Source: Candidatus Methylacidiphilales bacterium (GTDB taxonomy: Bacteria > Verrucomicrobiota > Verrucomicrobiia > Methylacidiphilales > CAZTYG01). Taken from it: 64,000 bases of DNA. The number at the start of each line of letters is the position of its first letter. The stretch's first letter is position 1. Location of the stretch: contig JANRJG010000009.1 in assembly GCA_033875315.1 (NCBI GenBank), forward strand, positions 124,001-188,000, in the 5' to 3' direction. Both the position numbers and the translations under genes were made by a program. The notes beneath the pieces were generated by a model. The model was not told the origin of the DNA and did no database searches. It saw only the letters and a program-made list of their open reading frames with translations. Below are positions 1 to 64,000 of the stretch, piece by piece.

Positions 1-104
1 GAGGCTCCTGTCGAGCCGGTTTGATGTCTCTATTCCAAGGGCGGCTCAGCGGGAGCTTTGCCCCCCCGTATTGCAATTTGTCGCCTACTCAATAAGACAT
101 GGCG

Positions 105-2477
105 CTACTGACCTGGGGTCAAATTGTAAGGCTCACCATCCGGACGCAGGATGCGAACTGTAACAAAAATCAGCAAATTGCGTTTGATGGCCTGTTCAGC
201 CTTGCTGCGGAAGGCCCTACCTATCAATGGGATGTCTCCCAGAATTGGCACTTTTTCCTCCACCGTGGAGATGTCCTCACGAATTAATCCGCCCAATACC
301 ATGGTTTGGCCATCTCCGATTTCCATCTGGGCGTTTTCCACTGTGCGAACCGAAAAGACAGGCTGGTTGATAACGTTATTACTAATCACCTGACCGTTGG
401 GAACACCAAAAAACGCATCTGATTCTGTTGAAAAAATACGCGAACCATAATTGATAAACCCATCAAACTCAGTGATGTCCGGCTTGAGGGTCAGGAAGAC
501 GCGCTGGCGGTCGACGGTGATGCGAGGCTGGGCCGTAAGTACCACCCCGACGTTGCGAGTTTCAAAGGTAGACGGCCAGGCCGGCACCACTGTGGTGCGG
601 GATGAAATCGTCGCCGCCGTGACTTGGGCCTCATCGAACTCAGTGGGATAATAAAATTCGCGGGCAATCGTGATAGTTCCTTGAGCCCCATCATTGATGA
701 TGATTGAAGGAGCCGTCATGAGGTCGAAGCTTTGCTTCTGACTCAGGGCCTCCAAGAGTGCGCGGAAGGCGTTTCCATCGAGAAAGCCACCGATACCGAT
801 TTTGTTGGGTTCCGTGGCATTAGACGCAGGATCTATCGCACTGGCTCCAGCGCCCAGAAGGGTTGAAATGACATCGGAGGGTTTGATTGCTGAGGCCCCC
901 TGCAAACCGGTGCTGGCCCCCACGGAGCCGCCTCCGATGCTACTGCCGCCGGACGCCACGATGGAGGTGGGATTGGCCGCCAGCGTGGCATTGATAGCCA
1001 GAGAATTGAGGTCGGTTTGATTAATTTCTACGACACGCGCATCCACTTTGACAACCAAGGCTTCCACCGTGTCCCCAATGACTAGTTCTTCCACTAGGTC
1101 GATCTGGTCTTGGGTGTTTTTGACCGTGAGGATACCGGTGGAGAGGTTGTAAAATGCGGCTGCCCCATCCGTGCTAAAGTCCACGCCACGGGCTTCCAGC
1201 GTAGAACGAATGCTCTCGCTGCCGCCTGACCGGGCGGCATCCCCCGAGTCAACTGGAGTGCGACGGCTGTTCACGGCAGGCTGATTGCCAGCCGATGCGG
1301 AGGGCGCTACGTCAAAGAAACTGGGGCGGGTGGGAAATTCCCGGGTTACTAGAACATCCGTGCGCTCGGTCAAGGGCACAATGAAGACGGCAAACTCATC
1401 CACCCGATATTTAACTCCGGCCAAGTTAGTGATGTAACGCAGCACCTCACCGGCGGGAACATTGTTCAGGCGCAGGCTGAAGGGTTTGCTGGAGGAATTG
1501 ACCCCCTCGTTCTTGACAATGACACTCACTCCGGTGCCTTCCGGATCAAGTTCGCGGGTGCGGTTGGTGATGAAGGTTGCGGCATCGGCAATGGTGGCAT
1601 CACTGAAGTCCACTTGCGGGATGATGATGGAAGTGAGCTTCTGGCTGATAGCAAAATTATTGGAACGGCGGATGGGCTGGACCAATTTGGTGGGATCTGT
1701 GACGCTTTTTTCCGTGCGGGTGTTTTCCGTCCAGCCTTCGCGGGTCTTGGTCAGACGTTCTTGGCGGCTGGATTCACGGCCGATGCGCGCCACCGTGCGA
1801 CGCTTGATAAAAAGCTTGTTCAATTCGATCGCAGCGGGTTTGTTGTAGGGGTCGATGACAAGGACGTCCGAGAAGGATTTTTCGGCGGCGTCAAGCTGGC
1901 CGGTGCCAATCTGATCGCGACCCAGCTTCATCAGGGCTTGCACTTTATTGAGGTTTTTGACGAATTTGCGATCCACTGCCGGGTTGATGGTGGATTCGTC
2001 GTTATCGCGGATACCCAGGCGTTCATTGACTTCTTCGAGTATCTGGCTGGCTTGGGCGTTTTCGGGCTTGTGACCCAAAGAAGCAATAGCGCGGTCACGG
2101 GCTTCGAACCAATCCTTTTCATCCCGGGCCTTGCGGGCGGCGTCAAGCTCGATCAGCGCCAATAGAGCAGAGGCACGAGCGTACACCGGTGAGCCCTCCC
2201 CGGTTTGCGGGATGGTTTTGAGGATCTCAGCCAGGCGAGTTTTTGCTTCCTCTCCCTTACCCTCCTTGATCAGGCTTTCGGTAGATTCAACGTCCTGGAT
2301 GGCGCGCAGCACGATTTCCTGACGGCGAATTTGTTCACGCTGGACGATGGCGTTGGCTGTTGTCGTTTCGGCAGGTAAAACCGTAGGGTGAACCAAGAAG
2401 CTTACGGTGCCCAACAAACAGGCCATTGAGCCAAGGAATTTGGAGGAAAGATGGGAACTAGATGGGGTCATACGCAT
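105..2477 (-). CDS. Amuc_1098-like secretin, second tandem copy
   Basis: A 790-residue outer-membrane secretin-like protein of the Amuc_1098 family. An N-terminal hydrophobic signal segment (about residues 14-35) is followed by a charged region with TPR-like helices (about 45-230), a short secretin N-type domain (about 285-370) and a C-terminal secretin beta-domain (about 590-780) that ends with the usual features 'GQTMVLGGLI' and 'VPILGDIPLIGRAF'. Such proteins form the outer-membrane channel of type IV pili and type II secretion. It starts 5 nt after the stop of a longer paralogue with the same domain order, so the two look like a tandem duplication. The start could be Met1 or Met3 (2471); neither has a clear ribosome binding site. 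It is the last gene of the operon in this window. Family assignment is firm; why two secretins are kept is not known. Confidence 0.88.
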   Translation of the reverse strand: MRMTPSSSHLSSKFLGSMACLLGTVSFLVHPTVLPAETTTANAIVQREQIRRQEIVLRAIQDVESTESLIKEGKGEEAKTRLAEILKTIPQTGEGSPVYARASALLALIELDAARKARDEKDWFEARDRAIASLGHKPENAQASQILEEVNERLGIRDNDESTINPAVDRKFVKNLNKVQALMKLGRDQIGTGQLDAAEKSFSDVLVIDPYNKPAAIELNKLFIKRRTVARIGRESSRQERLTKTREGWTENTRTEKSVTDPTKLVQPIRRSNNFAISQKLTSIIIPQVDFSDATIADAATFITNRTRELDPEGTGVSVIVKNEGVNSSSKPFSLRLNNVPAGEVLRYITNLAGVKYRVDEFAVFIVPLTERTDVLVTREFPTRPSFFDVAPSASAGNQPAVNSRRTPVDSGDAARSGGSESIRSTLEARGVDFSTDGAAAFYNLSTGILTVKNTQDQIDLVEELVIGDTVEALVVKVDARVVEINQTDLNSLAINATLAANPTSIVASGGSSIGGGSVGASTGLQGASAIKPSDVISTLLGAGASAIDPASNATEPNKIGIGGFLDGNAFRALLEALSQKQSFDLMTAPSIIINDGAQGTITIAREFYYPTEFDEAQVTAATISSRTTVVPAWPSTFETRNVGVVLTAQPRITVDRQRVFLTLKPDITEFDGFINYGSRIFSTESDAFFGVPNGQVISNNVINQPVFSVRTVENAQMEIGDGQTMVLGGLIREDISTVEEKVPILGDIPLIGRAFRSKAEQAIKRNLLIFVTVRILRPDGEPYNLTPGQ

Positions 2478-2482
2478 TTATT

Positions 2483-4897
2483 TCAGGGCTTGAAGGAGGT
2501 TTCCATCGCGTCGGCTTCGCTGTCCGTGAGAAACTTGGGGGTTCCATTGGGATTCATGATCCGCGCGGTGGTGAAAATGATCAGGTTCCGCTTCACATCG
2601 CGGTTGGTCTTGGATCGGAAGAGTCGTCCGACCAGCGGGATGTCACCCAGGAGAGGGATCTTGTCCTCAATGGCAACGGTGTCATTGCGGATGAACCCAC
2701 CCATAACTACTGTTTGTCCGTCGATAACCTGGAGTTTGGTTTCGACTTTGCGCATTTGGAAGACTGGGGTCAGAGCTACGCCCTCAGCGAGCACATTCCC
2801 TTGCTGGTCATTTGCTGCGGTGTTGACGGCGGCTTCACGGGCAGCCTGACCATAGTTGATAAAACCAAGAAACTCGGTCACTTCCGGAGTCAATTCAAGG
2901 TCGATACGGCGGTCCTTGCTGGCATCCGCTTTGACTTCCATGATCACCCCCACATCGCGATTCACAAATTCCGACGGATTCGAAGGGGCGACGGCCACAA
3001 ACTGGGCGGAAGTCCCCCCGATTTCTACGGACTGGGTCTGGATTTCTGGAGCCTCATACTCCGTCGGGTAAATGAATTCGCGAACAACGCGGATCTTGGT
3101 TTTCTGGCCGTTGACCACGGTAACCTTGGGAGCAGACATCAGATCCGCTCCAGTTGTGGCTTCAATTGCGCGCATGACAGCTTCAAAACCTTGACCGAAA
3201 AGAATGGCGGAAACACTCAGAAGGTTGGTCTGGCTGCTCGCGCCCGGATTAAGCAGGGCTTCGATGGAATTGCTGGGCAGGGAGGCCCCGTCACGCAGGT
3301 TGCTGTCGAGTGCCACCCCGTCTTTGCCCGCATAAGCGTTGCTGCCAGCATTGGACAGGAAATTGGCCGAGGTGATGTCGGTGATGCCGCTGAGATCCGA
3401 CTCAAAGGAGAGGCGGTAGTTGAAACCAAATTCCTTGAACTGATCTTCGGTGAAGTCGACAAATTTCGTTTCGATTTCGATCTGGGTGGCCACGTCCGTT
3501 TGCTCGGAGAGGAGTTGCTCGATGAGGTTGATCTGGTCGAGGGTGTTCTTGACCACCAGCTTGGCACTGCGGGCCAGATAGGCCGCGCTGGCACCGGCTG
3601 GGAACTTGACCCCGCGACCTTCCAATTCTTTTTTCACATCGGCCGTGACAAACTGCACTGTGGCTCCCCCGGTGACGTCGGTGCCGCCTGTGTTCTGGGG
3701 TTTGACGCTGAAGAAATTAGGCGGAACGGAAAAGGAGCGGACCACCAGGACGTCGCTGGTCTCGGTGTTGGGGAAAACGTAGACGGCGAATTCTTCCACC
3801 TTGAACTGGAGGTTGGTCAGGTTGGTGATGAAGCGCAGAACTTCCATGAGAGGGACCTTGCGCAGGTTGAGAGTGAGGGTGCGCTGCGGAGGCGGGGGAG
3901 CGGTCGCCGTATCGGCAGCGGCTCCCTCGGCGGGTGCGGAGGAAGCGGTTGGGTTGACCTTGAGAACAAAATTGACCCCGGTTTTCTCGGGATCGAGCGC
4001 CTTGCTCTGCTCTTGGAGAAACTTGATCGCGTCCACGACATCGACGTCGGTGAAGTTCAACTCAGGGATGACGATCTTTTCCAACTTTTCGAACATGTTG
4101 GCTACACGGGTTTCATTGACTCCGGTGGTGCTGATGGCGGATTCGACCTGGCGACGATTGACCGGCTTGGTGTGGTAGGCCTCATCAACTTCGGCCAGCC
4201 TCTTTTCGCGCACGGCTTCGTAACGCAGGGTGGCGGCCCGTTCCTTGGTTTTTTCCGTTTTTTCAATCCGGAGGCGGGCGACCTTGTTGGTGGGGTCGAT
4301 GGCTAGGACTTCCTTGTATCTTCCAATGGCCCGTTGGTATTGACCGGTTTCATGGAAGCTGTCCCCTTCGAAGAGGAGTTTTTGGATGTTGTTGACCTTC
4401 TCTTCCAATTCAGGACTGACAGCCGTATTGCCGGGGTAGCGTTTGGCCAAGGAGGGATTTTTGTCCTCGATACCCTCCAGTCCGGCTTTGTAAGCCTTGT
4501 TGGCGGGGTCGAGGGTGACCGCCTCCTGCCAGAAGGTGCGGGCACTGTCCCAAGACTTTTTGGTTTCTTCCTGGCGGGCCTGGATGGCGGCGACGGCGGC
4601 CAGTTCTTTCCGGGCGCGGGCGTTGGTGTCGGCAAAGGAGGGGTTCTTGGTGGTCTGCTCAATGACACTGGCGTATCGGCTGCGGGCCTTGCCGTAGTCT
4701 TGGGCCCGCACCAACTGACCTGCCTCATCCAGAAGGCTGTTCAGAGCCAGCGAGTTTTCCATGCGCTTGATCTGTTCCATCTCGGTTTTTTTGGCCGAAT
4801 CCGAGTCCTGGGCAACGACGGGAGTGATGGTGGTGAAAACGGCCAAAAGCCCGGCCAGGCAAGATGTTAGAACAACGGGGCGCAGGGGGTAGTTCAT
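2483..4897 (-). CDS. Amuc_1098-like secretin, first tandem copy
   Basis: About 804 residues. I place the start at the ATG at 4897, because the protein then opens with a normal signal peptide ending near 'PVVAQD'; an upstream in-frame start at 4936 would add 13 residues with no signal function. Order: signal peptide, TPR-like helices (about 20-220), secretin N domain (about 280-390, with an Ala/Pro-rich insert 'ATAPPPPQR'), and secretin core (about 560-790) with 'GQTVVMGGFI' and 'IPLLGDIPLVGRLF'. The family forms the outer-membrane gate of the verrucomicrobial pilus-like system. It lies between the Amuc_1099-like gene and a second secretin. Both C-termini are highly alike, while the N-terminal halves differ more, suggesting one conserved pore fold with different periplasmic partners. 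Confidence 0.88.
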   Translation of the reverse strand: MNYPLRPVVLTSCLAGLLAVFTTITPVVAQDSDSAKKTEMEQIKRMENSLALNSLLDEAGQLVRAQDYGKARSRYASVIEQTTKNPSFADTNARARKELAAVAAIQARQEETKKSWDSARTFWQEAVTLDPANKAYKAGLEGIEDKNPSLAKRYPGNTAVSPELEEKVNNIQKLLFEGDSFHETGQYQRAIGRYKEVLAIDPTNKVARLRIEKTEKTKERAATLRYEAVREKRLAEVDEAYHTKPVNRRQVESAISTTGVNETRVANMFEKLEKIVIPELNFTDVDVVDAIKFLQEQSKALDPEKTGVNFVLKVNPTASSAPAEGAAADTATAPPPPQRTLTLNLRKVPLMEVLRFITNLTNLQFKVEEFAVYVFPNTETSDVLVVRSFSVPPNFFSVKPQNTGGTDVTGGATVQFVTADVKKELEGRGVKFPAGASAAYLARSAKLVVKNTLDQINLIEQLLSEQTDVATQIEIETKFVDFTEDQFKEFGFNYRLSFESDLSGITDITSANFLSNAGSNAYAGKDGVALDSNLRDGASLPSNSIEALLNPGASSQTNLLSVSAILFGQGFEAVMRAIEATTGADLMSAPKVTVVNGQKTKIRVVREFIYPTEYEAPEIQTQSVEIGGTSAQFVAVAPSNPSEFVNRDVGVIMEVKADASKDRRIDLELTPEVTEFLGFINYGQAAREAAVNTAANDQQGNVLAEGVALTPVFQMRKVETKLQVIDGQTVVMGGFIRNDTVAIEDKIPLLGDIPLVGRLFRSKTNRDVKRNLIIFTTARIMNPNGTPKFLTDSEADAMETSFKP

Positions 4898-4987
4898 GGC
4901 GGAAGGTCTCAATTCCAAGTTTTTATAGATAACCAAGTAAAATACAAGCTTTAGTTGCCCATCGCCGGTTGGTCACAGCCCCCCAGC

Positions 4988-5926
4988 TCAACCGCCGATA
5001 CCCTCGAGCACCTGGCCGGACTGGAGGTCCTTGATCGTCACGGTTTTTTCGCCGGGTTTGAGCAGTTGGTATTCTTTGCCGTCGAGTTTGAATTTTTCCC
5101 CGCGGACCACGCGGGGAGGTTCGACCTTGCCGACTGGAGAATCCACCCGCAACTGGACGAAGCTTTCATCCGAGTCCTTCTGGACATTCCGGACGAGGGT
5201 GATGGTTTCATCGAGCTTGAGGTTGATGAGATCGAGTTCGGATTCGTCGATTTCCTCGACGATGCCGGTTCTGGGGTTGGGCCGTTTGACGATGTTTTTT
5301 CGGAATGCCCCGACCTTGTAGCCTTCGATGGTGTCCCCTTCCTTGACCATGCGGGTCTTGTTGGTTTTGACGTCGAGGAGGTTCAATTGGAAGAGCATCT
5401 GGCCGGTGGTGGCGTCCGGGTTGTAGCCCTTGAGGATGACACGGAAAGGCACCTTGGTGTAACTCTCCACGCGCAGCTTCAAGACCAAGGGAGGCCGACT
5501 GGCTGAATCGTTCGCCTTGGTGTGGGCGGTGAATTCCTCCAAGTTGCTGAAGCCATCGTTGTCGGGGTCGGAGGAAGCCACCGAAGGGTCATCGATGGGG
5601 AACTTGTTGTCTATTTTCCACTGGATGGTGATGCCGGAGGGATCCTTGTCCGCGGGATTGAGGGCTTTGACGGTCTGGTCCTGTGGGTAGTAGACGACAA
5701 GCCGGGAAACGAATACCTTGTGCTCGCCGTCTTTGACCTCCACGGGATGGAGCAACTTTTCAGCAGCCTGCTGATAGGGAGCGGGGTCGAAAGCAGGCGG
5801 GTTGTTGACCCGTCCCTGGGGCAGGGGGTCGAGGGGGGAAAGAGAGAACCCGAGAAAAGCCAGGAGTCCGCCGCCGAGCACAAGTGCGGCGACGAGGAAC
5901 CATTGTTCGTTCTGAAGCTTGAGCAT
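4988..5926 (-). CDS. Amuc_1099-like pilus-system inner-membrane protein
   Basis: About 312 residues if translation begins at the ATG at 5926, 4 nt after the upstream stop. The longer open frame (to 5989) would run into the preceding gene. One N-terminal membrane helix (about residues 8-28, 'WFLVAALVLGGGLLAFLGF') is followed by a mostly periplasmic region with a 'DPDNDGFSNLEEF' thrombospondin-type-3-like calcium motif and a C-terminal beta-rich part, 'GEKFKLDGKEYQLLKPGEKTVTIKDL', resembling the PilP-like role of linking inner-membrane proteins to the secretin. Position between the Amuc_1100-like gene and the secretins matches the Akkermansia gene order. Family call is from order and architecture; the calcium-motif reading is inference. 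Confidence 0.82.
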   Translation of the reverse strand: MLKLQNEQWFLVAALVLGGGLLAFLGFSLSPLDPLPQGRVNNPPAFDPAPYQQAAEKLLHPVEVKDGEHKVFVSRLVVYYPQDQTVKALNPADKDPSGITIQWKIDNKFPIDDPSVASSDPDNDGFSNLEEFTAHTKANDSASRPPLVLKLRVESYTKVPFRVILKGYNPDATTGQMLFQLNLLDVKTNKTRMVKEGDTIEGYKVGAFRKNIVKRPNPRTGIVEEIDESELDLINLKLDETITLVRNVQKDSDESFVQLRVDSPVGKVEPPRVVRGEKFKLDGKEYQLLKPGEKTVTIKDLQSGQVLEGIGG

Positions 5927-5930
5927 GGGA

Positions 5931-6875
5931 TCAGGGCTGGGCCGGTTTGGGTTTGGCGTTTGGATTGCCGGGCTTTTCGCCGGAAGCATCGGCTTTCCAG
6001 TAGATCAGATCGATGCGGATGCGGGCGACGAGGTCTTCCTGACCGACGATGGGGACGAGGAGCTTGGCCCCCTCCCCTTCCTTGGCGGCGGAGTTGGCGA
6101 ATTCCGAGCGTTTCGGCACGGTGTTTTTTTCATTTTCCACCACGACGAATCGGGTGATGAAGATCATCGGGCTGCGACCAAGGGCGTTGACGAAAGCGTT
6201 GAAGGCCGAGGGGGAAGACTTGAATTTGACCTCGAAGGGGAAAACCCGGTAAAGACCGCCCGTGCCTTCGACCACCGCGGCATTGATCGACTCCTCTGAG
6301 GTCGTGCCACCAACCGCACCCGAGTCTTCCACCATGACCCGGCGAATTTCCCGGATTTCGCCAACCTTGGCCTCGATGAGGAGGCGGGAGATTTCTTCGA
6401 GCGCGGCCAATTGGATGCCGATGTCATGGGTGGCCCCGGCCGGAGGAGAGGCCACACGGTAGCGCTTGAACCCGAAGTAAAAATCATCCGCTGTCTGCAC
6501 GTTGCCCTGGTCGGCCCGTTTTTTGAGATCTTCGCGGACTGAGACCAGTTTTTCCTTCCAAGTTTCCTGGGGCAGGCCTTTCTTGTCAGGACCGAGGAAG
6601 GGGGCAAAGCGGGAAGCGGCACGGTCGAGTTGGGGGAGGATTTCTTTGGCCAGCGCACTGACAGCCTCCTTGTTGCCCTCGAGCAATTTGAGGTTCTGGC
6701 TGGTCGGGGAAAAGCCCTTGGACTGGACCTGCTGGAGTTTCTCCGTGATGGAGGTGCGTTCGGCCAAGGCGGTTTCCAACTGTCCGGCGGTCCAATACCA
6801 GGCACCGCCGCCCAGCAGCCCGATGACCACGAATCCAATGATTCCGAAGAGGAGGTGTTGGGGGATCTGCTTCAT
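5931..6875 (-). CDS. Amuc_1100-like pilus-associated protein (PilO-like)
   Basis: A 314-residue protein with one N-terminal membrane helix (about 9-29), a coiled-coil stretch rich in Glu/Gln/Leu (about 30-110) and a C-terminal alpha/beta region. This is the organisation of PilO-type proteins and of Amuc_1100, the Akkermansia surface protein known for signalling through TLR2. Its start codon overlaps the stop of the PilM-like gene (ATGA, 6872-6875), implying translational coupling. It probably forms the periplasmic alignment subcomplex with the PilM/N-like and Amuc_1099-like neighbours. The Pro/Lys-rich C-terminal tail ('NPNAKPKPAQP') is not needed for the fold. Nothing here shows host association; the organism looks environmental. 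Confidence 0.85.
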   Translation of the reverse strand: MKQIPQHLLFGIIGFVVIGLLGGGAWYWTAGQLETALAERTSITEKLQQVQSKGFSPTSQNLKLLEGNKEAVSALAKEILPQLDRAASRFAPFLGPDKKGLPQETWKEKLVSVREDLKKRADQGNVQTADDFYFGFKRYRVASPPAGATHDIGIQLAALEEISRLLIEAKVGEIREIRRVMVEDSGAVGGTTSEESINAAVVEGTGGLYRVFPFEVKFKSSPSAFNAFVNALGRSPMIFITRFVVVENEKNTVPKRSEFANSAAKEGEGAKLLVPIVGQEDLVARIRIDLIYWKADASGEKPGNPNAKPKPAQP

Positions 6876-8662
6876 GGCTGGAGGCTGACCTGACGGTCCT
6901 CCTTGAGGGTGGCCTTGATCAGGAACAAGGTCGCCACTTGGTCCCCGTCGGGGGGTTCGCGGTTGATGATGTCGATTTTCTCAAACCAACCGGTGGCTTG
7001 GAGGCTGGAAACAAACGTGTTGAGGATGTCCCATTGACTGGCCTCGACGAAGCCGCGCAGGTTGATCTCGGTGCCGCGGGGGGCGACGTTGATGGAGGTT
7101 TCCGGAGCGGTGGGTTTGGCACCGGGAGCGAGAGGCTTGGTTCCGGGGGCCGGGACACGCGGACGGGAGGGGGCCGTGCCGCCGGGTGATCCGGAGCCAC
7201 CCTTGGTTGCGGCTTCCAGCGGCTGGTTGTTGAAGGTCATGTCCATCTGGGTCAACCAAAGTCCGGTGCTGGTCTGCGCGCACTGGCCGATCTGGACAAG
7301 CAAATCCGGCCAATAGTCCCGCTGCACAACCAACCGCTGCACGGCATCGACCCGTTGCTTGAAGGAGGCCAGTTCCTTGTCGGCTTTCTCAATCCGCGCG
7401 GCCAGCGTGGTTTTCTGATCGTAGTCCGATTGCAATTGCGCGGTTTCGGCGGAAACGGCGGAGGCCCGGAGGAAATTGACCCCGGCGATGGCCGCGAAAC
7501 AGGCCGCCCAGGCCAGCAGACCGACGACGAGATACGGCACCGCGCGGCGTTTTTCCCGCGCGACCTTGGCCGAGGAGGGCTCGAGGTTGATCTCGACCGG
7601 ACATTCACCGGCCATGCGGAGGGCCAGACCGACCAATTCCCCAAGTTGGAAGGCTTCGGCGGCGACCCGGTTGCGGTCGATATCCTGGGCGAGATTGACA
7701 TTGCGCAGGGGGTTGAAGTGTTCCACCGGAATATTCATCTTCTCCTTGAAGAAAAGATCGGCGAAAGGCATACAGGCCGAACCCCCGGCCAGATGGATCT
7801 TCTTGGGGGCACTCCCACCCTGCTGGTTGCGGTAGAAGCCAACCGACCGGTTCAACTCCGCATGGAGCTTGGAAAAAATGCTGCGGGCGATTTTGGAAAT
7901 ACGGGCGGCGGCGGCATCGTCCGGATCCTTGTAGGCCCCGCCGAGACCGACAAAGCCCTTGCCCTTTTTGAGGGTTTCGGCGGCGACATAGGGCTCCTGG
8001 AACTCGTTGGAGATGTTCTGGGAAATGAGGTGGCCACCGACGGGGATGACACGGATGAAGATGCGGGAACCCTCGATGAAGATCAGGTTGGTGTTTTTGG
8101 CCCCGATGTCGATGAGCAGGTGGCATTCATCGGGGACGCCGTAGTTGTAGTAAAACGCATTGATCAGGGCCAGGCCGGCCACATCGACGCCCGCCAGTTC
8201 GATTTTGCAGGCGCGGAAAGCCCCGGCGGCCTGCTCGACGATGTCCTGCTTGATGGCGACAATCAGGGCCTCATTTTCTTTGGCCCCAGTTCCACCCAGC
8301 ATTTGATAGTCCCAAACGACTTCGTTGATGGGAAAGGGCACGTTCTGTTGGGCCTCGAAGACGACCATTTTGTCGATCTCGGCCGCGGCGACCGGAGGGA
8401 GCTTGACGAAGCGGGTGAAGGCGAACTGGCCTGAAAGGCTGCAGTAGGCGGGGGCGCTGGGGAGTCCTTTTTCCCGGAGGAGGTTCTGCAGGGTTTCGAG
8501 GATGAAGGGGAACCGGTCCTGTTCCTTGTTCGGGTCAAGACCCATGTCCTTGATTCCGTAGCGCAGGAGAGTGAGATCGCCCGAGGCGCTGACCTGGAAG
8601 GCCGCGGCTTTGAGATTGCTCGACCCGAGGTCAATGGTGAGGATGCGTTGGGCGGATGCCAC
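6872..8662 (-). CDS. pilM: PilM-PilN-like fusion of the pilus system (Amuc_1101-like)
   Basis: A 596-residue protein in two parts. Residues 1-350 are an actin-like PilM/FtsA-type ATPase: 'TIDLGSSNLKAA' near the N-terminus is the phosphate-1 loop, 'LLIDIGAKNTNLIFI' near residue 188 the phosphate-2 loop, and 'IHLAGGSACMPFADLFF' near 290 the adenosine motif. After a membrane helix (about 377-397) comes a periplasmic PilN-like coiled coil and alpha/beta domain (400-596), interrupted by a Pro/Gly/Ala-rich insert around 500-525. PilM and PilN are separate, interacting proteins in most type IV pilus systems; here one chain carries both, as in Amuc_1101-type proteins. It is 30 nt downstream of the Amuc_1102-like gene and overlaps the next gene by 4 nt. 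Confidence 0.9.
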   Translation of the reverse strand: MASAQRILTIDLGSSNLKAAAFQVSASGDLTLLRYGIKDMGLDPNKEQDRFPFILETLQNLLREKGLPSAPAYCSLSGQFAFTRFVKLPPVAAAEIDKMVVFEAQQNVPFPINEVVWDYQMLGGTGAKENEALIVAIKQDIVEQAAGAFRACKIELAGVDVAGLALINAFYYNYGVPDECHLLIDIGAKNTNLIFIEGSRIFIRVIPVGGHLISQNISNEFQEPYVAAETLKKGKGFVGLGGAYKDPDDAAAARISKIARSIFSKLHAELNRSVGFYRNQQGGSAPKKIHLAGGSACMPFADLFFKEKMNIPVEHFNPLRNVNLAQDIDRNRVAAEAFQLGELVGLALRMAGECPVEINLEPSSAKVAREKRRAVPYLVVGLLAWAACFAAIAGVNFLRASAVSAETAQLQSDYDQKTTLAARIEKADKELASFKQRVDAVQRLVVQRDYWPDLLVQIGQCAQTSTGLWLTQMDMTFNNQPLEAATKGGSGSPGGTAPSRPRVPAPGTKPLAPGAKPTAPETSINVAPRGTEINLRGFVEASQWDILNTFVSSLQATGWFEKIDIINREPPDGDQVATLFLIKATLKEDRQVSLQP

Positions 8663-8692
8663 GGGATTGGGAAGGCTGGGGGTGGGAGGTGG

Positions 8693-9298
8693 TCAGCGGG
8701 TGGCTGCTTTGATCTGGTTGAACTTGCGTTGCTCCATGGGCCAGAAAGGGGAGTCCTTGAGGTTCACAAGCACGCCGGGCACCTGGGGGAAGGAGCTGAA
8801 CCAATTGGGTTGATCCTTGCGCAGATCAAGCCCCGGACCGTTGGAACGACCGTTTTCCATCAAATCGACGTGGACGTTGGCTTTCTTGATGCCGTCCTTG
8901 CCTGCGGATCCACCGTAGCGCGACACCGCGGCAGGGTGGAGGTAGGCCGTGGCCACGTGACCGTTGCCCTTGGGAACATTGATGAAGGTGACTTCGGAAG
9001 TCAGGATGATGGTCTCGTTCTTCTTCAGGGTGTCGACCATGTCCGTGTAAAACTTGACAGTGATTTCTTCGGTGAGCTCCTCGGTCGTATCAAATTTTGC
9101 CTCAATGACGTACCAATCCTCTCCCAGAACCCTGTTACCCGGCGTGGCCGTTTCCGCTTCCCGGGGTAGCGTTGCCTTCTCCAACTTGATGGAATTTTCC
9201 ACCAAACGGGCCGGCTGGCCTTGGGCCACCAGAGAAGTTATGGCAAGCAAAGAGGCGACCATTCCCACGATAAAAACGCGAGAGAAGTGAGCAATCAT
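8693..9298 (-). CDS. Amuc_1102-like secreted pilus-system protein
   Basis: A 201-residue protein with an N-terminal signal peptide (about residues 8-27, 'VFIVGMVASLLAITSLVAQG') and a beta-rich mature part that includes 'WYVIEAKFDTTEELTEEITVKFY', 'VTFINVPKGNGHVATAYLHP' and 'APGVLVNL'-type strands. It is the first gene of the pilus-like operon and corresponds by size, position and composition to Amuc_1102, an immunoglobulin-like/pilin-like protein. The likely location is the periplasm or cell surface. The start at 9298 is the first ATG; a second Met at 9262 lies inside the signal peptide and is less likely. Confidence 0.78.
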   Translation of the reverse strand: MIAHFSRVFIVGMVASLLAITSLVAQGQPARLVENSIKLEKATLPREAETATPGNRVLGEDWYVIEAKFDTTEELTEEITVKFYTDMVDTLKKNETIILTSEVTFINVPKGNGHVATAYLHPAAVSRYGGSAGKDGIKKANVHVDLMENGRSNGPGLDLRKDQPNWFSSFPQVPGVLVNLKDSPFWPMEQRKFNQIKAATR

Positions 9299-9304
9299 GA
9301 CAAA

Positions 9305-9334
9305 AGATTAGCTTATCCATGAAAGTCAGGTCAA
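9305..9334 (-). promoter_or_regulatory. weak sigma-70-like promoter candidate for the pilus-like operon
   Basis: On the minus strand a -35-like TTGACC (9329-9334) and a -10-like TAATCT (9305-9310) are 18 nt apart, just ahead of the first operon gene. The -10 is only about 7 nt from the annotated ATG, so either the mRNA is almost leaderless or translation starts further in. Nothing else is recognisable in the 155-nt gap 9299-9453. Confidence 0.3.
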
Positions 9335-9453
9335 AAGTTTTTTACGGTAAATTCGGTATTTAAAACGATAACCCCCGCCAATCGCCCAATTTGCCCGGAA
9401 ACATTTTTTGCAATGGCCACTGGACGTTGGGGCAGGCCGCTTTCACCTCAGGA

Positions 9454-12400
9454 TCAGGCCGAGTAGGCCAGATTGGGGCGCAACCAACGCTCCACCTCCC
9501 CAACCGAAGAAGTCTTACGGCGCGCGTAGTCCGAAACCTGGTCGGCCTGCAACGGGCCGACGGCAAAATACCGGGCTTCGGGGTGGGCAAAATACCACCC
9601 GCTGACGGAGCTGGCCGGTGTCATGGCAAAGCTTTCGGTCAAACGCACGCCGATCCGCTCGGACACTTGCAGCAATCGGAACAACTTACCCTTCTCCGTA
9701 TGGTCGGGGCAGGCCGGATAGCCGGGGGCCGGACGGATACCGCGGTAACGCTCCCGGATCAGATCTTCCTGGCTCAGATCTTCCGCATGGCCGTAACCCC
9801 ATGCCTTCCGGGCCTGTAAGTGCAGGTATTCGGCAAAAGCCTCGGCCAGCCGGTCGGCCAGGGCCTTGGACAAAATCGATTGATAATCATCATGCCGGGC
9901 TTCGAATTCGGCACAAAGCGCTTCCAAGCCATGACCCGCGGTGACGGCGAACGCCCCCAAGTGATCGCGCCGTCCACTTCCGCCCGGGGCGATGAAGTCG
10001 GCCAGAGCGTAGTTGGGCTTGCCCGGCTGCTTGGCCAACTGCTGTCGCAGGGTCAGCAAACGCTCGCATTCACGCCCGCTTCCCCCCGGTTCGGTCAACA
10101 CGATGTCATCGCCTTCGGCATGGGCCGGGAAGAAGCCCCAGACCGCCCGGGGCTGTAAAAGATCGTTTTCTGTGATCCGGCGCAACAACTCCTGCGCGTC
10201 CCGGAACAATTCCTTCGCCTGCACCCCCACCACCGCATCCTCCAGGATCTCCGGGTAACGCCCCCGCAGTTCCCATGCATGGAAGAATGGCGACCAATCG
10301 ATGAAGGGCACCAGATCGGCCGCCCGCACCCCAGTCACTTCCCTCACCCCGGTGAACTCCGGCTGCGGAATATCGACCGTGGACCAGTCGCAGGTGAACC
10401 GGTTGGCGCGCGCCGCTTCCAAAGCCAGCAGCTTCTGTGTCTCCTGCCGCTCGGCATGGATCCGCCGCGCCTCCTCCTGCGCGGCGCGTACCGTGGCCGT
10501 GTAGGACGGGGCGGTTTCCGGGTTGAGCAACTGGCCCGCCACCCCGACCACCCGGGAGGCATCGATGACATGGCAGGTCAGGTGGTCGTAATGCGGGGCG
10601 ATCTTGATGGCGGTGTGGGCGGCACTGGTCGTGGCACCACCAATGAGCAAGGGGACGGTGAATCCCCTGCGCTTCATCTCCTGCGCCACATGGACCATCT
10701 CGTCCAACGAAGGCGTGATCAGGCCGCTCAGGCCGACCAGGTCGGCCTTCTCTTCCATCGCGGCATCGAGGATTTTGTCGCACGACACCATGACACCGAG
10801 GTCGACGACCCGGTAGTTGTTGCAGGCCAGGACGACACCGACGATGTTCTTGCCGATGTCGTGCACATCACCCTTGACCGTGGCCATGAGGACGGTGCCC
10901 TGGGCCCGGGTGTCGGCGTTGGCGGCTTTCTCCGCTTCCATGAACGGGGTCAGGTAGGCCACGGCCTTCTTCATCACCCGTGCGCTCTTGACAACCTGCG
11001 GCAGGAACATCTTGCCCTCGCCAAAGAGGTCACCCACCACCTTCATCCCGTCCATCAGGGGGCCCTCGATGACCTGGAGCGGCCGGGCGAATTTCTGCCG
11101 GGCTTCCTCGGTGTCGGCATCGATGTGGGTGGTCAGGCCCTTGATCAGGGCGAACTTCAACCGTTCCTCGACCGTACCCGAGCGCCAGGCCTCGTCTTCT
11201 TTCGCGCGCGAGGTGTCCTGGCCCTTGAGCGATTCGGCGTATTCGACCAAGCGTTCGGTGGCGTCGGGACGGCGGTTGAGCAGGACATCTTCAACGCGCT
11301 CCAGCAAACCCGGTTCGATGTCCTGGTATACGGCAAGCATGCCGGCGTTGACGATGCCCATGTCGAGACCGGCGCGGATGGCGTGGTAAAGGAAGGCCGA
11401 ATGCATGGCCTCGCGCACCGGGTTGTTCCCGCGGAAGGAGAAGGACACGTTGCTGATCCCGCCGCTGACGCGGGCATGGGGCAGGTTCTGCTTGATCCAT
11501 CGCACGGCCTCGATGAAATCGACGGCATACTTGTTGTGCTCCTCGATGCCGGTGGCGACGGTCAGGACGTTCGGGTCGAAGATGATGTCCTCCGGCGGAA
11601 AACCCGCTTTCTGCGTCAGGAGCTCGTAGGCCCGGCGGCACACCTCGGTTTTGCGCTGGAAGTGGTCGGCTTGACCTAACTCGTCAAAAGCCATTACGAC
11701 CACCGCTGCCCCGTAGCGGCGGACCAGGCGGGCCTGGGCCAGGAACTTTTCCTCGCCTTCCTTGAGCGAAATGGAATTGACCACGCCCTTGCCCTGGAGG
11801 CATTTCAGTCCGGCTTCGATGACCGACCACTTCGAGCTATCGACCATGATGGGCACGCGGGCGATCTCGGATTCCACCGCCAGGAGGTTGAGGAACCGCG
11901 TCATGCACGCCTCGGAATCGAGCAGGCCCTCGTCGAAGTTGACGTCGATGATCTGGGCCCCGTTGTCGACCTGCTGCTTGGCCACGGCCAGGGCGGCCTC
12001 GTAGTCCCCCGCCTTGACCAGTTGGGCGAATTTGGGCGAGCCGGTGACGTTGGTGCGTTCGCCGATGTTGACGAAATTGGTCTCCGGACGGAGGGTGACG
12101 GCATCGAGGCCGCTCAAGCGCAGTGAGGGTGCGATCTGCGGAACCCGGCGTGGGCGGCAGTGTTTGACGAGACCGATCATGGCCTCGATGTGTGCGGGCG
12201 TCGTGCCGCAGCAACCACCAAGGAGGTTGAGCCAACCCTGCTCGGCCCATTCGCGAAGTTGCGGGGCCAGCGAGTCCGGGGTTTCCGGAAATCCCGTGGG
12301 GGAGAGCGGGTCGGGCAACCCGGCGTTGGGGTAGGCACTGAGGTAGACCGGGGCGGTATGCGATAGTTCCTCGATCAACGAACGCATTTCCTTCGGACCG

Positions 12401-13176
12401 AGGGCGCAATTCATGCCCACGCTCAACAACGGGACATGGGAGATGGAATTCCAGAAGGCCTCCACCGTCTGGCCCGTCACCCCGCGGTTGCTTCCGGCCT
12501 GGATGAAAGTGACCGAAGCCATGAGGGGAACGCGCTGGCGGCGCTCGTCGAGCAACTGCTCGATGGCGAAGAAAGCCGCCTTGGCGTTGAGGGTGTCGAA
12601 AATGGTCTCAACGATGAGGATGTCGGCCCCGCCGTCCAGGAGCCCGCGGGCCTGCTCACGGTAGGCGGCCACCAATTCATCATACGTCACTCCCCTCGCC
12701 CCGGGGTCGTTGACATCGGTGGAAATTGAGCTGGTCCGCGTGGTCGGTCCGATGGCCCCGGCGACGAAGCACCGTCGTGCGGTGAAGGCATCGACGGCGG
12801 CACGGGCATTGGCCGCTCCCGCCCGGGCCAGTTCGTAGGCCAGCGATTCCATGCCATAGTCGGCCAGGGAAATGGACTGGGAATTGAAGGTGTTGGTCTC
12901 GACAATGTCGGCCCCGGCTTCCAGATACTGCCGGTGGATGCCGGTGATGATGTCGGGACGCGTCAAATTGAGCAGATCCCCGAGGCCTTTGAGATCCTTG
13001 GGCCAATCTTGGAAACGGGTGCCGCGATAATCGGCTTCTGAAAGCTTGTACTGCTGGATCATCGTGCCCATGGCCCCGTCGATGAAGACCAGGCGTTCCT
13101 GCAAGAGCGTGCGCAGCGCCGTCTCGGCCTCACCGGCGGGAAGGGAGCTCCATGATGACAAAGGGGATGAAGACAT
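9454..13176 (-). CDS. metH: cobalamin-dependent methionine synthase
   Basis: A 1240-residue full-length MetH, which transfers the methyl group of 5-methyltetrahydrofolate to homocysteine through methylcobalamin. Domains in order: homocysteine-binding barrel (about 15-335) with zinc ligands in 'GMNCALG' (about 255) and 'GGCCGTT' (about 320); pterin-binding barrel (about 365-630) opening with '[14 protein letters not shown]'; B12-binding cap and Rossmann domain (about 660-900) with the cobalt-ligand His in 'DVHDIGKN' (about 772); and a C-terminal AdoMet activation domain (about 930-1240) with '[17 protein letters not shown]'. No domain is missing. It is a single-gene unit, convergent with nothing nearby, and its leader contains a possible S-adenosylmethionine-sensing structure. 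Confidence 0.98.
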
Positions 13177-13183
13177 ATCTTCG

Positions 13184-13208
13184 TATCATGATATATTGAT
13201 ATATATCA
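13184..13208 (-). promoter_or_regulatory. adjacent AT-rich palindromes just before metH
   Basis: Two perfect palindromes, TATCATGATA (13184-13193) and TGATATATATCA (13197-13208), lie 8-32 nt upstream of the metH ATG in otherwise GC-rich sequence. They could be a repressor operator or part of an expression platform covering the ribosome binding site. No regulator is identifiable in the window. Confidence 0.4.
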
Positions 13209-13225
13209 GAAGCAAAGCAAAAGTT

Positions 13226-13308
13226 CCGGGATAGTCGGCCGCAGGCGAACGGCCCGGCGGGAGGCACGGAAATTTTCCGTTGCCAAGGGGGCGGGGCCTT
13301 GGGTATGT
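13226..13308 (-). promoter_or_regulatory. candidate SAM-clan (SAM-I/SAM-IV-like) riboswitch in metH leader
   Basis: Read on the minus strand, the leader contains a stem CCAAG...CTTGG with a C-rich loop, then GGCAA, then a hairpin CGGAA-AAT-TTCCG, then TGCC. This reproduces the SAM-I/SAM-IV core in which GGCAA and UGC flank the P3 helix. Further on are a GGCCG...CGGCC hairpin and an enclosing CCGGG...CCCGG stem; the C-rich loop could form a pseudoknot with the later GGG. Placement before metH fits SAM feedback. Against it: the same DNA carries the likely tRNA-Glu promoter on the other strand, so part of the match (TTGCC) may be a -35 box. A covariance search would decide. Confidence 0.42.
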
Positions 13309-13309
13309 T
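13280..13309 (+). promoter_or_regulatory. probable sigma-70 promoter of tRNA-Glu
   Basis: TTGCCA (13280-13285) and TATGTT (13304-13309) are spaced 18 nt apart, and the predicted transcription start falls about 7-9 nt before the tRNA 5' end at 13324. The promoter overlaps, on the opposite strand, the structured leader of metH. Confidence 0.55.
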
Positions 13310-13323
13310 TTCCCTTCCTCAGC

Positions 13324-13396
13324 GACCCTATCGTCTAGAGGCCTAGGACACTTCCCTTTCACGGAAGATGCACGGGTTCGAATCCCGTTAGGGTCA
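13324..13396 (+). tRNA. tRNA-Glu (anticodon TTC)
   Basis: A 73-nt cloverleaf. The acceptor arms GACCCTA (13324-13330) and TAGGGTC (13389-13395) pair completely, followed by discriminator A at 13396. The anticodon arm is CTTCC-CTTTCAC-GGAAG, giving anticodon TTC. The T arm is ACGGG-TTCGAAT-CCCGT. The 3' CCA is not encoded and must be added. Insertion-sequence remnants begin within 200 nt downstream. Confidence 0.97.
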
Positions 13397-13605
13397 TTCC
13401 TCTCTTTCTCCTTAAGTCCCTGTGGTTTACAGAGGTAGAATCGGAAAAAGGTCTCCAACAGTTTACACGATTTTGCCCATTTTTCCCTGTAATGACGGAG
13501 GGCTTCTCAATACAATGACCGCTGAGGGAGCACGAAATCAACACGCCAAAGCTGGCCACCGTTTCCAAGAAATCTGCCAAATGCAGTCGTTTACCAGTAG
13601 CACGG
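13397..13605. other. no recognisable gene
   Basis: About 200 nt after the tRNA with no supported coding region. An open frame through 13186-13458 on the minus strand is only the antisense of the tRNA. The start of the following transposase remnant may reach back to about 13543 in the same frame, but that part is not recognisable. Confidence 0.5.
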
Positions 13606-13740
13606 GAAAAGCTTGAAGCTTGGCGGCAAGATTATAACAGACAGAGACCCATGGGGGTATAGGCGGATCGGGCCCCGGTTGATTTCCTCAAGGCCATAAA
13701 AAAACCAACAACAAAACGGACTGCGAAGCCCAAAGACTAA
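13606..13740 (+). pseudogene. IS3-type transposase (OrfB) C-terminal remnant
   Basis: The frame starting at 13606 reads EKLEAWRQDYNRQRP, the characteristic end of IS3-family OrfB integrases just before the usual 'HS/G-xL' and 'P.EF' motifs. It then has an in-frame TAG and continues as ADRAPVDFL to a stop at 13738-13740. The catalytic core is missing and no matching N-terminal part is visible upstream, so this is a dead fragment. The 250 nt that follow (13741-13993) hold nothing I recognise. Confidence 0.7.
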
Positions 13741-13993
13741 AGTTCAACCCTGTCTAGTTTGCAGAATTGCTCAATGGTGCGGTGAGCGGTGTGGCCACGC
13801 GATGTAAGCCCGCTGGAGCAGGCAGGCCGTCATGATGTTCTTTTAGGGTCTTGTGCGCACTGCGACATTTGTTTAAAGCGTAAGCTTCATTGTTTTGTAC
13901 GAAGCCCGCTGCCTGCAAGCCTCTCTCGACGCCATTGCCCAGGCCTCATCCTGGGCAATATCTTACCGCCATCGGTTTCCTGAAAAATACACC

Positions 13994-14012
13994 TTAGAGC
14001 CTATCCGAATAA
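13994..14012 (+). repeat. IS terminal inverted repeat, left
   Basis: The 19-bp sequence TTAGAGCCTATCCGAATAA is exactly inverted at 14852-14870. Confidence 0.95.
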
Positions 14013-14809
14013 CCCTGTTTGCTTGAAGATGAGGACGGCGAAGGCCAGATGGCCGAAGGCTTCGTAGTTGGCGCATTTCTTGGCCGAGCGGATGAGCAGG
14101 GAGCGGAAGCGATTGCTCCAGGAGTGTGAGCGTTCCACCACCCAGCGTCTGGCTTTGTGGCCGCGCTTCTTTTGTCTTATCTCTTCTTTACGGGTGCGCA
14201 TATGGAGGCGCAGCCCATGCTGGCGTGCGAGTTGTTCGGTCACCGGATAGTCGTATCCCTTGTTCAGACACAAGCCCCCTTTGTCCGCAGGCGGCGGCAC
14301 AATCAAACCCCACAGGGTTGATTCAAGCAGCCGGTGGTCATTGGTGTTGGCTGCGGCGCAGACTAAAGCCAGGGGCACGCCGGCGGCTTCGGTCAGCAGG
14401 CTTCGTTTGCTTTCCCGGCTTGCTGCGGTCGGTGGGGTTGGGCCCGGTTTTTTTCCCCTCCCAAGGGCGCTTTGCCCATGGTGCCATCCACACAAAGATA
14501 AGACCAATCCAGGCCCCGGAGTTGGTCGTATTCTTCCACCGCTACCTTCCACAACCGTTGCCAAACCCCTTGGCGAACCCATTGTTGGAAGCGGTCATGC
14601 GCGGTGCTGTGGGGGCACAGACCCGTGTCATCCAGCGCGGACCACTGGCAGCCGGTGCGCAAAAGAAAGAAAATGGCGTCGGCACAGTCCTTGTCCGGAC
14701 GCCGGGGGCGTCCTCCCCCAAACCGGTGGGTGTTGATCCGCTCGGGAAGGACCTTTTCCATTTTTTCCCAGAGTGGGACGGGCATGTGGTATCCAAGTTT
14801 TTTAACCAT
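14001..14809 (-). CDS. IS427-type transposase made by -1 frameshift (OrfA 14393-14809, OrfB to 14001)
   Basis: OrfA (138 codons, start 14809) carries the N-terminal DNA-binding part and the first catalytic Asp, 'CVDGTMGKAPLGGEK'. The second frame supplies 'ESKRSLLTEAAG', 'CLNKGYDY' and 'WVVERSHSWSNRFR', which holds the catalytic Glu. The frames join at the classical slippery heptamer A_AAA_AAC inside the GGGGAAAAAAACC run (near 14450), where a -1 slip gives a continuous protein of about 260 residues. The second Asp of the DDE triad, normally 'DKGYD' in this group, reads Asn (codon AAC). This copy may therefore be inactive despite an intact frame. The -1 product is inferred from family practice. 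Confidence 0.85.
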
Positions 14810-14851
14810 CCCCAGTTTGTGCCTGAACGGAGGAACTTTGTACAGAAAGAG

Positions 14852-14870
14852 TTATTCGGATAGGCTCTAA
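14852..14870 (-). repeat. IS terminal inverted repeat, right
   Basis: The sequence TTATTCGGATAGGCTCTAA is the exact reverse complement of 13994-14012. Confidence 0.95.
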
Positions 14871-14933
14871 GCGCGAAAGCGCCCCGGAGGGCCGCACGCT
14901 GTGCGGCTTGGTCGCAGGGCCTGCGACCCTCCG
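14871..14933. repeat. multi-hairpin intergenic element beside the IS
   Basis: Directly after the IS come GCGC-GAAA-GCGC (14871-14882, a GNRA-loop hairpin) and then an enclosing stem CGGAGG (14885-14890) / CCTCCG (14928-14933) that contains two hairpins, CCGCAC-gct-GTGCGG (14892-14906) and GTCGCAG-ggc-CTGCGAC (14911-14927). The result is a compact three-way junction. It could be a REP-like intergenic repeat or a small structured RNA. No coding potential is seen. Confidence 0.6.
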
Positions 14934-15104
14934 ATTGAAACAGGCTCATTCAATATGATTTGATATGACATTCATTTTAAGTTGGGCTGTTTGTTTTTTC
15001 CATCTCCGGTACAGGGAGGGGCGCAGCCTCGACAGAAGATGGAGGCTCCGCTGCAACCATCTGGGGCACTGGCCACGCAGGTTTTCATGCGGACGGATGT
15101 TGTT

Positions 15105-15455
15105 CTAGTCCAGCCAGAAGTCCTCAATGTCCACCCGTGCTTCAGTCATTGTCCACTTCGTTATCTAGTTGAGACATTCGTCCGGAACTTGCCATGCAAT
15201 CGTTCCACAATCCCGTTCGGCCGGGGACTGCCCGGATCAATGCTGATCGTTTTGATGGTGTTTTGTTTGAACCATGCCTGAATGATATTGGCAATAAACT
15301 CACTGCCGCTGTCCAAGCGCAGATAATACAGGGACCGTGTTGCCCGGGGCCTTGGCTAACCAATCCGGCATATCCTGGCTTTTCAAGGCTGGCCGGCCCG
15401 CAACACGTGGCACGCGGGTGTATTCATCCAGGATAGGCGGCATTCCCAGTCGGAT
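15105..15455 (-). pseudogene. IS3-type transposase (OrfB) remnant, frameshifted
   Basis: On the minus strand, near 15449-15400, one frame reads PPILDEYTRVPRVAGRPAL. A second frame continues YYLRLDSGSEFIANIIQAWF and ISIDPGSPRPNGIVERLHGK, the catalytic D-D-E core of IS3-family integrases. A stop follows at 15161-15163, and a third frame reads TEARVDIEDFWLD before another stop. At least two frameshifts and missing ends make it a dead remnant, in opposite orientation to the IS3-type tail at 13606. Confidence 0.75.
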
Positions 15456-15862
15456 AATGCAGTACACCGCGAAGTGCGTGGAGAACGCGAGGCAGAAACT
15501 TACGGTATTGAGGGCTCTATAAAGCAGTTCAAACGCATTACAGATGAATTAAGTCTTACTGATCGGTGACTAAAAAGTTGCCTGAAAATCCTTATGTCTT
15601 AGCAATCTTACAATTGTTAGTTATTAGCACCTTGGGCAGAGGCCAAGGGCTTCTTCCTGCATCTATCAAAAGACAGCTCCAAGGTTATGGAGCTGGGTAA
15701 AAACAGGCACAGGGTTGTCGAACGAGTCACATCCTGTCTCAACCTATATAGAAAACTCATGATGCGTTGCGAGATAAAAGCCGATAGCTACACACGCAGG
15801 GTCGTCTCAATTTACGGATGAGTTTTAAGGCGCGTTGTCGCCATTTCAAAAGGGGGTCGGTA
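15456..15862. other. gene-free stretch with two hairpins
   Basis: About 400 nt with no credible gene. Two stem-loops are visible: CCTTGG...CCAAGG (15630-15648) and CAGCTCCA-aggtta-TGGAGCTG (15674-15695). Read on the minus strand, the second is followed by a short T-rich stretch and could terminate transcripts from the ABC ATPase gene ending at 15863, though it lies 170 nt downstream. Confidence 0.4.
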
Positions 15863-17017
15863 TCACACGATGGCCTTCTCACTCGCCTTGTCAAAAAATC
15901 GTGCCTTCTCCATGTCGGTGACCAAAGTGAGCCGCCTTCCAATAGCATCCTTGCCCATGGCCCGGCGGGAACGGGCAACGACAGGGTGCGAACCGGTATT
16001 GAAATTGTAATAGGTCTCCGGACCCATGGGTTCGATGACCTCTAATTGGGCCTGAAAGGCCCCTACAGGGGGGATCTCCTGGCCCTCGGCCAGCAAATCC
16101 AGATTCTCCGGGCGCAGACCAAGCACTACCGGCTTGTTTTCGTGCGTCGCCAACTTGCGTGCCAATTCCCCATCCAGGACAATTGCAAGAGCGGCACTTT
16201 CTGAGCCCGCCTTTTTTTGTTCATGGAAGCAAAGCGATCCTCCGTTTCGGGTGATGGTTCCCTGGATGAAATTCATAGCCGGACTACCGATGAAGCCGGC
16301 GACAAAAAGATTGGCCGGCTCATTGTAGATGGTGAGCGGCTCCGCGATTTGCTGGACCTTCCCCATTTTCATGACCACGATCCTGTCAGCCATCGTCATC
16401 GCCTCCACCTGGTCATGGGTGACGTAGATCATGGTGCTGCTCAAGGTGCGGTGGAGTTTGGAAATTTCGGTTCGCATCTCCACACGCATTTTGGCATCAA
16501 GGTTGGACAAGGGCTCGTCGAAGAGGAAAGCCTTGGGCTGCCGAACGATGGCCCGGCCGAGGGCCACGCGTTGCCGCTGGCCACCGGAAAGCGCCTTGGG
16601 CTTGCGCTCTAGAAGATTGTCAGGCTCAGAAAGTCCAAGGATGCGGGCAGCCTCGCTCACCCTGCGCTCGATCTCTGGACGGGGTGTCTTGCGCAGTTCC
16701 AAGCCGAAAGCCATGTTTTTGTAGACCGACATGTGAGGATAAAGTGCGTAATTCTGGAAGACCATGGCAATGTCCCTGTCCTTGGGCGGAACGTCATTGA
16801 TGACTTTGCCATCGATAAAAATGCGGCCTTTGCTGATTTCCTCCAGGCCGGCAATCATGCGCAGGGTGGTGGTTTTGCCGCAACCAGAAGGACCCACTAG
16901 AACCATGAATTCACGGTCCTCGATTTCAAAGTGGGCGTCGTCCACGGCGACTTTCTCCGTACGGTTTTTCTCCCCGGGATATATCTTATAGAGATGTTCA
17001 ATAATGACTTTGGCCAT
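15863..17017 (-). CDS. ugpC: sugar ABC transporter ATPase (UgpC/MsmK/MalK type)
   Basis: A 384-residue ATPase that powers CUT1-type sugar importers. Visible motifs are Walker A GPSGCGKTT (about 42-50), Q-loop VFQNYALYPHM (about 86), signature LSGGQRQR (about 144), Walker B AFLFDEP (about 162) and H-loop THDQ (about 198). A C-terminal TOBE-like regulatory region (about 240-370) has 'VVLGLRPENL'. ATPases of this type often serve several transporters; here it lies 1.9 kb away from, and opposite to, the binding protein and permease genes, so it is the obvious partner but may be shared. No gene for it is duplicated in the window. Confidence 0.95.
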   Translation of the reverse strand: MAKVIIEHLYKIYPGEKNRTEKVAVDDAHFEIEDREFMVLVGPSGCGKTTTLRMIAGLEEISKGRIFIDGKVINDVPPKDRDIAMVFQNYALYPHMSVYKNMAFGLELRKTPRPEIERRVSEAARILGLSEPDNLLERKPKALSGGQRQRVALGRAIVRQPKAFLFDEPLSNLDAKMRVEMRTEISKLHRTLSSTMIYVTHDQVEAMTMADRIVVMKMGKVQQIAEPLTIYNEPANLFVAGFIGSPAMNFIQGTITRNGGSLCFHEQKKAGSESAALAIVLDGELARKLATHENKPVVLGLRPENLDLLAEGQEIPPVGAFQAQLEVIEPMGPETYYNFNTGSHPVVARSRRAMGKDAIGRRLTLVTDMEKARFFDKASEKAIV

Positions 17018-17275
17018 GGCGTCTTTCTTTGCGGTGTGTTTTGCCCTTAATATAGGCCGGCAGATGGGCGGTCAGTGCGGCATTGATGGTTCCGAATCAA
17101 AAGTCCGGAGTAGTGATAAAAATAGAGTAATGGATTTGTCGAACCATGTGAATACCCGGTTTTGCATCTCCTTTTTTTGCGAAGAGGGATCTTGATCCAA
17201 CGGCTCAGCCATCGATCCTGCGTCGTGTAGAGGAAGAGTGCCCATTCCGCGAACTCATGGCTCTAAGCACCCCGA

Positions 17276-18562
17276 TCAGCCTGTTCTCAGTTGCGCCACT
17301 CTGACAACAAGCTGAGTTCCATATGGATATCCCGTGCAATCCACGGCACAAAGCCCTTTGCCAACGTCCTGGGTCCACGAAAGCGATTCATCACTGTCCA
17401 ACCATCGGGCCGCGACTATTTTCTGATTTAGCCCGCGGATCGCCCGCAATCCGCCCGATCCACCGCCGACCGTCACATGCTCATTGCCTTTGATGGGGAG
17501 ATTGAAAGCAAAGTAATAAAAGTCCTTTCCCGCCCGCAAGAGAAAATCCTTTCCCTGGCATTGAACCCCCGGCACCGGTTTGCCCTCACGCACAGAGCTC
17601 CCAAACAACTTGAGCCAATCGCCCACCCGTCGCAATGCGGCCGCCTCATATTCTGGAACCCCCCCCTGGGCAGTCGGTCCGACATTGAGCAGGTAGTTGG
17701 CTCCGACTTTGCGCGACAGACAAAGGGTCTCTATGATCTGGGCGGGAGAGAGGTAGTTCAGGTCACGGCTCCCTATACCCCAATGCGCATTCATGGTCTG
17801 GCACATCTCACCTGCAATGTACTTTTTCCAACCCGACCGGTCGGGCATGGTGGGCAAACCCTGCTCGAATGTGGTGCTGTCGATCTCGGGGTGGCCCAAT
17901 GCCCCCTCGGCACCAATCCCGGTGTTGTTGATGATCAGGGCCTGCGGTTGGTGTTTGCGGATGAGGGCATAAAGTCGGTCTTCTTTCCAATCCGCCGCTT
18001 TGTACGCCCAGTTTCCATCAAACCAGAAACCCCCGATCTCACCGTAGTGCCGGCAAAGGATCTCAACCGAAGCATGGAGATAATCCAAGTACCGCGGGAA
18101 ATCCGCACCCCCGTCAGGCTCCGGCTTCCAGGATGATTTCGCCCACCACTGCCAGTCAATCGTGGTGTGATAAAGAAATGGAACCAATTTCTCCGCCCGG
18201 CAGGCTTCGACGAATTCCAACACCAAGTCACGCCGCGCCGGAGAGTGTGGGGCGTCGAAGGTAGACAGTCCGCGCGTGTCGTAGAGAGAAAAACCCTCGT
18301 GATGGCGCGTGGTTAAGGTCATGTAGCGCATTCCGGCCTCTCTGGCCAGCCGGGCCCAACGACGCGCGTCAAATTCTTTCGCTGTGAACGTTTTCTGGAG
18401 ACGGTTGTATTTTGAGGCAGGAATGCGCTGGTGCAGCATCACCCACTCTCCCTCCCCCAATTGGGAATACAGCCCCCAATGAATGAACATGCCATAGGCC
18501 AATTTTTCAAAGCGGGCGATGCGTGATTCAGGTTTGGGAACAAGAAGAGGTGTCTTTTTCAT
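17276..18562 (-). CDS. GH29 alpha-L-fucosidase
   Basis: About 428 residues; I prefer the ATG at 18562 to the TTG two codons earlier. Family motifs are clear: 'YGMFIHWGLYS' (about 24-34), 'LTTRHHEGFSLYDT' (about 82-95) and 'GGFWFDGNW' (about 177-185), whose Asp is the expected nucleophile of this retaining enzyme. No signal peptide is seen, so it probably works in the cytoplasm on imported fucosylated oligosaccharides. It is divergent from the transporter operon and shares a 355-nt regulatory region with it. The 258 nt between this gene and the ATPase gene hold no obvious feature. Confidence 0.93.
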   Translation of the reverse strand: MKKTPLLVPKPESRIARFEKLAYGMFIHWGLYSQLGEGEWVMLHQRIPASKYNRLQKTFTAKEFDARRWARLAREAGMRYMTLTTRHHEGFSLYDTRGLSTFDAPHSPARRDLVLEFVEACRAEKLVPFLYHTTIDWQWWAKSSWKPEPDGGADFPRYLDYLHASVEILCRHYGEIGGFWFDGNWAYKAADWKEDRLYALIRKHQPQALIINNTGIGAEGALGHPEIDSTTFEQGLPTMPDRSGWKKYIAGEMCQTMNAHWGIGSRDLNYLSPAQIIETLCLSRKVGANYLLNVGPTAQGGVPEYEAAALRRVGDWLKLFGSSVREGKPVPGVQCQGKDFLLRAGKDFYYFAFNLPIKGNEHVTVGGGSGGLRAIRGLNQKIVAARWLDSDESLSWTQDVGKGLCAVDCTGYPYGTQLVVRVAQLRTG

Positions 18563-18697
18563 GATCAAGGTGGAAGATGCTGCGGATGCCCCTCGTGTCT
18601 GAGAATTTTACCACAAAGCACCTTCTTCTCGTTTGCTATACTACCATCAAACCAACAGCCTCGATTCTTACCATCTCATTTCTTTCATTGCAACACA

Positions 18698-18706
18698 TGT
18701 ATCAGT
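18698..18706 (+). promoter_or_regulatory. operator-like motif TGTATCAGT, copy 1
   Basis: One of two copies in the 355-nt divergent region 18569-18923. It lies 130 nt upstream of the fucosidase start. The same nonamer occurs at 18845 and, inverted, at 34746. It is a candidate site for a carbohydrate regulator. Confidence 0.4.
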
Positions 18707-18818
18707 TTGACCGTATTCCTACCTGACCGGATACTTTTCCCTTGGAAATGCAGGAAGCTTCATGAAATTCCATAAAAACCCAAGAAATGACCACCTTTAG
18801 TTTCTACTTGTTGCGGCA

Positions 18819-18853
18819 AATCAATTCTTTTATAGTGCGTCAGTTGTATCAGT
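18819..18853 (+). promoter_or_regulatory. promoter-like region with operator motif TGTATCAGT, copy 2
   Basis: Copy 2 of the nonamer is at 18845-18853, 71 nt before the TPR lipoprotein start. Just upstream is TTATAG-like -10 sequence in 'cttttatagtgc', with a TTG-containing -35-like hexamer about 16 nt before it. The motif would therefore fall near the transcription start, where a repressor acts best. The -35 is poor, so the promoter call is tentative; the repeat itself is plain in the sequence. Confidence 0.4.
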
Positions 18854-18923
18854 TGGTCGCTTGAGGCGTCGCTTCTGTGATTTGAAATCTGAAATTCACC
18901 CCGTCATGTCCTTCTAGATTACA

Positions 18924-19865
18924 ATGCTCGCCCTTTTGCTATCCATAGTAAAACGATTCGATCCGAGTCTCGGCGTTTGGGCCTTGTCGGCCATGGCGTA
19001 CACACTTGTTGGTTGCTCTCAAGTTTCAGAATCCCCCCAAACTTCATTGTCCATACTTCAAGAGGGTTGGGAATGCTTCCGCTTGGGGGAATTCGAACGT
19101 GCCTTGGAAAAATTCCACCTAGTCGAATCCCGGTCTGCCGCTGACTCGCCCGAGTATTTGGAGAGCTTGATGGGGCAGGCCTCTCTCTGGAATACCCGCC
19201 AAGATAAACGGGATCCCCGGCGTGCCGAGAAGCTCTACCTGAAGATTGTCAAACTGGCCCCTGGAAGTCAGGCCGCCTCATGGGCATCCCTCGACTTAGT
19301 TCGCATCATGCACCTGACCCGGGCAGACCAGCCCCTCGACTACGTTTCACTCGCCAAAAACTACCGCCAGGTTGCGCTGAAATACCCCGGCACCTCTGCC
19401 GCGGAAGAGGCGCTCTTGCAGGCCATGGCCTTGGAAGAAATCCAAGCCGACCGCGGTAAACTTCTGAATCTCATCAAGGAGTACCAGGATTTTTTGACCA
19501 CCCACCCAGAGAGCGGATACAAGGGTGCCGTTTATGGCGCGATGGCCCGGCTGTATGACTCGCTGCGCCGTTATGAGGAAAAACTCACCTCGCTCCTCCA
19601 CGCTTTGGAATTTCAGGACATCGACAAACTCAATCCCAACGAGCAATACGTCTGGATCTATTGGACAATTGCCGTGACAGCAGAGTTTGATGTCGGAAAT
19701 TTCCCCGTAGCCCGCCGGTTTTACAACAAATTGCTGGCCGAATATCCCTCGGACTTGTTGGTATTCCGAGCCCGTGAGGCCCTCTCCCGGATGGACCGTG
19801 TGGAATCGGACCTGAAACTGGGCCGAGCCATTCCAGAATCCCAGCCATTGGGGAGCTTGAGATGA
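18924..19865 (+). CDS. TPR-containing lipoprotein of the sugar-transport operon
   Basis: A 313-residue protein with a hydrophobic N-terminus ending in a lipobox-like LVGC (about residues 28-31), then helical tetratricopeptide-type repeats (about 45-285; for example 'AEKLYLKIVKLAPGSQAASWASL' and 'ARRFYNKLLAEYPSDLLVFRA', the second resembling Tol-Pal YbgF repeats). It is the first gene of the operon and overlaps the binding-protein gene by ATGA (19862-19865). It may hold the solute-binding protein or an oligosaccharide at the membrane. No such subunit is part of a standard CUT1 importer. The exact role is unknown. Confidence 0.78.
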   Translation: MLALLLSIVKRFDPSLGVWALSAMAYTLVGCSQVSESPQTSLSILQEGWECFRLGEFERALEKFHLVESRSAADSPEYLESLMGQASLWNTRQDKRDPRRAEKLYLKIVKLAPGSQAASWASLDLVRIMHLTRADQPLDYVSLAKNYRQVALKYPGTSAAEEALLQAMALEEIQADRGKLLNLIKEYQDFLTTHPESGYKGAVYGAMARLYDSLRRYEEKLTSLLHALEFQDIDKLNPNEQYVWIYWTIAVTAEFDVGNFPVARRFYNKLLAEYPSDLLVFRAREALSRMDRVESDLKLGRAIPESQPLGSLR

Positions 19866-21565
19866 AAATACTCCAAGCCAAGGGAAGCCTGGCCTTGTTT
19901 GTACTTCTGGTGACCTATGCCGCCTGTGTCTTGGTCGTCCACACCCGTACCCGGGAGGACGGAAACCCGGGACTCACCACTATTCGCATCGGACATTGGC
20001 AGTTGGAAAGCGGATTTCGTGAAGGCATCGATTATGCCGCGCGCGAATACCAAAAAATTCATCCCCACGTGCATATTGTGCAGGAAGCCATTCCCGAATC
20101 GACCTGGAAACAGTGGGTCAGCACCCAGCTGATGGGGGGCACCGCCTCCGATATCCTGGAAATTGGCAACATGGAGCCAAACCTCGTCACCAGTTTCTAT
20201 GTTCGCTACTTCCTTCCCATAAGCCAGGCGGTGGGCAGACCCAATCCCTACAATTCCGGCACCGATCTCGAAAAAGTCCCCCTGGTCAACACATTCAAGG
20301 ACGGCCTTCGCAGCTCCTATGTGGGTGAAACCCAGGAGTTCATGAACATCCCGCTTTCGCTGATCGGGGTCCGCATCTTCTACAACCGTACGCTTCTGGA
20401 AAAACTGACCGGACGATCCACCCCACCCTCAAACTACCGTGAATTCCTCAAAACCTGTGCTTTGATCCGGTCCCAGACCATTCCCTCCGGGCCAGGCAAA
20501 GGCGATCCCTACATCCCCATCGCCGGTTCGGCCTGGCATTACGGCCGCTGGAGGGAATCCATGTTTGAGCCCATCACCTCGATGGCGATGGTCGACAACG
20601 ATCTCAACCGTGATGGGAGACTTTCCAAGGAGGAGATGTACCTTGGCTTCCAACTGGGACGCTTGTCCATGAAGCATCCCGCTTACCAGGCCATGCTCGG
20701 ATTGATTCACGAAGTGACCGCGTATTTCCAAACCGGCTACACCGGGCTTTCCCGTGACGAAGCCCTTTTTCTCTTTGCCCAGGAACGGGCGGTATTCATC
20801 CCCACTGGGTCCTACGAAGTCATGAGCCTGAAGACCCAGGCCGAAGGAAAATTTGAAATCGGTGTGGCCAATTTTCCCTACCCCGACAAAAGCGATCCAG
20901 AATTCGGCTCCGTCATCGAGGGACCCCGTTACGAACTGGTGGACGGCCAGGCCCAATTCGGGATCACGCGGGGATCGAAACATGCCGATACCGCTCTCGA
21001 TTTCCTGCTGTTCATGGCCAGCCGGAAACAGAACGAGAAGATCAATGCCCGTTTTGGCTGGATCCCGATCATCAAAGGCGCGGAGTCCACCCCCGAATTG
21101 CAGGCTTTCAACCCGAACCTCAACGGGGTCATTGCCGCATTCGACCCTTCACTTGGGCCTGAAACCGCCATCCGCTGGTTACAAATGATCGCCCTCTATC
21201 AAGTCAATCAGATTTCTTCCGAGGAATTGTCCAATCAATACGGGGATTTTTACCAAAAAGCCGGAGCGGCGGACCTGCAGGAGTTTTTGCGCAATGCCCG
21301 TCGGGGTTATGCACGCGACGTCCAAATGCTCGTCGGACAGAGAGCCCTGGCCGGCTCCCAACCACAGGACAGCAGGGATTGGATCCGTTATCGCAAGATC
21401 CTCACCGACCGCCTGATCGGTGCCGAAGTTTACCTGCGCAAAATTCAGGCACTCTCCGGCAAGGACGCTGAACATCCTCCGATTTACCCCTATCGATACC
21501 AACCTGAGGCCCTGGAAAAGATCCGCTCTCAATTCTACAAGGCACCGAAGGGCGGAAATTCATGA
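19862..21565 (+). CDS. ABC transporter sugar-binding protein (family 1)
   Basis: A 567-residue extracellular solute-binding protein of family 1. An N-terminal hydrophobic segment (about 8-27) is followed by the mature fold beginning 'IRIGHWQLESGFREGIDYAAREYQKIHP'. Typical hinge-region signatures include 'ILEIGNMEPNLV', 'EFMNIPLSLIGVRIFYNRTLLEK' and 'ERAVFIPTGSYEV'. It also has a 'DNDLNRDGRLSKEEMYLG' EF-hand-like loop near residue 240. It is longer than the usual 400-450 residues owing to C-terminal extension. The TYAAC near residue 21 is a poor lipobox, so a membrane anchor or normal cleavage are both possible. It overlaps both neighbours by 4 nt. Confidence 0.9.
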   Translation: MKILQAKGSLALFVLLVTYAACVLVVHTRTREDGNPGLTTIRIGHWQLESGFREGIDYAAREYQKIHPHVHIVQEAIPESTWKQWVSTQLMGGTASDILEIGNMEPNLVTSFYVRYFLPISQAVGRPNPYNSGTDLEKVPLVNTFKDGLRSSYVGETQEFMNIPLSLIGVRIFYNRTLLEKLTGRSTPPSNYREFLKTCALIRSQTIPSGPGKGDPYIPIAGSAWHYGRWRESMFEPITSMAMVDNDLNRDGRLSKEEMYLGFQLGRLSMKHPAYQAMLGLIHEVTAYFQTGYTGLSRDEALFLFAQERAVFIPTGSYEVMSLKTQAEGKFEIGVANFPYPDKSDPEFGSVIEGPRYELVDGQAQFGITRGSKHADTALDFLLFMASRKQNEKINARFGWIPIIKGAESTPELQAFNPNLNGVIAAFDPSLGPETAIRWLQMIALYQVNQISSEELSNQYGDFYQKAGAADLQEFLRNARRGYARDVQMLVGQRALAGSQPQDSRDWIRYRKILTDRLIGAEVYLRKIQALSGKDAEHPPIYPYRYQPEALEKIRSQFYKAPKGGNS

Positions 21566-23559
21566 GCCGTCAAATTCCCTGGAGACAGGTCCATCACCAC
21601 TGGGAAATCTATTTCCTGGGTCTTCCCACATTCATACTGGTGGCCCTCTTCCAGTACTACCCGGCAGCCAGCGGCATTTTCCACAGTTTTTACCGTTGGA
21701 ACGGCTCCGATATCTCCGAATTCGTGGGACTAGCCAACTACACGGATCTACTCGGATCGACGGCCTTTTGGCAGTCTTTCAATGTGGCCCTGACTTTGGG
21801 CTTGTGGAATGTCGCCAAAATGATTCCGGCAATTGCCGTGGCCGTCTGGATCCATCGATGCCGCAGCACGAAATGGCAATTCGTCTATCGCCTGCTTTTC
21901 GTCATCCCAATGGTCATTCCCACTCTGGTGGTGGCTCTCATTTGGAGATCTTTTTTCTTCGAGGCCATCTCCGGGTATCTCAACCAATTCCTCAATATCA
22001 CCGGTCTTTTCACCCTGCTATGCCGTCTGGACCAATGGCTGGCATGGGGCGGTATCTTTGTCCAAGGCGCCAAGCCCGCCTGGTTGGGCGACCCCAGACT
22101 CATCCTCACAGCCTGTATCGTCTGGGGATTTCCATGGGTGGGTTCCTTCGCCGTCCTCACCCATCTGGCGAAGTTGCAGAACATTCCCAAAGAGCTCTAT
22201 GAGGCCGGTGAAATCGATGGCACCAATTGGTGGAACAAGTTCACCCAGATCGAATTGCCCCTGATGATGGGTTCGATCTACCTCATGCTGGTTTTTGTCA
22301 TCATTGGAACTATCAAGGATGCCGGCATGATCCTGGCCCTGGCGGGGCTGGAAGGCGGCCCTGGCGGGGTCGTCACCGTCCCGGCGCTCTTCATGCTCCG
22401 CAAGGCTTTCGTGGGCCAGGAAATGGGCGCGGCCTGCGCGGTTGGGATCATCCTCACCTTGGTGGTCATGATGCTGCAAAAGATCAGTGAATTCGCCCTG
22501 CAGGAACCTTCCCTCCGGGGGCGGTTCCACTCCATTCTCCCGTGGTTCTGTGGTCTCTTGGGAATCTTCCTCGTCGCCAGCAGTTTTTCACTCCTTCCCG
22601 GCTTGTGTCTTCTCGGACTGGCCCTGCCCTGGGGGGTGTTCGCCCGATTTATCCAACGGATGGGTTTGTTCAATGGCACACTCCTCCATGTTCAGCCAGT
22701 GCCTGCGCTAAATAACAAACCAATAATCAAATCCAGGCTGTCGATGGACTTGCCCCTGCGTTCATTCAAACACGCCGCCATCTGGTGCATCTTGATTTTT
22801 GCCTTCCTGCCCCTTTACCTGATGCTCGTCGTCAGTATCAAGGACAACAGCCAGTTCTATGCCGCTCCGGCCACCCTCACCTCCCCGGCGCACTGGGAAA
22901 ACTGGCAGTTTGCCTTCGAACTGATCATGCCCAGTGTGGCCAACAGTCTCTACATCGCGCTGAGCAGCACCGGACTTGCCCTTTTCGCCGGATTGGGCGC
23001 GGCCTACTTCTTTGCCCGCAACCGCCTGCCCCTGTCCTCCTTTTTTTGGAACGCTCTCCTGATCATGATGATGATGCCGGCCATCGCCAACCTAGCTCCC
23101 CTCTTCCGCCTCCTCGCCGACTTGAACCTGCTCAATACCATGACTGCCCTGATTCTTGTCGGTTCCGCCGGTGGCCAGGCCTTTGCCATTTTTGTCCTGC
23201 GCAACTTTGTCTCCGAAATTCCCCGCGACCTCTTTGAGGCCGCCGAAATCGACGGGGCCGGGCACTTCCAGCAAATGCGTTATGTGGTGCTGCCCTTGTG
23301 CGGTCCGATCCTCGGAACAGTCGGGGTCATGCATTTCATTTCCGAGTGGAACGAATTTATTATGCCCCTGATCGTCATGCGCGACTCCGCCAATCTCCCG
23401 GTCATGGTCCAGTTGCTCCGTTTGGCAGGCGAGTATGTCAAATTCTGGGGACCACTCATGGCCGGCTATGCCATTGCCAGTTTGCCGGTCATCTTCCTGT
23501 TTTCCTTCAGCATGAAATTGTTCACCCGAGGACTGACGGAAGGAGCCGTTAAGGGTTGA
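21562..23559 (+). CDS. fused sugar ABC permease (MalF-like + MalG-like in one chain)
   Basis: A 665-residue membrane protein. Residues 1-330 form a MalF/UgpA-like permease with an EAA loop 'ELYEAGEIDGTNWWNKFTQIELPLM' split here as EAGEIDGTNWW (about 213-223). Residues 395-665 form a MalG/UgpE-like permease with a second EAA loop, EAAEIDGAGHF (about 558-568). Extra hydrophobic segments (about 320-375) link the halves, which keeps both halves in the membrane correctly. CUT1 importers normally use two separate permease genes; here one frame supplies both. There is no stop or frameshift at the junction. The start overlaps the binding-protein stop (ATGA). Confidence 0.92.
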   Translation: MSRQIPWRQVHHHWEIYFLGLPTFILVALFQYYPAASGIFHSFYRWNGSDISEFVGLANYTDLLGSTAFWQSFNVALTLGLWNVAKMIPAIAVAVWIHRCRSTKWQFVYRLLFVIPMVIPTLVVALIWRSFFFEAISGYLNQFLNITGLFTLLCRLDQWLAWGGIFVQGAKPAWLGDPRLILTACIVWGFPWVGSFAVLTHLAKLQNIPKELYEAGEIDGTNWWNKFTQIELPLMMGSIYLMLVFVIIGTIKDAGMILALAGLEGGPGGVVTVPALFMLRKAFVGQEMGAACAVGIILTLVVMMLQKISEFALQEPSLRGRFHSILPWFCGLLGIFLVASSFSLLPGLCLLGLALPWGVFARFIQRMGLFNGTLLHVQPVPALNNKPIIKSRLSMDLPLRSFKHAAIWCILIFAFLPLYLMLVVSIKDNSQFYAAPATLTSPAHWENWQFAFELIMPSVANSLYIALSSTGLALFAGLGAAYFFARNRLPLSSFFWNALLIMMMMPAIANLAPLFRLLADLNLLNTMTALILVGSAGGQAFAIFVLRNFVSEIPRDLFEAAEIDGAGHFQQMRYVVLPLCGPILGTVGVMHFISEWNEFIMPLIVMRDSANLPVMVQLLRLAGEYVKFWGPLMAGYAIASLPVIFLFSFSMKLFTRGLTEGAVKG

Positions 23560-23578
23560 CCACCCTCCCCTTCCGTTT

Positions 23579-25558
23579 GTGAAACCCAAAACAGCCACTC
23601 CTTTCCAAACCCGGGATTCTTCCCTGTTCTGGAGCCGCAAAGGCGAATCCCTCCTCATCGAACCCTGGGGCCGCAACAGTGTGCGCATCCGGGCCACCCG
23701 CAACGCCTCGTTCTCGGGAAACAATTGGGCGCTGCTGCCCCAAAAAAACACCTCGTCGGCCGCTCCAATCATCCGCATCGATGCAAACCAGGCGGCATGG
23801 CGTCATGGCTCCATCCGTGTCGTCTGCACCGCTGAGGGTCAGTTGCGCCTGGAAAACACCCGCTCACTTGACCTGCTTTTGCAGGAACACAAACCCCGTG
23901 CTTACCGTTCGAAATCCGGCGGGCTATACAACTTGGAAACCACCTTCCAGGCATTCGAAGACGAACGATTTTACGGCCTGGGCCAGCATCCCCACGGGTT
24001 TCTCAACCAAAAAGGATGCAGTCTGGCACTGGAACAGCGGAACACCGAGATCAACATCCCCTTTCTGATCTCCAGCAGAGGGTACGGCTTCCTTTGGAAC
24101 CAACCCGGGGTAGGACGTGTCGACCTCGGACGCAATGGCACACGCTGGAACTCGCACTCCTCACCGGAACTGGATCTTTGGATCACGGTCGAGCCTTCCT
24201 ATGCCGGTATTCTGAAAAACTATGCCTCCGCCACCGGCGGATCACCCCCCTTCCCCACCTACGCCAGCGGCTTCTGGCAGTGCAAACTGCGCTACCGAAA
24301 CCAGGAAGAACTGCTATCTGTGGCGCGCGAACACAAACGCCGGGGACTGCCTCTCTCGGTCATCGTCGTGGATTACTTTCACTGGACCGCCATGGGCGAC
24401 TGGAAATTTGATCCCAAGGACTGGCCCGACCCGGGAGCGATGGTGCGCGAACTGCGGGGCCTGGGCATCGAACTCATGGTCTCAGTCTGGCCCACCGTCA
24501 ATGCCCTGAGCGAAAACTTTCCCGCATTGGAGAAGGACGGGCTGCTGGTCGGGACCGAACGGGGGCTGCCCGTGGTCACCCACTTCATCGACACCCCCCA
24601 AGAAGGCCGCGCCTACCTCCATCACTACGACGCCACCCATCCCGAAGCCCGCAAGTTTCTCTGGAACCGCATCCGGGAAAACTATCTCAAGTCTGGAATC
24701 CGGGTTTTTTGGCTGGATGCCTGTGAACCCGAACTCAACCCCTTCGACCACGACAACCTGCGCTACCACTTGGGCAATGGGGAAACCGTGGGTAGTTGGT
24801 ACCCATTAGCCCATGCACAAACCTTTTACGACGGTTTGAAAGCGTCGGGCGAAAAGGAAATACTCACACTTTGCCGATCGGCTTGGGCCGGCAGCCAGCG
24901 GTATGGCGCGGCCGTCTGGTCTGGTGACATTTCTTCAACATTCGACTCCCTGCAAAAGCAGATCAAAGCCGGTTTGAACATGGCCCTGAGCGGCATTCCC
25001 TGGTGGACCACCGACATCGGTGGTTTTCACGGCGGCGATCCCGAAAGCCCGGAGTTCCGCGAACTCATCGTGCGCTGGTTCCAGTATGGTGTGTTCTGCC
25101 CCATATTTCGGCTACATGGAGCACGCCTGCCCTCGTCGCACACCGCAGGTGGACCGAATGAAGTCTGGTCTTTCGGCGAAAAAGCCTACCAGGCCATCCG
25201 TCCCCTGCTCTTCCTCCGGGAAAAAATGAGACCCTACATCCACCGGCATATGAAACGGGCCGAAAAAGGAATGCCCCTCATGAGGCCGGTCTTTGTCGAC
25301 CACCAGCACGACCCCAAGGCTCATGATGTCGAGGACGCCTTCATGTTCGGTCCAGACCTGATGATTGCGCCGGTCACTGAAGCCGGGGCCCTCCAACGAA
25401 CCGTCTACCTGCCCGCAGGCACCGAATGGCAGGAGGCTTGGACCGGCCAAAAACATCCGGGAGGCAGAACCATCCTGGTCGCCGCCCCTTTGGAAATCAT
25501 TCCCGTCCTGGTCAAAGCAGGATCACCCTGTGCGAAGTGGTTCAAAAGCAAGCCCTAA
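23579..25558 (+). CDS. GH31 glycosidase (alpha-xylosidase/alpha-glucosidase type)
   Basis: A 659-residue GH31 enzyme starting at GTG, 19 nt after the permease stop. The N-terminal beta domain (about 1-200) contains 'YGLGQHPHG'. The barrel has 'VIVVDYFHW', the nucleophile region 'FWLDACEPE' (Asp about 380) and the acid/base region 'WSGDISSTF' (Asp about 450), followed by 'PWWTTDIGGFHGGDPE'. A DACEPE motif is common in the alpha-xylosidase side of the family, but substrate cannot be fixed from sequence. No signal peptide, so it likely acts on imported oligosaccharides as the last gene of the transport operon. Confidence 0.92.
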   Translation: MKPKTATPFQTRDSSLFWSRKGESLLIEPWGRNSVRIRATRNASFSGNNWALLPQKNTSSAAPIIRIDANQAAWRHGSIRVVCTAEGQLRLENTRSLDLLLQEHKPRAYRSKSGGLYNLETTFQAFEDERFYGLGQHPHGFLNQKGCSLALEQRNTEINIPFLISSRGYGFLWNQPGVGRVDLGRNGTRWNSHSSPELDLWITVEPSYAGILKNYASATGGSPPFPTYASGFWQCKLRYRNQEELLSVAREHKRRGLPLSVIVVDYFHWTAMGDWKFDPKDWPDPGAMVRELRGLGIELMVSVWPTVNALSENFPALEKDGLLVGTERGLPVVTHFIDTPQEGRAYLHHYDATHPEARKFLWNRIRENYLKSGIRVFWLDACEPELNPFDHDNLRYHLGNGETVGSWYPLAHAQTFYDGLKASGEKEILTLCRSAWAGSQRYGAAVWSGDISSTFDSLQKQIKAGLNMALSGIPWWTTDIGGFHGGDPESPEFRELIVRWFQYGVFCPIFRLHGARLPSSHTAGGPNEVWSFGEKAYQAIRPLLFLREKMRPYIHRHMKRAEKGMPLMRPVFVDHQHDPKAHDVEDAFMFGPDLMIAPVTEAGALQRTVYLPAGTEWQEAWTGQKHPGGRTILVAAPLEIIPVLVKAGSPCAKWFKSKP

Positions 25559-25678
25559 ACTGGAGTGGGTTCATGCAAAATCCGCCCTTCATACCATATT
25601 TTCACATCTTATCCCTTTCTTGACTGTCCGATTCGACGTAAATTGGAAAAAACGAAGCGCCTCATTAGATCCCTGCCC

Positions 25679-26935
25679 ATGAGCCCCACGCGTCCCACCA
25701 AAACCTCCGCCCTGAAGCAGAAAACTTCGGAAAAAATCCAAAAGACCACTTGGAGTGCATTGGCCCTTTCCGTTGCCATCCATGGTTCAATTTTGCTCAC
25801 CGTCGGAGGGTACGTGATCTATGAAAAAATCATTCCCCGGACTCCCTTCCTGGATACCGGCACAACCATCAACAACGGTCTGGATGAAACTGTCCTGCCA
25901 CCCGTGGATGCCATTGAAGAGGCACCTGACTCCCCCCAGGTAACAAGTGATATTTCCAGTTCCCCAGCGTCTGGGGATGAAGGTGCCGCCGCCACACCCT
26001 CGGACATCCTTGTTTCCACGGCCATCAATCAACAATTCACTCTACCGCCCGCCATTGGTGCACCCATGACCAACTTGTCTGTATTGTCCAACGGGTCGGG
26101 TTCCGGCCAGAAAGGCCAAGGCACGGGCGGTGGAGGCAAAGGAGTCGGCCCCGGAGGACTACGCGTCCCCACCAGCCTCTTTGGCTCAAGATCAGGTGGG
26201 AATGAAACCCTCACAGGCCACTTTTATGACCTCAAACAAGATCCGAAGGGAAATGAAACCGACATGGGCCTCAACGCGCCGGGAAGTCATGATGATAAAA
26301 ACAACATGTTCGCCAACAACGTGGCCGCTTTTGTCCAAACGTGGGATGAAAACTTCCTCCTGAAATTTTTCCGGGCCAAAGACACCCTGAATACCACCCA
26401 GGTGTTTATCCCCATCATGGATGCAAACGAGGCCCCCAAGGCTTTTGATGTGGAACGCAAGGTCGCCCCCAATCGCTGGCTCATCCATTATAAAGGCACT
26501 TACACGCCGCCCAAAAGTGGCACCTTTTGTTTCGCCGGCGTGGGCGACGACATTCTCCTGGTGCGATTCGACAACGCCCTGGCACTGAACGGCAGTGTCT
26601 ATGGCATCCCGGGCCTGAATGAAGCCTACCGCGAAAATGTCGGTGTTTTCAAAATCGGCGATCTTGTGCGCAATATCAGGGCCGGGCAGTGGATACGCAT
26701 GAGAGCCGGCAAAAGTTATCCCATCGAAATCATCATCGGAGAAATTCCCGGCGGCCAATTCGCCCAATTTCTAACCATCATTGAGGAGAAGAAGCGTTAC
26801 AAACAACGTCCCAACAATGCCGGTTTATTGATCCCCGTGTTTCAAACCGTCCCGACCAAACTTCCCAAATTCGATCCAGAGGGCAACGCCCCCTCTATTC
26901 TTACGGACCCCAGCATCGTCGAAGACGCGGAGTAA
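25679..26935 (+). CDS. membrane-anchored PA14-like protein, function unknown
   Basis: About 418 residues from the ATG at 25679; an earlier in-frame ATG at 25565 would put 38 poorly structured residues before the anchor. A single membrane helix (about 24-46, 'WSALALSVAIHGSILLTVGGYVI') resembles the anchor of TonB-like proteins. It is followed by an acidic/Pro/Ser linker, a Gly-rich stretch (about 140-165) and a C-terminal domain (about 205-390) resembling PA14/GLEYA modules ('GTYTPPKSGTFCFAGVGDDILLVRFDN' region). It is periplasmic or surface-exposed. It stands alone between the GH31 gene and a convergent regulator gene; I do not see a terminator in 26936-27023. Confidence 0.65.
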   Translation: MSPTRPTKTSALKQKTSEKIQKTTWSALALSVAIHGSILLTVGGYVIYEKIIPRTPFLDTGTTINNGLDETVLPPVDAIEEAPDSPQVTSDISSSPASGDEGAAATPSDILVSTAINQQFTLPPAIGAPMTNLSVLSNGSGSGQKGQGTGGGGKGVGPGGLRVPTSLFGSRSGGNETLTGHFYDLKQDPKGNETDMGLNAPGSHDDKNNMFANNVAAFVQTWDENFLLKFFRAKDTLNTTQVFIPIMDANEAPKAFDVERKVAPNRWLIHYKGTYTPPKSGTFCFAGVGDDILLVRFDNALALNGSVYGIPGLNEAYRENVGVFKIGDLVRNIRAGQWIRMRAGKSYPIEIIIGEIPGGQFAQFLTIIEEKKRYKQRPNNAGLLIPVFQTVPTKLPKFDPEGNAPSILTDPSIVEDAE

Positions 26936-27023
26936 CAGGTCGCGCAAAGCAGGTTGGACAGGACGGGGGTATTGCAGAAAATCAGAGCGCTTCCGTTTTT
27001 TGCTGGTGCTGCCGGACGGGGAT

Positions 27024-28238
27024 TCAATGACTTGGCAGTTCCAACGTCTGCTCAATCATCCGTCTCTGGGGACCTCCCGGAAGTGCATTTGCCACTCGCC
27101 CCAGAACCAGCTCCGCCAGGGCCTCAGCCGCCTGTGGCAGGTGGGTGTCCACGGTCGGGGGAGCACCCCCTTCCAGGGCTTCCGGACCATGATTGGACAA
27201 AATCTCGTCCTGTAACTCTTTCCAGTCCCCGTCGAATCCCGCAATTTCCAACGGCTGAAGATCCAGCTTCCGGGCAATCAACCGGAGGGGGGCCACGGCT
27301 GGGTCATTGTAAGCCATCAGGGCCGTGAGCGGAAACCGGTCTTTGATGGAGCGCAGGGTCTTTTCCAGAATTTTCTCATTGCTCCCGTGGAATTCGTTGA
27401 GCGGAGGCAACTCGATGGTCCATTCCTGTGCGGTGGCCTGCGGGAAGCCGTATTCCCCCAAAGCCCGGATGAACCCGGCCTGCTTCTGCTGTTCAAACAA
27501 GTAGTTGGCATTTGTGCACAAACGGATGATACAGCGGTGCCCCTGTCGCAAAAGATGCTGGGTAAGCTGGTACTGGCCGCTTTCGAAATTGAGTGAAACC
27601 CGGTCCAATTCCGGGAGATCACGGCGGGTCGCCAAAAAAACCACATAAGTGCCAACAGAACGGAGTCGTTTCAAATAATCAGCGATTTCGTCGGAAAAAT
27701 CCTCCGGGTAAGCGAAGACGAGGACCTTGGGGCGGAGGATCAAGGCATCCCGCAACTGACTGGTGAACTCCCCGGCATTGTCATCCACGGATAGGTTGGA
27801 TACCGTCAGGCGCATGCTCCGCTGGCCGCTGAGCCGCCAGAACAACCACTCCTCCACGGCGGGCAGAATGTGTTGGAATTTCAGGGAGGGTTCTTTGACG
27901 GTGGGAAAGGCCCGCAGGGTGGTGATCAATTCGACCACCGGTTTGATTTTGGCAGAAGATTCCTGGCTAGTCCGGGCATTAACCCGAACACCCGAACCAT
28001 GGATGCATTTGACGAACCCCTCTTTTTCTAGCCGTGCCAGGGCTTGGTTGACGGGTGTGATACTTTTACCGAACTGCTTGGCCAGGGCGCGCGTGGAAGG
28101 CAGGTAATCCCCAATCTCCACTTTACCCGATTGGATGAACTGGATCAGATGCAGGTATATTTCTTCCTGAAGAGAAGATGAGGTGTTGCGCTGGGGGCTA
28201 TAGCGCAACGCTTGCAAGGCTTTCTCAGGATTATTCAT
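27024..28238 (-). CDS. AraR-type GntR/LacI chimeric transcriptional regulator
   Basis: A 404-residue regulator. Residues about 22-92 form a GntR winged helix ('LPSTRALAKQFGKSITPVNQALARLEKEGFV' region). Residues about 120-400 resemble a LacI/periplasmic-binding effector domain, with 'SQLRDALILRPKVLVFAYPED' and 'ALMAYNDPAVAPLRLIARKLDLQPLEIAGFDGD' at the places expected for sugar binding. This is the architecture of AraR of Bacillus, where the sugar releases the repressor. It may control nearby carbohydrate genes; the shared TGTATCAGT sites are candidates, though no such site precedes its own start. The 190 nt upstream (28239-28428) show no clear promoter. Confidence 0.87.
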   Translation of the reverse strand: MNNPEKALQALRYSPQRNTSSSLQEEIYLHLIQFIQSGKVEIGDYLPSTRALAKQFGKSITPVNQALARLEKEGFVKCIHGSGVRVNARTSQESSAKIKPVVELITTLRAFPTVKEPSLKFQHILPAVEEWLFWRLSGQRSMRLTVSNLSVDDNAGEFTSQLRDALILRPKVLVFAYPEDFSDEIADYLKRLRSVGTYVVFLATRRDLPELDRVSLNFESGQYQLTQHLLRQGHRCIIRLCTNANYLFEQQKQAGFIRALGEYGFPQATAQEWTIELPPLNEFHGSNEKILEKTLRSIKDRFPLTALMAYNDPAVAPLRLIARKLDLQPLEIAGFDGDWKELQDEILSNHGPEALEGGAPPTVDTHLPQAAEALAELVLGRVANALPGGPQRRMIEQTLELPSH

Positions 28239-28428
28239 ATGCCATCAAACGTATGGACTGCAACCCAGTAAAACAGTTGTCAAGATTTAACTCAAGCAGA
28301 CCATCAATGGGACATGTCAGACCACAACATCCATGTGGGCAAGTCTTGCACATCCCGTCAAATTCAAACACCAAACTTTCAAAAACAATCCCCCAAGATT
28401 TCAGGCAAACAGCTTCAGGCATTCATGA

Positions 28429-29217
28429 TCATCGGGGTATTTGCATCCGATAATCCGGCGCCTTGCCGAGGTTTTCATATTTTTTCCATAGCTTCAGAAA
28501 TTCTCCGGAAAGTTGCAGCGGAGCAGGCGGGTCTTCATCGTAAACATACTCCATCGCGCCCAGCTCGCTTTCTTCTGCAATCGGAAACCCAGTCTTGACG
28601 GAAATCCACACTTTGGTCGGAACTTTGGGCTTTTGACGGAACTTGAGTGCGATCGCTTCCAGATCGGAATACTTCGTTCCCTCCGGCATCATCGTGGGAT
28701 CAGGTGCCCGCTCCGTCCACTCGTAAAGAAAGCAGTCCTCTTTTCCGCTCTTTTGCACCTTCACAAAGTGGGCGGCGTCGATCCAGGAAATCCCTTTGAA
28801 ATCAGAGGCGGCATAATTGGGCAATTCCGCATCCTTGAAAGTTTCACCCATGTAAATCGCATCACTCCCCGGCTTTTGGTAGAGCATCACCCCATTGATC
28901 ACCCATGTTTGGCTTTTGCTCTCATCATTCCAAATTGTGGTTTCATTTAACATTTTGTTGGATTTGACCACCCGGATGCTGACAGGAACCAGCTGGGACT
29001 TCTTTCCGTTGGGATCGTTCTTTTCATCAGTTTGGGCAGCCGACTGCGGGCTGCGTTGCTTCATCCGACATTTGATGGTCCAGGCGCTTGGATCAACTGC
29101 CCGCTTGACGAATGGCGGCACGGGTCGGATCTCAGGCAATACTTCGCCAGCCACCTGGCCTTGCAATTGGAACAGCAAGCAACCTAAAACTAGCGGAAAA
29201 ATGAATGAGTTACTCAT
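28429..29217 (-). CDS. secreted protein downstream of Verru_Chthon cassette, function unknown
   Basis: About 262 residues from the ATG at 29217, overlapping the stop of cassette gene A by 8 nt, so it is translated with it; the longer frame would use a TTG at 29229. A signal peptide (about 4-25) ends near 'QVAGEV'. The mature part is hydrophilic with 'TTIWNDESKSQTWVINGVMLYQKPG', 'SWIDAAHFVKVQKSGKEDCFLYEW' and 'KVWISVKTGFPIAEESELGAMEYVYDEDPP' regions, resembling outer-membrane or lipid-carrier-type beta folds that test 'conversion' of a salt. I cannot assign a family. It looks like a fifth member of the cassette here. Confidence 0.7.
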   Translation of the reverse strand: MSNSFIFPLVLGCLLFQLQGQVAGEVLPEIRPVPPFVKRAVDPSAWTIKCRMKQRSPQSAAQTDEKNDPNGKKSQLVPVSIRVVKSNKMLNETTIWNDESKSQTWVINGVMLYQKPGSDAIYMGETFKDAELPNYAASDFKGISWIDAAHFVKVQKSGKEDCFLYEWTERAPDPTMMPEGTKYSDLEAIALKFRQKPKVPTKVWISVKTGFPIAEESELGAMEYVYDEDPPAPLQLSGEFLKLWKKYENLGKAPDYRMQIPR

Positions 29218-32200
29218 AAACAGCCTCAATTTGTTGATCTATGATTTCCCCGGTAAACCGGTCAATCGCCACATGCAGCCAATAATGCTTTTCCCCTTCC
29301 ACCACAAACCCGGCCGCCAGATCCGTGGCCTTTGATTGATAACGTCCCGATTGAACAATGAGGTCAATAAACAAATTCCAAGTTCGGGTGGTCCCGGATT
29401 CGGCCAGCGCGCGCACCACACCCTCCCTTTCGGTCTTGATGTTTCCCTGAGTGCCAGAGGGAGAGATTTCATTCCAAAGCTTGGTCACCAATTCGGACCG
29501 GTTCAGAAGAGGCCCTTTTCCAGAAGCCGAGCTTTGGGTGAAATCCACCAGTTTGCCTGCCAGTGTCGCCGCTTGAGAAGCGCTGATTGACGAACTCTGG
29601 TCATCCTTGTAGGCGGCACCCGCGAGAATAGCCTCGACCACGGGCTTTTGGCGTGTGTTCAGATTGAATCTTCCAGCACTCAATTCCCCATCTTCGATGG
29701 AGAAACAATCCAAAAGTGCCGCATCCGCACTCCTGGGTGAGAAGAAATCGAGGCTCTTGAAGGGCTGGTCGCGGAATACATAACCCAACTCCCCCACGCT
29801 CCGGAATGGGCGGTTGAGAATGATGGGCTTGCTTGCATTATTGCCGGTGATCAAGGCCCGGCCGTTGGCGTTCGAAGCCAGAGCTGCATCCCCCCAGCGG
29901 ATGACTCCATCAGGATCACGGTAAGCCACCCGCGAATGCCCCCCGGGGTCACCACTTGCGCGGTTCTCCGCAAGAGTGGCATAATTGGAATTTAATGCGG
30001 CATTAATCGAATTTGTTCCAGAGGTATTGTTGTTGTAAATGAATAGGGACGAGCCGCTGACTCCAGTGGCATCGAAACTGTTTTCCCGGAGTTGATCTCC
30101 GACATAGCCCGTGGCTGCATAATTATCGACAAAGAGATTGCCCAAATTGGTATGGTAACCCCAACTTCCATCAGGTTGAGCGACGTTAAGCACGTTCATG
30201 CTGGTTCCAAATCGATCGGTGCGGGGATCTACGCGCAGGTAATAAAAATAAGTGCCATTGGCATTCACGTTCTCTTTTTGTTGGGCATATATGTTGCTAA
30301 AGGTGTGGAAGGGATAGGAACGATAAACCCCGTCTTTCTTATAATAAAATTGAAATGAAACACCTTGGGAGTACGGTTGCAAATTGGCATAACCCAGTGG
30401 CCCGCCACTGGCGTCGTAGATCGTTTTTCCCACGTTTATTCCGATACCCTGGGTGCCCGCCAGAGGCGGCGAAGTGGCATGATAATTCAATCCATTGTTG
30501 GTTGATGTATTCGTTGTATTGAGGAGGGTGGCCCCGGAAAATCCTCCTGGACTCAAATTGACTTCCAACTGTCCGCACGTGCTCAAATCCGTGCCCGTGC
30601 CGGGCTGCGAACCAATTTGCGGTCCAAACCAACGGTAGACCAAGATATTGGCGCTTCCTGAGCCAGTGATCTTGATCTTATCGGGTATCCATGAGGAATC
30701 CGCAGTTTGGTTGATGTTCTGGTAGGGATTCCATAATTCGAAATTATACCAGCCGTAAACTGTTCTGTTGGCCGTGTCATGGCTCAGTGTATAATAAACC
30801 CGCACGGGATAAGGCAGGTTTTCCGAACCACCAACCATGGTTTGGTTGTTGAAATTAATTCCAGTTGGAAAACTATCCGGGTCCGATTGGTCGATGATGT
30901 TGGCCCCGATTTGCATGATCTGAAAGTAAGTATTAAAAGAATAGGCCCGGTTGTAGCTGGCCGAACCCGGCTCATAATCCTGCCAATAATACCATGCCCG
31001 GCCGGAATCTCTGCCCAAAGATCCAATGTTGATGGCCGCCTGAAGGGTTTCAAAGAAATCGGGATCACGTGTCGAAGGGACATCCTTGAGATATTTGATA
31101 TTAGAAACTACAGAAGTCTCATCCGGCGAAGTGTAATTCCAAGAACCGCTGGCGGGCACCCAGACCAAACCATAGTACTTCTTGATATTGGTTGCGGTTC
31201 CATTTCCGTTGTAACGTGCGTCTGCCGGTCCCAGGCTGGCACTCGGCCCGTCTGATGTCAGCCAAACCAGTGTGCTGAGGGGAAATCGCTTGGTCATAAC
31301 CGGTTTGCCTCCGGTGCTTTTCCTCACCTTGTTGAAATCTGGATTGAAATTATTTTCATTATTGGTTGTGTTGTAGGTGTAAGGATTTCCCACATAGGAG
31401 GAGTAAGTGGTGATAAGGTTCCAGAAGTCCGAGGGAAGTGTAGAGTTGGAAAATTGGATTCTCGGACGTTCCACGCTGCCCAAAACGGGTGGCGCATAAG
31501 TGGGGGCGTTTTTTTCACGACTGAAAGTGCCCAGATATTGTAAAGCGGCAGCACTCAATACATCAGTGTTGGCTTTCTGGTAATTGATCAAATCCTGGCG
31601 ACTGGTGAAAATCTGATCATTGGGGTAGGGATTGAGGAACGTATTGGTTGGCGTGGCATAGAGCCAGACAGGATTCGCAGATGCCGACGGACTGCGCCAT
31701 TGAAGAAATTCGTTGATCTTGGACAGGGAAGCCGTAAAGCCGGGAATCCGCGAGAGGTCCGCCCCGGTCATTCGCCCCCTCCGTGAGTTATCACCGGGCG
31801 ACAACCGGTTGCCGGCCACATTGATGTCCAGCAATCCCCCCTCATCATGGATTGCGTAGGCATAGCGTCCGATGGCAAATAATGGATTTGTCGGAGCCGC
31901 ATCCGTCAGCTGGGCCAATGTGGGAGCGGTTCCATTCGCCGTATCCACCGGACCCTGCCGGGTGATGAGAACCCAGTCAGGACTCTCCCAATCGGGCGGC
32001 ACGGACGAATCCCCCAGCAAGTAAGATTTATTCCAGCGATTGGCCGCAATTGAACGGCCGTTGTTGGAAGGAGCAGAGGCGCTGCATCCGGACAAAGCCC
32101 TTACGGGGCTGCTGATCGTGGAGTTGTATCCCGTTCCAGACCATAAAGGAACACCCGCTTTGCTGATTTTGACCAAATTGACATGGGAACTGGCTCCTAC

Positions 32201-32512
32201 TTTGGAGGGCATCAGATGCCGGTTGGATTTTGGCAGGTACATGTTGACGTTGCTTTGAGTGTCGACTTCCGAACCGGCTACGATCTCTTTTTTCAGGTCG
32301 CTCACAAGAGTCTGCAATGAAGTCTGGGCCAGCCATTCGGCCCTGGCTTGGCCGGCGCTGGAAAAGGCGATCCGGCGGCCGAGTGTGGCCTTGGATAGAA
32401 AGGCCAAAACCAGAATGCTCATCAACACCAACGCAGCCAGCGTCAGGATCAAGGCCGCCCCTCTCTGTCGAACACTATCCCAGGGGCGGAAAATGGATGG
32501 AATGATTTTCAT
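29210..32512 (-). CDS. Verru_Chthon cassette protein A
   Basis: A 1100-residue protein. The N-terminus has a short basic stretch, then 'RGAALILTLAALVLMSILVLAFLSKA' (about 17-42), a pseudopilin-like helix, and 'AQARAEWLAQTSLQTLVSDLKKEI' region typical of PilX/GspK-like minor pseudopilins. The long remainder is beta-rich and rich in Asn/Ser/Tyr/Gly and looks extracellular. Size, N-terminus and position after three short prepilin-like genes match the 'Verru_Chthon cassette protein A' family defined in verrucomicrobial genomes. It might be a tip or adhesive subunit of a pseudopilus assembled through a type II secretion/pilus apparatus such as the one at 105-9298; that link is inference. Confidence 0.87.
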   Translation of the reverse strand: MKIIPSIFRPWDSVRQRGAALILTLAALVLMSILVLAFLSKATLGRRIAFSSAGQARAEWLAQTSLQTLVSDLKKEIVAGSEVDTQSNVNMYLPKSNRHLMPSKVGASSHVNLVKISKAGVPLWSGTGYNSTISSPVRALSGCSASAPSNNGRSIAANRWNKSYLLGDSSVPPDWESPDWVLITRQGPVDTANGTAPTLAQLTDAAPTNPLFAIGRYAYAIHDEGGLLDINVAGNRLSPGDNSRRGRMTGADLSRIPGFTASLSKINEFLQWRSPSASANPVWLYATPTNTFLNPYPNDQIFTSRQDLINYQKANTDVLSAAALQYLGTFSREKNAPTYAPPVLGSVERPRIQFSNSTLPSDFWNLITTYSSYVGNPYTYNTTNNENNFNPDFNKVRKSTGGKPVMTKRFPLSTLVWLTSDGPSASLGPADARYNGNGTATNIKKYYGLVWVPASGSWNYTSPDETSVVSNIKYLKDVPSTRDPDFFETLQAAINIGSLGRDSGRAWYYWQDYEPGSASYNRAYSFNTYFQIMQIGANIIDQSDPDSFPTGINFNNQTMVGGSENLPYPVRVYYTLSHDTANRTVYGWYNFELWNPYQNINQTADSSWIPDKIKITGSGSANILVYRWFGPQIGSQPGTGTDLSTCGQLEVNLSPGGFSGATLLNTTNTSTNNGLNYHATSPPLAGTQGIGINVGKTIYDASGGPLGYANLQPYSQGVSFQFYYKKDGVYRSYPFHTFSNIYAQQKENVNANGTYFYYLRVDPRTDRFGTSMNVLNVAQPDGSWGYHTNLGNLFVDNYAATGYVGDQLRENSFDATGVSGSSLFIYNNNTSGTNSINAALNSNYATLAENRASGDPGGHSRVAYRDPDGVIRWGDAALASNANGRALITGNNASKPIILNRPFRSVGELGYVFRDQPFKSLDFFSPRSADAALLDCFSIEDGELSAGRFNLNTRQKPVVEAILAGAAYKDDQSSSISASQAATLAGKLVDFTQSSASGKGPLLNRSELVTKLWNEISPSGTQGNIKTEREGVVRALAESGTTRTWNLFIDLIVQSGRYQSKATDLAAGFVVEGEKHYWLHVAIDRFTGEIIDQQIEAVYE

Positions 32513-32513
32513 G

Positions 32514-33380
32514 TTAGTATAGGGAAAATCTCCGTTCCATCACCCGGATGCGTCCCACTGCTTTGATCGGGATGGATGTGGCAGAATTCAGGGCCGCGAC
32601 GTCATTGATCTTGGCAGCCCAAACAGACAAAGTTGAAGTATTGTCCGCCGCATCTGGAAATTGTTTTTCCAGATCGGCCAGTTGCACCGACGGGTTATTG
32701 AGCAGTTTGCGTGATTCACCATCGAGCGCGGCCATGGTGATGCAAAGGGTGCCCACTTTTTCTTTCCAATCCCTCCCAGTGGCGGGAAAAGAGGTGAGGA
32801 TCGTTCCCGGCGTCGTGTCCTTGGCCGAAAGATAGGAAATTTCCATACGGAAGATGGCCGCCGACAGCAGATCGAAACTGGCATCCATCGGTTGCACGGG
32901 CGCTGCCAACAGGGCGGTCGGCTCGATGAACACAAGCCCGGTTCCTCCAGCCGACGACCAAGTTGTTCCCTGCGAACAGCGCAACAGACGGTAGGGGTTG
33001 CTGCTGGTCGGATCCCCCACCCGGTAGAAAAGCTGCGAGATCCCCCTCGGACCCGAGGAAACCGCAAGGGTGGAAGGGACCGAACTGTAAAAAGAAAAGG
33101 AGTCATTCTGCTTTCCGGATACTTTTTGAAAATAGAGCGAAACATCCTCACGTCTCAGACGCGCACTCAAATCCATCCCGATCCGGTCGAGTGCCTGCCG
33201 CATTTCCGCATGGGCGTCCAAGTCCTTGTTGCTCTGGGCCAGGGCACTCGAGGTGGCTTGGAGGGCCTGGGCAATGATGACCCCTAAGATGGCGAAAACG
33301 GCCATGGCCGCCATCAACTCAATCATCGTAAACGCACGCTCCAGTGTGCGAGGGATTTTGGAAGGGCCCCGGTGTTTCAT
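32514..33380 (-). CDS. Verru_Chthon cassette protein C (prepilin-like)
   Basis: About 288 residues from the ATG at 33380; the frame extends to a TTG two codons earlier. The prepilin signal 'ERA-FTMIELMAAMAVFAILG' has Ala instead of Gly at the peptidase site, with the key Glu at +5 present. A helix (about 18-40) and a mainly beta C-terminal part follow, like PilW/GspJ pseudopilins. It begins 2 nt after gene B's stop and ends 1 nt before gene A's start, so the genes are tightly coupled. Confidence 0.85.
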   Translation of the reverse strand: MKHRGPSKIPRTLERAFTMIELMAAMAVFAILGVIIAQALQATSSALAQSNKDLDAHAEMRQALDRIGMDLSARLRREDVSLYFQKVSGKQNDSFSFYSSVPSTLAVSSGPRGISQLFYRVGDPTSSNPYRLLRCSQGTTWSSAGGTGLVFIEPTALLAAPVQPMDASFDLLSAAIFRMEISYLSAKDTTPGTILTSFPATGRDWKEKVGTLCITMAALDGESRKLLNNPSVQLADLEKQFPDAADNTSTLSVWAAKINDVAALNSATSIPIKAVGRIRVMERRFSLY

Positions 33381-33382
33381 TT

Positions 33383-33910
33383 TCAATTCCGGGGAATGGC
33401 CACCACGGTCTCAACCGACCTCAAGGGGGCTGTCGCTGCCACTTTGAAAGGAGAAGAGATCCGGATGTGATAAAAGACCGGATCACCCGCCCCGACTGCC
33501 CAGGCCTGACGGGTGACTTCCACCTTGTATCTCCCGAGAGGGTTCGTCGGCGGGGTGAGCGTTTCCAAATTTTCCCCTAGAAGCAAAGTGGCACTCGCGG
33601 CGGTTTGCGCACCCGCGGTCACGGACGCACTGTCATTCACCGCTGGCATTTGATAGAGTACGGTCTTGGCCGTCTGCGGGGACAACCTCAAGTCGGCGAT
33701 CAGGGCGTTGACTAGGTTGACGGCAATGCTTTCCTCCCTGGATTCTTTGTTCGATTGCAGTCCGACGGGCAACAAACCGACCAAAAGGACCAAGGCAAAA
33801 GCAGTAATACCCAGAGCCAGCGTGACCTCAATGAGAGAAAACCCGGGTGAAGAACCCGAGCCGTCCCGAATCCACGCCATCAAACAACGATTGTCGATTC
33901 GCTGAACCAT
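33383..33910 (-). CDS. Verru_Chthon cassette protein B (prepilin-like)
   Basis: A 175-residue pseudopilin-like protein with prepilin peptidase motif 'SPG-FSLIEVTLALGITAFALVLLV' (about 22-45), then a helix with 'ESIAVNLVNALIADLRLSP' and a short beta domain; it resembles PilV/GspI. The leader before the cleavage site is unusually long (23 residues), so Met11 (33880) may be the real start. It lies between genes D and C of the cassette, 18 nt downstream of D. Confidence 0.84.
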   Translation of the reverse strand: MVQRIDNRCLMAWIRDGSGSSPGFSLIEVTLALGITAFALVLLVGLLPVGLQSNKESREESIAVNLVNALIADLRLSPQTAKTVLYQMPAVNDSASVTAGAQTAASATLLLGENLETLTPPTNPLGRYKVEVTRQAWAVGAGDPVFYHIRISSPFKVAATAPLRSVETVVAIPRN

Positions 33911-33928
33911 GGTCTTGAACCTGGGCGA

Positions 33929-34552
33929 TCAGCGGAAGACTTGGACATTTCCGGTCAAGCCACTGATCTGAATCACAGCCACATTGGTGTTCGAACTGTT
34001 GGAGTAAGCGGGGGCCAGCCCGATCTGAATCCAACGGGAGAGTCCGTCGACCAAAGCTGAGGCGCTTCCATCAGGGGCGAACTTGATCACATAGGGGTAA
34101 TTCATCAGGCTGCCCGCAACTTGACGCTGGAGTGTGGGGATTCGACCCGTACCGCTGGTGGCGGCATCCAGCACGTCACCACCTGAGGCCGCCCCTGTGA
34201 CAGAAACGGAATTTTTGATGCTGACCCTGTTCAGAACTACCGGTTTTCCCAATGGCAATAGATTGGCCGCAGAGGTGTCGTCCTCGGCGGACTTGGAGAG
34301 CATCGAAGTCAACTGTATCCCACCCCCGGTTCCGGCAGTGTTCAGACCGACATAGACATAGGTATTGTTGGCCATGGCCAACGACCGGGCATCATCGAGT
34401 TGGGCGGTCAGGTTGCTGATCGACTGGCTAAAACCGCTGCTCTTGGAGAGAGAACTCAGGGCAGGAACGGCCAGACTGACCAGCAGCGCCATGATCGATA
34501 CCACGATTAAAAGCTCGATCAGAGTGAATCCTTGGGACTTTCGCCAATTCAT
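33929..34552 (-). CDS. Verru_Chthon cassette protein D (prepilin-like)
   Basis: About 207 residues if translated from the ATG at 34552, which gives the short leader MNWRKSQG before FTLIELLIVVSIMALLVSLAV, a classical GspH/FimT-type prepilin start. Longer starts at 34573 (ATG) or 34615 (TTG) are possible but would place the start inside or beside an operator-like palindrome. The C-terminal part ends 'ISGLTGNVQVFR', as in GspH-like pseudopilins. It is the first gene of the D-B-C-A cassette. Confidence 0.84.
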   Translation of the reverse strand: MNWRKSQGFTLIELLIVVSIMALLVSLAVPALSSLSKSSGFSQSISNLTAQLDDARSLAMANNTYVYVGLNTAGTGGGIQLTSMLSKSAEDDTSAANLLPLGKPVVLNRVSIKNSVSVTGAASGGDVLDAATSGTGRIPTLQRQVAGSLMNYPYVIKFAPDGSASALVDGLSRWIQIGLAPAYSNSSNTNVAVIQISGLTGNVQVFR

Positions 34553-34596
34553 AAATTGCCTACACCTCTTCATGAAATTTGTTTTTGAACCACTTC

Positions 34597-34614
34597 TGAC
34601 TACCTGTGTAGTCA
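34597..34614. promoter_or_regulatory. perfect palindromic operator candidate of the cassette
   Basis: TGACTAC-CTGT-GTAGTCA is an exact 7-bp inverted repeat with a 4-nt spacer, 45 nt before the preferred start of cassette gene D and about 10 nt downstream of its predicted transcription start. That is a position where a repressor would block the cassette. Confidence 0.5.
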
Positions 34615-34629
34615 AGCATCACTAATATC

Positions 34630-34657
34630 ACAATACAAAGTATTCACAAAAAGTCAA
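34630..34657 (-). promoter_or_regulatory. sigma-70-like promoter of the Verru_Chthon cassette
   Basis: On the minus strand TTGACT (34652-34657) and TATTGT (34630-34635) are 16 nt apart. The predicted start near 34623 leaves a leader of about 70 nt containing the 34597-34614 palindrome. Confidence 0.45.
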
Positions 34658-34728
34658 GCCTCATAGGGCTAATATTGCAATGATTCTTTCAATAATCGCC
34701 CTCTTGGTCGGTGTTTTAACAAAAGCAG

Positions 34729-34756
34729 TGACTTTTGCTGTTACTACTGATACATA
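34729..34756 (+). promoter_or_regulatory. promoter-like sequence with inverted TGTATCAGT motif before GH13 gene
   Basis: ACTGATACA at 34746-34754 is the reverse complement of the nonamer found twice before the sugar-transport operon. It overlaps a -10-like TACATA, 17 nt after a -35-like GTGACT. The ATG follows at 34763, so the leader would be very short. Confidence 0.4.
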
Positions 34757-34762
34757 TTAACC

Positions 34763-36790
34763 ATGTCGCCCGAAGGTTTGACTGACCTACCGAAGGTATT
34801 CTCGCCCGGAAACCTTCATTTGCATCTCGGAGGACACGAAAGCCCTTGGCATCACCTCCGCGATGCTCAAGGTCCCATTTTTGACCATCCCACTCTCCCT
34901 TCTTTCATCTTGCACTTGGGGAATAGGGAGTTGGGGGCCTTTGTGCGGGTGGGAAACCAGGAAACGGACCTGCCATATGGCAAGGGTTGGAAGATTGACT
35001 ATGTGGATCCTTCCCTCCCCGGCTTAAAATTGATTGAAAGAATCGGGCCCGGTCCCCGACCCCATACGATTCACCGCCAGTTTGATTGTCAGACGCTGGA
35101 TGATTTCCAACCCCTGCACGGACCGAACTTGCTGCAGTGGAGATTGATCCTTTCTGGACTGGGAATCGGCCAATGGGCTGCCTCGAAGGTTTCAGTTCCC
35201 ATGGCCCGCATGTTGCCCAGCCACCCCATTTCCCGGGTCATCCAACGCCCACGCACCTTCCCCCCTGACACTCTGGATGGGGAGTTTGAGGACTTGGGGG
35301 TGGCTCCGGACTGCGGCTTGGGAGCCGTACTGATGTCCTTGGAGGATTCTACCCATCATTTCGCCCTGATTCCCTTGGCTGACGAAAGCCCTCTGCGGAC
35401 GTTCATCTTTGGACACCAAAACTTGCTGGCCGTGGAGCATGTTTTTCAAAAAGAAATCCGTCTTGCTCCAGGACAAATCCACCGGATGGGCACTCAAATC
35501 CTTCTTTCGTTCTCGGGGGAACGACAGGATTTCTTGCGGGAGGTTTCCCGGATTTATACCCACTCCTACCCCCCTCCCCAATCCTCTTCCCGTCCGGCAT
35601 GGGCCGGCACGGCCACAGTGCTCGAGGCCGACTTCGTCCATTACGGAGGCATTGCCGGCCTGACGGAAAAACTACCGGCCTTGAAAGACCAGGGATTTGA
35701 CACCGTCTACCTCATGCCCTGGCACACCGGCCCCTACAGTGGTTATGGCACTCTGGATTACTGGGAGATCGACCCTGCCAAAGGAACCTTCGAGGATTTG
35801 CAAAAACTGACCCGTCGGGCCCATGACTTGGGACTTAAGGTGTTGTTCGATTTGCTGGTGAACATGGTGACTGAAAAAAGCCGTTATCTTTCGGAAAATC
35901 CGGATTGGTTTTACCGTGATGAAGAAGGAACCCCCCAACGACACACCGTCTGGCCGGGCTTCGCCCTCGATCCCGCTTCCATCGGATTCCGCCGTTTCCT
36001 TCGTGATTATTGCCTGCGCTGCGTCACAGAACTGGGCGCGGACGGATTCCGCGTCGATGCCGTGAGCTACCGGGGCGGCAATTGGAACCCCCTTACCGGA
36101 CTCCAGCCCCACCAACATGCCCACGCTATTTTTACCCTCCTCGCCGAAATCCGAACCGCCATCCAATCTGTCAAACCAGAAGCTATCCTCATGGCGGAAT
36201 GCTTCGGCCCCATCCAAGTTCCGGTCAGTGATCTGGTATGTTACCAATGGGTCGGATGGCTTGACTGGGTCTTGCAAAACCTCATCGAACAAAAACTAAC
36301 CGGACAACAATTGGGCCTGTTGCTCCAGGACCACTTCGGCTGCATGCCACGCGGAACCTGGCTGACCACTTACACCCATACCCACGACACCGTGGCTTTC
36401 CAGGGTCGGGAATGGGAGGGCGAACCGGTGAACCTATTATTTGCCCTCCTTCACCTCGCCAGCGCTGGCATCATGACCTTCGGCGGGGGATGGAACATGC
36501 GCGAACGTCCTGGGAGCGGTGAAATCGCTTGGCAAAGGAAGTTGGCCCGTCTGAAACACGAAACGGGAACCGTGGCCTCCCACGAGATCTGGTTTCAGAA
36601 ACATCACCACCCGAACTTGCTCATCTTTGAACGCCCCTCCCAACTTGGCAAACTGCGCATCTGCGCCAATTTCAGCGCGGCGGACCAGCCTTGGATTCCG
36701 CAAGGCTCCCTCCTCTTCACCTCACGCGAAGCGACGCCCCAAACCGACAGGCTCCATCCCTGGGAATTTCGGGTGGAAAACCTATCCTGA
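34763..36790 (+). CDS. GH13 alpha-amylase-family glycosidase
   Basis: A 675-residue protein. The first 280 residues form an unassigned beta-rich N-terminal region; residues about 285-600 form the GH13 barrel. Conserved regions: I 'FDLLVNMVTE' (normally ends Asn-His; here Asn-Met), II 'GFRVDAVS' (nucleophile Asp about 431), III 'MAECFG' (acid/base Glu about 478), IV 'THTHDTV' (Asp about 541). All three catalytic acids are present. No signal peptide, so likely cytoplasmic, acting on imported alpha-glucans or their oligosaccharides. It is divergent from the Verru_Chthon cassette. Subfamily and exact substrate cannot be set. Confidence 0.87.
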   Translation: MSPEGLTDLPKVFSPGNLHLHLGGHESPWHHLRDAQGPIFDHPTLPSFILHLGNRELGAFVRVGNQETDLPYGKGWKIDYVDPSLPGLKLIERIGPGPRPHTIHRQFDCQTLDDFQPLHGPNLLQWRLILSGLGIGQWAASKVSVPMARMLPSHPISRVIQRPRTFPPDTLDGEFEDLGVAPDCGLGAVLMSLEDSTHHFALIPLADESPLRTFIFGHQNLLAVEHVFQKEIRLAPGQIHRMGTQILLSFSGERQDFLREVSRIYTHSYPPPQSSSRPAWAGTATVLEADFVHYGGIAGLTEKLPALKDQGFDTVYLMPWHTGPYSGYGTLDYWEIDPAKGTFEDLQKLTRRAHDLGLKVLFDLLVNMVTEKSRYLSENPDWFYRDEEGTPQRHTVWPGFALDPASIGFRRFLRDYCLRCVTELGADGFRVDAVSYRGGNWNPLTGLQPHQHAHAIFTLLAEIRTAIQSVKPEAILMAECFGPIQVPVSDLVCYQWVGWLDWVLQNLIEQKLTGQQLGLLLQDHFGCMPRGTWLTTYTHTHDTVAFQGREWEGEPVNLLFALLHLASAGIMTFGGGWNMRERPGSGEIAWQRKLARLKHETGTVASHEIWFQKHHHPNLLIFERPSQLGKLRICANFSAADQPWIPQGSLLFTSREATPQTDRLHPWEFRVENLS

Positions 36791-36899
36791 ATATGTTCTC
36801 CCCTCCCCAACAAACATGACTTCTGCCACGCCTATATCCGCCTGACCGACCTTTGATGCGCTCTTTCTTCCCCACCCATCCCTAATAACAAATTGATTC

Positions 36900-39488
36900 A
36901 TGCGACACTTCTCTTTCTTTCCATTCCTACTGACATTGTCTGCTCAACTGGTTTGGGCCGCTTCTCCACCCCCCATCCCCTACTCATCAACCTGGGCTGG
37001 CAATTCCTACGGACAAGGTGACCGGAAATGGATCCAAAACAACATCCTGGGCCTTCATGTCAGCTCCAATGGCGTGATTTACACCAACAGCTGGTGGGAT
37101 GAAGCAGGCCGGGAGAGCGGCATATACTCGGGCCAAGATGGCGAGCCCATCGGCATGCTCAAAACCCTCCACGCATCCTTCGGCGGGGGATTCGCCATCA
37201 CCGGGGACAACCGCTACATCTATTCCTCCAATTGGGACAACGTTCGGCGATGTGAACCCGATGGTCGTCCCGCTCCCTTTCCTGGAGGGCTTGGGCCCTG
37301 GGGCGACTCTTTTGGGGTATCGGATAAACCCACCGGATCGAACAAAGCCATTGGAATCAGGGGCTTGGCAATCGACCCGGAAAAAGGTTTGCTTTTTGTC
37401 TCCGAGAACAACGACAACGAAATCGAAGTCTGGAGCACTGAAAGTCTCAAGTGCCTCCGCAAATGGTCCTTCGATCGCCCAGGTCCTCTCGCCGTGGTAG
37501 AAGACGGTTCACTCTGGATCATCTCCCAAAAGGGAAATAATCAGCCCGCCCGCATTGTCCATTTCAGTGCCACGGGTCAAAAACTCGCACAGGAAATCGA
37601 GTCAGGTCCGGACTTTGACCCCACCAGCCTATGGTACGACCGGGTCGGCAAACGGCTCCTGGTCTCGGACAATGGCCCGGATCAAAACATCAAAATTTAT
37701 CTCCACTTGGAAAAGTCCCGCATGGAACCGGATGCCGTTTTTGGTTCCAGTGTCTATTCTGGTATTCCGGGGAAAATCAGTCCTACCAAATTCGGCAGCA
37801 GCGGGCTCACCGGGGTGGCCACGGATGACCAAGGGAATTATTACGTCAGTATGAACGGTGTCGGCCCCCACTCCTTCTGGCATGGTGGAGGAACTGTGCT
37901 GGAATCCTGGACAAAATCCGGAACGCTCCGGTGGCGGAAACTCGGCCTGAGCTTTGTTGACTGTGCCGATGCCGATCCCGCTTCCGACACCGGGGATAGC
38001 CTAGATATTTATGACAAATACTCGCGCTACCGGCTTGATTTAACCAAAACCACAGCGGGAACGGAATGGTCCTATGCGGGCCGCACTCTCAACCCGATCA
38101 AATATCCAAATGATCCACGTTTCATGCGTGCCCCGGATGGCTGGGATTACACCGGAGGAACCTTCGTGCGCAACATCCAGGGACGCAAATTGCTTTTCGT
38201 CCTGAGCATGCAGGCCCGCAGGATCCTCGTTTTCCGATTCAACTCAGAGACTGACGGCGAAACTGCCATCCCCTCCGGTATCTGGGAATCCCAAGTCGGA
38301 TACGATGCGGGCTATGACGGCAGCCCCAAAGGAAAAGATTTCTACTGGCGGGACTCAAATGGCAACGGAAACATCGATGCGGAGGAATTTTCAGCCGGAC
38401 CTGGCATGCCCAATCTTGGTTATGGCCTCTGGGTGGACACCAACGGAGACATCTGGTCCTGTAATCACTGGGCAGGGAGCGGAGTTGGAATCCGCCGATT
38501 GAAAATGCAAGGTTTTGATCCCCTGGGTAATCCCATCTACGACTACTCTGCTGGAAACTACACCGAGTTCCAGCGCCCGGAAGGAAGCCATGGCGAACTG
38601 CGTCGCATCGAATACAACCCGGAGAACGACACCATGCTGGTAGGAAGCACCAGTCTTCAGGACGGAGATCGTGATGCGGGCAATCGCTTTGTGAAGTATA
38701 ACAACTGGAACAAGGAAAACCGAACGGTGGCATGGACCCTTGATCCACCCATGGATAAAACCAAAATTTCATCCATGACCGTGGCCGGAGATTATTTGTT
38801 TCTGGGCTACAGTTATTTCAGCTCCAACAGCCGAGAAGGAACAATCCGCGTATTTCGTTATAGCGATGCTTCTTACGTCGGGGATATGACGCCCACTCCC
38901 GTGATCGGCTCGCTTTCGGGAACTTTCGACATCCCCTATGCCATTCGGGCCTTTAAACAAAAAAATGGAGAATACCTTGTCTTTGCCGAAGACGACCACT
39001 TTGCGAAAATCGTCATTCACCGGTGGAATCCCCAAGGAAACAACGTTGTCGACACCCTCGATAGTCTCGACAAAATTGATAAGAATCTCAGCTCGGCGGG
39101 CTGGTCCATCGATGGTGGAAACCAAGATCATTTTGGACGGGATGCGGCCAGGGCCACTCGAACCACTGACACCGCAGAGCACCTCGTCTGGAAAGTGGAT
39201 TCCCTGTCCAATTTCGCCGCCGCCATCTATTTTGATGCGCGGAACAAAATCGACGAACAAGTTGCTTTTTTCTCCTCGGTTGACGGAGAAAACTGGACCC
39301 CTGTAACCCTGGCGCGCCTGTCGGATGTCCTCAGTGGCGGCGGATGGAATGTTACCACGTTCCGCCCCCATAATGACCAGTTGCCGAGTGGAACACAGTA
39401 CCTCAAAATGCAATTCTTGCCCACAGGCACTGCTTGGAACGTCCAATTGGGTCGAATGGAACTCTTCGGAAAACGACCCCAATCCTGA
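36900..39488 (+). CDS. large secreted 'WWDEAG' family protein, shorter paralogue
   Basis: An 862-residue secreted protein with a signal peptide (about 1-20). Early landmarks shared with the 52964 gene are 'KWIQNNILGL' and 'SWWDEAG' (about 58-64). The middle has repeated short beta motifs ('GLLFVSENNDNEIEVW', 'RLLVSDNGPDQNIKIY', 'GLTGVATDDQGNYYVS') typical of NHL/SMP-30-like beta-propellers, and a calcium-binding EF-hand-like loop DSNGNGNIDAEEF (about 484-496). The C-terminal about 150 residues look like a jelly-roll carbohydrate-binding module. I know no function; binding or cleaving a polysaccharide is a guess from context. The 109 nt before it contain no clear promoter. Confidence 0.72.
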   Translation: MRHFSFFPFLLTLSAQLVWAASPPPIPYSSTWAGNSYGQGDRKWIQNNILGLHVSSNGVIYTNSWWDEAGRESGIYSGQDGEPIGMLKTLHASFGGGFAITGDNRYIYSSNWDNVRRCEPDGRPAPFPGGLGPWGDSFGVSDKPTGSNKAIGIRGLAIDPEKGLLFVSENNDNEIEVWSTESLKCLRKWSFDRPGPLAVVEDGSLWIISQKGNNQPARIVHFSATGQKLAQEIESGPDFDPTSLWYDRVGKRLLVSDNGPDQNIKIYLHLEKSRMEPDAVFGSSVYSGIPGKISPTKFGSSGLTGVATDDQGNYYVSMNGVGPHSFWHGGGTVLESWTKSGTLRWRKLGLSFVDCADADPASDTGDSLDIYDKYSRYRLDLTKTTAGTEWSYAGRTLNPIKYPNDPRFMRAPDGWDYTGGTFVRNIQGRKLLFVLSMQARRILVFRFNSETDGETAIPSGIWESQVGYDAGYDGSPKGKDFYWRDSNGNGNIDAEEFSAGPGMPNLGYGLWVDTNGDIWSCNHWAGSGVGIRRLKMQGFDPLGNPIYDYSAGNYTEFQRPEGSHGELRRIEYNPENDTMLVGSTSLQDGDRDAGNRFVKYNNWNKENRTVAWTLDPPMDKTKISSMTVAGDYLFLGYSYFSSNSREGTIRVFRYSDASYVGDMTPTPVIGSLSGTFDIPYAIRAFKQKNGEYLVFAEDDHFAKIVIHRWNPQGNNVVDTLDSLDKIDKNLSSAGWSIDGGNQDHFGRDAARATRTTDTAEHLVWKVDSLSNFAAAIYFDARNKIDEQVAFFSSVDGENWTPVTLARLSDVLSGGGWNVTTFRPHNDQLPSGTQYLKMQFLPTGTAWNVQLGRMELFGKRPQS

Positions 39489-39782
39489 GGCTAAAATTAA
39501 CCGTTCGATAATTGTCACCCAGCGAAGAGTAAAGCATTAAAACTTACAAATCATGATTTACTGAGCGGTGTCTTTGAAGTCAACACTCACATCCTGACTG
39601 TCTCTATCGTGACACGGGTCTTTATCCACCTGGGTCGAAACTCGGTTGCGACGCCATGCTAATGGAATGATATATTAACCTCTTATGCAATACTAAGCAA
39701 AGAAGAAAGCAGTAATGATTCCCGGCACGGATCTGAAACATATTTTATTCCAAATTTCCCTTGCTATTTTATTGCATTAATT
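39489..39782. other. 294-nt gap, no gene
   Basis: No open reading frame with coding character and no convincing terminator or operator. The last 120 nt before 39783 are AT-rich and probably hold the GH38 promoter, but no good -35/-10 pair stands out. Confidence 0.4.
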
Positions 39783-42700
39783 ATGCTTAAACACACGGAA
39801 CTGACTGAATGCCGCATCCGCCAAGCGTTGGAACGCCTCCATGCAGCTTGTACCAGCGATTTCCGCGCCCTCGGTGTGGAGGCAGCCACAATACCGGGCG
39901 AACCTTTACCGTGGAGTGTGGCCGAAAAAATGGATTACAGGCCCTTTCGTGTCGGCGAGGCCTGGGGCACTTACTGGAGTACTTGGTGGTTTCGCTGCCG
40001 GGGACGGGTGCCTGCGGAGTGGGCGGAAGGTGAAGCCATCGCCCTTTTTCATTGTGGCTTTGCGGCAGGGGAAGGTTTCACCTCGGAGGCGCTCCTGTGG
40101 TCCGGTGGTCTCCCCCGGCAGGCGGTCAATGTCAATCGCATGGACTTGCCGATTAACGGAGCCCCGGGGGCGGACTTCGAATTCCACCTGGAGGCGGCAG
40201 CCAATCCGTCGCCCAACGTTCATGGATCGGCACCGCTCCTCCTACCTGGCTCGGACGCCGCCCCGGCTTTCGTGCTCAAACGCGCGGAGCTGGCCCGCTT
40301 CCACCGCGAAATCTGGCAGGCATGGTGCGACATGAAAGCCTGTGCCGATGCCCTGGAGGTTTTGCCTGCCACTTCAGCCCGCCGCGGACAGTTGCGCCAT
40401 GCCCTCAACGAGGTGGCCGATTGGATCGACTGGGAGGGCGGGGCCTGCGCCGCCCGCATCCGCTCCCAACTAACCCCCCTGCTCCAACGCCGCAATGGCG
40501 ACACCGCCCACGTGGTTAGCGCAGTCGGCCACGCCCACATCGATACCGCCTGGCTCTGGCCCCTGCGCGAGACCGTGCGCAAGTGCGCCCGCACCTTTTC
40601 CACCGCCCTCGCCTACATGAAGGAGTATCCGGATTATGTCTTTGCCTGCTCCCAGGCCGTCCAATACGCCTGGATGAAAAGGCACTACCCGGAACTTTTC
40701 CAGGATATCCGCTCCGCCGTCGCCCGGGGCCAGTGGGAACCGATCGGTTCCATGTGGGTCGAGCCCGATTGCAACCTTCCTTCCGGTGAGTCCCTGGTGA
40801 GGCAGATTGTGCATGGCAAACGCTTTTTCCGCGACGAGCTGGGTGTGGAAATGAGCAATGTGTGGATTCCCGACGTCTTCGGCTACAGTGCGGCCCTGCC
40901 GCAGATTTTCGCCCTCAGTGGCGTGGATTCCTTCCTGACCCAGAAGATTTCCTGGAACCAATTCAACAAATTCCCCCACCACACCTTCCTCTGGGAGGGA
41001 ATTGATGGCACACGCATCTTCACCCATTTCCCCCCGGCCGACACCTACAACGGCAACATGCACCCACGGGAAATCCTCCGCAGCGCGGAAAATTTCCGGG
41101 ACGGCGACCACGCCTCCCGCTCACTTTATCCCTACGGATTTGGAGACGGCGGCGGCGGCCCCACGCGCGAGATGCTTGAAATGGCGCGAAGATTCCGCGA
41201 CTTCGAGGGACTGCCTCGCTTGGAGTTGGAGGGGGTTGCCCGCTTTTTTGAGAAAGCCCGTGCCGATGCCTCCGACCTCCCCTTGTGGGTGGGCGAGTTG
41301 TATCTGGAATCCCACCGGGGCACCTACACCACCCAGGCTTGGGCCAAGCGGGGCAACCGGCTGGTTGAGCGCGCCCTGCGTGAAGCCGAATTAGCCGACG
41401 CCTTCGGATGCCCCGGCCATGACGAATCTGTCTTTGCCAAGATTGAACCCTTGGCAGTCTATGAGGCTGAGCCTTCCCACCTCCCCAGCTTGAACCAGCG
41501 TCAATTGGATCGTGCCTGGAAGCTGCTTTTGACCAACCAGTTCCACGACATCATCCCCGGCAGTTCGATCCATTGGGTCTATCAAGACAACCGGCGCGAC
41601 CTCCGTGTGGCCGGAGAGATCACCGATGCCGTGGTGGCCTCCACTTTGGGCCCTGATCTGGACACCTGTGACGCGGGGGCCTCCGTGCTGAATACCCAGG
41701 CCTTCCACCGTGCGGAAGTGGTGGATCTGCCGGACGGTACCCCGGCCTGGGTGGAAGCACCAGCCTGCGGTTGGGCTCCGCTTGAGGCAGGCACCCGTTC
41801 GTCCTGTCCAGCGGTCAGTGCACAGTGCGTGAACGATCTCTGGATACTCGACAACGACCTCATCCGGGCGGAGTTCAACCACTGCGGTCTGCTCATAAGG
41901 ATGTTCGACCATGAGCACCAGCGTGAGGTGCTGGCCCCTGGATCGCCTGCCAATTTGTTCCAATTGCACAGCGATTATCCCGTCAACTGGGATGCCTGGG
42001 ACATCGATGTTTTCCACCGTGAATCGTGCCACAATCTGGACGGCGTGGCGGAATTATCCTGGCAGGGACAGCATCCTCTTCAGTCCCGGCTTCGGATCGT
42101 GCGGAAATTCGCTGCCTCCCGGCTGGAGCAATCCGTGGTTTTGCGAGCGGGTTCGCGGCGTTTGGACTTCGAAACCACGGTGGACTGGCACGAAAACCAC
42201 AAGGTGCTCAAAGTCGCCTTCCCCGTCAACATCCGAGCCTCCCATGCCCTCCACGGCATCCAGTTCGGCTGCCTGGAGCGACCCAACCATTTCAACACTT
42301 CGTGGGATATGGCCCGCTTCGAAACCTGCGCCCACCAATGGAGCTGCCTTCACGAAGGCAACTACGGCGTCTCCGTTCTGGAGGACTGCAAATACGGAAG
42401 GGATGTCGTGGGTCATGTAATCCGCTTGACTCTGTTGCGGGCACCCACAGCCCCCGATCCGGAAGCGGACCGTGGGACGCACCAATTCACCTTCGCCCTC
42501 TATCCCCACGCGGGCGACCACCGCAAGGGGTGCGTTCCGGAGGAAGCCGCCCGCCTCAACCACCCCTTGCGTTTGTTCCGGAAACATGCGGAACTACCGG
42601 CATCCGCCTCTTTCCTCTCCATCGACCGCCCCGGCCTCCTGGTTTCCGCCCTCAAACGGGCCGACGACGGGCGCGGCCTGATTGTCCGCGTTTACGAGGC

Positions 42701-42869
42701 ACACGGCACACGTGGTCCCGGCCGCCTGCGTTTCGGGCTGCCAGTTTCGGGGGCTTGGGAATGCAACCTCCTCGAGGAAGACCAGAAACCGCTGGAGATC
42801 GACCAGGGGATTCTGGATTGCGACTGGGCTCCTTTCCAAATCCGCACCCTCCGTATTGTGCCCTCCTGA
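39783..42869 (+). CDS. GH38 alpha-mannosidase
   Basis: A 1028-residue alpha-mannosidase. The catalytic domain (about 245-560) has zinc ligands in 'GHAHIDTAWLWP' (about 248-259), the nucleophile Asp in 'WIPDVFGYSAALPQI' (about 363) and His in 'TNQFHDIIPGSSI' (about 585). The remaining C-terminal half is the beta-rich GH38 C domain. Length is typical of bacterial family members. No signal peptide, so likely cytoplasmic, trimming imported alpha-mannosides. It is followed by a secreted glycosidase gene 130 nt downstream. Confidence 0.95.
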   Translation: MLKHTELTECRIRQALERLHAACTSDFRALGVEAATIPGEPLPWSVAEKMDYRPFRVGEAWGTYWSTWWFRCRGRVPAEWAEGEAIALFHCGFAAGEGFTSEALLWSGGLPRQAVNVNRMDLPINGAPGADFEFHLEAAANPSPNVHGSAPLLLPGSDAAPAFVLKRAELARFHREIWQAWCDMKACADALEVLPATSARRGQLRHALNEVADWIDWEGGACAARIRSQLTPLLQRRNGDTAHVVSAVGHAHIDTAWLWPLRETVRKCARTFSTALAYMKEYPDYVFACSQAVQYAWMKRHYPELFQDIRSAVARGQWEPIGSMWVEPDCNLPSGESLVRQIVHGKRFFRDELGVEMSNVWIPDVFGYSAALPQIFALSGVDSFLTQKISWNQFNKFPHHTFLWEGIDGTRIFTHFPPADTYNGNMHPREILRSAENFRDGDHASRSLYPYGFGDGGGGPTREMLEMARRFRDFEGLPRLELEGVARFFEKARADASDLPLWVGELYLESHRGTYTTQAWAKRGNRLVERALREAELADAFGCPGHDESVFAKIEPLAVYEAEPSHLPSLNQRQLDRAWKLLLTNQFHDIIPGSSIHWVYQDNRRDLRVAGEITDAVVASTLGPDLDTCDAGASVLNTQAFHRAEVVDLPDGTPAWVEAPACGWAPLEAGTRSSCPAVSAQCVNDLWILDNDLIRAEFNHCGLLIRMFDHEHQREVLAPGSPANLFQLHSDYPVNWDAWDIDVFHRESCHNLDGVAELSWQGQHPLQSRLRIVRKFAASRLEQSVVLRAGSRRLDFETTVDWHENHKVLKVAFPVNIRASHALHGIQFGCLERPNHFNTSWDMARFETCAHQWSCLHEGNYGVSVLEDCKYGRDVVGHVIRLTLLRAPTAPDPEADRGTHQFTFALYPHAGDHRKGCVPEEAARLNHPLRLFRKHAELPASASFLSIDRPGLLVSALKRADDGRGLIVRVYEAHGTRGPGRLRFGLPVSGAWECNLLEEDQKPLEIDQGILDCDWAPFQIRTLRIVPS

Positions 42870-42999
42870 ATCCGGCAAGGTTTTTTCGATAGATTTGCGT
42901 GGTCTGCAAATATGGGCAAATCGTGCAATCGCTATTATTAATGGGCAGATGAACCCCCAAGTGAGTGTTTGTAGGGCTTTATTCACCCGTGTACGATTC

Positions 43000-45201
43000 A
43001 TGTTTTGCGGACTGCGCAGGGTCCTTGCCGTCTGGTCAATCCTGACCGCGCAACTTGCTGCCATCGCCTTCGCCGCACCGCTGCCTGGCCAGCGGGCGGA
43101 TGACTTTGTCGAGTCTTGTGGCATCAACATCAAACTGGACCGTGGCGTCTACTTCAATTGGACGACGGTCAAATCGCGGCTGGATGAATTGAACTTGCGC
43201 CATTACCGCGACGGACTCCGGTTGGTCGAGAACCCGACTTACAAGGCCCGCTACCAGGAACTCTGGGATCAACAGGGCATGAAACTCCTCGGCATCTGGG
43301 GTCCATGGGAAAACTTCGGTCGCCCGCCTGGCGATGCCGTGCCTACCATCAAGCTGGCAGCCCCTTTCCTCCATGCGGTAGAAGGCCCGAACGAGCCCGA
43401 CCTCTTTTGGGATGATAACTACAACTACGGCGGCCAGACCGAACGCTATGCCGAGATCCGGGCCTATCAGAATGACCTCTTCAACGCCGTCCATGGAGAC
43501 GGGCAGACTTCCGGCTTTAATGTGACCACACCCGCCATGGCCTTTGTCGAAAGTGCCCCGCGCCTCGGCTCCAACCTGCATGACTTGGTAGCCTGGCATT
43601 TTTACACCGGACCGGCCGACATGCTTGGCATGGGTGACCGACGCAACAGCACCCGTTTGGCCTATGGCAATTCCAGCAAGCCCAGCTACCTAACAGAAAC
43701 CGGATCAAATGTGGACCTCGGCAGTCCCCTGGGCATTTCCGAACGCGCCCAAATGAAAATGGTGGTGCGCGCCATGCTGCTCGGCTACCTCGGCGACGCC
43801 AAGACCTACCTGCACCAACTCATGGATGAGGGCTCGGAGGTCAACGAAAACAACCGCTGGGGCATTGTCCGCAACGACGGCACCCCGCGCCCGGCATTCA
43901 ATGCCCTGAAAAATCTGGTCAACCTGTTCAACGAAAGCACGTTCAATACCTCGAGCAAAACCTGGAGCCGCCCCGGCTTCAACCCGCCCGGACTCGACTA
44001 CTCCATCCAAGGGGGCCTCGACAAGTTTTTCCACATCCTCTTCCAGAAGGCGGACGGCACTTCTTACATCGTCACCTGGATTGAGACCTCCTCGTACAAC
44101 AAGGGAAGCAATACAAACCTCGAAACCAGCCGCCCGATGACACTCAACATCCGGGGAACGGCACGCATTGAAGCCCTGTCTTTCGACAACAACGGAAATT
44201 GGTCCACCAGTGTACTGACGGGATCGGGGTCTTCGGCCGGGTTCACCACCAGCGATTCCGTAACCGTGATAAAGATTTCGAATCTAACAGGCGATGGCGA
44301 CAACGGAATCACCAATAACATGGTTTACGAACTCGAACCACTTTCCAGTACGGGCCAACGTCTGGATGTGGCCGGGGCCGCCGACGCCAACGGGGCCAAT
44401 GTACATCTATGGACAACCAACGGGGCACCCGCCCAGGCCTGGCGCTTCACCGATGCGGGGGCCGGCTTCTATGAACTTACCCCGCAGTGCGCGACGGGGC
44501 GCCGCCTGGATGTGGCCGGTTCCGGAACGGTGGATGGCACCAATGTCCACATCTGGCAGTCCAACGGGGCGCCAGCCCAGAAGTGGCGTCCGATCCGCAT
44601 TTCCACGGACGTCTATGAATTCGAGCCGATGAACGCCCCGGGCAAGCGGTTGGATGTCGCCGGGAACGGTGCCGACGCCGGCCTCAATGTTCAGATCCGG
44701 CAAACCAACGCCGGTAATGCCCAACGCTGGCGCCTCTCCACCCCCAACAGCGGTGGAAGTATCGTCAACAATGCACTCTACGAACTGGAGCCCCAATGTG
44801 CCGCCGGTAAGCGGTTGGATGTGAATGCCTCAGCGGATGTCAATGGAGCCAACGTCCAAATTTGGCAATCCTTCGGCAACCCCGCCCAGACTTGGCGGGT
44901 GACCAGTGTGGGCAATGGTTTCTACGAACTGACACCGCAATGCGCCACAGGGCGCCGCCTGGATGTCGATGGCATGGGTTCGGCCAACGGCACCAATGTC
45001 CATATCTGGCAATCGTTTGGCAATGCCGCCCAGCGCTGGAAGCTGATTTCGGTGGGTGGAGACCTCTTCGAATTGGAGCCGGAGTGCGCCCCCGGTAAAC
45101 GTCTGGATGTCGCTGGCATGGGCTCGGCCAATGGCACCAATGTCCATATCTGGCAATCGTTTGGCAACGCCGCGCAACGATGGAAGCTCATCCGCAGATG
45201 A
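43000..45201 (+). CDS. secreted clan-A-like glycosidase with two ricin-B beta-trefoil domains
   Basis: About 733 residues from the ATG at 43000, which gives a normal signal peptide ending 'AIAFAAP'; the open frame extends far upstream, but this part is in the end of the GH38 gene. The N-terminal barrel (about 25-420) has 'VEGPNEPDLF' (acid/base Glu about 132) and 'YLTETGS' (nucleophile Glu about 233), as in GH39/GH5-like families. After a beta-sandwich region, residues about 445-733 hold six 'Q-x-W' repeats, i.e. two CBM13/ricin-type trefoils ('NVHIWQSNGAPAQKW' and relatives). It likely acts outside on a polysaccharide bound through galactose or similar sugars. The catalytic family is unsure. 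Confidence 0.85.
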   Translation: MFCGLRRVLAVWSILTAQLAAIAFAAPLPGQRADDFVESCGINIKLDRGVYFNWTTVKSRLDELNLRHYRDGLRLVENPTYKARYQELWDQQGMKLLGIWGPWENFGRPPGDAVPTIKLAAPFLHAVEGPNEPDLFWDDNYNYGGQTERYAEIRAYQNDLFNAVHGDGQTSGFNVTTPAMAFVESAPRLGSNLHDLVAWHFYTGPADMLGMGDRRNSTRLAYGNSSKPSYLTETGSNVDLGSPLGISERAQMKMVVRAMLLGYLGDAKTYLHQLMDEGSEVNENNRWGIVRNDGTPRPAFNALKNLVNLFNESTFNTSSKTWSRPGFNPPGLDYSIQGGLDKFFHILFQKADGTSYIVTWIETSSYNKGSNTNLETSRPMTLNIRGTARIEALSFDNNGNWSTSVLTGSGSSAGFTTSDSVTVIKISNLTGDGDNGITNNMVYELEPLSSTGQRLDVAGAADANGANVHLWTTNGAPAQAWRFTDAGAGFYELTPQCATGRRLDVAGSGTVDGTNVHIWQSNGAPAQKWRPIRISTDVYEFEPMNAPGKRLDVAGNGADAGLNVQIRQTNAGNAQRWRLSTPNSGGSIVNNALYELEPQCAAGKRLDVNASADVNGANVQIWQSFGNPAQTWRVTSVGNGFYELTPQCATGRRLDVDGMGSANGTNVHIWQSFGNAAQRWKLISVGGDLFELEPECAPGKRLDVAGMGSANGTNVHIWQSFGNAAQRWKLIRR

Positions 45202-46115
45202 ACCTGCCCTCACACGGTCTGAAACTGGCGGCGAAACGCATTCTCGTCACGGGCTCCAGCGGAGTTGCCGGCCGATTTGTACTGCCGCTTCTTTGCCAAC
45301 AGGGCTTTCAAGTCCGGGCGGCCGACATGGTGGCCCCGCCCACTTCAGGAAATGGGTTGGAATTCGTCCGTTGCGATGTCCGTTCCCCGGGCGACATCCG
45401 TCAGGCTGTCCAGGGCATGGATGCCGTCATCCACTTGGCGGCCTGGCATTGCGGACACCAACCTCCGGTCAGCGATGAAACCACCTTTGCCGTGAATGTG
45501 GATGGCACGTTCCACCTGATCCAGGCCTGCCGCGAAGCGGGGAGCCCTCCCTTGGTTTTTGCCTCTTCCATGGCTTATGGCTGGGGATCGGTCTATTCGG
45601 TGAGCAAGGTGTTGGGGGAGGATCTTTGCCGGATGTACCACGAGGTGACCGGAGCGCCCGTGGCCATTCTGCGTTACCACGCATTTGTGCCGGGACCGTA
45701 TCTGGAATTCGGTGCCCGATTGCTGCGCAACGGAGTGGATGCCGGGGACGTGGCCACCGCCACGGTGGCGGCTGTTTCTGCGGCACTGGATGGCCGGGTG
45801 CGTTTTTTCCGGACCATCATCCACACGGCGCATGGCATGCCTGAAGCAGTCCGGCAGGATTTTTCCGGCCTCGGTCCTGCCTGGTGTGATGAGCTGGTGC
45901 CCGGTGGGGCCGCCCTTTTGAAAAAATACCACCTGCCACTACCCGATCAGGTCGAGCAGCATGACTTGACCACCGCGAGGAATGAAATCAGCTGGCAACC
46001 CGCCGTGGGTTTCCGAGAGTTTTTGCAGGATTTGCACGACCGCGATGCCCGCGGCGAACCGGTGGCCCGCTACCATAGTCCAGGCAGCCTCCGTCATGTG
46101 GCATTGCGTACTTGA
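45198..46115 (+). CDS. NAD-dependent epimerase/dehydratase (extended SDR)
   Basis: About 305 residues from the ATG at 45198, which overlaps the previous stop as ATGA; a Met six codons earlier is in the previous frame's last bases. The Rossmann motif TGSSGVAG (about 18-25) and the catalytic YSVSK (about 133-137) are present, with 'AVIHLAAW' between them. The family includes sugar-nucleotide epimerases and sugar dehydrogenases. Coupling to a secreted glycosidase suggests a role in processing a released sugar or in making a modified surface polysaccharide, but this is inference. It abuts the convergent AraC gene with no gap. Confidence 0.87.
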   Translation: MNLPSHGLKLAAKRILVTGSSGVAGRFVLPLLCQQGFQVRAADMVAPPTSGNGLEFVRCDVRSPGDIRQAVQGMDAVIHLAAWHCGHQPPVSDETTFAVNVDGTFHLIQACREAGSPPLVFASSMAYGWGSVYSVSKVLGEDLCRMYHEVTGAPVAILRYHAFVPGPYLEFGARLLRNGVDAGDVATATVAAVSAALDGRVRFFRTIIHTAHGMPEAVRQDFSGLGPAWCDELVPGGAALLKKYHLPLPDQVEQHDLTTARNEISWQPAVGFREFLQDLHDRDARGEPVARYHSPGSLRHVALRT

Positions 46116-47663
46116 TCAATACAAGGCCAGTGTAAGTCCGAGCAGGGCCAGGGTGGATCGCGTCGTGCCCGGAACGGTGATGCGGATTTCCTGGAGTGGC
46201 ACCGAAGGGTCGGGATTGACCCACTCATGGACGTAGATGCGCCCGGATTTCCCCGGGCTGCCCGCCGGATCACCCACATAGACACTGCGGGTGGACTTGG
46301 TTTCCACCGGCTCGAAACCCCACCACCAGTCCTGGATGTTGGCTGGCGACGAGGGAGAGGGCCTGGACTCCCCCAACGCACGGATCAGGATTTCCGATTC
46401 GCGCCCGCGCACCGGTACCATGCGGTAGCGTCCGAAGGGTTCACCCCCCTCCACCCATCCCGCAGCATGAAGGAAATACGCGGCACGAACCCTTGTGCGA
46501 ATGGGAATGTCGATGCCGAGGGGAAGTCCGGCCCCCACGCACGCGGTAATGTGGGGATGGGTCGAACGGAAAAGCACCATGGCCCGGGGCTGGGGCGGCA
46601 ATTCCTGCATGAGATCAAACGGAACCCCGTGGAACACATGACGCCCCGGCACGAGCGGCAACCGGTGCTCATCCCCAAACCAACCAGTCGTCCCGGTGGA
46701 AACGGCACGGTTGGCCCAAGTGGCCAAGTTCAGGCAGTGCCAGCGGGACTTCGGCAGTCGCTGGGAAAGACTGAATTTGCCCAAGACAGTGGACGGACGC
46801 ATCGGTCCCGGATCGGAGTCCTGTTTTTGCGCCTGCCGATAGATCGAGGGGCGTGAGCCCATCCACCGCTGGAAACTGTTGGAAAATGTAAAAGGGTTTT
46901 CATACCCCATGGCGTGGGCAATGGCCTCGATGGACTGGTCGGAGTATTGCAGCAGGGCGGCGGCCCGTTGCATGCGGATGGAAGTCACCTGTTGCATGGG
47001 CGTTCGACCGGTTTCCTTGACGCAGATCCGGCGCAGGTGTTCCCGGCTGAGATGCGCCATTTGGCCCAGTTCTTGGATGGACCAGTCCCGCCCCGGGTCT
47101 TTACCTACCGCCTCCCAAAGCTTCCACAAACGCACGTCACTGCGTTCTCCCTGAATCAGACGATGGGAGTAAAGAAGGATCAGTTCCGCCCAATGGTCGA
47201 TACCGGGCATTTCCGGAAGAATGTTTTGTGCCAGCAGCAGTCCTTCCACGGCCGTGCGCAGCGGGCGGGGATCAAGCCGGAAAATGCGCGGTTTCCAATG
47301 CTGGCTTTCCGGATGGGGGAAATGATCGGCTTGCAGGTGGACCCAGCAGAATTCCCAACGCCGACCCGCCACAGCCCGCATGGCTTCGGAATGTCCGGGC
47401 GGGTTGAGAAAAATCATGCCTTCCCGGAATGCGTGCCACCGCCCCTCGAACCAAATCTCCCCGCCCCCCCCCTGACATCCGAGAATGTGTCCAAAATCCG
47501 GTCGTTTGCGAACCATCTGATAGGGTTGGGCTACGTGGGAAATACCACACCATTCAATTCCCCGCTTGCGCAGGGCCTCGATCCGTCCGCCCTGAGCAAG
47601 ATTTTCCCGGCTGCGTGCGCCGATGATGTGCTTTTCAGATAGATTTGTGGGTAAAGCAACCAT
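46116..47663 (-). CDS. AraC-family regulator with extra C-terminal sugar-binding-like domain
   Basis: A 515-residue protein. Residues about 40-160 form an AraC cupin-like sensor domain. Residues about 190-280 form a double HTH ('LGQMAHLSREHLRRICVKETG' and 'IEAIAHAMGYENPFTFSNSFQRWMG' regions). Then, unusually, about 220 more residues follow (295-515) with 'RVRAAYFLHAAGWVEGG' and 'GRESEILIRALGE', like the beta-sandwich domain used to read or bind sugars in some glycosidases. AraC regulators usually end after the HTH at 280-300. The gene is divergent from a PEP-CTERM gene (62-nt gap), probably its target. Confidence 0.85.
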   Translation of the reverse strand: MVALPTNLSEKHIIGARSRENLAQGGRIEALRKRGIEWCGISHVAQPYQMVRKRPDFGHILGCQGGGGEIWFEGRWHAFREGMIFLNPPGHSEAMRAVAGRRWEFCWVHLQADHFPHPESQHWKPRIFRLDPRPLRTAVEGLLLAQNILPEMPGIDHWAELILLYSHRLIQGERSDVRLWKLWEAVGKDPGRDWSIQELGQMAHLSREHLRRICVKETGRTPMQQVTSIRMQRAAALLQYSDQSIEAIAHAMGYENPFTFSNSFQRWMGSRPSIYRQAQKQDSDPGPMRPSTVLGKFSLSQRLPKSRWHCLNLATWANRAVSTGTTGWFGDEHRLPLVPGRHVFHGVPFDLMQELPPQPRAMVLFRSTHPHITACVGAGLPLGIDIPIRTRVRAAYFLHAAGWVEGGEPFGRYRMVPVRGRESEILIRALGESRPSPSSPANIQDWWWGFEPVETKSTRSVYVGDPAGSPGKSGRIYVHEWVNPDPSVPLQEIRITVPGTTRSTLALLGLTLALY

Positions 47664-47725
47664 GGTGGTTCAGTGTGATTTCACGCATGGTGTATCCAAG
47701 CAAACAAACACGGAGAATGCCAATC

Positions 47726-48667
47726 ATGAATAAATTAATCAATCGTTCCAGCTATTCCATCCACAACCTGCCCGGGGCCCGGATCGCTGTCTGCGCAGGT
47801 CTGCTCTTATGTGCTTTTGGGTCGGTACAGGCCGCCACCCTCAGTTACTGGCGATTTGAGGACCAAGCCGATGGCGGTCAGTTGGAGGGGAACCTTGGCG
47901 GCGGCCCTTTCACCACCACTGCAGACTACTCGGGCAACGGCAATCCCCTCCGGACATTTGACGGTCCCGCAGGAGATCCAGGGATCAACACCTCCCCCAC
48001 CTTCGGCGCCGGTGGCCCCGGTGCCATCGTTCCCCAAACAGGAGCATCGAGCACCCGCTGGGCCTACTTCAATGGGACCCGGGACATCTACACCGACAGC
48101 ACTCCACTTAACTCATTCAACTTCACCGGAAACTTCACGATCGAGGCCAGCATCTACTCCGATGCCACCGGCTGGAAGACATTCCTCGGCAGGGATCAGG
48201 GAGGGACTCCAGGTCCGGGAGGGCAGTTCTTTTATCAACAGCGCGGGGACAATGGTAACCTCGGCATCGCGTTGTTGGATGGCTCCGGAACTCTCCGTGT
48301 CATCGACAGCGGCTTCAACATCGCCAGCAGCTTCACTTGGTTCAACACCGCACTGGTCAGTAGCGGCGGCACCCTCACGCTTTATCTCCAGGACAACTTG
48401 GACCAAAGTTGGGATGTTGTCGGCACCACGACCACCGCCGGTGGACTCAACAACTCGCCTGCCACATGGACGGTGGGCCGCGGTTGGTTTGGAGGTCCGA
48501 ATGATTTCTGGAGCGGCGGCATTGACGAAGTCCGCATCAGCGACACCGCCCTCACCACCGACCAATTCCTCTGGTCCTCACCCATACCCGAGCCATCCAC
48601 CTATGCCCTCTTTGGCGTCGGTGCGCTCGCGCTTTACTTGACCCGCAGAAAGCTCGTGCAGCGCTGA
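47726..48667 (+). CDS. LamG-like surface protein with PEP-CTERM sorting signal
   Basis: About 313 residues. I choose the ATG at 47726, which has GGAG 9 nt upstream, rather than the earlier in-frame Met codons. A signal peptide (about 20-37) ends at 'SVQAAT'. Residues 38-285 resemble a LamG/concanavalin-like fold ('YWRFEDQ', 'FTIEASIYSD', 'GGIDEVRISDTAL'). The C-terminus has the exosortase signal: PEPST, a hydrophobic helix and 'LTRRKLVQR'. Expected location is the cell surface or extracellular matrix after sorting by an exosortase encoded elsewhere. It is followed by a strong terminator. Confidence 0.88.
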   Translation: MNKLINRSSYSIHNLPGARIAVCAGLLLCAFGSVQAATLSYWRFEDQADGGQLEGNLGGGPFTTTADYSGNGNPLRTFDGPAGDPGINTSPTFGAGGPGAIVPQTGASSTRWAYFNGTRDIYTDSTPLNSFNFTGNFTIEASIYSDATGWKTFLGRDQGGTPGPGGQFFYQQRGDNGNLGIALLDGSGTLRVIDSGFNIASSFTWFNTALVSSGGTLTLYLQDNLDQSWDVVGTTTTAGGLNNSPATWTVGRGWFGGPNDFWSGGIDEVRISDTALTTDQFLWSSPIPEPSTYALFGVGALALYLTRRKLVQR

Positions 48668-48713
48668 ATTCCTGCGATTTGATTTTTGATTCGACTGATT
48701 ATTCTTTAAACAT

Positions 48714-48752
48714 ATCGGGCAGGGTGGGTTGACTAGCTTGCCCGATTTTTTA
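48714..48752 (+). terminator. Rho-independent terminator after PEP-CTERM gene
   Basis: ATCGGGCA (48714-48721) and TGCCCGAT (48739-48746) form a perfect 8-bp stem, extended by weaker pairs, followed by TTTTT. It overlaps the TTG at 48729 that would otherwise start the next reading frame. Confidence 0.8.
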
Positions 48753-48767
48753 CCCTACAGCGCCCCC

Positions 48768-50642
48768 ATGCTTCCTCCAGACTCCTCCCTCCCCCGCCCC
48801 GAGTACCCGCGCCCCCAATTTGTTCGCGATTCCTGGCAGTGCCTGAACGGCCCGTGGAATTTTGAGATCGATTCCGCCGATACCGGCCTGGATCGGGGCC
48901 TGTTAGACCGGCCTCTATCCAGCCAAATCCTGGTGCCCTTCTGCCCCGAATCCTCCCTCTCCGGTGTCGGCCAAACCGATTTCATGGCCGCTGTGTGGTA
49001 TCGCCGCCGCATCACCATCCCTGAGGATTGGGATGGGGCGCGCATCCTGCTCCATTTCCAGGCAGTCGATTACGACGCGACGGTTTGGGCGGATAAAAAA
49101 GAAATCAAACGCCATCGCGGTGGCTTTACGCCATTCACGGCCGATCTCGGCCCGCGCAAGGGGGGCGATGTGGTGGAGATTACCCTCCGTGCCCGCGATC
49201 CGCATGAGCCCCCCCAACCGCGCGGGAAGCAGAGTTGGAAATTCCACAACTTCGGCTGCCTTTACACCCGCACCACCGGCATCTGGCAAACGGTCTGGAT
49301 GGAACCGGTGGGAGAGTCCCATCTCCTGCGCACCCGCATCACCCCCGACCTGACCTCCTCCTGCTTCCACATCGAACAACCCATCCGTGGACCCCAGACG
49401 GCACTTTCCCTGCGCGCCAGCCTGCTCCTCCCGGACGGCACCAACCTGACCTGTACCTGCGTCTCCTGCACGGAAGCGATGACCCCGCGTCTGCGACTCG
49501 ACATTCCAAGCGCCCACCGCAGGCTTTGGTCACCCGAAGATCCCTTCCTCTACGGCCTTCTCTTGGAACTGCTGGATGCGGAAGGACAGGTTCTCGATTC
49601 CGTCCGCAGCTACGCCGGCCTCCGCGCGGTGACCTTGGACGGGAAGGCGGTCAAGCTCAACGGACGCCCCGTTTTCCAGCGCCTCGTCCTCGACCAAGGC
49701 TATTACCCCGACGGCCTGATGACGGCACCCACCGACGAAGCGCTGGTTGCGGACATCCAGCTTTCCCTGGATGCCGGATTCAACGGCGCCCGCCTGCACC
49801 AGAAAGTATTCGAAGAACGCTTCCTCTACCACGCCGACCGCATGGGCTACCTGGTCTGGGGGGAGTTTGGTGATTGGGGTTGCGGGGGCGCTGGCCATCC
49901 CACCGATCATCAAAAACCCGGACCCAGCTACATCGGTGAATGGATCGAGGCCGTGCAGCGCGATTATTCCCATCCCTCGATCATCGGCTGGTGCCCTTTG
50001 AACGAAACTTTCCAACCCCTCAGTGACCGCATCAGCCAACTCGACGACGTAACTCATGCGATGTATTGGGCGACCAAGGCCATCGATCCCACCCGCCCGG
50101 TGATCGATGCCTCGGGATACGCGCACCGGGTCCCTGAAACCGACATCTACGATTCGCATGACTACGAACAGGATCCCGCCGCCTTTGCCCGCATCCATGC
50201 GGGGCTCGCCGAGGGCCGCCCCTTCATCAATCCCCACCCCCACCACCACCAAGCCGTCTGGTCGGTTCCCTATCAAGGCCAGCCCTTTTTCGTCAGTGAG
50301 TTTGGCGGCATCTGGTGGAACCCCGACGCCAAACCCGGGGAAGACTCCTGGGGTTATGGCCAGCGCCCGCAATCGCTGGAGGAATTTTACACCCGCTTCG
50401 AGGGCCTGTGCCAGGTACTCCTGAGCGATCCCCACATGTTCGGTTATTGCTACACGCAACTGACTGATGTGTTCCAAGAGCAAAACGGCCTGTACCGCTT
50501 TGACCGCAGTTTGAAGTTCGACCTGAAGCGCATCAAAGCCGTGCAAACGCAGATCGCCGCCATTGAAAAATCCGCCCTCGAAAGCCGGAATACGATCACC
50601 GCGGAGCATTCCCGTATCGCGGATAAGTCCCGGTCCGGTTGA
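48768..50642 (+). CDS. GH2-family glycosidase (beta-galactosidase/beta-glucuronidase type)
   Basis: About 624 residues from the ATG at 48768; a TTG start at 48729 lies within the preceding terminator and is unlikely. GH2 N-terminal sugar-binding domain (about 20-190) with 'WQCLNGPWNF' and 'DYDATVWADKKEI'; immunoglobulin-like domain (about 195-285); barrel (about 290-600) with acid/base 'PLNETF' (Glu about 413) and nucleophile 'VSEFGG' (Glu about 511). No signal peptide is seen. Compared with LacZ (about 1020) it is short, as in many beta-glucuronidase-like members. Followed by GH43 after 59 nt. Confidence 0.9.
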   Translation: MLPPDSSLPRPEYPRPQFVRDSWQCLNGPWNFEIDSADTGLDRGLLDRPLSSQILVPFCPESSLSGVGQTDFMAAVWYRRRITIPEDWDGARILLHFQAVDYDATVWADKKEIKRHRGGFTPFTADLGPRKGGDVVEITLRARDPHEPPQPRGKQSWKFHNFGCLYTRTTGIWQTVWMEPVGESHLLRTRITPDLTSSCFHIEQPIRGPQTALSLRASLLLPDGTNLTCTCVSCTEAMTPRLRLDIPSAHRRLWSPEDPFLYGLLLELLDAEGQVLDSVRSYAGLRAVTLDGKAVKLNGRPVFQRLVLDQGYYPDGLMTAPTDEALVADIQLSLDAGFNGARLHQKVFEERFLYHADRMGYLVWGEFGDWGCGGAGHPTDHQKPGPSYIGEWIEAVQRDYSHPSIIGWCPLNETFQPLSDRISQLDDVTHAMYWATKAIDPTRPVIDASGYAHRVPETDIYDSHDYEQDPAAFARIHAGLAEGRPFINPHPHHHQAVWSVPYQGQPFFVSEFGGIWWNPDAKPGEDSWGYGQRPQSLEEFYTRFEGLCQVLLSDPHMFGYCYTQLTDVFQEQNGLYRFDRSLKFDLKRIKAVQTQIAAIEKSALESRNTITAEHSRIADKSRSG

Positions 50643-50701
50643 ACATCCAGGCCTTGCGCAAGGAGTTGGTCAATTGGCACTGACTGTATTTATCGTACTT
50701 C

Positions 50702-51682
50702 ATGAACGAAACTCTGGCCCGCACGGAAGAACATTCCCTCTTCGCCAATCCCATCGTTCCCACCCTGGACGCGGCCGATCCGTGGATCGTGGTACATAAC
50801 GGGATGTATTACTACCTGCACAGCGGCAATGACACGATTGAAATAAGGCGGGCCCAATCCATCAAGGATCTCTACACGGCCGAACCCCATGTGGTCTGGC
50901 ATGGCGATCTGCCCTTGCGCTCGAAGCAAATGTGGGCCCCCGAGCTGCACTTCGCAGACGGACGCTGGTATCTCTACTACTGCGCCAGTGACGGAAATCA
51001 TCTCACCCACCGGAATCATGTCCTGGAAAGTGAAAGCGATGACCCGATGGGCCCCTTCCACTACAAGGCCAAACTGCTCACGGATGAGCACGACGAACAC
51101 TACGCCATTGACGCCAACTTACTGACCCTGCCCTCCGGAAAAAAATACCTTTTGTGGGCTGGATTCCCCGGACATCAGGTCTTCATCCGTTCACTGGAAA
51201 ACCCGTGGACGACACGAGGACCGCGCTCACAACTTCCTTGTGATGGGTTTGGCTGCGCCGAGGTACGTGAGGGACCGGTTTGCCTGGTGCGCAACGGCAG
51301 GGTATTTCTATTCTATTCGATGTGTGATGTGGGCAAGCCGTGCTACCGGTTGGGGATGATCCATGCGGATGTTTCTGCCGATCTCTTGGACCCTTCGGTG
51401 TGGACACAGCATCCGGAACCGATGCTCCAGCGTCATGATGCCCACGGGGTTTTCGGTCCGGGGCATAACGGCTTCTTCACCAGTCCCGATGGAACCCAGG
51501 ACTGGATCGTTTACCACGCCAAGAGTACCCCGCTCTTCACTTACCGCTATCGCAGCGCGAGAATTCAACAAGTGTATTGGACGGCTGATGGTTTTCCCCA
51601 AATAGGAGATCCGTTGCCTCTCGGTGCCATTCAGCGCGTGCCTTCAGGAGACCCAGGCGGCTGGCTCGGCCCGGTCTGGTGA
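50702..51682 (+). CDS. GH43-family glycosidase (arabinofuranosidase/xylosidase type)
   Basis: A 326-residue five-bladed-propeller enzyme. The catalytic base Asp is in 'LDAADPWIV' (residue 26), the pKa-modulating Asp is expected in 'HYAIDANLL' (about 137), and the acid Glu in 'REGPVCLV' (about 190). Length and motifs fit the core GH43 fold without extra modules. No signal peptide. Likely removes arabinose or xylose side chains. Probably co-transcribed with the GH2 gene. The 183 nt between this gene's end and the convergent LacI gene show no clear terminator. Confidence 0.9.
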   Translation: MNETLARTEEHSLFANPIVPTLDAADPWIVVHNGMYYYLHSGNDTIEIRRAQSIKDLYTAEPHVVWHGDLPLRSKQMWAPELHFADGRWYLYYCASDGNHLTHRNHVLESESDDPMGPFHYKAKLLTDEHDEHYAIDANLLTLPSGKKYLLWAGFPGHQVFIRSLENPWTTRGPRSQLPCDGFGCAEVREGPVCLVRNGRVFLFYSMCDVGKPCYRLGMIHADVSADLLDPSVWTQHPEPMLQRHDAHGVFGPGHNGFFTSPDGTQDWIVYHAKSTPLFTYRYRSARIQQVYWTADGFPQIGDPLPLGAIQRVPSGDPGGWLGPVW

Positions 51683-51865
51683 GCCAAGCCCCTTGAGATG
51701 ATCCTATCGAAAGCTGGAATGAATTAAACCCAGGGCAGACCATCGACCTTTGCCACTCGTCTACCCGCATTACTGCCTTCCGGGATAGGACCGGGCATCG
51801 GGATCGTCCGCAGTTATGAATGGAGGCGAATCGCTCAGACTGGGGTCTTTTCATCCGCAGGTGGA

Positions 51866-52855
51866 TCAGGCCCGACGTCTGATACTGGCTCCTCCGCGCC
51901 ATCTGCCTTCAATCAGCAGGGTCCTGGCAAGAGATAGCCCTCCGCATTCCCCGCGCTGGAGCATGCCCCCCAGCAAATCCACCGCCGCTGCGCCGACAGT
52001 CTCGAGGCTTTGATAGATTCCCGCCAGCCTGCCGTGCTCGGGAATCCAGTGCAGATGGGCACAGCCCATGTCCCGGGGAACACGCACCCCGGCCTGGCCC
52101 AGCATCTGGAGGATGTCCCCATTGTCCGATAACACGGCATCCGGACGCGTGCGGCGCAACCAGGCGGTCCAGGCTTTCGCATCATGCCGGTCATAAAGCA
52201 GGGGGGCCAACCGGTTGCTCACAGGCTGGCTTCTCTGATAATACAAAAAGGCCGCCAGCATGGTGTGATTGGACCAAAGGTCATCACTCACACTCAGGTG
52301 GAGCGCGATGCGCCGGTAGCCGAACCGGGTGAGTTTCTCCAGGGCCCGCAGGACCGATTCGAACTGGTGGTTGCACACCGAGGGAAGATGCGGCAGGGCA
52401 AAACCCACCGTCACCACCGCAAAACGGTTCCATTCCGGCGCGAGCAGCATGGCGGAATCATCCAAACCGGAAACCAACAGGCCGGGAATACCCCGGGCCC
52501 GCAACTGCCGGATCAACGGCAGGGCGGTTCCAGGGGCCGCAGGAAACAATTCCAGCTCGAATCCCAATTGGCCCGCCCGCCGGCGGGCTCCTTCAAAGTG
52601 CCGGCGATAATAGGGATCCTCCCGGACCGTATCCAAAGTCGGCACCAGGTAGGCCAGATGGGAACGGTACACGGCCGTTTTGGGTGAACGCAACTGGCCC
52701 ATCAACCAACCCACCCGCGGATTCCGCCGATAACCCATCCGCTCGGCCACCGCCAGAATCCGCTCGCGTGTGGCCACCGGAATGCGGGGATGCTGACGGA
52801 GGGCCAGCGAGACCGTCGTGCAATGCACTCCCGCCTCTTTGGCGATTTGACGCAT
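51866..52855 (-). CDS. LacI-family transcriptional regulator
   Basis: About 329 residues from the ATG at 52855. The open frame allows a GTG three codons earlier, but 'MRQIAKEAGVHCTTVSLAL' is the usual LacI start. The HTH (about 1-24) and hinge helix are followed by a periplasmic-binding-like effector domain ending 'EGRWRGG'. A perfect palindrome lies 10-23 nt upstream. It is divergent from the large secreted gene at 52964 and convergent with GH43, so it likely controls one or both and itself in response to a sugar. Confidence 0.9.
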   Translation of the reverse strand: MRQIAKEAGVHCTTVSLALRQHPRIPVATRERILAVAERMGYRRNPRVGWLMGQLRSPKTAVYRSHLAYLVPTLDTVREDPYYRRHFEGARRRAGQLGFELELFPAAPGTALPLIRQLRARGIPGLLVSGLDDSAMLLAPEWNRFAVVTVGFALPHLPSVCNHQFESVLRALEKLTRFGYRRIALHLSVSDDLWSNHTMLAAFLYYQRSQPVSNRLAPLLYDRHDAKAWTAWLRRTRPDAVLSDNGDILQMLGQAGVRVPRDMGCAHLHWIPEHGRLAGIYQSLETVGAAAVDLLGGMLQRGECGGLSLARTLLIEGRWRGGASIRRRA

Positions 52856-52864
52856 CGTCCCCAC

Positions 52865-52878
52865 AGTCTACGTAGACT
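52865..52878. promoter_or_regulatory. LacI-type palindromic operator candidate
   Basis: AGTCTAC|GTAGACT is a perfect 14-bp palindrome without spacer, as for GalR/PurR/CcpA-type operators that centre on CG or AC-GT. It sits in the 108-nt divergent region between the LacI gene and the 52964 gene. Confidence 0.6.
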
Positions 52879-52963
52879 AAAGGATCGGTTGTCCGGCTGA
52901 CCAGCCCAATTTATAGTCATTGCCACAGACGACATTTAAGAACATCAACCCAGGAACTCGGTT

Positions 52964-55900
52964 ATGAAAATTCAAATGCCTCCCTCCGCCTTATGCCTTG
53001 CCTTGGCCTCATTCAGCCTCTTCTTCCCACCTGCCCTCCGGGCGCAAAACCTCCCCTATGCCACCTCCTTTTTTGGCAATACTTGGGGGCAGGGATCCAT
53101 CAGCAACTACGGCAAATGGATGCAAAACAACATCAATGGCATCTGGGTCAAACCTGATGGCACGGTCTATACGGCAAGCTGGTGGGATGAAGCCGGACAC
53201 AACGGCGGCATCTACAAGAACGGCGATTACATCGGGAAACTCAACTACAACCACGATTACTTCGAGGGCGGCGTCGGCATCACCGGGGATGCCAACTATG
53301 TCTATGCCGGAAACTGGAACAACATCTACCGCTTCAATTTCAACGGCACGGTCAGCACCCAGGTTTCCACCACCACCACCTCAACCACGGATAAAAGCAA
53401 ATCGGTCAAGGGCCTGTCCGTGGACAACACCAACAACCTCCTCTTCGTCACCCAGGATTTGGACAATCAGGTTCAGGTCTGGAACAAATCCGCACTGACC
53501 AAGACCCGCAGTTGGAGTCTGGCCGGGCCCGGTGCCTGCGCCTCGAACGGCGATGGCACGGTCTGGGTGGCCCAGCCGGCTCTGGGAAAAATCGTTCACT
53601 ACGACAGCAACGGCAATCTTCTTTCCCAAAGCATCACCGGAGCGGCCGGATTCGATCCCCAGGCCCTTTGTTTTGACAACAGCGGACGCCTGGTCGTGGC
53701 GGACAACGGTCCCGATCAAAACCTGAAAATCTACTCCAATCTGAACAATGCCACACCGACCCTGGCCGCCACCTTCGGCACGCAGAAGGGCATTTTCTCC
53801 GGAACCGCCGGAGCAGTCGGCCCGCTCAAGTTCAGCGGACTGACCGGCGTAGGCGTCGACAGCTCGGGCAATTATTACATCGGCCAGAATAATGTCGGAA
53901 AATGGGCCTTCTGGAATGGCGGCGGATCGATTCTCGAATCTTACACCTCGGGCGGCAACCGGAACTGGATTCTCCAAGGGCTGGAGTTTGTCGACACCGC
54001 CTCTGCTGATCCGGGCAGTGCCAACGGCAATCTCTTGGACGTCTACACCAAATACAACCACTACCAACTTGATCTTTCCCAAACCAAACCGGGCAAGGAG
54101 GCCACTTTGAAAGGCCACACGCTGAACCAGTTCAAGTATCCCCAGGACCAGCGCTATCAACGCGCCAACGACAACTTTGACTACACGGGCGGGACGTTTG
54201 TGCGCACCGTCGGCGGAAAGAAAATCCTCTACGTCATGGACATGCAGGCCAGACGGCTCCTCTGGTACCGCTTCAACTCCGCCACCGACGGGGAAATCGC
54301 CATCCCCAGCGGTCTCCTGGAATCCAACGCCAACTACACCGCCACCTATCCCAATTCCCCCACCGGTGGGGAGTTCATCTGGCGCGATGGCAATGGCAAT
54401 GGTCAGATGGATGCCGGTGAATACGTCAGTGGGCCGGGCACCCCCAACTTGGCCTACGGCTGGTGGGTCGACAGCAACGGCGACATCTGGCAGTGCAACA
54501 ACTGGAATGCCACCGTGGGCCTACGCCACTGGAAAATGCAGGGTCTCGATGCCAATGGCAATCCGATCTACAGTTATGTCAGCGGCCAGTATGAAGCCCT
54601 GGCCCGCCCGGCCTCCACTGGTGGGGATTTGAAACGCATCATCTACCAGCGCGCCACGGACGTCATGCTCATCACCAGCGCGGACACCAATGTGGACCGG
54701 GACGCCGGCACGCGCATTGCCCGCTTCAACAGTTGGAGCACGGGCAACCGCACGGCCGCCTGGGATATTTCGGTTCCGCGGGCCACCGCGATCACGGCGG
54801 AAGGCGACTACATTTTTGTCGGCTACGGCAACCTTGGAAACAACATCGAGTCCGGCTCCATCGATGTGTACACTCTGGCCAGCGGCACCTTTGTCGGCTC
54901 CATTCATGCCGGTCCGGAAGTCATGAACATTTCCGGAGCGCTCGATATCCCGTACGGCATCAGTGTCTACAAGCGGTCGAACGGGGAATACCTCATCTTC
55001 GAGGAAGACGACTGGCATGCCAAAGTCATGATGTTCCGCTGGCAGGCCCCCACTCTGGCCACCGACTGTCTTGACGACTGGACCAAAGTGAACAGCAAAA
55101 CCACCGGGATGACCTTGGACACCAACAATTCCAACGCCTACTTCGATGGTGATACCAGCCGGGCCTGCCGTTCTTCGGACACCACCCAATCGTTGGTCTA
55201 TCGATCCAGTAATATCTCATCATTCACGGCATCGGTTTATGCCGGGATCAACCACGCCGACCCTGCCACCCAAGGGGGGATCAAGTTTTACACTTCCCCC
55301 GACGGGGCAACGTGGAGTCTGGCAGGTGTGGTAGCGGCCAATTACGGGAGCAACAATGGCCAGTGGGTCTGCTACAACTACGTTCCCTCGGGAGCACTCC
55401 CCGGCGGGACGAATTATCTCAAGGTCGAGTTCAATGCCGCATCCGGCGTGGCATCCTGGGATCCCCAACTCGCCCAGATCACCCTGACCTCCACTGGTGG
55501 TTTTCTCACCGGCAGCGGCGGCAATTCCACCATCTACAACGACACGGCACCGGGCTTCAATGTCAGCGGGGACACATGGAATTACTCCAACAACCGGAAT
55601 GTGGGTGATTACAACAACGACGTCCACTACATGATGGCCAACAACAGTTACTGGAACTTCTCCTTCAACGGCACCGGAGCGGACTATATCACCGAAAAGG
55701 ATTCCGGTTCCGGCAATGTGGACATCTACGTTGACGGGGTGTTCAAACAGCGGGTGAACTGCTACGCCCCCTCCAGACTGGTCCAACAGACAGTCTACAG
55801 CATCACCGGTCTGGCACCGGGAAACCATACGATTGGCGGGGTTAAAGTGGATGGAACCTATAACATTGTCGACGCAATCAAGGTCTACACCACCCCGGCT

Positions 55901-56278
55901 CCGCCCCCGGCAACCATGGTCAACGACACCAGTTCCGCATTTACGGTCAGTGGGGATTCATGGAATTACTCCTACAACCGCGGGGTGGGTGATTATAGCA
56001 ACGACGTTCATTACATGACTGTCAACGGCAGTTACTGGGATTTCACCTTCAATGGCACGGGGGTGGACTATATCACGGAGAAAGACTCGGGTTCCGGCAA
56101 CGTGGACATCTACGTTGACGGGGTGTTCAAACAGCGGGTGAATTGTTATTCAGCCACTCTCCAAGCGCAGCAAACCGTCTACAGCATCACCGGGCTGTCC
56201 GCCGGGAGTCATCACATCGGTGCCGTAAAAATCGACGGACTCTACAACATTGTGGACGCCATGAAGGTTTACCCTTGA
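52964..56278 (+). CDS. large secreted 'WWDEAG' family protein with two C-terminal repeats
   Basis: An 1104-residue secreted paralogue of the 36900 product. Signal peptide about 1-27 (cleavage after 'PALRA'). 'KWMQNNINGI' and 'SWWDEAG' (about 67-73) match the paralogue. Beta-propeller-like motifs ('RLVVADNGPDQNLKIY', 'GLTGVGVDSSGNYYIG') fill about 90-460. An EF-hand-like loop DGNGNGQMDAGEY is near 474-486. A jelly-roll-like module (about 700-845) is shared with the paralogue. Two extra tandem modules of about 120 residues (860-980, 985-1104) are unique to this copy. Divergent from the LacI gene and so probably under its control. Function unknown; secretion and binding modules point to a polysaccharide. 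Confidence 0.75.
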   Translation: MKIQMPPSALCLALASFSLFFPPALRAQNLPYATSFFGNTWGQGSISNYGKWMQNNINGIWVKPDGTVYTASWWDEAGHNGGIYKNGDYIGKLNYNHDYFEGGVGITGDANYVYAGNWNNIYRFNFNGTVSTQVSTTTTSTTDKSKSVKGLSVDNTNNLLFVTQDLDNQVQVWNKSALTKTRSWSLAGPGACASNGDGTVWVAQPALGKIVHYDSNGNLLSQSITGAAGFDPQALCFDNSGRLVVADNGPDQNLKIYSNLNNATPTLAATFGTQKGIFSGTAGAVGPLKFSGLTGVGVDSSGNYYIGQNNVGKWAFWNGGGSILESYTSGGNRNWILQGLEFVDTASADPGSANGNLLDVYTKYNHYQLDLSQTKPGKEATLKGHTLNQFKYPQDQRYQRANDNFDYTGGTFVRTVGGKKILYVMDMQARRLLWYRFNSATDGEIAIPSGLLESNANYTATYPNSPTGGEFIWRDGNGNGQMDAGEYVSGPGTPNLAYGWWVDSNGDIWQCNNWNATVGLRHWKMQGLDANGNPIYSYVSGQYEALARPASTGGDLKRIIYQRATDVMLITSADTNVDRDAGTRIARFNSWSTGNRTAAWDISVPRATAITAEGDYIFVGYGNLGNNIESGSIDVYTLASGTFVGSIHAGPEVMNISGALDIPYGISVYKRSNGEYLIFEEDDWHAKVMMFRWQAPTLATDCLDDWTKVNSKTTGMTLDTNNSNAYFDGDTSRACRSSDTTQSLVYRSSNISSFTASVYAGINHADPATQGGIKFYTSPDGATWSLAGVVAANYGSNNGQWVCYNYVPSGALPGGTNYLKVEFNAASGVASWDPQLAQITLTSTGGFLTGSGGNSTIYNDTAPGFNVSGDTWNYSNNRNVGDYNNDVHYMMANNSYWNFSFNGTGADYITEKDSGSGNVDIYVDGVFKQRVNCYAPSRLVQQTVYSITGLAPGNHTIGGVKVDGTYNIVDAIKVYTTPAPPPATMVNDTSSAFTVSGDSWNYSYNRGVGDYSNDVHYMTVNGSYWDFTFNGTGVDYITEKDSGSGNVDIYVDGVFKQRVNCYSATLQAQQTVYSITGLSAGSHHIGAVKIDGLYNIVDAMKVYP
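55535..56275 (+). repeat. tandem ~380-bp coding repeats in the 52964 gene
   Basis: Two modules, 55535-55890 and 55918-56275, code for near-identical protein blocks. A stretch of about 50 nt encoding 'SGNVDIYVDGVFKQRVNCY' (about 55706-55758 and 56093-56145) differs at only a few third positions. The module resembles a small beta-sandwich carbohydrate-binding domain. Confidence 0.8.
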
Positions 56279-56324
56279 TGCACGCTTGGAGCGAAACCTG
56301 ACCATCCATGCCCAGGACGGTAGC

Positions 56325-56349
56325 CACCCAGGGAACAATACCCTGGGTG
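56325..56349 (+). terminator. perfect hairpin downstream of the 52964 gene
   Basis: CACCCAGGG-aacaata-CCCTGGGTG is a 9-bp perfect stem 46 nt after the stop. It lacks a T-run, so it is either a 3'-end stabiliser or a weak terminator rather than a canonical one. Confidence 0.4.
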
Positions 56350-56441
56350 CACATCCCCTGACCGTTCTTGTCGGTTGGGATAAACAGGGTAGAAAGGAAT
56401 GCTCATTCGGCCATATCTCCGAAAGAGGCTCCCTTTTGGGA

Positions 56442-57284
56442 ATGAATCTGCCCATGCGAACTCCCTTTCTGGTTCTTGCGGTTATTTCCGTCTTGTCCAA
56501 CGGGCTCTCCGGAAGCGCTCTCGTTTCGGGCCTCGATTCCGGCCCACCCCCGGTGGATGGACATCCCCGGATTTCCGTGCCGCATGCCCTTGAGCAACCC
56601 CGGATCACCGCGGATTCCCAGGACCCGGCGTGGAATTCCGCCGCGGAGATCGGATCTCTTATTCCCTGCTACGGCAGTGGCCAACCTTCCACCGAACCCG
56701 TCTCTCCCACAAAAATCCGGCTACTCTGGGATTCGTCCCATCTGTATCTCCGATTTCTATGTGCGGGACGCCCCCCGATAAATTCCCAATCAGGCCGTGA
56801 CGCCGATCTCTACCGGGGCGATGTGGTGGAAGTTTTCCTGAGCCGGTTTGCCGATGCACGGATGTATTTTGAAATCCAAGTTTCGCCCAAAAATGATGTG
56901 CTTGATCTCCGTTTCAATCTGCCCGGATCTCCGGACTTTCAGAGTGACGGAGTTCTGAGTGACAACTACTCCCTCCACCACTTGAAAATGGACCGGGCCT
57001 GGAACTTTTCCAAGCTGAAGACGGCCAGCCGGGTCTCCGATGGCCAGTGGATAGTCGACTTGGCCATACCCGCGGATGAATTAGCGGGCGGCTTGACCCA
57101 TCCGGAGCTGGCGCCGGGGTGGGTGCGCGCCAACTTCCTCAGGTATGAATGGGTGGATGTCTCCCAAAAACCCGCACTGCTTCCCTCAAATTGGTCTGTC
57201 GTCCGCCACGGGTGTCCACATATTTCCCCGGGTTCGCTTGGTTGGTTGCGATTGGTTCAATCAACCGAGCCCCCCTCACCTTAG
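56442..57284 (+). CDS. secreted CBM9-like (DOMON-type) carbohydrate-binding protein
   Basis: About 280 residues from the ATG at 56442 (or 56454); the longer open frame upstream overlaps the hairpin and has no function. A signal peptide (about 5-25) precedes one CBM9-like domain (about 60-275), recognised by 'ALEQPRITADSQDPAWNSA', 'TKIRLLWDSSHLYLRFLC', 'DLYRGDVVEVFLSRF' and 'QWIVDLAIPADEL'. Such domains bind reducing ends or xylan-type glycans and usually accompany enzymes; here it stands alone after the large secreted protein, perhaps as a helper or domain shed from a larger enzyme. Confidence 0.8.
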   Translation: MNLPMRTPFLVLAVISVLSNGLSGSALVSGLDSGPPPVDGHPRISVPHALEQPRITADSQDPAWNSAAEIGSLIPCYGSGQPSTEPVSPTKIRLLWDSSHLYLRFLCAGRPPINSQSGRDADLYRGDVVEVFLSRFADARMYFEIQVSPKNDVLDLRFNLPGSPDFQSDGVLSDNYSLHHLKMDRAWNFSKLKTASRVSDGQWIVDLAIPADELAGGLTHPELAPGWVRANFLRYEWVDVSQKPALLPSNWSVVRHGCPHISPGSLGWLRLVQSTEPPSP

Positions 57285-57292
57285 CCTTAACT

Positions 57293-57445
57293 ATGCAGTT
57301 GAAATCGCGCAGAGTCGCAGAGACGCCGAGGAGGAACGAAACGGATTTGGGAAGAAAAGGGATTCACCGAACGGTGATCAGCCTCTTCTGTTGTAACCAT
57401 GCATTTCCCTCTGAGTTCTCTGTGTCCTCTGTGGTTAAACTGCAT
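57293..57445. repeat. 153-bp MITE-like intergenic repeat
   Basis: The ends ATGCAGTT (57293-57300) and AACTGCAT (57438-57445) are exact inverted repeats. They continue imperfectly inward: the left arm has CGCAGAGTCGCAGAGACGCCGAGG, here cited as CGCAGAGACGCCGAGG (57315-57330), and the right arm CCTCTGAGTTCTCTGTG (about 57409-57425) and CCTCTGTGG (57426-57434). The centre has no long gene. Short elements with CAGAGA-rich arms of this kind are scattered in environmental bacterial genomes; copy number here cannot be judged. Confidence 0.6.
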
Positions 57446-57488
57446 CGTTCCGGCTTAGACCCCGTTTCGGCGGACTACCGCGCCGGGC

Positions 57489-59846
57489 TCAGTCACTGCT
57501 CCATTCACTGGAAACATAGGTCTTGATCGACTTGCCGGTCAGGGTCCACCGGCGCCTCCGCCATCCGGTTTTTACTCCCCTTCCGTTGAGGGTGACCAAG
57601 ACTTCGGGGAAATCGGCATAGAGAACGACCCGGAAACGACACGGTTTATAACCCAGTTGCACGGTGCGGACATCGATCTTCAATCCTTTGCGGCTGTTTT
57701 CCATTTTGATCTCCAATTCAGTCTGCTTCCGCCGCCGGTAGTCAAAAGTTTCCCCATCATCGAAGATGTAGTTGTTGTGGTAGGATCCTTTGCTCTCGCG
57801 GGCCAGGAAAACATGGAATTCGATCCGGGCCAGATCGTTTGCCGGGTCGCCCCTTTCTCCCGCCTTCATGGGAACGATCGCTCCTTCCCTGAAATACAAA
57901 GGCGTGGAACGGTCCCCTGCAGCGGCCGTGATGCGCCGCCCTCCCTGGACCCATTCCCCCTCGAGAGCCGAGAACCATCTTTTTTTGCCCGGCAGAAGAA
58001 CGCTGCGTGATTTCTGGTTTTCCTCCACCACGGGTGCCTGCATGACATCCGGTCCGATGAGGAACTGATCGTCCACCTTGCCTAAGGGCAGTGCCCGGGT
58101 GTCTTCGAAGTCGTGGAAAAGCGGGCGCATGATGGCTTCCCCTGTGGCCTCCTGGCGGATGAAAAGATTGTAAAGGTAGGGCAGCATTTTGTAGCGCAGA
58201 CGCACATAATGCCGGATCACCCCCAGCACTTTGGGACCATAGCGCCAGGGTTCCTGAGGATCGCAGGCAAACTCACTGTGGTTGCGCATGAACGGAAAGA
58301 GAAAAGCGGTTTTGTACCAATCGATGGCGAGTTGCGGGGAGGCATTGCGGGCAAAACCGGGGACATCGGGTCCGTTGTAAGGAATGCCGGACAGCGCCAG
58401 GTTCAGCGTCATCGGTATGGAATTTTTCAGATGGAAATAGTTGGAGACATTGTCCCCGTTCCAAATCGCAGAGTAGCGGCACTGGCCGATGAAGCCGCTG
58501 CGGGAAATGACAAAAGGTCGCCGGTTCGGATGGGCTTGGAGGAATCCGTCCCGGGTGGCCCGGGCCATACCGAGGGCGTATTGGTTGTGAAAACTGCTGT
58601 GGTTGGCCCGTCCTCCCCGAAAGAGCATATCGAAGGGCTCGGCACCGGCCACTGACGGGTCGTTCATGTCGATCCACGAACCGGCGATTCCCTGGCGGGC
58701 AAACTCCGCCACATGGCGGGCCCACCAATCGCGGGTCTTTTTCTGTGAGAAGTCAGGGTAGACGGTTTCCCCAGGCCAGACATGCCCGACAAACTCCTTC
58801 TTCTCCAAATTGAGACAGAAGTGTCCCTCCCGACTTCCTTCGTCGTAAATGGGATAGCCTTTTTCCATTTTGACACCCGGATCGAGGATGGCCACCACCC
58901 GTCGGCCTTTTTTACGAAGGCCGGCCAGATCCTTGCGGACGTTGCGGAAATGAGCCGGATTAAAACTAAATACTTTGAAATTTTCCATGTAGTCAATATC
59001 CAGCCAATGACCATCACAGGGAATGCCGTGCCTGCGGTGCTCGCGGTCGAGCCACTCCAAGTCCTTGATTCCGGCATAACCCCAGCGTGATTGGTGGTTG
59101 CCCAGGGCCCAAAGCGGCGGCCGGGGGGTGGTTCCGCAGAGCTGCTGCAGCTTGCGGGTCAAGCCGGGTAAATCCGGCCCATGGATGATAAACATCTCGG
59201 GCATGCCTTGTTCCGAGCCGATCCAAACCCGGGGCACGTAATCACTCGGGCGTTTCGCAAAATGGTAGTTCGAATCCGTATCCATAAACACCGCATGGGG
59301 GTTGTTGACCAGGATTCCCGAATAAGTGTTACCCCGCTTGATGATCAGGTAGGGCACCGAGACATACATCGGATCGGTGGTCTCATTCCAGACCTGGGTG
59401 GCCGGAAAATCGCCGAAGACATCCGTGTTCCAAAATTTCGTCCGCAGATGGGATTTTTCGAATCCATTGTTTTTCTGGCCCATCCCGTAAAACTGGTAAT
59501 CCGGTTGATAGAGGAACTGCATCACCCAGCCGGAACCGGAAACACCGAATCCTTGGCCCGGCGCTGATTGAAAGAACAGGTGTCCGCTTCCATCACGCAG
59601 GCTGATTCCTCCGTTGGACCCCAGTAAAAACCTGCTGGCGCTGTCCTTCTTGCAGGGGGGAGTCAACTGAACCTGGCTTTCGTTGGCCGTCCAACCGGAG
59701 CCCGTCACCCGCCAGCGGAAGATCTCATGGCCCAAATCTTGGATCTCCGAGCGGAATCGCCGTTTGTTGATCATAAAAAACCCGCTGGCGGACACCCGAC
59801 GGGCGTAGGAGTAATTCAAGAAATGCCGAATTTTGTGGAGATACAT
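57489..59846 (-). CDS. GH31 alpha-glucosidase-like enzyme
   Basis: About 785 residues from the ATG at 59846; a TTG five codons earlier also opens the frame. N-terminal beta domain (about 1-200) with 'QFYGMGQKNNGFEK'; barrel with 'GHWLDIDYMENFKVF' (about 270), nucleophile region 'SWIDMNDPSV' (Asp about 393; the family usually has DMNEP) and acid/base 'WNGDNVSNYFHL' (Asp about 470); C-terminal beta domains to the end. The overall pattern fits alpha-glucosidase II-like members. No signal peptide stands out. A TGTATCA half-motif lies 45 nt upstream. Confidence 0.92.
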   Translation of the reverse strand: MYLHKIRHFLNYSYARRVSASGFFMINKRRFRSEIQDLGHEIFRWRVTGSGWTANESQVQLTPPCKKDSASRFLLGSNGGISLRDGSGHLFFQSAPGQGFGVSGSGWVMQFLYQPDYQFYGMGQKNNGFEKSHLRTKFWNTDVFGDFPATQVWNETTDPMYVSVPYLIIKRGNTYSGILVNNPHAVFMDTDSNYHFAKRPSDYVPRVWIGSEQGMPEMFIIHGPDLPGLTRKLQQLCGTTPRPPLWALGNHQSRWGYAGIKDLEWLDREHRRHGIPCDGHWLDIDYMENFKVFSFNPAHFRNVRKDLAGLRKKGRRVVAILDPGVKMEKGYPIYDEGSREGHFCLNLEKKEFVGHVWPGETVYPDFSQKKTRDWWARHVAEFARQGIAGSWIDMNDPSVAGAEPFDMLFRGGRANHSSFHNQYALGMARATRDGFLQAHPNRRPFVISRSGFIGQCRYSAIWNGDNVSNYFHLKNSIPMTLNLALSGIPYNGPDVPGFARNASPQLAIDWYKTAFLFPFMRNHSEFACDPQEPWRYGPKVLGVIRHYVRLRYKMLPYLYNLFIRQEATGEAIMRPLFHDFEDTRALPLGKVDDQFLIGPDVMQAPVVEENQKSRSVLLPGKKRWFSALEGEWVQGGRRITAAAGDRSTPLYFREGAIVPMKAGERGDPANDLARIEFHVFLARESKGSYHNNYIFDDGETFDYRRRKQTELEIKMENSRKGLKIDVRTVQLGYKPCRFRVVLYADFPEVLVTLNGRGVKTGWRRRRWTLTGKSIKTYVSSEWSSD

Positions 59847-59890
59847 CTTGGTTGATTTCAAAACAGGGACCTCTTATTGTCAATAGCAGT

Positions 59891-59897
59891 TGTATCA
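59891..59897 (+). promoter_or_regulatory. partial operator-like motif TGTATCA before GH31 gene
   Basis: TGTATCATT matches seven of nine bases of the shared TGTATCAGT nonamer, 45 nt before the minus-strand GH31 start and 77 nt before the frameshifted fragment on the plus strand. Confidence 0.3.
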
Positions 59898-59973
59898 TTA
59901 GCTTTGTGGGGATGTTCTACTGACCAGCTCGCTTTACCGAAGTAATGCGCCCGATCCTCTAGAATGGAAAAAC

Positions 59974-60626
59974 ATGACACCCTTTCGCCTTACCCATAGC
60001 CAGGCTGCCTCAAGCGTTCTGGTCGTCTCGGATAAGACCGGCCATCCCCTGGCTGAAGGGCCTGCCTTCAATTGCTATTCCGGTTTCGACGAATCGGTTT
60101 ATCCCACCCCCGATGATGAAGCCCGATGGGAGCGCCTTTTTCACCACGCATCCTGGCTGGGCACGAACTTGATCCGTTACGGCCAGAATACCGCCTTCAT
60201 CCCCGATACGCAGGACCATTTTCTACCCAGTCATCCTTCGTTTCGCCAGTTGCAGTGGGTCAATGCCTGGGCCGAGAACCGGGACGTCAACCTCATCCCC
60301 GATCCATTTAGCCGCCTCAACCCTTCCACTTTCCCGATTGGGAAGGAGCCCCTCGGGCGTGGGGCGAACCGGCCGCCAAGCCCGGAACGGCGGTGCGCGA
60401 CATCGATGGTTACGTCTCCCGCTTCATTGTCCCTTACGTCCGTCACGTGGTACGGGACTTGGGCTGCCACCGGATTCGCTGGTTCAAAATCGTCAGCGAC
60501 CCTGTCCGACGACAGGTGGAAACCGACGGCCCGGCGATCGGTGCCCGGGAGGCTGATTTTGAAGAATGGTTGTCTCCGATAAGTCTGACCGTAAACGCGA
60601 CATCCACCCGCAATCCAGATGGATAA
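59974..60626 (+). pseudogene. frameshifted fragment of a glycosidase-like gene
   Basis: Frame 1 from the ATG at 59974 encodes a sensible barrel start ('NLIRYGQNTAFIPD', 'WAENRDVNLIPDPFSRLNP'), but after about residue 130 it becomes low-complexity. From about 60370 another frame resumes as 'WGEPAAKPGTAVRDIDGYVSRFIVPYVRHVVRD' and 'LGCHRIRWFKIVSDPVR', reaching a stop at 60624-60626. One indel near 60350-60375 explains this. The 3' half of a normal enzyme is also missing. A sequencing error would mend the frameshift but not the short length. Confidence 0.65.
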
Positions 60627-60704
60627 CTTTTGCTCTTTCAATATTGGAAAAGCGCCCTACGTCCCGGATTTCAAAAACGGATGCAACGCCAATCCCCTGC
60701 AATC

Positions 60705-63299
60705 ATGAAAACCCTTTTTGCCTGCCTCCTTTTCCTTACCCAAACTTTTCTCCTACCTACCATCATTTTCTCCGCCCCATATCCCCAACCGGCCTACCCT
60801 TCCGACCAATTCATCGACTCCATCGGCCTGAATGCCTCGCCATTCGAACGCTATCTGGATTCAGGTCCTTTCAAAGGGGCGGGCACCCATTACCCACCCG
60901 AACTTTTTTTTGACCTGGGAGTGCGTTACTACCGCACCGGACTCAAGCATGATTTGGTACGTCCAGAATCCCCGGATCTTATTGCCGCCGCCTGCCGGAA
61001 ATACGGCGCGCGCCCTCTCATGCTGATCGACCCCCACAAAACAGGCTCCCCGGACGATCTGGTCAAAGAAATCAAACGGTATCCCGCGGGGGTCATCTGG
61101 GGTGTCGAAGGACCCAACGAACTCAACAACAAATTCCCCCCCCAAGAACTGAACCTGAAATACCAAGGCAAAACCGACGAGGCCGCGGGTGCGGCATACA
61201 TGAAAGACGCCATCGCCGCCTTGAGGGCCGATCCAGCCACCAAAAACCTCCCCGTGGTCGCCTTCACCGCCATTTTTTCCGATTACCGCCTCGCCCGCCC
61301 TCATACCGGGTTCGACTTCGCCAATATGCATTCTTACCAGGGTTATGACGTTCCTTCCTCCAGCCTGATGACGAATGTTACCCGCTTCAATAACATCTTC
61401 CCCGTCGGACATGAAATTCAGCCCTTCATGCCCACAGAGTGCGGATACAATGTCGAAAGCGATGTCAGTAATGGAACCCACAAGACAGGTTCGCTCCGCG
61501 CCCAGGCCCTCAACATCCCCATGCTCCTGGCCGAATACTTCCGTCATGGCATTCCCCGCACTTATCTTTTTGCCCTTCATAACGCCGACGGCTACGGCTT
61601 GCTTGAAAACGACCAAGCCACCCGCCGTCCCTCCTGGTTCGCCCTTAAAAACTTCATCGCCGAATTGTCCGACGCCCGATGGAATGCCCAGACAATGAAA
61701 TGGGAAGGGGGATCCCTCAGCCCTCGTGCCCTGCTTTTCGTACCGCAAGGAGCTCCCGATACCCTGCATTCCCTAACATTGCAAAAGACCGACGGCAGCT
61801 ATCGCCTCCTTCTTTGGAACGAGGTTCCCAATTTCGACTCCCGCATCAAACAGGATCTCACCCCTCCGCCACTCCCTGTTGTGCTGCGATTCCTCCGACC
61901 GATCGAGGAGGAGGTGGAGGTTCTGACGCAAAACGACCAGGGAACCTATGATCTCTATCGCGTGAAGCCTGAATCGGAGGGCAAAGTCCTGCGACTCAAA
62001 ATCCCCTCCTCGGTCACGCTCCTGCGACTCCGCCAGCCCGATGGGAAACAATCCCTGCCCGCTTCAGTCACGGACTTGGTGTCCGAAACCACTGAAAATG
62101 AAGTCCTCCTCCGCTGGAAAGCACCGCCGAAAAAAGATTCCACCGCCGGCTTCTTCGTCTTCCGCGCCGGTCACCACGTCGCCACGCTACCTCCCGATAC
62201 AACCGAATGGCGGGACCGTTCCGATTGGATTCGTCCCGGCCTGGGCTATCCTTACGAAATCCAGAGCTACAACGCCGAGGGTGGTCTTTCGGCCCGGTCC
62301 CGCCACATCGCCCAAACACCCGACAAACGACCCGATCTCATCGTGACAGCGACGGGAACGGTTCAGCAACAAATCAACCCAGGCGACCCCGTGCAATTTT
62401 GGGCCACGGTCAAAAACATCGGCACGGGAGCGACTCCTTATGAAACGCCTCTCAGCGCCACGTTCTCCGTGGATGGCCACATCATCTCGTGGGGCGGCAT
62501 CCACCGTCCCTTGGCGCCTGGAGAAGAAGTGCGCGTCGAAGGCGGTGGTGGTCCGCATCAACCCCCTGTCTGGAATGCCACGGAAGGGGCCCACCTCCTC
62601 CTCGCGCGCGCCGACGACATCAACCGCATCTCGGGGGAAACCTCCAAGACCAACAACTGGATCGACCAAACGCTGCAGATTGGGGAGGCCGGAAAAGGGA
62701 AACTCTCCGGCTCGAGCCAACCCGCACCCGGCTCACTCGATCTGGAACAAGGCTTCCTGGAAGATTGGGTCGTTTGGGGAGGAGGCAACAAGGACGGACG
62801 GGTGCAGAAAGCCAAAAGCCCGTGCTTGATCGGTCCGCTCAAATATTCCGGCGAAGGCCATGTCGCCCATACCGTCGGCGGTCCTGTACGGCTTTCCTGG
62901 AATAACGGCGATCCCGTCGCCCAAAACGAGGGAACAAATGAAGCGTTGTGGATGAACCACCTCGGACACGCCTTTCAATTTGAAGTGATGGCCGACGAAA
63001 CCGAGCGCGAGTTGAAAGTTTATGCGGCTGGATTGGAGGGCGCCACGGGAAGATTCCGCGCCGATCTGAGTGACGGCTCGGCTCCGGCTTACGAAAGCTG
63101 CTCCTGGAACGGCAATATGGGAAATGGGAACTGGTCGGCCGTGCCCGATGGGTTTTCCGTGGTATTCACCGTGCGCTATCACGCATCAAAATCTGGGGAA
63201 AAACTCCGGATCACGTGGGAATTGGTCGACGAACCCAACCGATTCCTCGGCCAGATCCGGCTTCAATCCGCCACATTGAAACGGGCCATTTCGCCCTGA
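60705..63299 (+). CDS. secreted clan-A-like glycosidase with Fn3/CARDB-type modules
   Basis: About 864 residues from the ATG at 60705, giving a signal peptide 'MKTLFACLLFLTQTFLLPT' (19 residues) and mature start near 'SAPYPQ'. The barrel (about 30-350) has 'GVEGPNELNNK' (acid/base Glu about 139) and 'MPTECGY' (nucleophile Glu about 245), the same layout as the 43000 protein but with low similarity. Then come a beta-sandwich domain, an Fn3-like domain (about 475-555, 'RWKAPPKKDSTAGFFVFRAG'), a CARDB-like domain ('PDLIVTATGTVQQQINPGDPVQFWATVKNIG', about 560-670 region) and a C-terminal jelly-roll-like module. Likely an extracellular glycosidase of unknown specificity. Confidence 0.8.
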   Translation: MKTLFACLLFLTQTFLLPTIIFSAPYPQPAYPSDQFIDSIGLNASPFERYLDSGPFKGAGTHYPPELFFDLGVRYYRTGLKHDLVRPESPDLIAAACRKYGARPLMLIDPHKTGSPDDLVKEIKRYPAGVIWGVEGPNELNNKFPPQELNLKYQGKTDEAAGAAYMKDAIAALRADPATKNLPVVAFTAIFSDYRLARPHTGFDFANMHSYQGYDVPSSSLMTNVTRFNNIFPVGHEIQPFMPTECGYNVESDVSNGTHKTGSLRAQALNIPMLLAEYFRHGIPRTYLFALHNADGYGLLENDQATRRPSWFALKNFIAELSDARWNAQTMKWEGGSLSPRALLFVPQGAPDTLHSLTLQKTDGSYRLLLWNEVPNFDSRIKQDLTPPPLPVVLRFLRPIEEEVEVLTQNDQGTYDLYRVKPESEGKVLRLKIPSSVTLLRLRQPDGKQSLPASVTDLVSETTENEVLLRWKAPPKKDSTAGFFVFRAGHHVATLPPDTTEWRDRSDWIRPGLGYPYEIQSYNAEGGLSARSRHIAQTPDKRPDLIVTATGTVQQQINPGDPVQFWATVKNIGTGATPYETPLSATFSVDGHIISWGGIHRPLAPGEEVRVEGGGGPHQPPVWNATEGAHLLLARADDINRISGETSKTNNWIDQTLQIGEAGKGKLSGSSQPAPGSLDLEQGFLEDWVVWGGGNKDGRVQKAKSPCLIGPLKYSGEGHVAHTVGGPVRLSWNNGDPVAQNEGTNEALWMNHLGHAFQFEVMADETERELKVYAAGLEGATGRFRADLSDGSAPAYESCSWNGNMGNGNWSAVPDGFSVVFTVRYHASKSGEKLRITWELVDEPNRFLGQIRLQSATLKRAISP

Positions 63300-63312
63300 A
63301 TAGGTTTCGCAC

Positions 63313-64000
63313 CTAACTCCCCCAGTGGCCTAGGTAAACTCCCCCTGGGAAAAAAGCACCGACCTGGGCCTCATTACGCTCCACAGGTATCGCCCGTCCC
63401 TGCTTGTCCCGTATTTCCATTTTTTTGATTCCGTCACAGGGTAAACGGAGTTCCACGGAAATGCCCTGTGGGATACTGAGATGAAAGGTGCACGCTTTCG
63501 AGTTCCATTCCACCTCCACATGTCCCCACGGTGTGGTGACCACGCCCCCCGCCCATTCCAAATCACCCAATCTGGGTTCAATCAGGAGCTGCTTTTTGTC
63601 GGGAGTTTCCAGAGGCCTCACCCCCAAAACATAGGCACTGAGGAAATAGGCCGGGACCAACCCGTAGGCATGGATTTTGGAACCATGCACGAAATCCTCC
63701 CAAGTACTCTCCAAGGGTGACCGGATCATCCGTCGCCATTTGTCCCGAATCCGTTCGAGCACGATCTGGTCTATCTTGGCATCATTCAGTCCGTAAAGAA
63801 AATCAAACAGGTAGTGGTGGATCAGCACCCCCGTCGCCTGGTCCAGATGGCCTAAGACCCAGTTCTGTGACTTGGCAAGTCTGTCCCCTCCCGCTACTCC
63901 CTGATTGAGGGCGAAAAGGTTTGCATGAAGGCTGGGCTCAACCAGCCCCCGCTCAACCCTGAGTCGGAATTTGATCTGACCAAAAAAAACCTCGGACTGG
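63313..64000 (-). CDS. GH78-like alpha-L-rhamnosidase, 3' part, truncated by window edge
   Basis: The frame is open from the window end to the stop at 63313-63315 and would encode at least 228 residues; the start lies outside. The visible part reads 'GLVEPSLHANLFALNQGVAGG', then 'WEDFVHGSKIHAYGLVPAYFLSAYVLGVRPLE' and 'PRLGDLEWAGGVVTTPWGHVEVEW', characteristic of the end of the (alpha/alpha)6 barrel and the C-terminal beta domain of bacterial alpha-L-rhamnosidases and close relatives. Upstream catalytic residues are not in view, so the family is likely but not proven. It is convergent with the 60705 gene, 13 nt apart. Confidence 0.8.
   Translation of the reverse strand, partial: QSEVFFGQIKFRLRVERGLVEPSLHANLFALNQGVAGGDRLAKSQNWVLGHLDQATGVLIHHYLFDFLYGLNDAKIDQIVLERIRDKWRRMIRSPLESTWEDFVHGSKIHAYGLVPAYFLSAYVLGVRPLETPDKKQLLIEPRLGDLEWAGGVVTTPWGHVEVEWNSKACTFHLSIPQGISVELRLPCDGIKKMEIRDKQGRAIPVERNEAQVGAFFPGGVYLGHWGS

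Follow-up and report, generated by a model that had tools for sequence, protein, structure and literature searches.

Importers of the CUT1 family have a textbook heterodimeric membrane domain, and permeases fused into one chain are already known from other type I importers, for example, FbpB. The closest described systems, SugABC, MalFGK2 and AlgM1M2S (PDB 7cad/8ja7, 2r6g and 4tqu), resemble each half of the permease analyzed here in sequence and fold and share with it the EAA loops, a binding protein of the SBP_bac_1 family and an ATPase of the MalK/UgpC type (in our case, encoded in the same genome), but their permeases consist of two separate chains, whereas the one described here is a single chain with a variable membrane linker. 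Two permease chains are customary in, but do not strictly define, the CUT1 family. FbpB, PhnU2 and ThiP, in turn, carry both membrane halves in one chain, as here, and FbpB matches our permease in the fold of the whole chain, but these proteins belong to other sequence families and have other substrates. The FbpB chain comprises 490 residues in structure 9j4r, compared with 665 amino acids here, so that the extra linker helices are probably absent from it. In the open-licence full texts searched, we found no description of a sugar permease of the CUT1 family with both halves in a single chain, and the excerpts of PMC3654945 and PMC2246101 describe none. The single-chain CUT1 permease is a new form of sugar importer, not a new principle.

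The window, that is, the whole stretch of 64,000 nucleotides analyzed from the genome of a Candidatus Methylacidiphilales bacterium, encodes this permease in one 665-codon frame of the ORF list, with zero internal stops (Table 1). Pfam assigns it two BPD_transp_1 domains (82.8 bits; cut-off, 26.4), and the genome-wide scan placed both in a single open frame, each exceeding the cut-off, at C9:145832-146476 and C9:146990-147535. The two halves are separated by about 90 residues that include two extra hydrophobic helices. Toward its end, the linker contains an in-frame ATG (Met394), but none of the seven other aligned fusions has a counterpart of it, which makes a separate start of the second permease improbable. 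The permease gene and the binding-protein gene upstream share four bases (ATGA), the ATG of the former running into the TGA of the latter, and the binding-protein and TPR genes share four bases as well; the GH31 glycosidase gene likely belongs to the same operon. An alpha-L-fucosidase-family protein and the UgpC-type ATPase are encoded upstream of the importer genes on the opposite strand. We read the locus, with a probability of about 0.88, as encoding the whole membrane domain of an importer of the CUT1 type in one chain, with a docking UgpC ATPase, a binding protein, a TPR helper and a single origin of the fusion.

Table 1. Features of the importer locus, in positions of the window
Feature	Position	Strand	Basis
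UgpC/MalK-type ATPase	15863..17017	-	NCBIfam match over cut-off; only OB_MalK protein found in genome
Exported TPR protein, lipobox LVGC, first gene of operon	18924..19865	+	ORF, domain scans, profile
Sugar-binding protein (SBP_bac_1), 567 aa, with N-terminal hydrophobic helix (residues 2-32) and helical C-terminal extension	19862..21565	+	Pfam, alignment, fold model
EF-hand loop DLNRDGRLSKEE, binding-protein residues 247-258	20600..20635	+	Invariant residues, predicted helix-loop-helix
Single-chain CUT1-type permease, 665 aa	21562..23559	+	ORF, Pfam, homologous loci, fold model
MalF/SugA-like half, residues 1-308	21562..22485	+	Fold match to SugA 7cad_A
First EAA coupling loop, residues 214-234 (EAGEIDG...IELPL)	22201..22263	+	Sequence; model helices 210-219 and 223-236; invariant alignment columns
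Linker, residues 309-400, hypervariable	22486..22761	+	Alignment, lengths, identity
Linker helix 1, residues 321-339	22522..22578	+	Fold model
Linker helix 2 region, residues 344-366, motif end here LALPW	22591..22659	+	Fold model, motif pattern
MalG/SugB-like half, residues 401-665	22762..23556	+	Fold match to MalG 2r6g_G; sequence search of solved structures
Second EAA coupling loop, residues 559-579 (EAAEIDG...VVLPL)	23236..23298	+	Sequence; model helices 555-563 and 568-606
GH31 glycosidase	23579..25558	+	19 bases 3' of permease frame; domain scan

Confidence in the fold model of the permease, which was built on 33 fusions, is medium (mean pLDDT 72.5, pTM 0.71), with pLDDT below 50 at residues 370-388, 607-625 and 657-665. 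The modeled helices agree with a division into six, two and six transmembrane segments. SugA (7cad_A; Z 19.3, 2.8 A, 273 residues) and MalF are the structural counterparts of the first half, MalG (2r6g_G; Z 15.8, 2.5 A, 251 residues) and SugB those of the second, and the chain as a whole, over model residues 28-657, aligns with Thermus thermophilus FbpB (9j4r_A; Z 19.8, rmsd 4.9, 457 residues). An even number of linker helices puts both EAA loops on the same side of the membrane, as in the SugA, MalF, MalG, SugB and FbpB structures. The density of lysine and arginine is higher in the loops assigned to the inside in 49 of 51 sequences, the count not favoring the assigned sides in the other two. 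The modeled topology is thus compatible with a cytoplasmic location of both EAA loops, a point that the preliminary description had proposed to check; its claim of one uninterrupted frame with two CUT1 permeases, each with an EAA loop, is borne out, and the extra membrane segments that it placed between the halves exist in this protein as the two linker helices, but are missing in some relatives.

Fused homologs were sought in three sets of genomes. Fusions were checked as ORFs because the open-frame length from the genome search is unreliable in this respect: it is 611 in G021, where a stop separates two ORFs. The set from the bacterium's own class comprised 384 genomes, of which 37 gave a match with an E-value of 1e-50 or lower and eight encode the fusion as a single ORF (G000, G024, G086, G122, G155, G215, G223 and G296). 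In a draw of 387 genomes from the phylum, 65 matched at the threshold of 1e-60, 15 of them with one full-length match, and six more contain both halves in one frame; of these six, G476 and G488 were confirmed as single ORFs, whereas the status of G495, G534, G540 and G562 was assigned from frame lengths equal to those of the named loci L113, L119, L118 and L120, with agreement in coordinates, too, for G495. This brings the fusion to 21 of the 387 genomes, including the four assigned by length. From the named-genome collection, 60 related loci were returned, and homologs spanning both halves, which the preliminary description had suggested searching for, make up the majority: 50 are single-ORF fusions (L085-L132, L137 and L138, with L108 cut at query residue 592), nine are split (L133, L134, L136 and L139-L144), and one is cut at a contig end (L135). 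Two fused loci, LR76 (L097) and LW23 (L101), come from records whose titles lack the 'MAG' label.

By record title, the loci returned from the named collection belong to Verrucomicrobia (including Spartobacteria, Chthoniobacterales and Opitutia), Lentisphaerae, Kiritimatiellae and Planctomycetota including Phycisphaerales. They also occur in single MAGs labeled Spirochaetes, Nitrospiraceae, Coatesbacteria and Hydrogenedentota, labels that may reflect binning errors or transfer. The single-chain family resides mostly in Verrucomicrobiota, Lentisphaerota and Kiritimatiellota. Fused and split forms can coexist, given that G024 harbors a fused copy (L065) and a split paralog (L074). Split relatives from Verrucomicrobiota and Lentisphaerota (for example, L074, L133 and L139) have the same gene order, with the binding protein followed by the permeases, often encode a related TPR protein, and show about 39-54% identity to each half of the fused permease; they differ in having two permease genes and in the rarity of the EF-hand pattern in their binding proteins.

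For phylogenetic analysis, the alignments of the two halves were concatenated into 79 rows, 51 of them fused systems, with that of the window among them, and 28 split ones, leaving out L065-L071, which duplicate named loci, and the truncated L135. All 51 fused rows fall on one side of a branch with 100/100 support, apart from the 28 split pairs; the same division was recovered (SH-aLRT 100) in a second tree, under a mixture model, from which ten distant or long split rows had been removed. The fusion of the two permease halves had a single origin, and no reversion to split genes was found inside the fused clade of the 79-row tree.

In contrast to the halves, with mean pairwise identities of 0.70 and 0.72, the linker has a mean identity of 0.198 (50 loci, 1225 pairs) and, measured between residues 308 and 400 of the window protein, spans 47 to 367 residues in the named relatives. 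The helix numbers, which are estimates from a Kyte-Doolittle window, vary widely. The helix pair is missing in seven of the 51 fusions (named loci L085, L099, L105, L109, L111, L113 and L116, the last with one marginal alanine-rich stretch); most other linkers fit a two-helix hairpin, of which the hydropathy cut-off often caught just one helix; four to five hydrophobic segments exceed the cut-off in L118, L120, L121 and L123-L127; and eight and seven do so in L119 and L131, respectively, in stretches long enough for about 12. On the tree, the helix-free linkers require two changes and do not form one clade, yet such a single clade receives a p-AU of 0.095, so that a single change is compatible with the data and the helices were lost once or twice. 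In nearly all helix-bearing linkers, a hydrophobic run ends in P[YWFS], a pattern that is unmatched in L126 and L127 and also catches one helix-free linker, L105; this shared end motif suggests that the hairpin is of common descent.

The same motif, at the end of a linker helix, could be taken as the mark of a functional module, a regulator or a docking site, as could the linkers with about 5 to 8 or more hydrophobic segments, one of them weakly repetitive internally (L119, 27% over 78 residues; no convincing internal duplication was found in L131). We consider such a module unlikely: a helix pair that seven fusions lack and a linker of such low identity argue against it, as does the absence of any Pfam family over the cut-off in the six linkers scanned, a result by which assignment of the linker to a known domain was also rejected. 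Judged from these comparisons, the linker is almost free to vary and behaves as a spacer would. Poor linker conservation, together with the low model confidence at residues 370-388, would also suit a cut in the linker after synthesis, which would leave an ordinary heterodimer as the working unit; this we regard as improbable, given that inspection of the linkers by eye revealed no shared cleavage motif and that the fused clade includes zero returns to split genes.

The fused permeases for iron, phosphonate and thiamine are single chains as well, and the whole-chain fold match to FbpB and a weak PhnU2 score (50.3 bits) could be held to place the permease among them. Such membership is very improbable: the NCBIfam cut-off for PhnU2 is 593.25 bits (593 when rounded), no ThiP match is listed in the NCBIfam scan, the relatives by sequence are sugar permeases, and the permease is paired with a sugar-type binding protein and has a UgpC-type ATPase, over its cut-off, encoded nearby. 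The best NCBIfam matches are GlcU, MalG and UgpE for the second half and UgpA, MalF and GlcT for the first, all far under the equivalog cut-offs, which indicates that the permease is related to, yet not identical with, any named one; the nearest solved relatives by sequence are SugB (E 3.3e-32), MalG (1.9e-27) and AlgM1 (1.6e-16), along with AlgM2 and SugA. The same genome encodes a second fused permease, of the molybdate/phosphonate/thiamine-permease type, on contig C41. The preliminary description had stressed the rarity, among carbohydrate importers, of a fixed heterodimer made as one product; permease fusion in itself is already familiar from other type I importers, FbpB and the C41 protein being examples. 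That a sequencing error or a lost stop, such as might lie at 22600-22750, joined ordinary malF and malG genes has a negligible probability: the nearest outgroup systems are indeed adjacent split genes, and in G021 (L072) the halves lie in one frame with one stop codon between them, but 50 single-frame loci from other assemblies, of named genomes of several NCBI phyla, the 21 fusion-carrying genomes of the phylum draw and the end motif common to nearly all helix-bearing linkers exclude it.

The binding protein (SBP_bac_1, 50.8 bits; Pfam cut-off, 26) yielded a fold model with pLDDT 84.7, the best fold matches of which are binders of chitin oligosaccharides and raffinose. Its EF-hand loop of 12 residues lies inside a predicted helix-loop-helix (224-245/256-264), with D247, D251, G252 and E258 invariant and N249 present in at least 90% of 20 aligned rows. 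The EF-hand pattern occurs in the binding proteins of 44 of the 50 named fused loci; among the other six, no binding protein was detected at L126, where the contig starts, and L127, only a fragment is present at L115 and L124, and the pattern is lacking at L107 and L119, as it is at the truncated L135. By comparison, two of the 17 split loci with a detected binding protein show it (L142 and L143). The cluster G binders AlgQ1/AlgQ2 and Smon0123 are likewise large and have an EF-hand-like calcium site, as described for AlgQ2 and Smon0123 in excerpts of PMC5717064 and PMC12710961; our protein differs from them in that its loop has 12 residues and sits between two predicted helices and that its best fold matches are the chitin-oligosaccharide and raffinose binders, and AlgQ is absent among the matches listed in the sequence and fold searches, in which other sugar binders come first. 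In AlgQ2, the calcium site contacts the transporter (PMC5717064, excerpt), and by this analogy, involvement of the EF-hand loop in docking to the permease is plausible.

At 44 of the 50 named fused loci, a TPR protein is encoded ahead of the binding protein. These same proteins went into the profile, which drew on 51 fused loci, seven of them duplicates; it also gives weak matches (28-92 bits) to proteins encoded upstream of the binding protein at 14 of 22 split loci; BLASTP missed these homologs as an effect of sensitivity. The TPR protein was accordingly rejected as a hallmark of the fusion: its weak relatives at split loci imply that it predates the fusion and belongs to a wider importer lineage. 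The preliminary description had taken the single chain together with a TPR lipoprotein as the sign of a distinct importer subtype; the distinct lineage stands, but the TPR protein does not delimit it. By sequence it is not a lipoprotein throughout: of 46 TPR proteins, 43 have a hydrophobic N-terminus, but only 24 show the strict lipobox pattern. Not every fusion has this operon, as there is no detected binding-protein or TPR gene in the 5.8 kb upstream of the fusion in L127.

The UgpC/MalK-type ATPase of the window is likely the energizing partner of the fused permease: at L090, L099, L113, L116 and L153, a homolog is encoded close to the fusion and in the same orientation, directly downstream of it in the latter four. 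The ATPase gene of the window lies on the other strand, and its product may energize further importers. At other loci, the nine proteins scanned in the neighborhood of the fusion include an alpha-amylase, a GH39-like protein and one of beta-helix/GH141-like type, together with regulators and unrelated proteins; with neighbors varying in this way among loci, the substrate probably differs among members of the family.

Under the single-chain reading, the MalF/SugA-like and MalG/SugB-like halves would pair up as a pseudo-heterodimer, both EAA loops facing the cytoplasm and offering docking sites to two copies of the UgpC/MalK-type ATPase. The membrane-anchored binding protein, with its calcium-type EF-hand loop presumably loaded with calcium, would hand over an oligosaccharide, and the TPR protein would act as an exported helper. 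A single fusion event, in a forerunner of these importers among PVC-type bacteria, would stand at the outset; the first linker most likely had two helices, which kept the topology even, and would later have drifted, lost its helices once or twice, and expanded. The gain could lie in a fixed 1:1 ratio of the halves and in their assembly. In MalE-MalFGK2, the receptor shuttles freely. A more speculative and rather doubtful extension is that the PVC importer combines a single-chain permease with an expandable linker, a permanently anchored, calcium-loaded receptor and an exported TPR partner, the receptor staying docked on one preassembled channel.

The conversion of a heterodimeric sugar importer into a single chain is moderately surprising, the more so with an expandable linker and an EF-hand receptor as its companion. 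A CUT1 permease that became a single chain once, with linkers of no, two or many helices, is a ready-made experiment on subunit assembly and on the evolution of membrane linkers, and allows each half to be mutated within a fixed pair, showing which half does what. A sugar-capture route unstudied in the literature searched is suggested, for environmental and rumen PVC bacteria, by the EF-hand binding protein and the TPR partner.

In two loci with related fused permeases, L119 and L131, the linkers that join the permease halves comprise 360-367 residues and contain 7-8 or more hydrophobic segments; the L119 linker is also weakly repetitive internally, at 27% across 78 residues. In a third such locus, L127, neither a binding-protein nor a TPR gene was detected in the 5.8 kb upstream of the fused permease.

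Among the split relatives, the permease halves of L072 (positions 7172-9004, genome G021) share one frame and are separated by a single stop codon. Four split loci of the Lentisphaerota type (L133, L139, L142 and L143) encode an insert of approximately 150-160 residues in the first permease, near residue 70 of the window permease, and their binding protein contains an insert as well.

Features of the fused relatives and of other window regions.
Feature	Location	Strand	Remark
Linker between permease halves	L119:8976-10076		many hydrophobic segments
Linker between permease halves	L131:8892-9971		many hydrophobic segments
Two large secretin-like ORFs in tandem	window 105-4936	minus	reading of translations
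Pilin-like genes	window 29210-34615		reading of translations
Alpha-mannosidase-like, GH2-like and GH43-like frames	within window 34763-63299		resemblance in ORF translations
Second GH31-like protein	window 57489-59861		resemblance in ORF translations

Judging from the ORF translations, window 34763-63299 appears to be a carbohydrate-related island. Another contig of the same genome, C41, encodes a further fused type I permease (L008:370-2124, 584 aa), which is molybdate/PhnU2/ThiP-like; an ATPase and a match to a binding protein lie a short distance away on that contig.

Follow-up and report, generated by a model that had tools for sequence, protein, structure and literature searches.

What do two related, predicted secreted proteins contribute to a locus of a Candidatus Methylacidiphilales bacterium that is rich in genes for carbohydrate-active enzymes? 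The window analysed (64 kb, to which all coordinates refer) encodes GH13 (34763), GH38 (39783), GH2 (48729), GH43 (50702), GH31 (23579 and 57489) and GH29 (17276) enzymes together with sugar ABC transporters and LacI and AraC regulators. The genes in question, both on the forward strand, are WW1 (36900–39488, 862 aa) and WW2 (52964–56278, 1104 aa), which the first-pass annotation had described as two paralogues of an uncharacterized secreted family. Their paralogy was confirmed by pairwise alignment (42% identity and 659 bits over residues 1–855 of WW1 and 14–841 of WW2), and they are the only two copies of the family in the 3.15-Mb genome. WW1 does not, as had been supposed for both, exceed all its neighbours in size, since it is shorter than the GH38 product (1028 aa).

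The N-terminus of WW1 (about residues 1–21; 36900–36962) reads by eye as a Sec-type signal peptide with cleavage near VWA-AS and that of WW2 looks alike, which suggests that both proteins are secreted. The SWWDEAG motif follows at residues 64–70 of WW1 (37089–37109; alignments and a blade HMM) and 72–78 of WW2 (53177–53197; pattern scan), and W[DE]E[AG] was not found in any other resolved ORF of the window. Pattern scans also located an EF-hand-type calcium loop at residues 485–496 of WW1, DSNGNGNIDAEE (38352–38387), and 475–486 of WW2, DGNGNGQMDAGE (54386–54421); the two loops occupy equal positions in the alignment, just as originally noted. Both proteins share a C-terminal β-sandwich module (WW1 residues 713–855, 39036–39464, by homology; WW2 about residues 697–841, 55052–55486, by alignment with WW1). 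Its description as a jelly roll is plausible from the predicted strands, although the module itself had no Pfam match. The same module ends the unrelated proteins L012–L014 and is therefore taken as a mobile accessory module. PDB matches of the C-terminal module to antibody chains are probably accidental and were discarded. WW2 carries in addition tandem CE2_N-like β-sandwich modules (about residues 855–1104; 55526–56275), where PF17996 exceeded its cut-off in two stretches (E=2e-10).

The family has been recognized before. Full-length homologues 31–34% identical to WW1 were found in Burkholderia, Caballeronia and Cupriavidus. When plasmid and megareplicon records were searched by tblastn, 16 from Burkholderiaceae contained homologues, and in 14 of these at least 80% of WW1 was covered; the best six matches had E values from 1e-79 to 2e-104, the last one spanning WW1 residues 1–712. 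In Caballeronia insecticola (L049), the homologue is flanked by a divergent GDP-mannose dehydratase gene with an adjoining reductase-type gene, by flippase and double-glycosyltransferase genes downstream and by Wzc and further glycosyltransferase genes upstream; parts of this gene set are present in Burkholderia multivorans (L048) and Cupriavidus (L051). This corresponds to the published layout of the cepacian cluster, where bceP is accompanied by the translocase gene bceQ and the bifunctional glycosyltransferase gene bceR, with bceN/bceM in divergent orientation (PMC8231446, PMC11341992, PMC3584063). The name bceP rests here on synteny, because the Burkholderia and Caballeronia records carry no gene annotation in this region. 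When the Caballeronia BceP was used as the query against 289 Verrucomicrobiota genomes, the same family was retrieved with up to 40% identity over 700 residues. From full-length homology, synteny and the literature, WW1 and WW2 are distant members of the BceP family.

The bceP gene has been listed as unknown (PMC3584063, PMC7378592), a six-bladed propeller domain has been noted for its product (PMC7378592), and BceP has been described as a β-propeller protein (PMC11341992) and as 'putatively involved in polysaccharide degradation' (PMC4432689). BceP and the WW proteins have in common the signal-like N-terminus, the W-D-E motif, the EF-hand-type loop and a homologous core of about 700 residues. 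BceP is encoded in a biosynthesis and export cluster and has nothing beyond the propeller core, whereas WW1 and WW2 lie in a degradation locus, not in an exopolysaccharide biosynthesis cluster, and bear the extra C-terminal sandwich modules.

The fold was approached with profiles. No Pfam model reached its cut-off in WW1 and CE2_N alone did so in WW2; NCBIfam gave nothing above its cut-offs for either protein. Pfam NHL (PF01436) scored 17.2 bits in WW1 against a cut-off of 20, which was exceeded by three relatives (G007, G020 and G101). A 12-member family profile searched against PDB matched NHL propellers (PknD, E=3.5e-16) and, at still lower E values, the designed Pizza proteins, the best matched stretches lying within profile positions 136–318, and the last approximately 335 residues of the core matched nothing better than E=0.14 in PDB with the family profile. 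In WW1, the matches to PknD and TRIM NHL propellers, together with an HMM built from two blades, place NHL-like blades at residues 152–345 (37353–37934), so that the propeller-like repeats seen at first reading are borne out. The blade HMM found blade-like stretches at about residues 48, 194 and 302. The first of these matches is weak (best E 0.034) and stops at residues 61–62, just before SWWDEAG, which therefore probably forms the B–C loop of the first NHL-like blade. The similarity to the PknD sensor domain and TRIM71 is one between blades and extends over a portion of the first half; in both of these a single domain has six blades, whereas the WW family adds the approximately 335 core residues and the calcium-type loop.

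A structure prediction had been suggested for finding a cleft around Trp-Trp-Asp-Glu. Two AlphaFold runs, each on three sequences, did yield models, but with pLDDT of 53.6 and 56.0 these are too poor to define an active site. Foldseek matched the low-confidence models to generic tandem propellers in PDB at TM of about 0.3, with rmsd above 10 Å for nearly all matches listed, and all claims about the active site drawn from the models were dropped. These results fit a many-bladed, probably tandem propeller, and we infer such an architecture for the family, the second half of the core, which contains the EF-hand-type loop, probably being a propeller as well.

The strict signature K-W-x-Q-N-N-I followed by SWWDEAG holds for WW1 and WW2 but not beyond them. 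A close relative (L017) has SWWDEGR, and the core of the motif throughout the family is W-x-E (W-[DE]-E), corresponding to W66 and E68 of WW1. In an alignment of 16 sequences (A7), invariant positions include N35, E68, D257, W345, D359, D405, R569, D577, D677 and Y692 (WW1 numbering), and W66 is nearly invariant. H91, conserved in 16 of 20 sequences, is the sole well-conserved histidine of that larger set. The EF-hand-type loop is kept in BceP and in most Verrucomicrobiota members and is absent from a stand-alone Paraburkholderia group, one member of which has genes for GH4, a sugar ABC transporter and a LacI-type regulator as neighbours.

The HMM search proposed for defining the spread of the family showed that the family profile matches 110 of 388 sampled Verrucomicrobiota genomes, mostly over the NHL blades only; full-length or near full-length matches occur in 11 genomes, the source genome included. 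The close relative, 68% identical to WW1, is encoded by a Verrucomicrobiaceae MAG (L017) and was the single relative obtained when genome contigs were scanned with WW1. No relative was found in viral contigs scanned with the family profile. In the tree, WW1 groups with the L017 protein (100/100) and WW2 stands beside this pair (94/95), which indicates that the duplication predates the split between the host and the L017 organism. The BceP sequences group with other Verrucomicrobiota members (90/90), several branches being long. This suggests transfer between the phyla, its direction not being given by the branching. Distant relatives of about 1300 aa with FlgD-Ig, NHL blades and an EF-hand region, sometimes also with CBM9 or F5/8 modules, are encoded by many Verrucomicrobiota (L028–L047).

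Genes for glycoside hydrolases or sulfatases were present in 6 of 10 scanned family neighbourhoods (L055 was left out of the set), a raw count to be read against the commonness of glycoside hydrolases in Verrucomicrobiota. They comprise sulfatases (L052, L053), GH20 (L054), GH127, a GH51-type arabinofuranosidase and a GDSL esterase (L057), a GH9-like enzyme (L060) and GH42 (L061), and the family member at L060 is itself fused to a GxGYxYP putative glycoside hydrolase domain. The scanned neighbours in the other four cases (L017, L056, L058 and L059) included neither a glycoside hydrolase nor a sulfatase.

Within the window, WW2 is indeed divergent from a LacI-family regulator gene (51866–52864, reverse strand), from which it is separated by 99 bp. 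The regulator is 33% identical over 338 aa to a LacI protein encoded near the L017 homologue. A sequence scan of the intergenic region revealed a perfect 14-bp palindrome, AGTCTACGTAGACT (52865–52878), directly upstream of the LacI gene. It is a possible, perhaps autoregulatory, LacI operator, but this reading is weak since the 64 kb contain six such palindromes against about four expected by chance. No palindrome was found upstream of WW1.

Other genes of the window were also inspected. Among four adjacent genes on the reverse strand (29213–34615), prokaryotic N-terminal methylation motifs occur in two, and one codes for an 1100-aa protein without a Pfam match; three of the four also adjoin a WWDEAG homologue in the same-order genome G078 (L059:2964–7616), a conserved linkage. 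A TTG-start ORF (42682–45198, forward) encodes C-terminal ricin-type lectin repeats preceded by about 540 residues without a Pfam match; its true start is probably downstream, as the start overlaps the GH38 gene. The gene at 47645–48664 (forward) encodes a LamG-domain protein that bears a PEP-CTERM sorting signal, which suggests exosortase-type surface sorting in the host. At 108–8662 (reverse), two genes for secretins lie close to one for a PilM-like protein; they make up a cluster for type II secretion or a type IV pilus in which the secretin is duplicated.

The earlier judgement that the family has no assigned activity and is probably glycan-related stands, given the enzyme-rich surroundings and the fact that no characterized enzyme family covering the WWDEAG segment was found in Pfam, in NCBIfam or with the family profiles against PDB. 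Likewise, no characterized hydrolase or lyase family matched the WW family in sequence, family profiles included. Three observations lead us to favour a secreted polysaccharide-active protein, namely that the family is linked in two phyla to polysaccharide genes, that accessory modules of the carbohydrate type are present and that a glutamate is invariant; we infer that the ligand of WW1 and WW2 is a glycan. The chances that the two proteins are polysaccharide-cleaving enzymes, lyases or hydrolases, appear about even to us. Their substrate would be an acidic or mannose-containing heteropolysaccharide, which they would bind and most likely cut either extracellularly or in the periplasm. On the functional face would lie the W-[DE]-E loop of blade one, the C-terminal sandwich modules of the WW1/WW2 branch would be of the glycan-binding type, and the GH38, GH43, GH2, GH31 and GH29 enzymes of the locus would then finish the released fragments. 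In Burkholderia, the same scaffold inside the cepacian cluster might trim or release the polymer, so that the BceP family would serve both exopolysaccharide production and polysaccharide breakdown. More tentatively, and with a probability that we put at about one-third, BceP and the WWDEAG proteins would all be calcium-dependent tandem-propeller lyases or hydrolases of a new family, their active site being centred on W-[DE]-E and H91, and would be employed by Burkholderia in making cepacian and by Verrucomicrobiota in degrading similar polymers.

Tandem propellers that cleave polysaccharides are exemplified by the GH74-like hydrolases, in which the interface cleft between the two propellers carries two acids. 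Such tandem propellers are the Foldseek neighbours of the WW models, at the low TM and pLDDT given above. Propeller lyases of families PL24, PL25 and PL42 (formerly GH145) act on uronic acid/rhamnose polymers and use a histidine pair with arginine and tyrosine (PMC8377490). Cepacian likewise contains glucuronic acid and rhamnose (PMC4432689), and the WW family may work like a lyase of this type. Among the PDB matches listed for the family profiles, there were no PL24, PL25 or PL42 entries, and the catalytic pair of PL24 and PL42 has no counterpart, H91 alone among the histidines being well conserved, although R569 and Y692 are conserved. The WW family was not filed as a member of PL24, PL25 or PL42 because both the sequence match and the histidine pair are missing.

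A lyase or hydrolase is more likely than a binder. The proteins could nevertheless be non-catalytic polysaccharide binders or assembly factors in which calcium stabilizes the fold, BceP acting as a periplasmic scaffold in cepacian export and the Verrucomicrobiota proteins capturing substrate at the surface; we consider this rather unlikely, also when both versions are taken jointly. NHL propellers are often binding scaffolds, the best profile matches are NHL binding domains and designed propellers, the second half of the WW core has no enzyme match, and the C-terminus carries modules of the binding type. The authors of the study of Paraburkholderia phytofirmans PsJN, too, class BcePQR as mostly structural, in EPS transport (PMC11341992). 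However, an invariant glutamate in an exposed loop position exceeds the needs of a pure scaffold, and an unsystematic look at the locus revealed no obvious partners for surface capture.

Two further explanations are much less probable. A small-molecule propeller enzyme of the SMP-30/gluconolactonase kind (a lactonase or a sugar-oxidizing enzyme) would act on released sugars and not on the polymer; Paraburkholderia homologues are automatically annotated as SMP-30/gluconolactonase/LRE, and SGL (PF08450) exceeds its cut-off in the most distant relatives, the divergent G239 copies. But SGL does not reach its cut-off in any of the other scanned full-length members and is absent from WW1 and WW2 at E<=1; the WW core, about twice as large as an SMP-30 domain, also differs from it in architecture. 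We give equally little credence to a structural or adhesive surface protein without a role in glycan metabolism that is carried along in the locus. Propeller-plus-sandwich architectures are known in surface proteins as well, and the wider set of NHL proteins of about 1300 aa with FlgD-Ig and CBM9 in the phylum would agree with it, but family members lie repeatedly beside glycan genes, and do so in two phyla, which argues against this explanation.

Among the genes of the cepacian cluster, bceP is one of those still listed without a function, and its family is now tied to degradation loci in a second phylum. The link between BceP and the WW proteins points to specific residues and substrates for experiments. 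Should the family prove to cleave polymer, it would represent a new family of carbohydrate-active enzymes.
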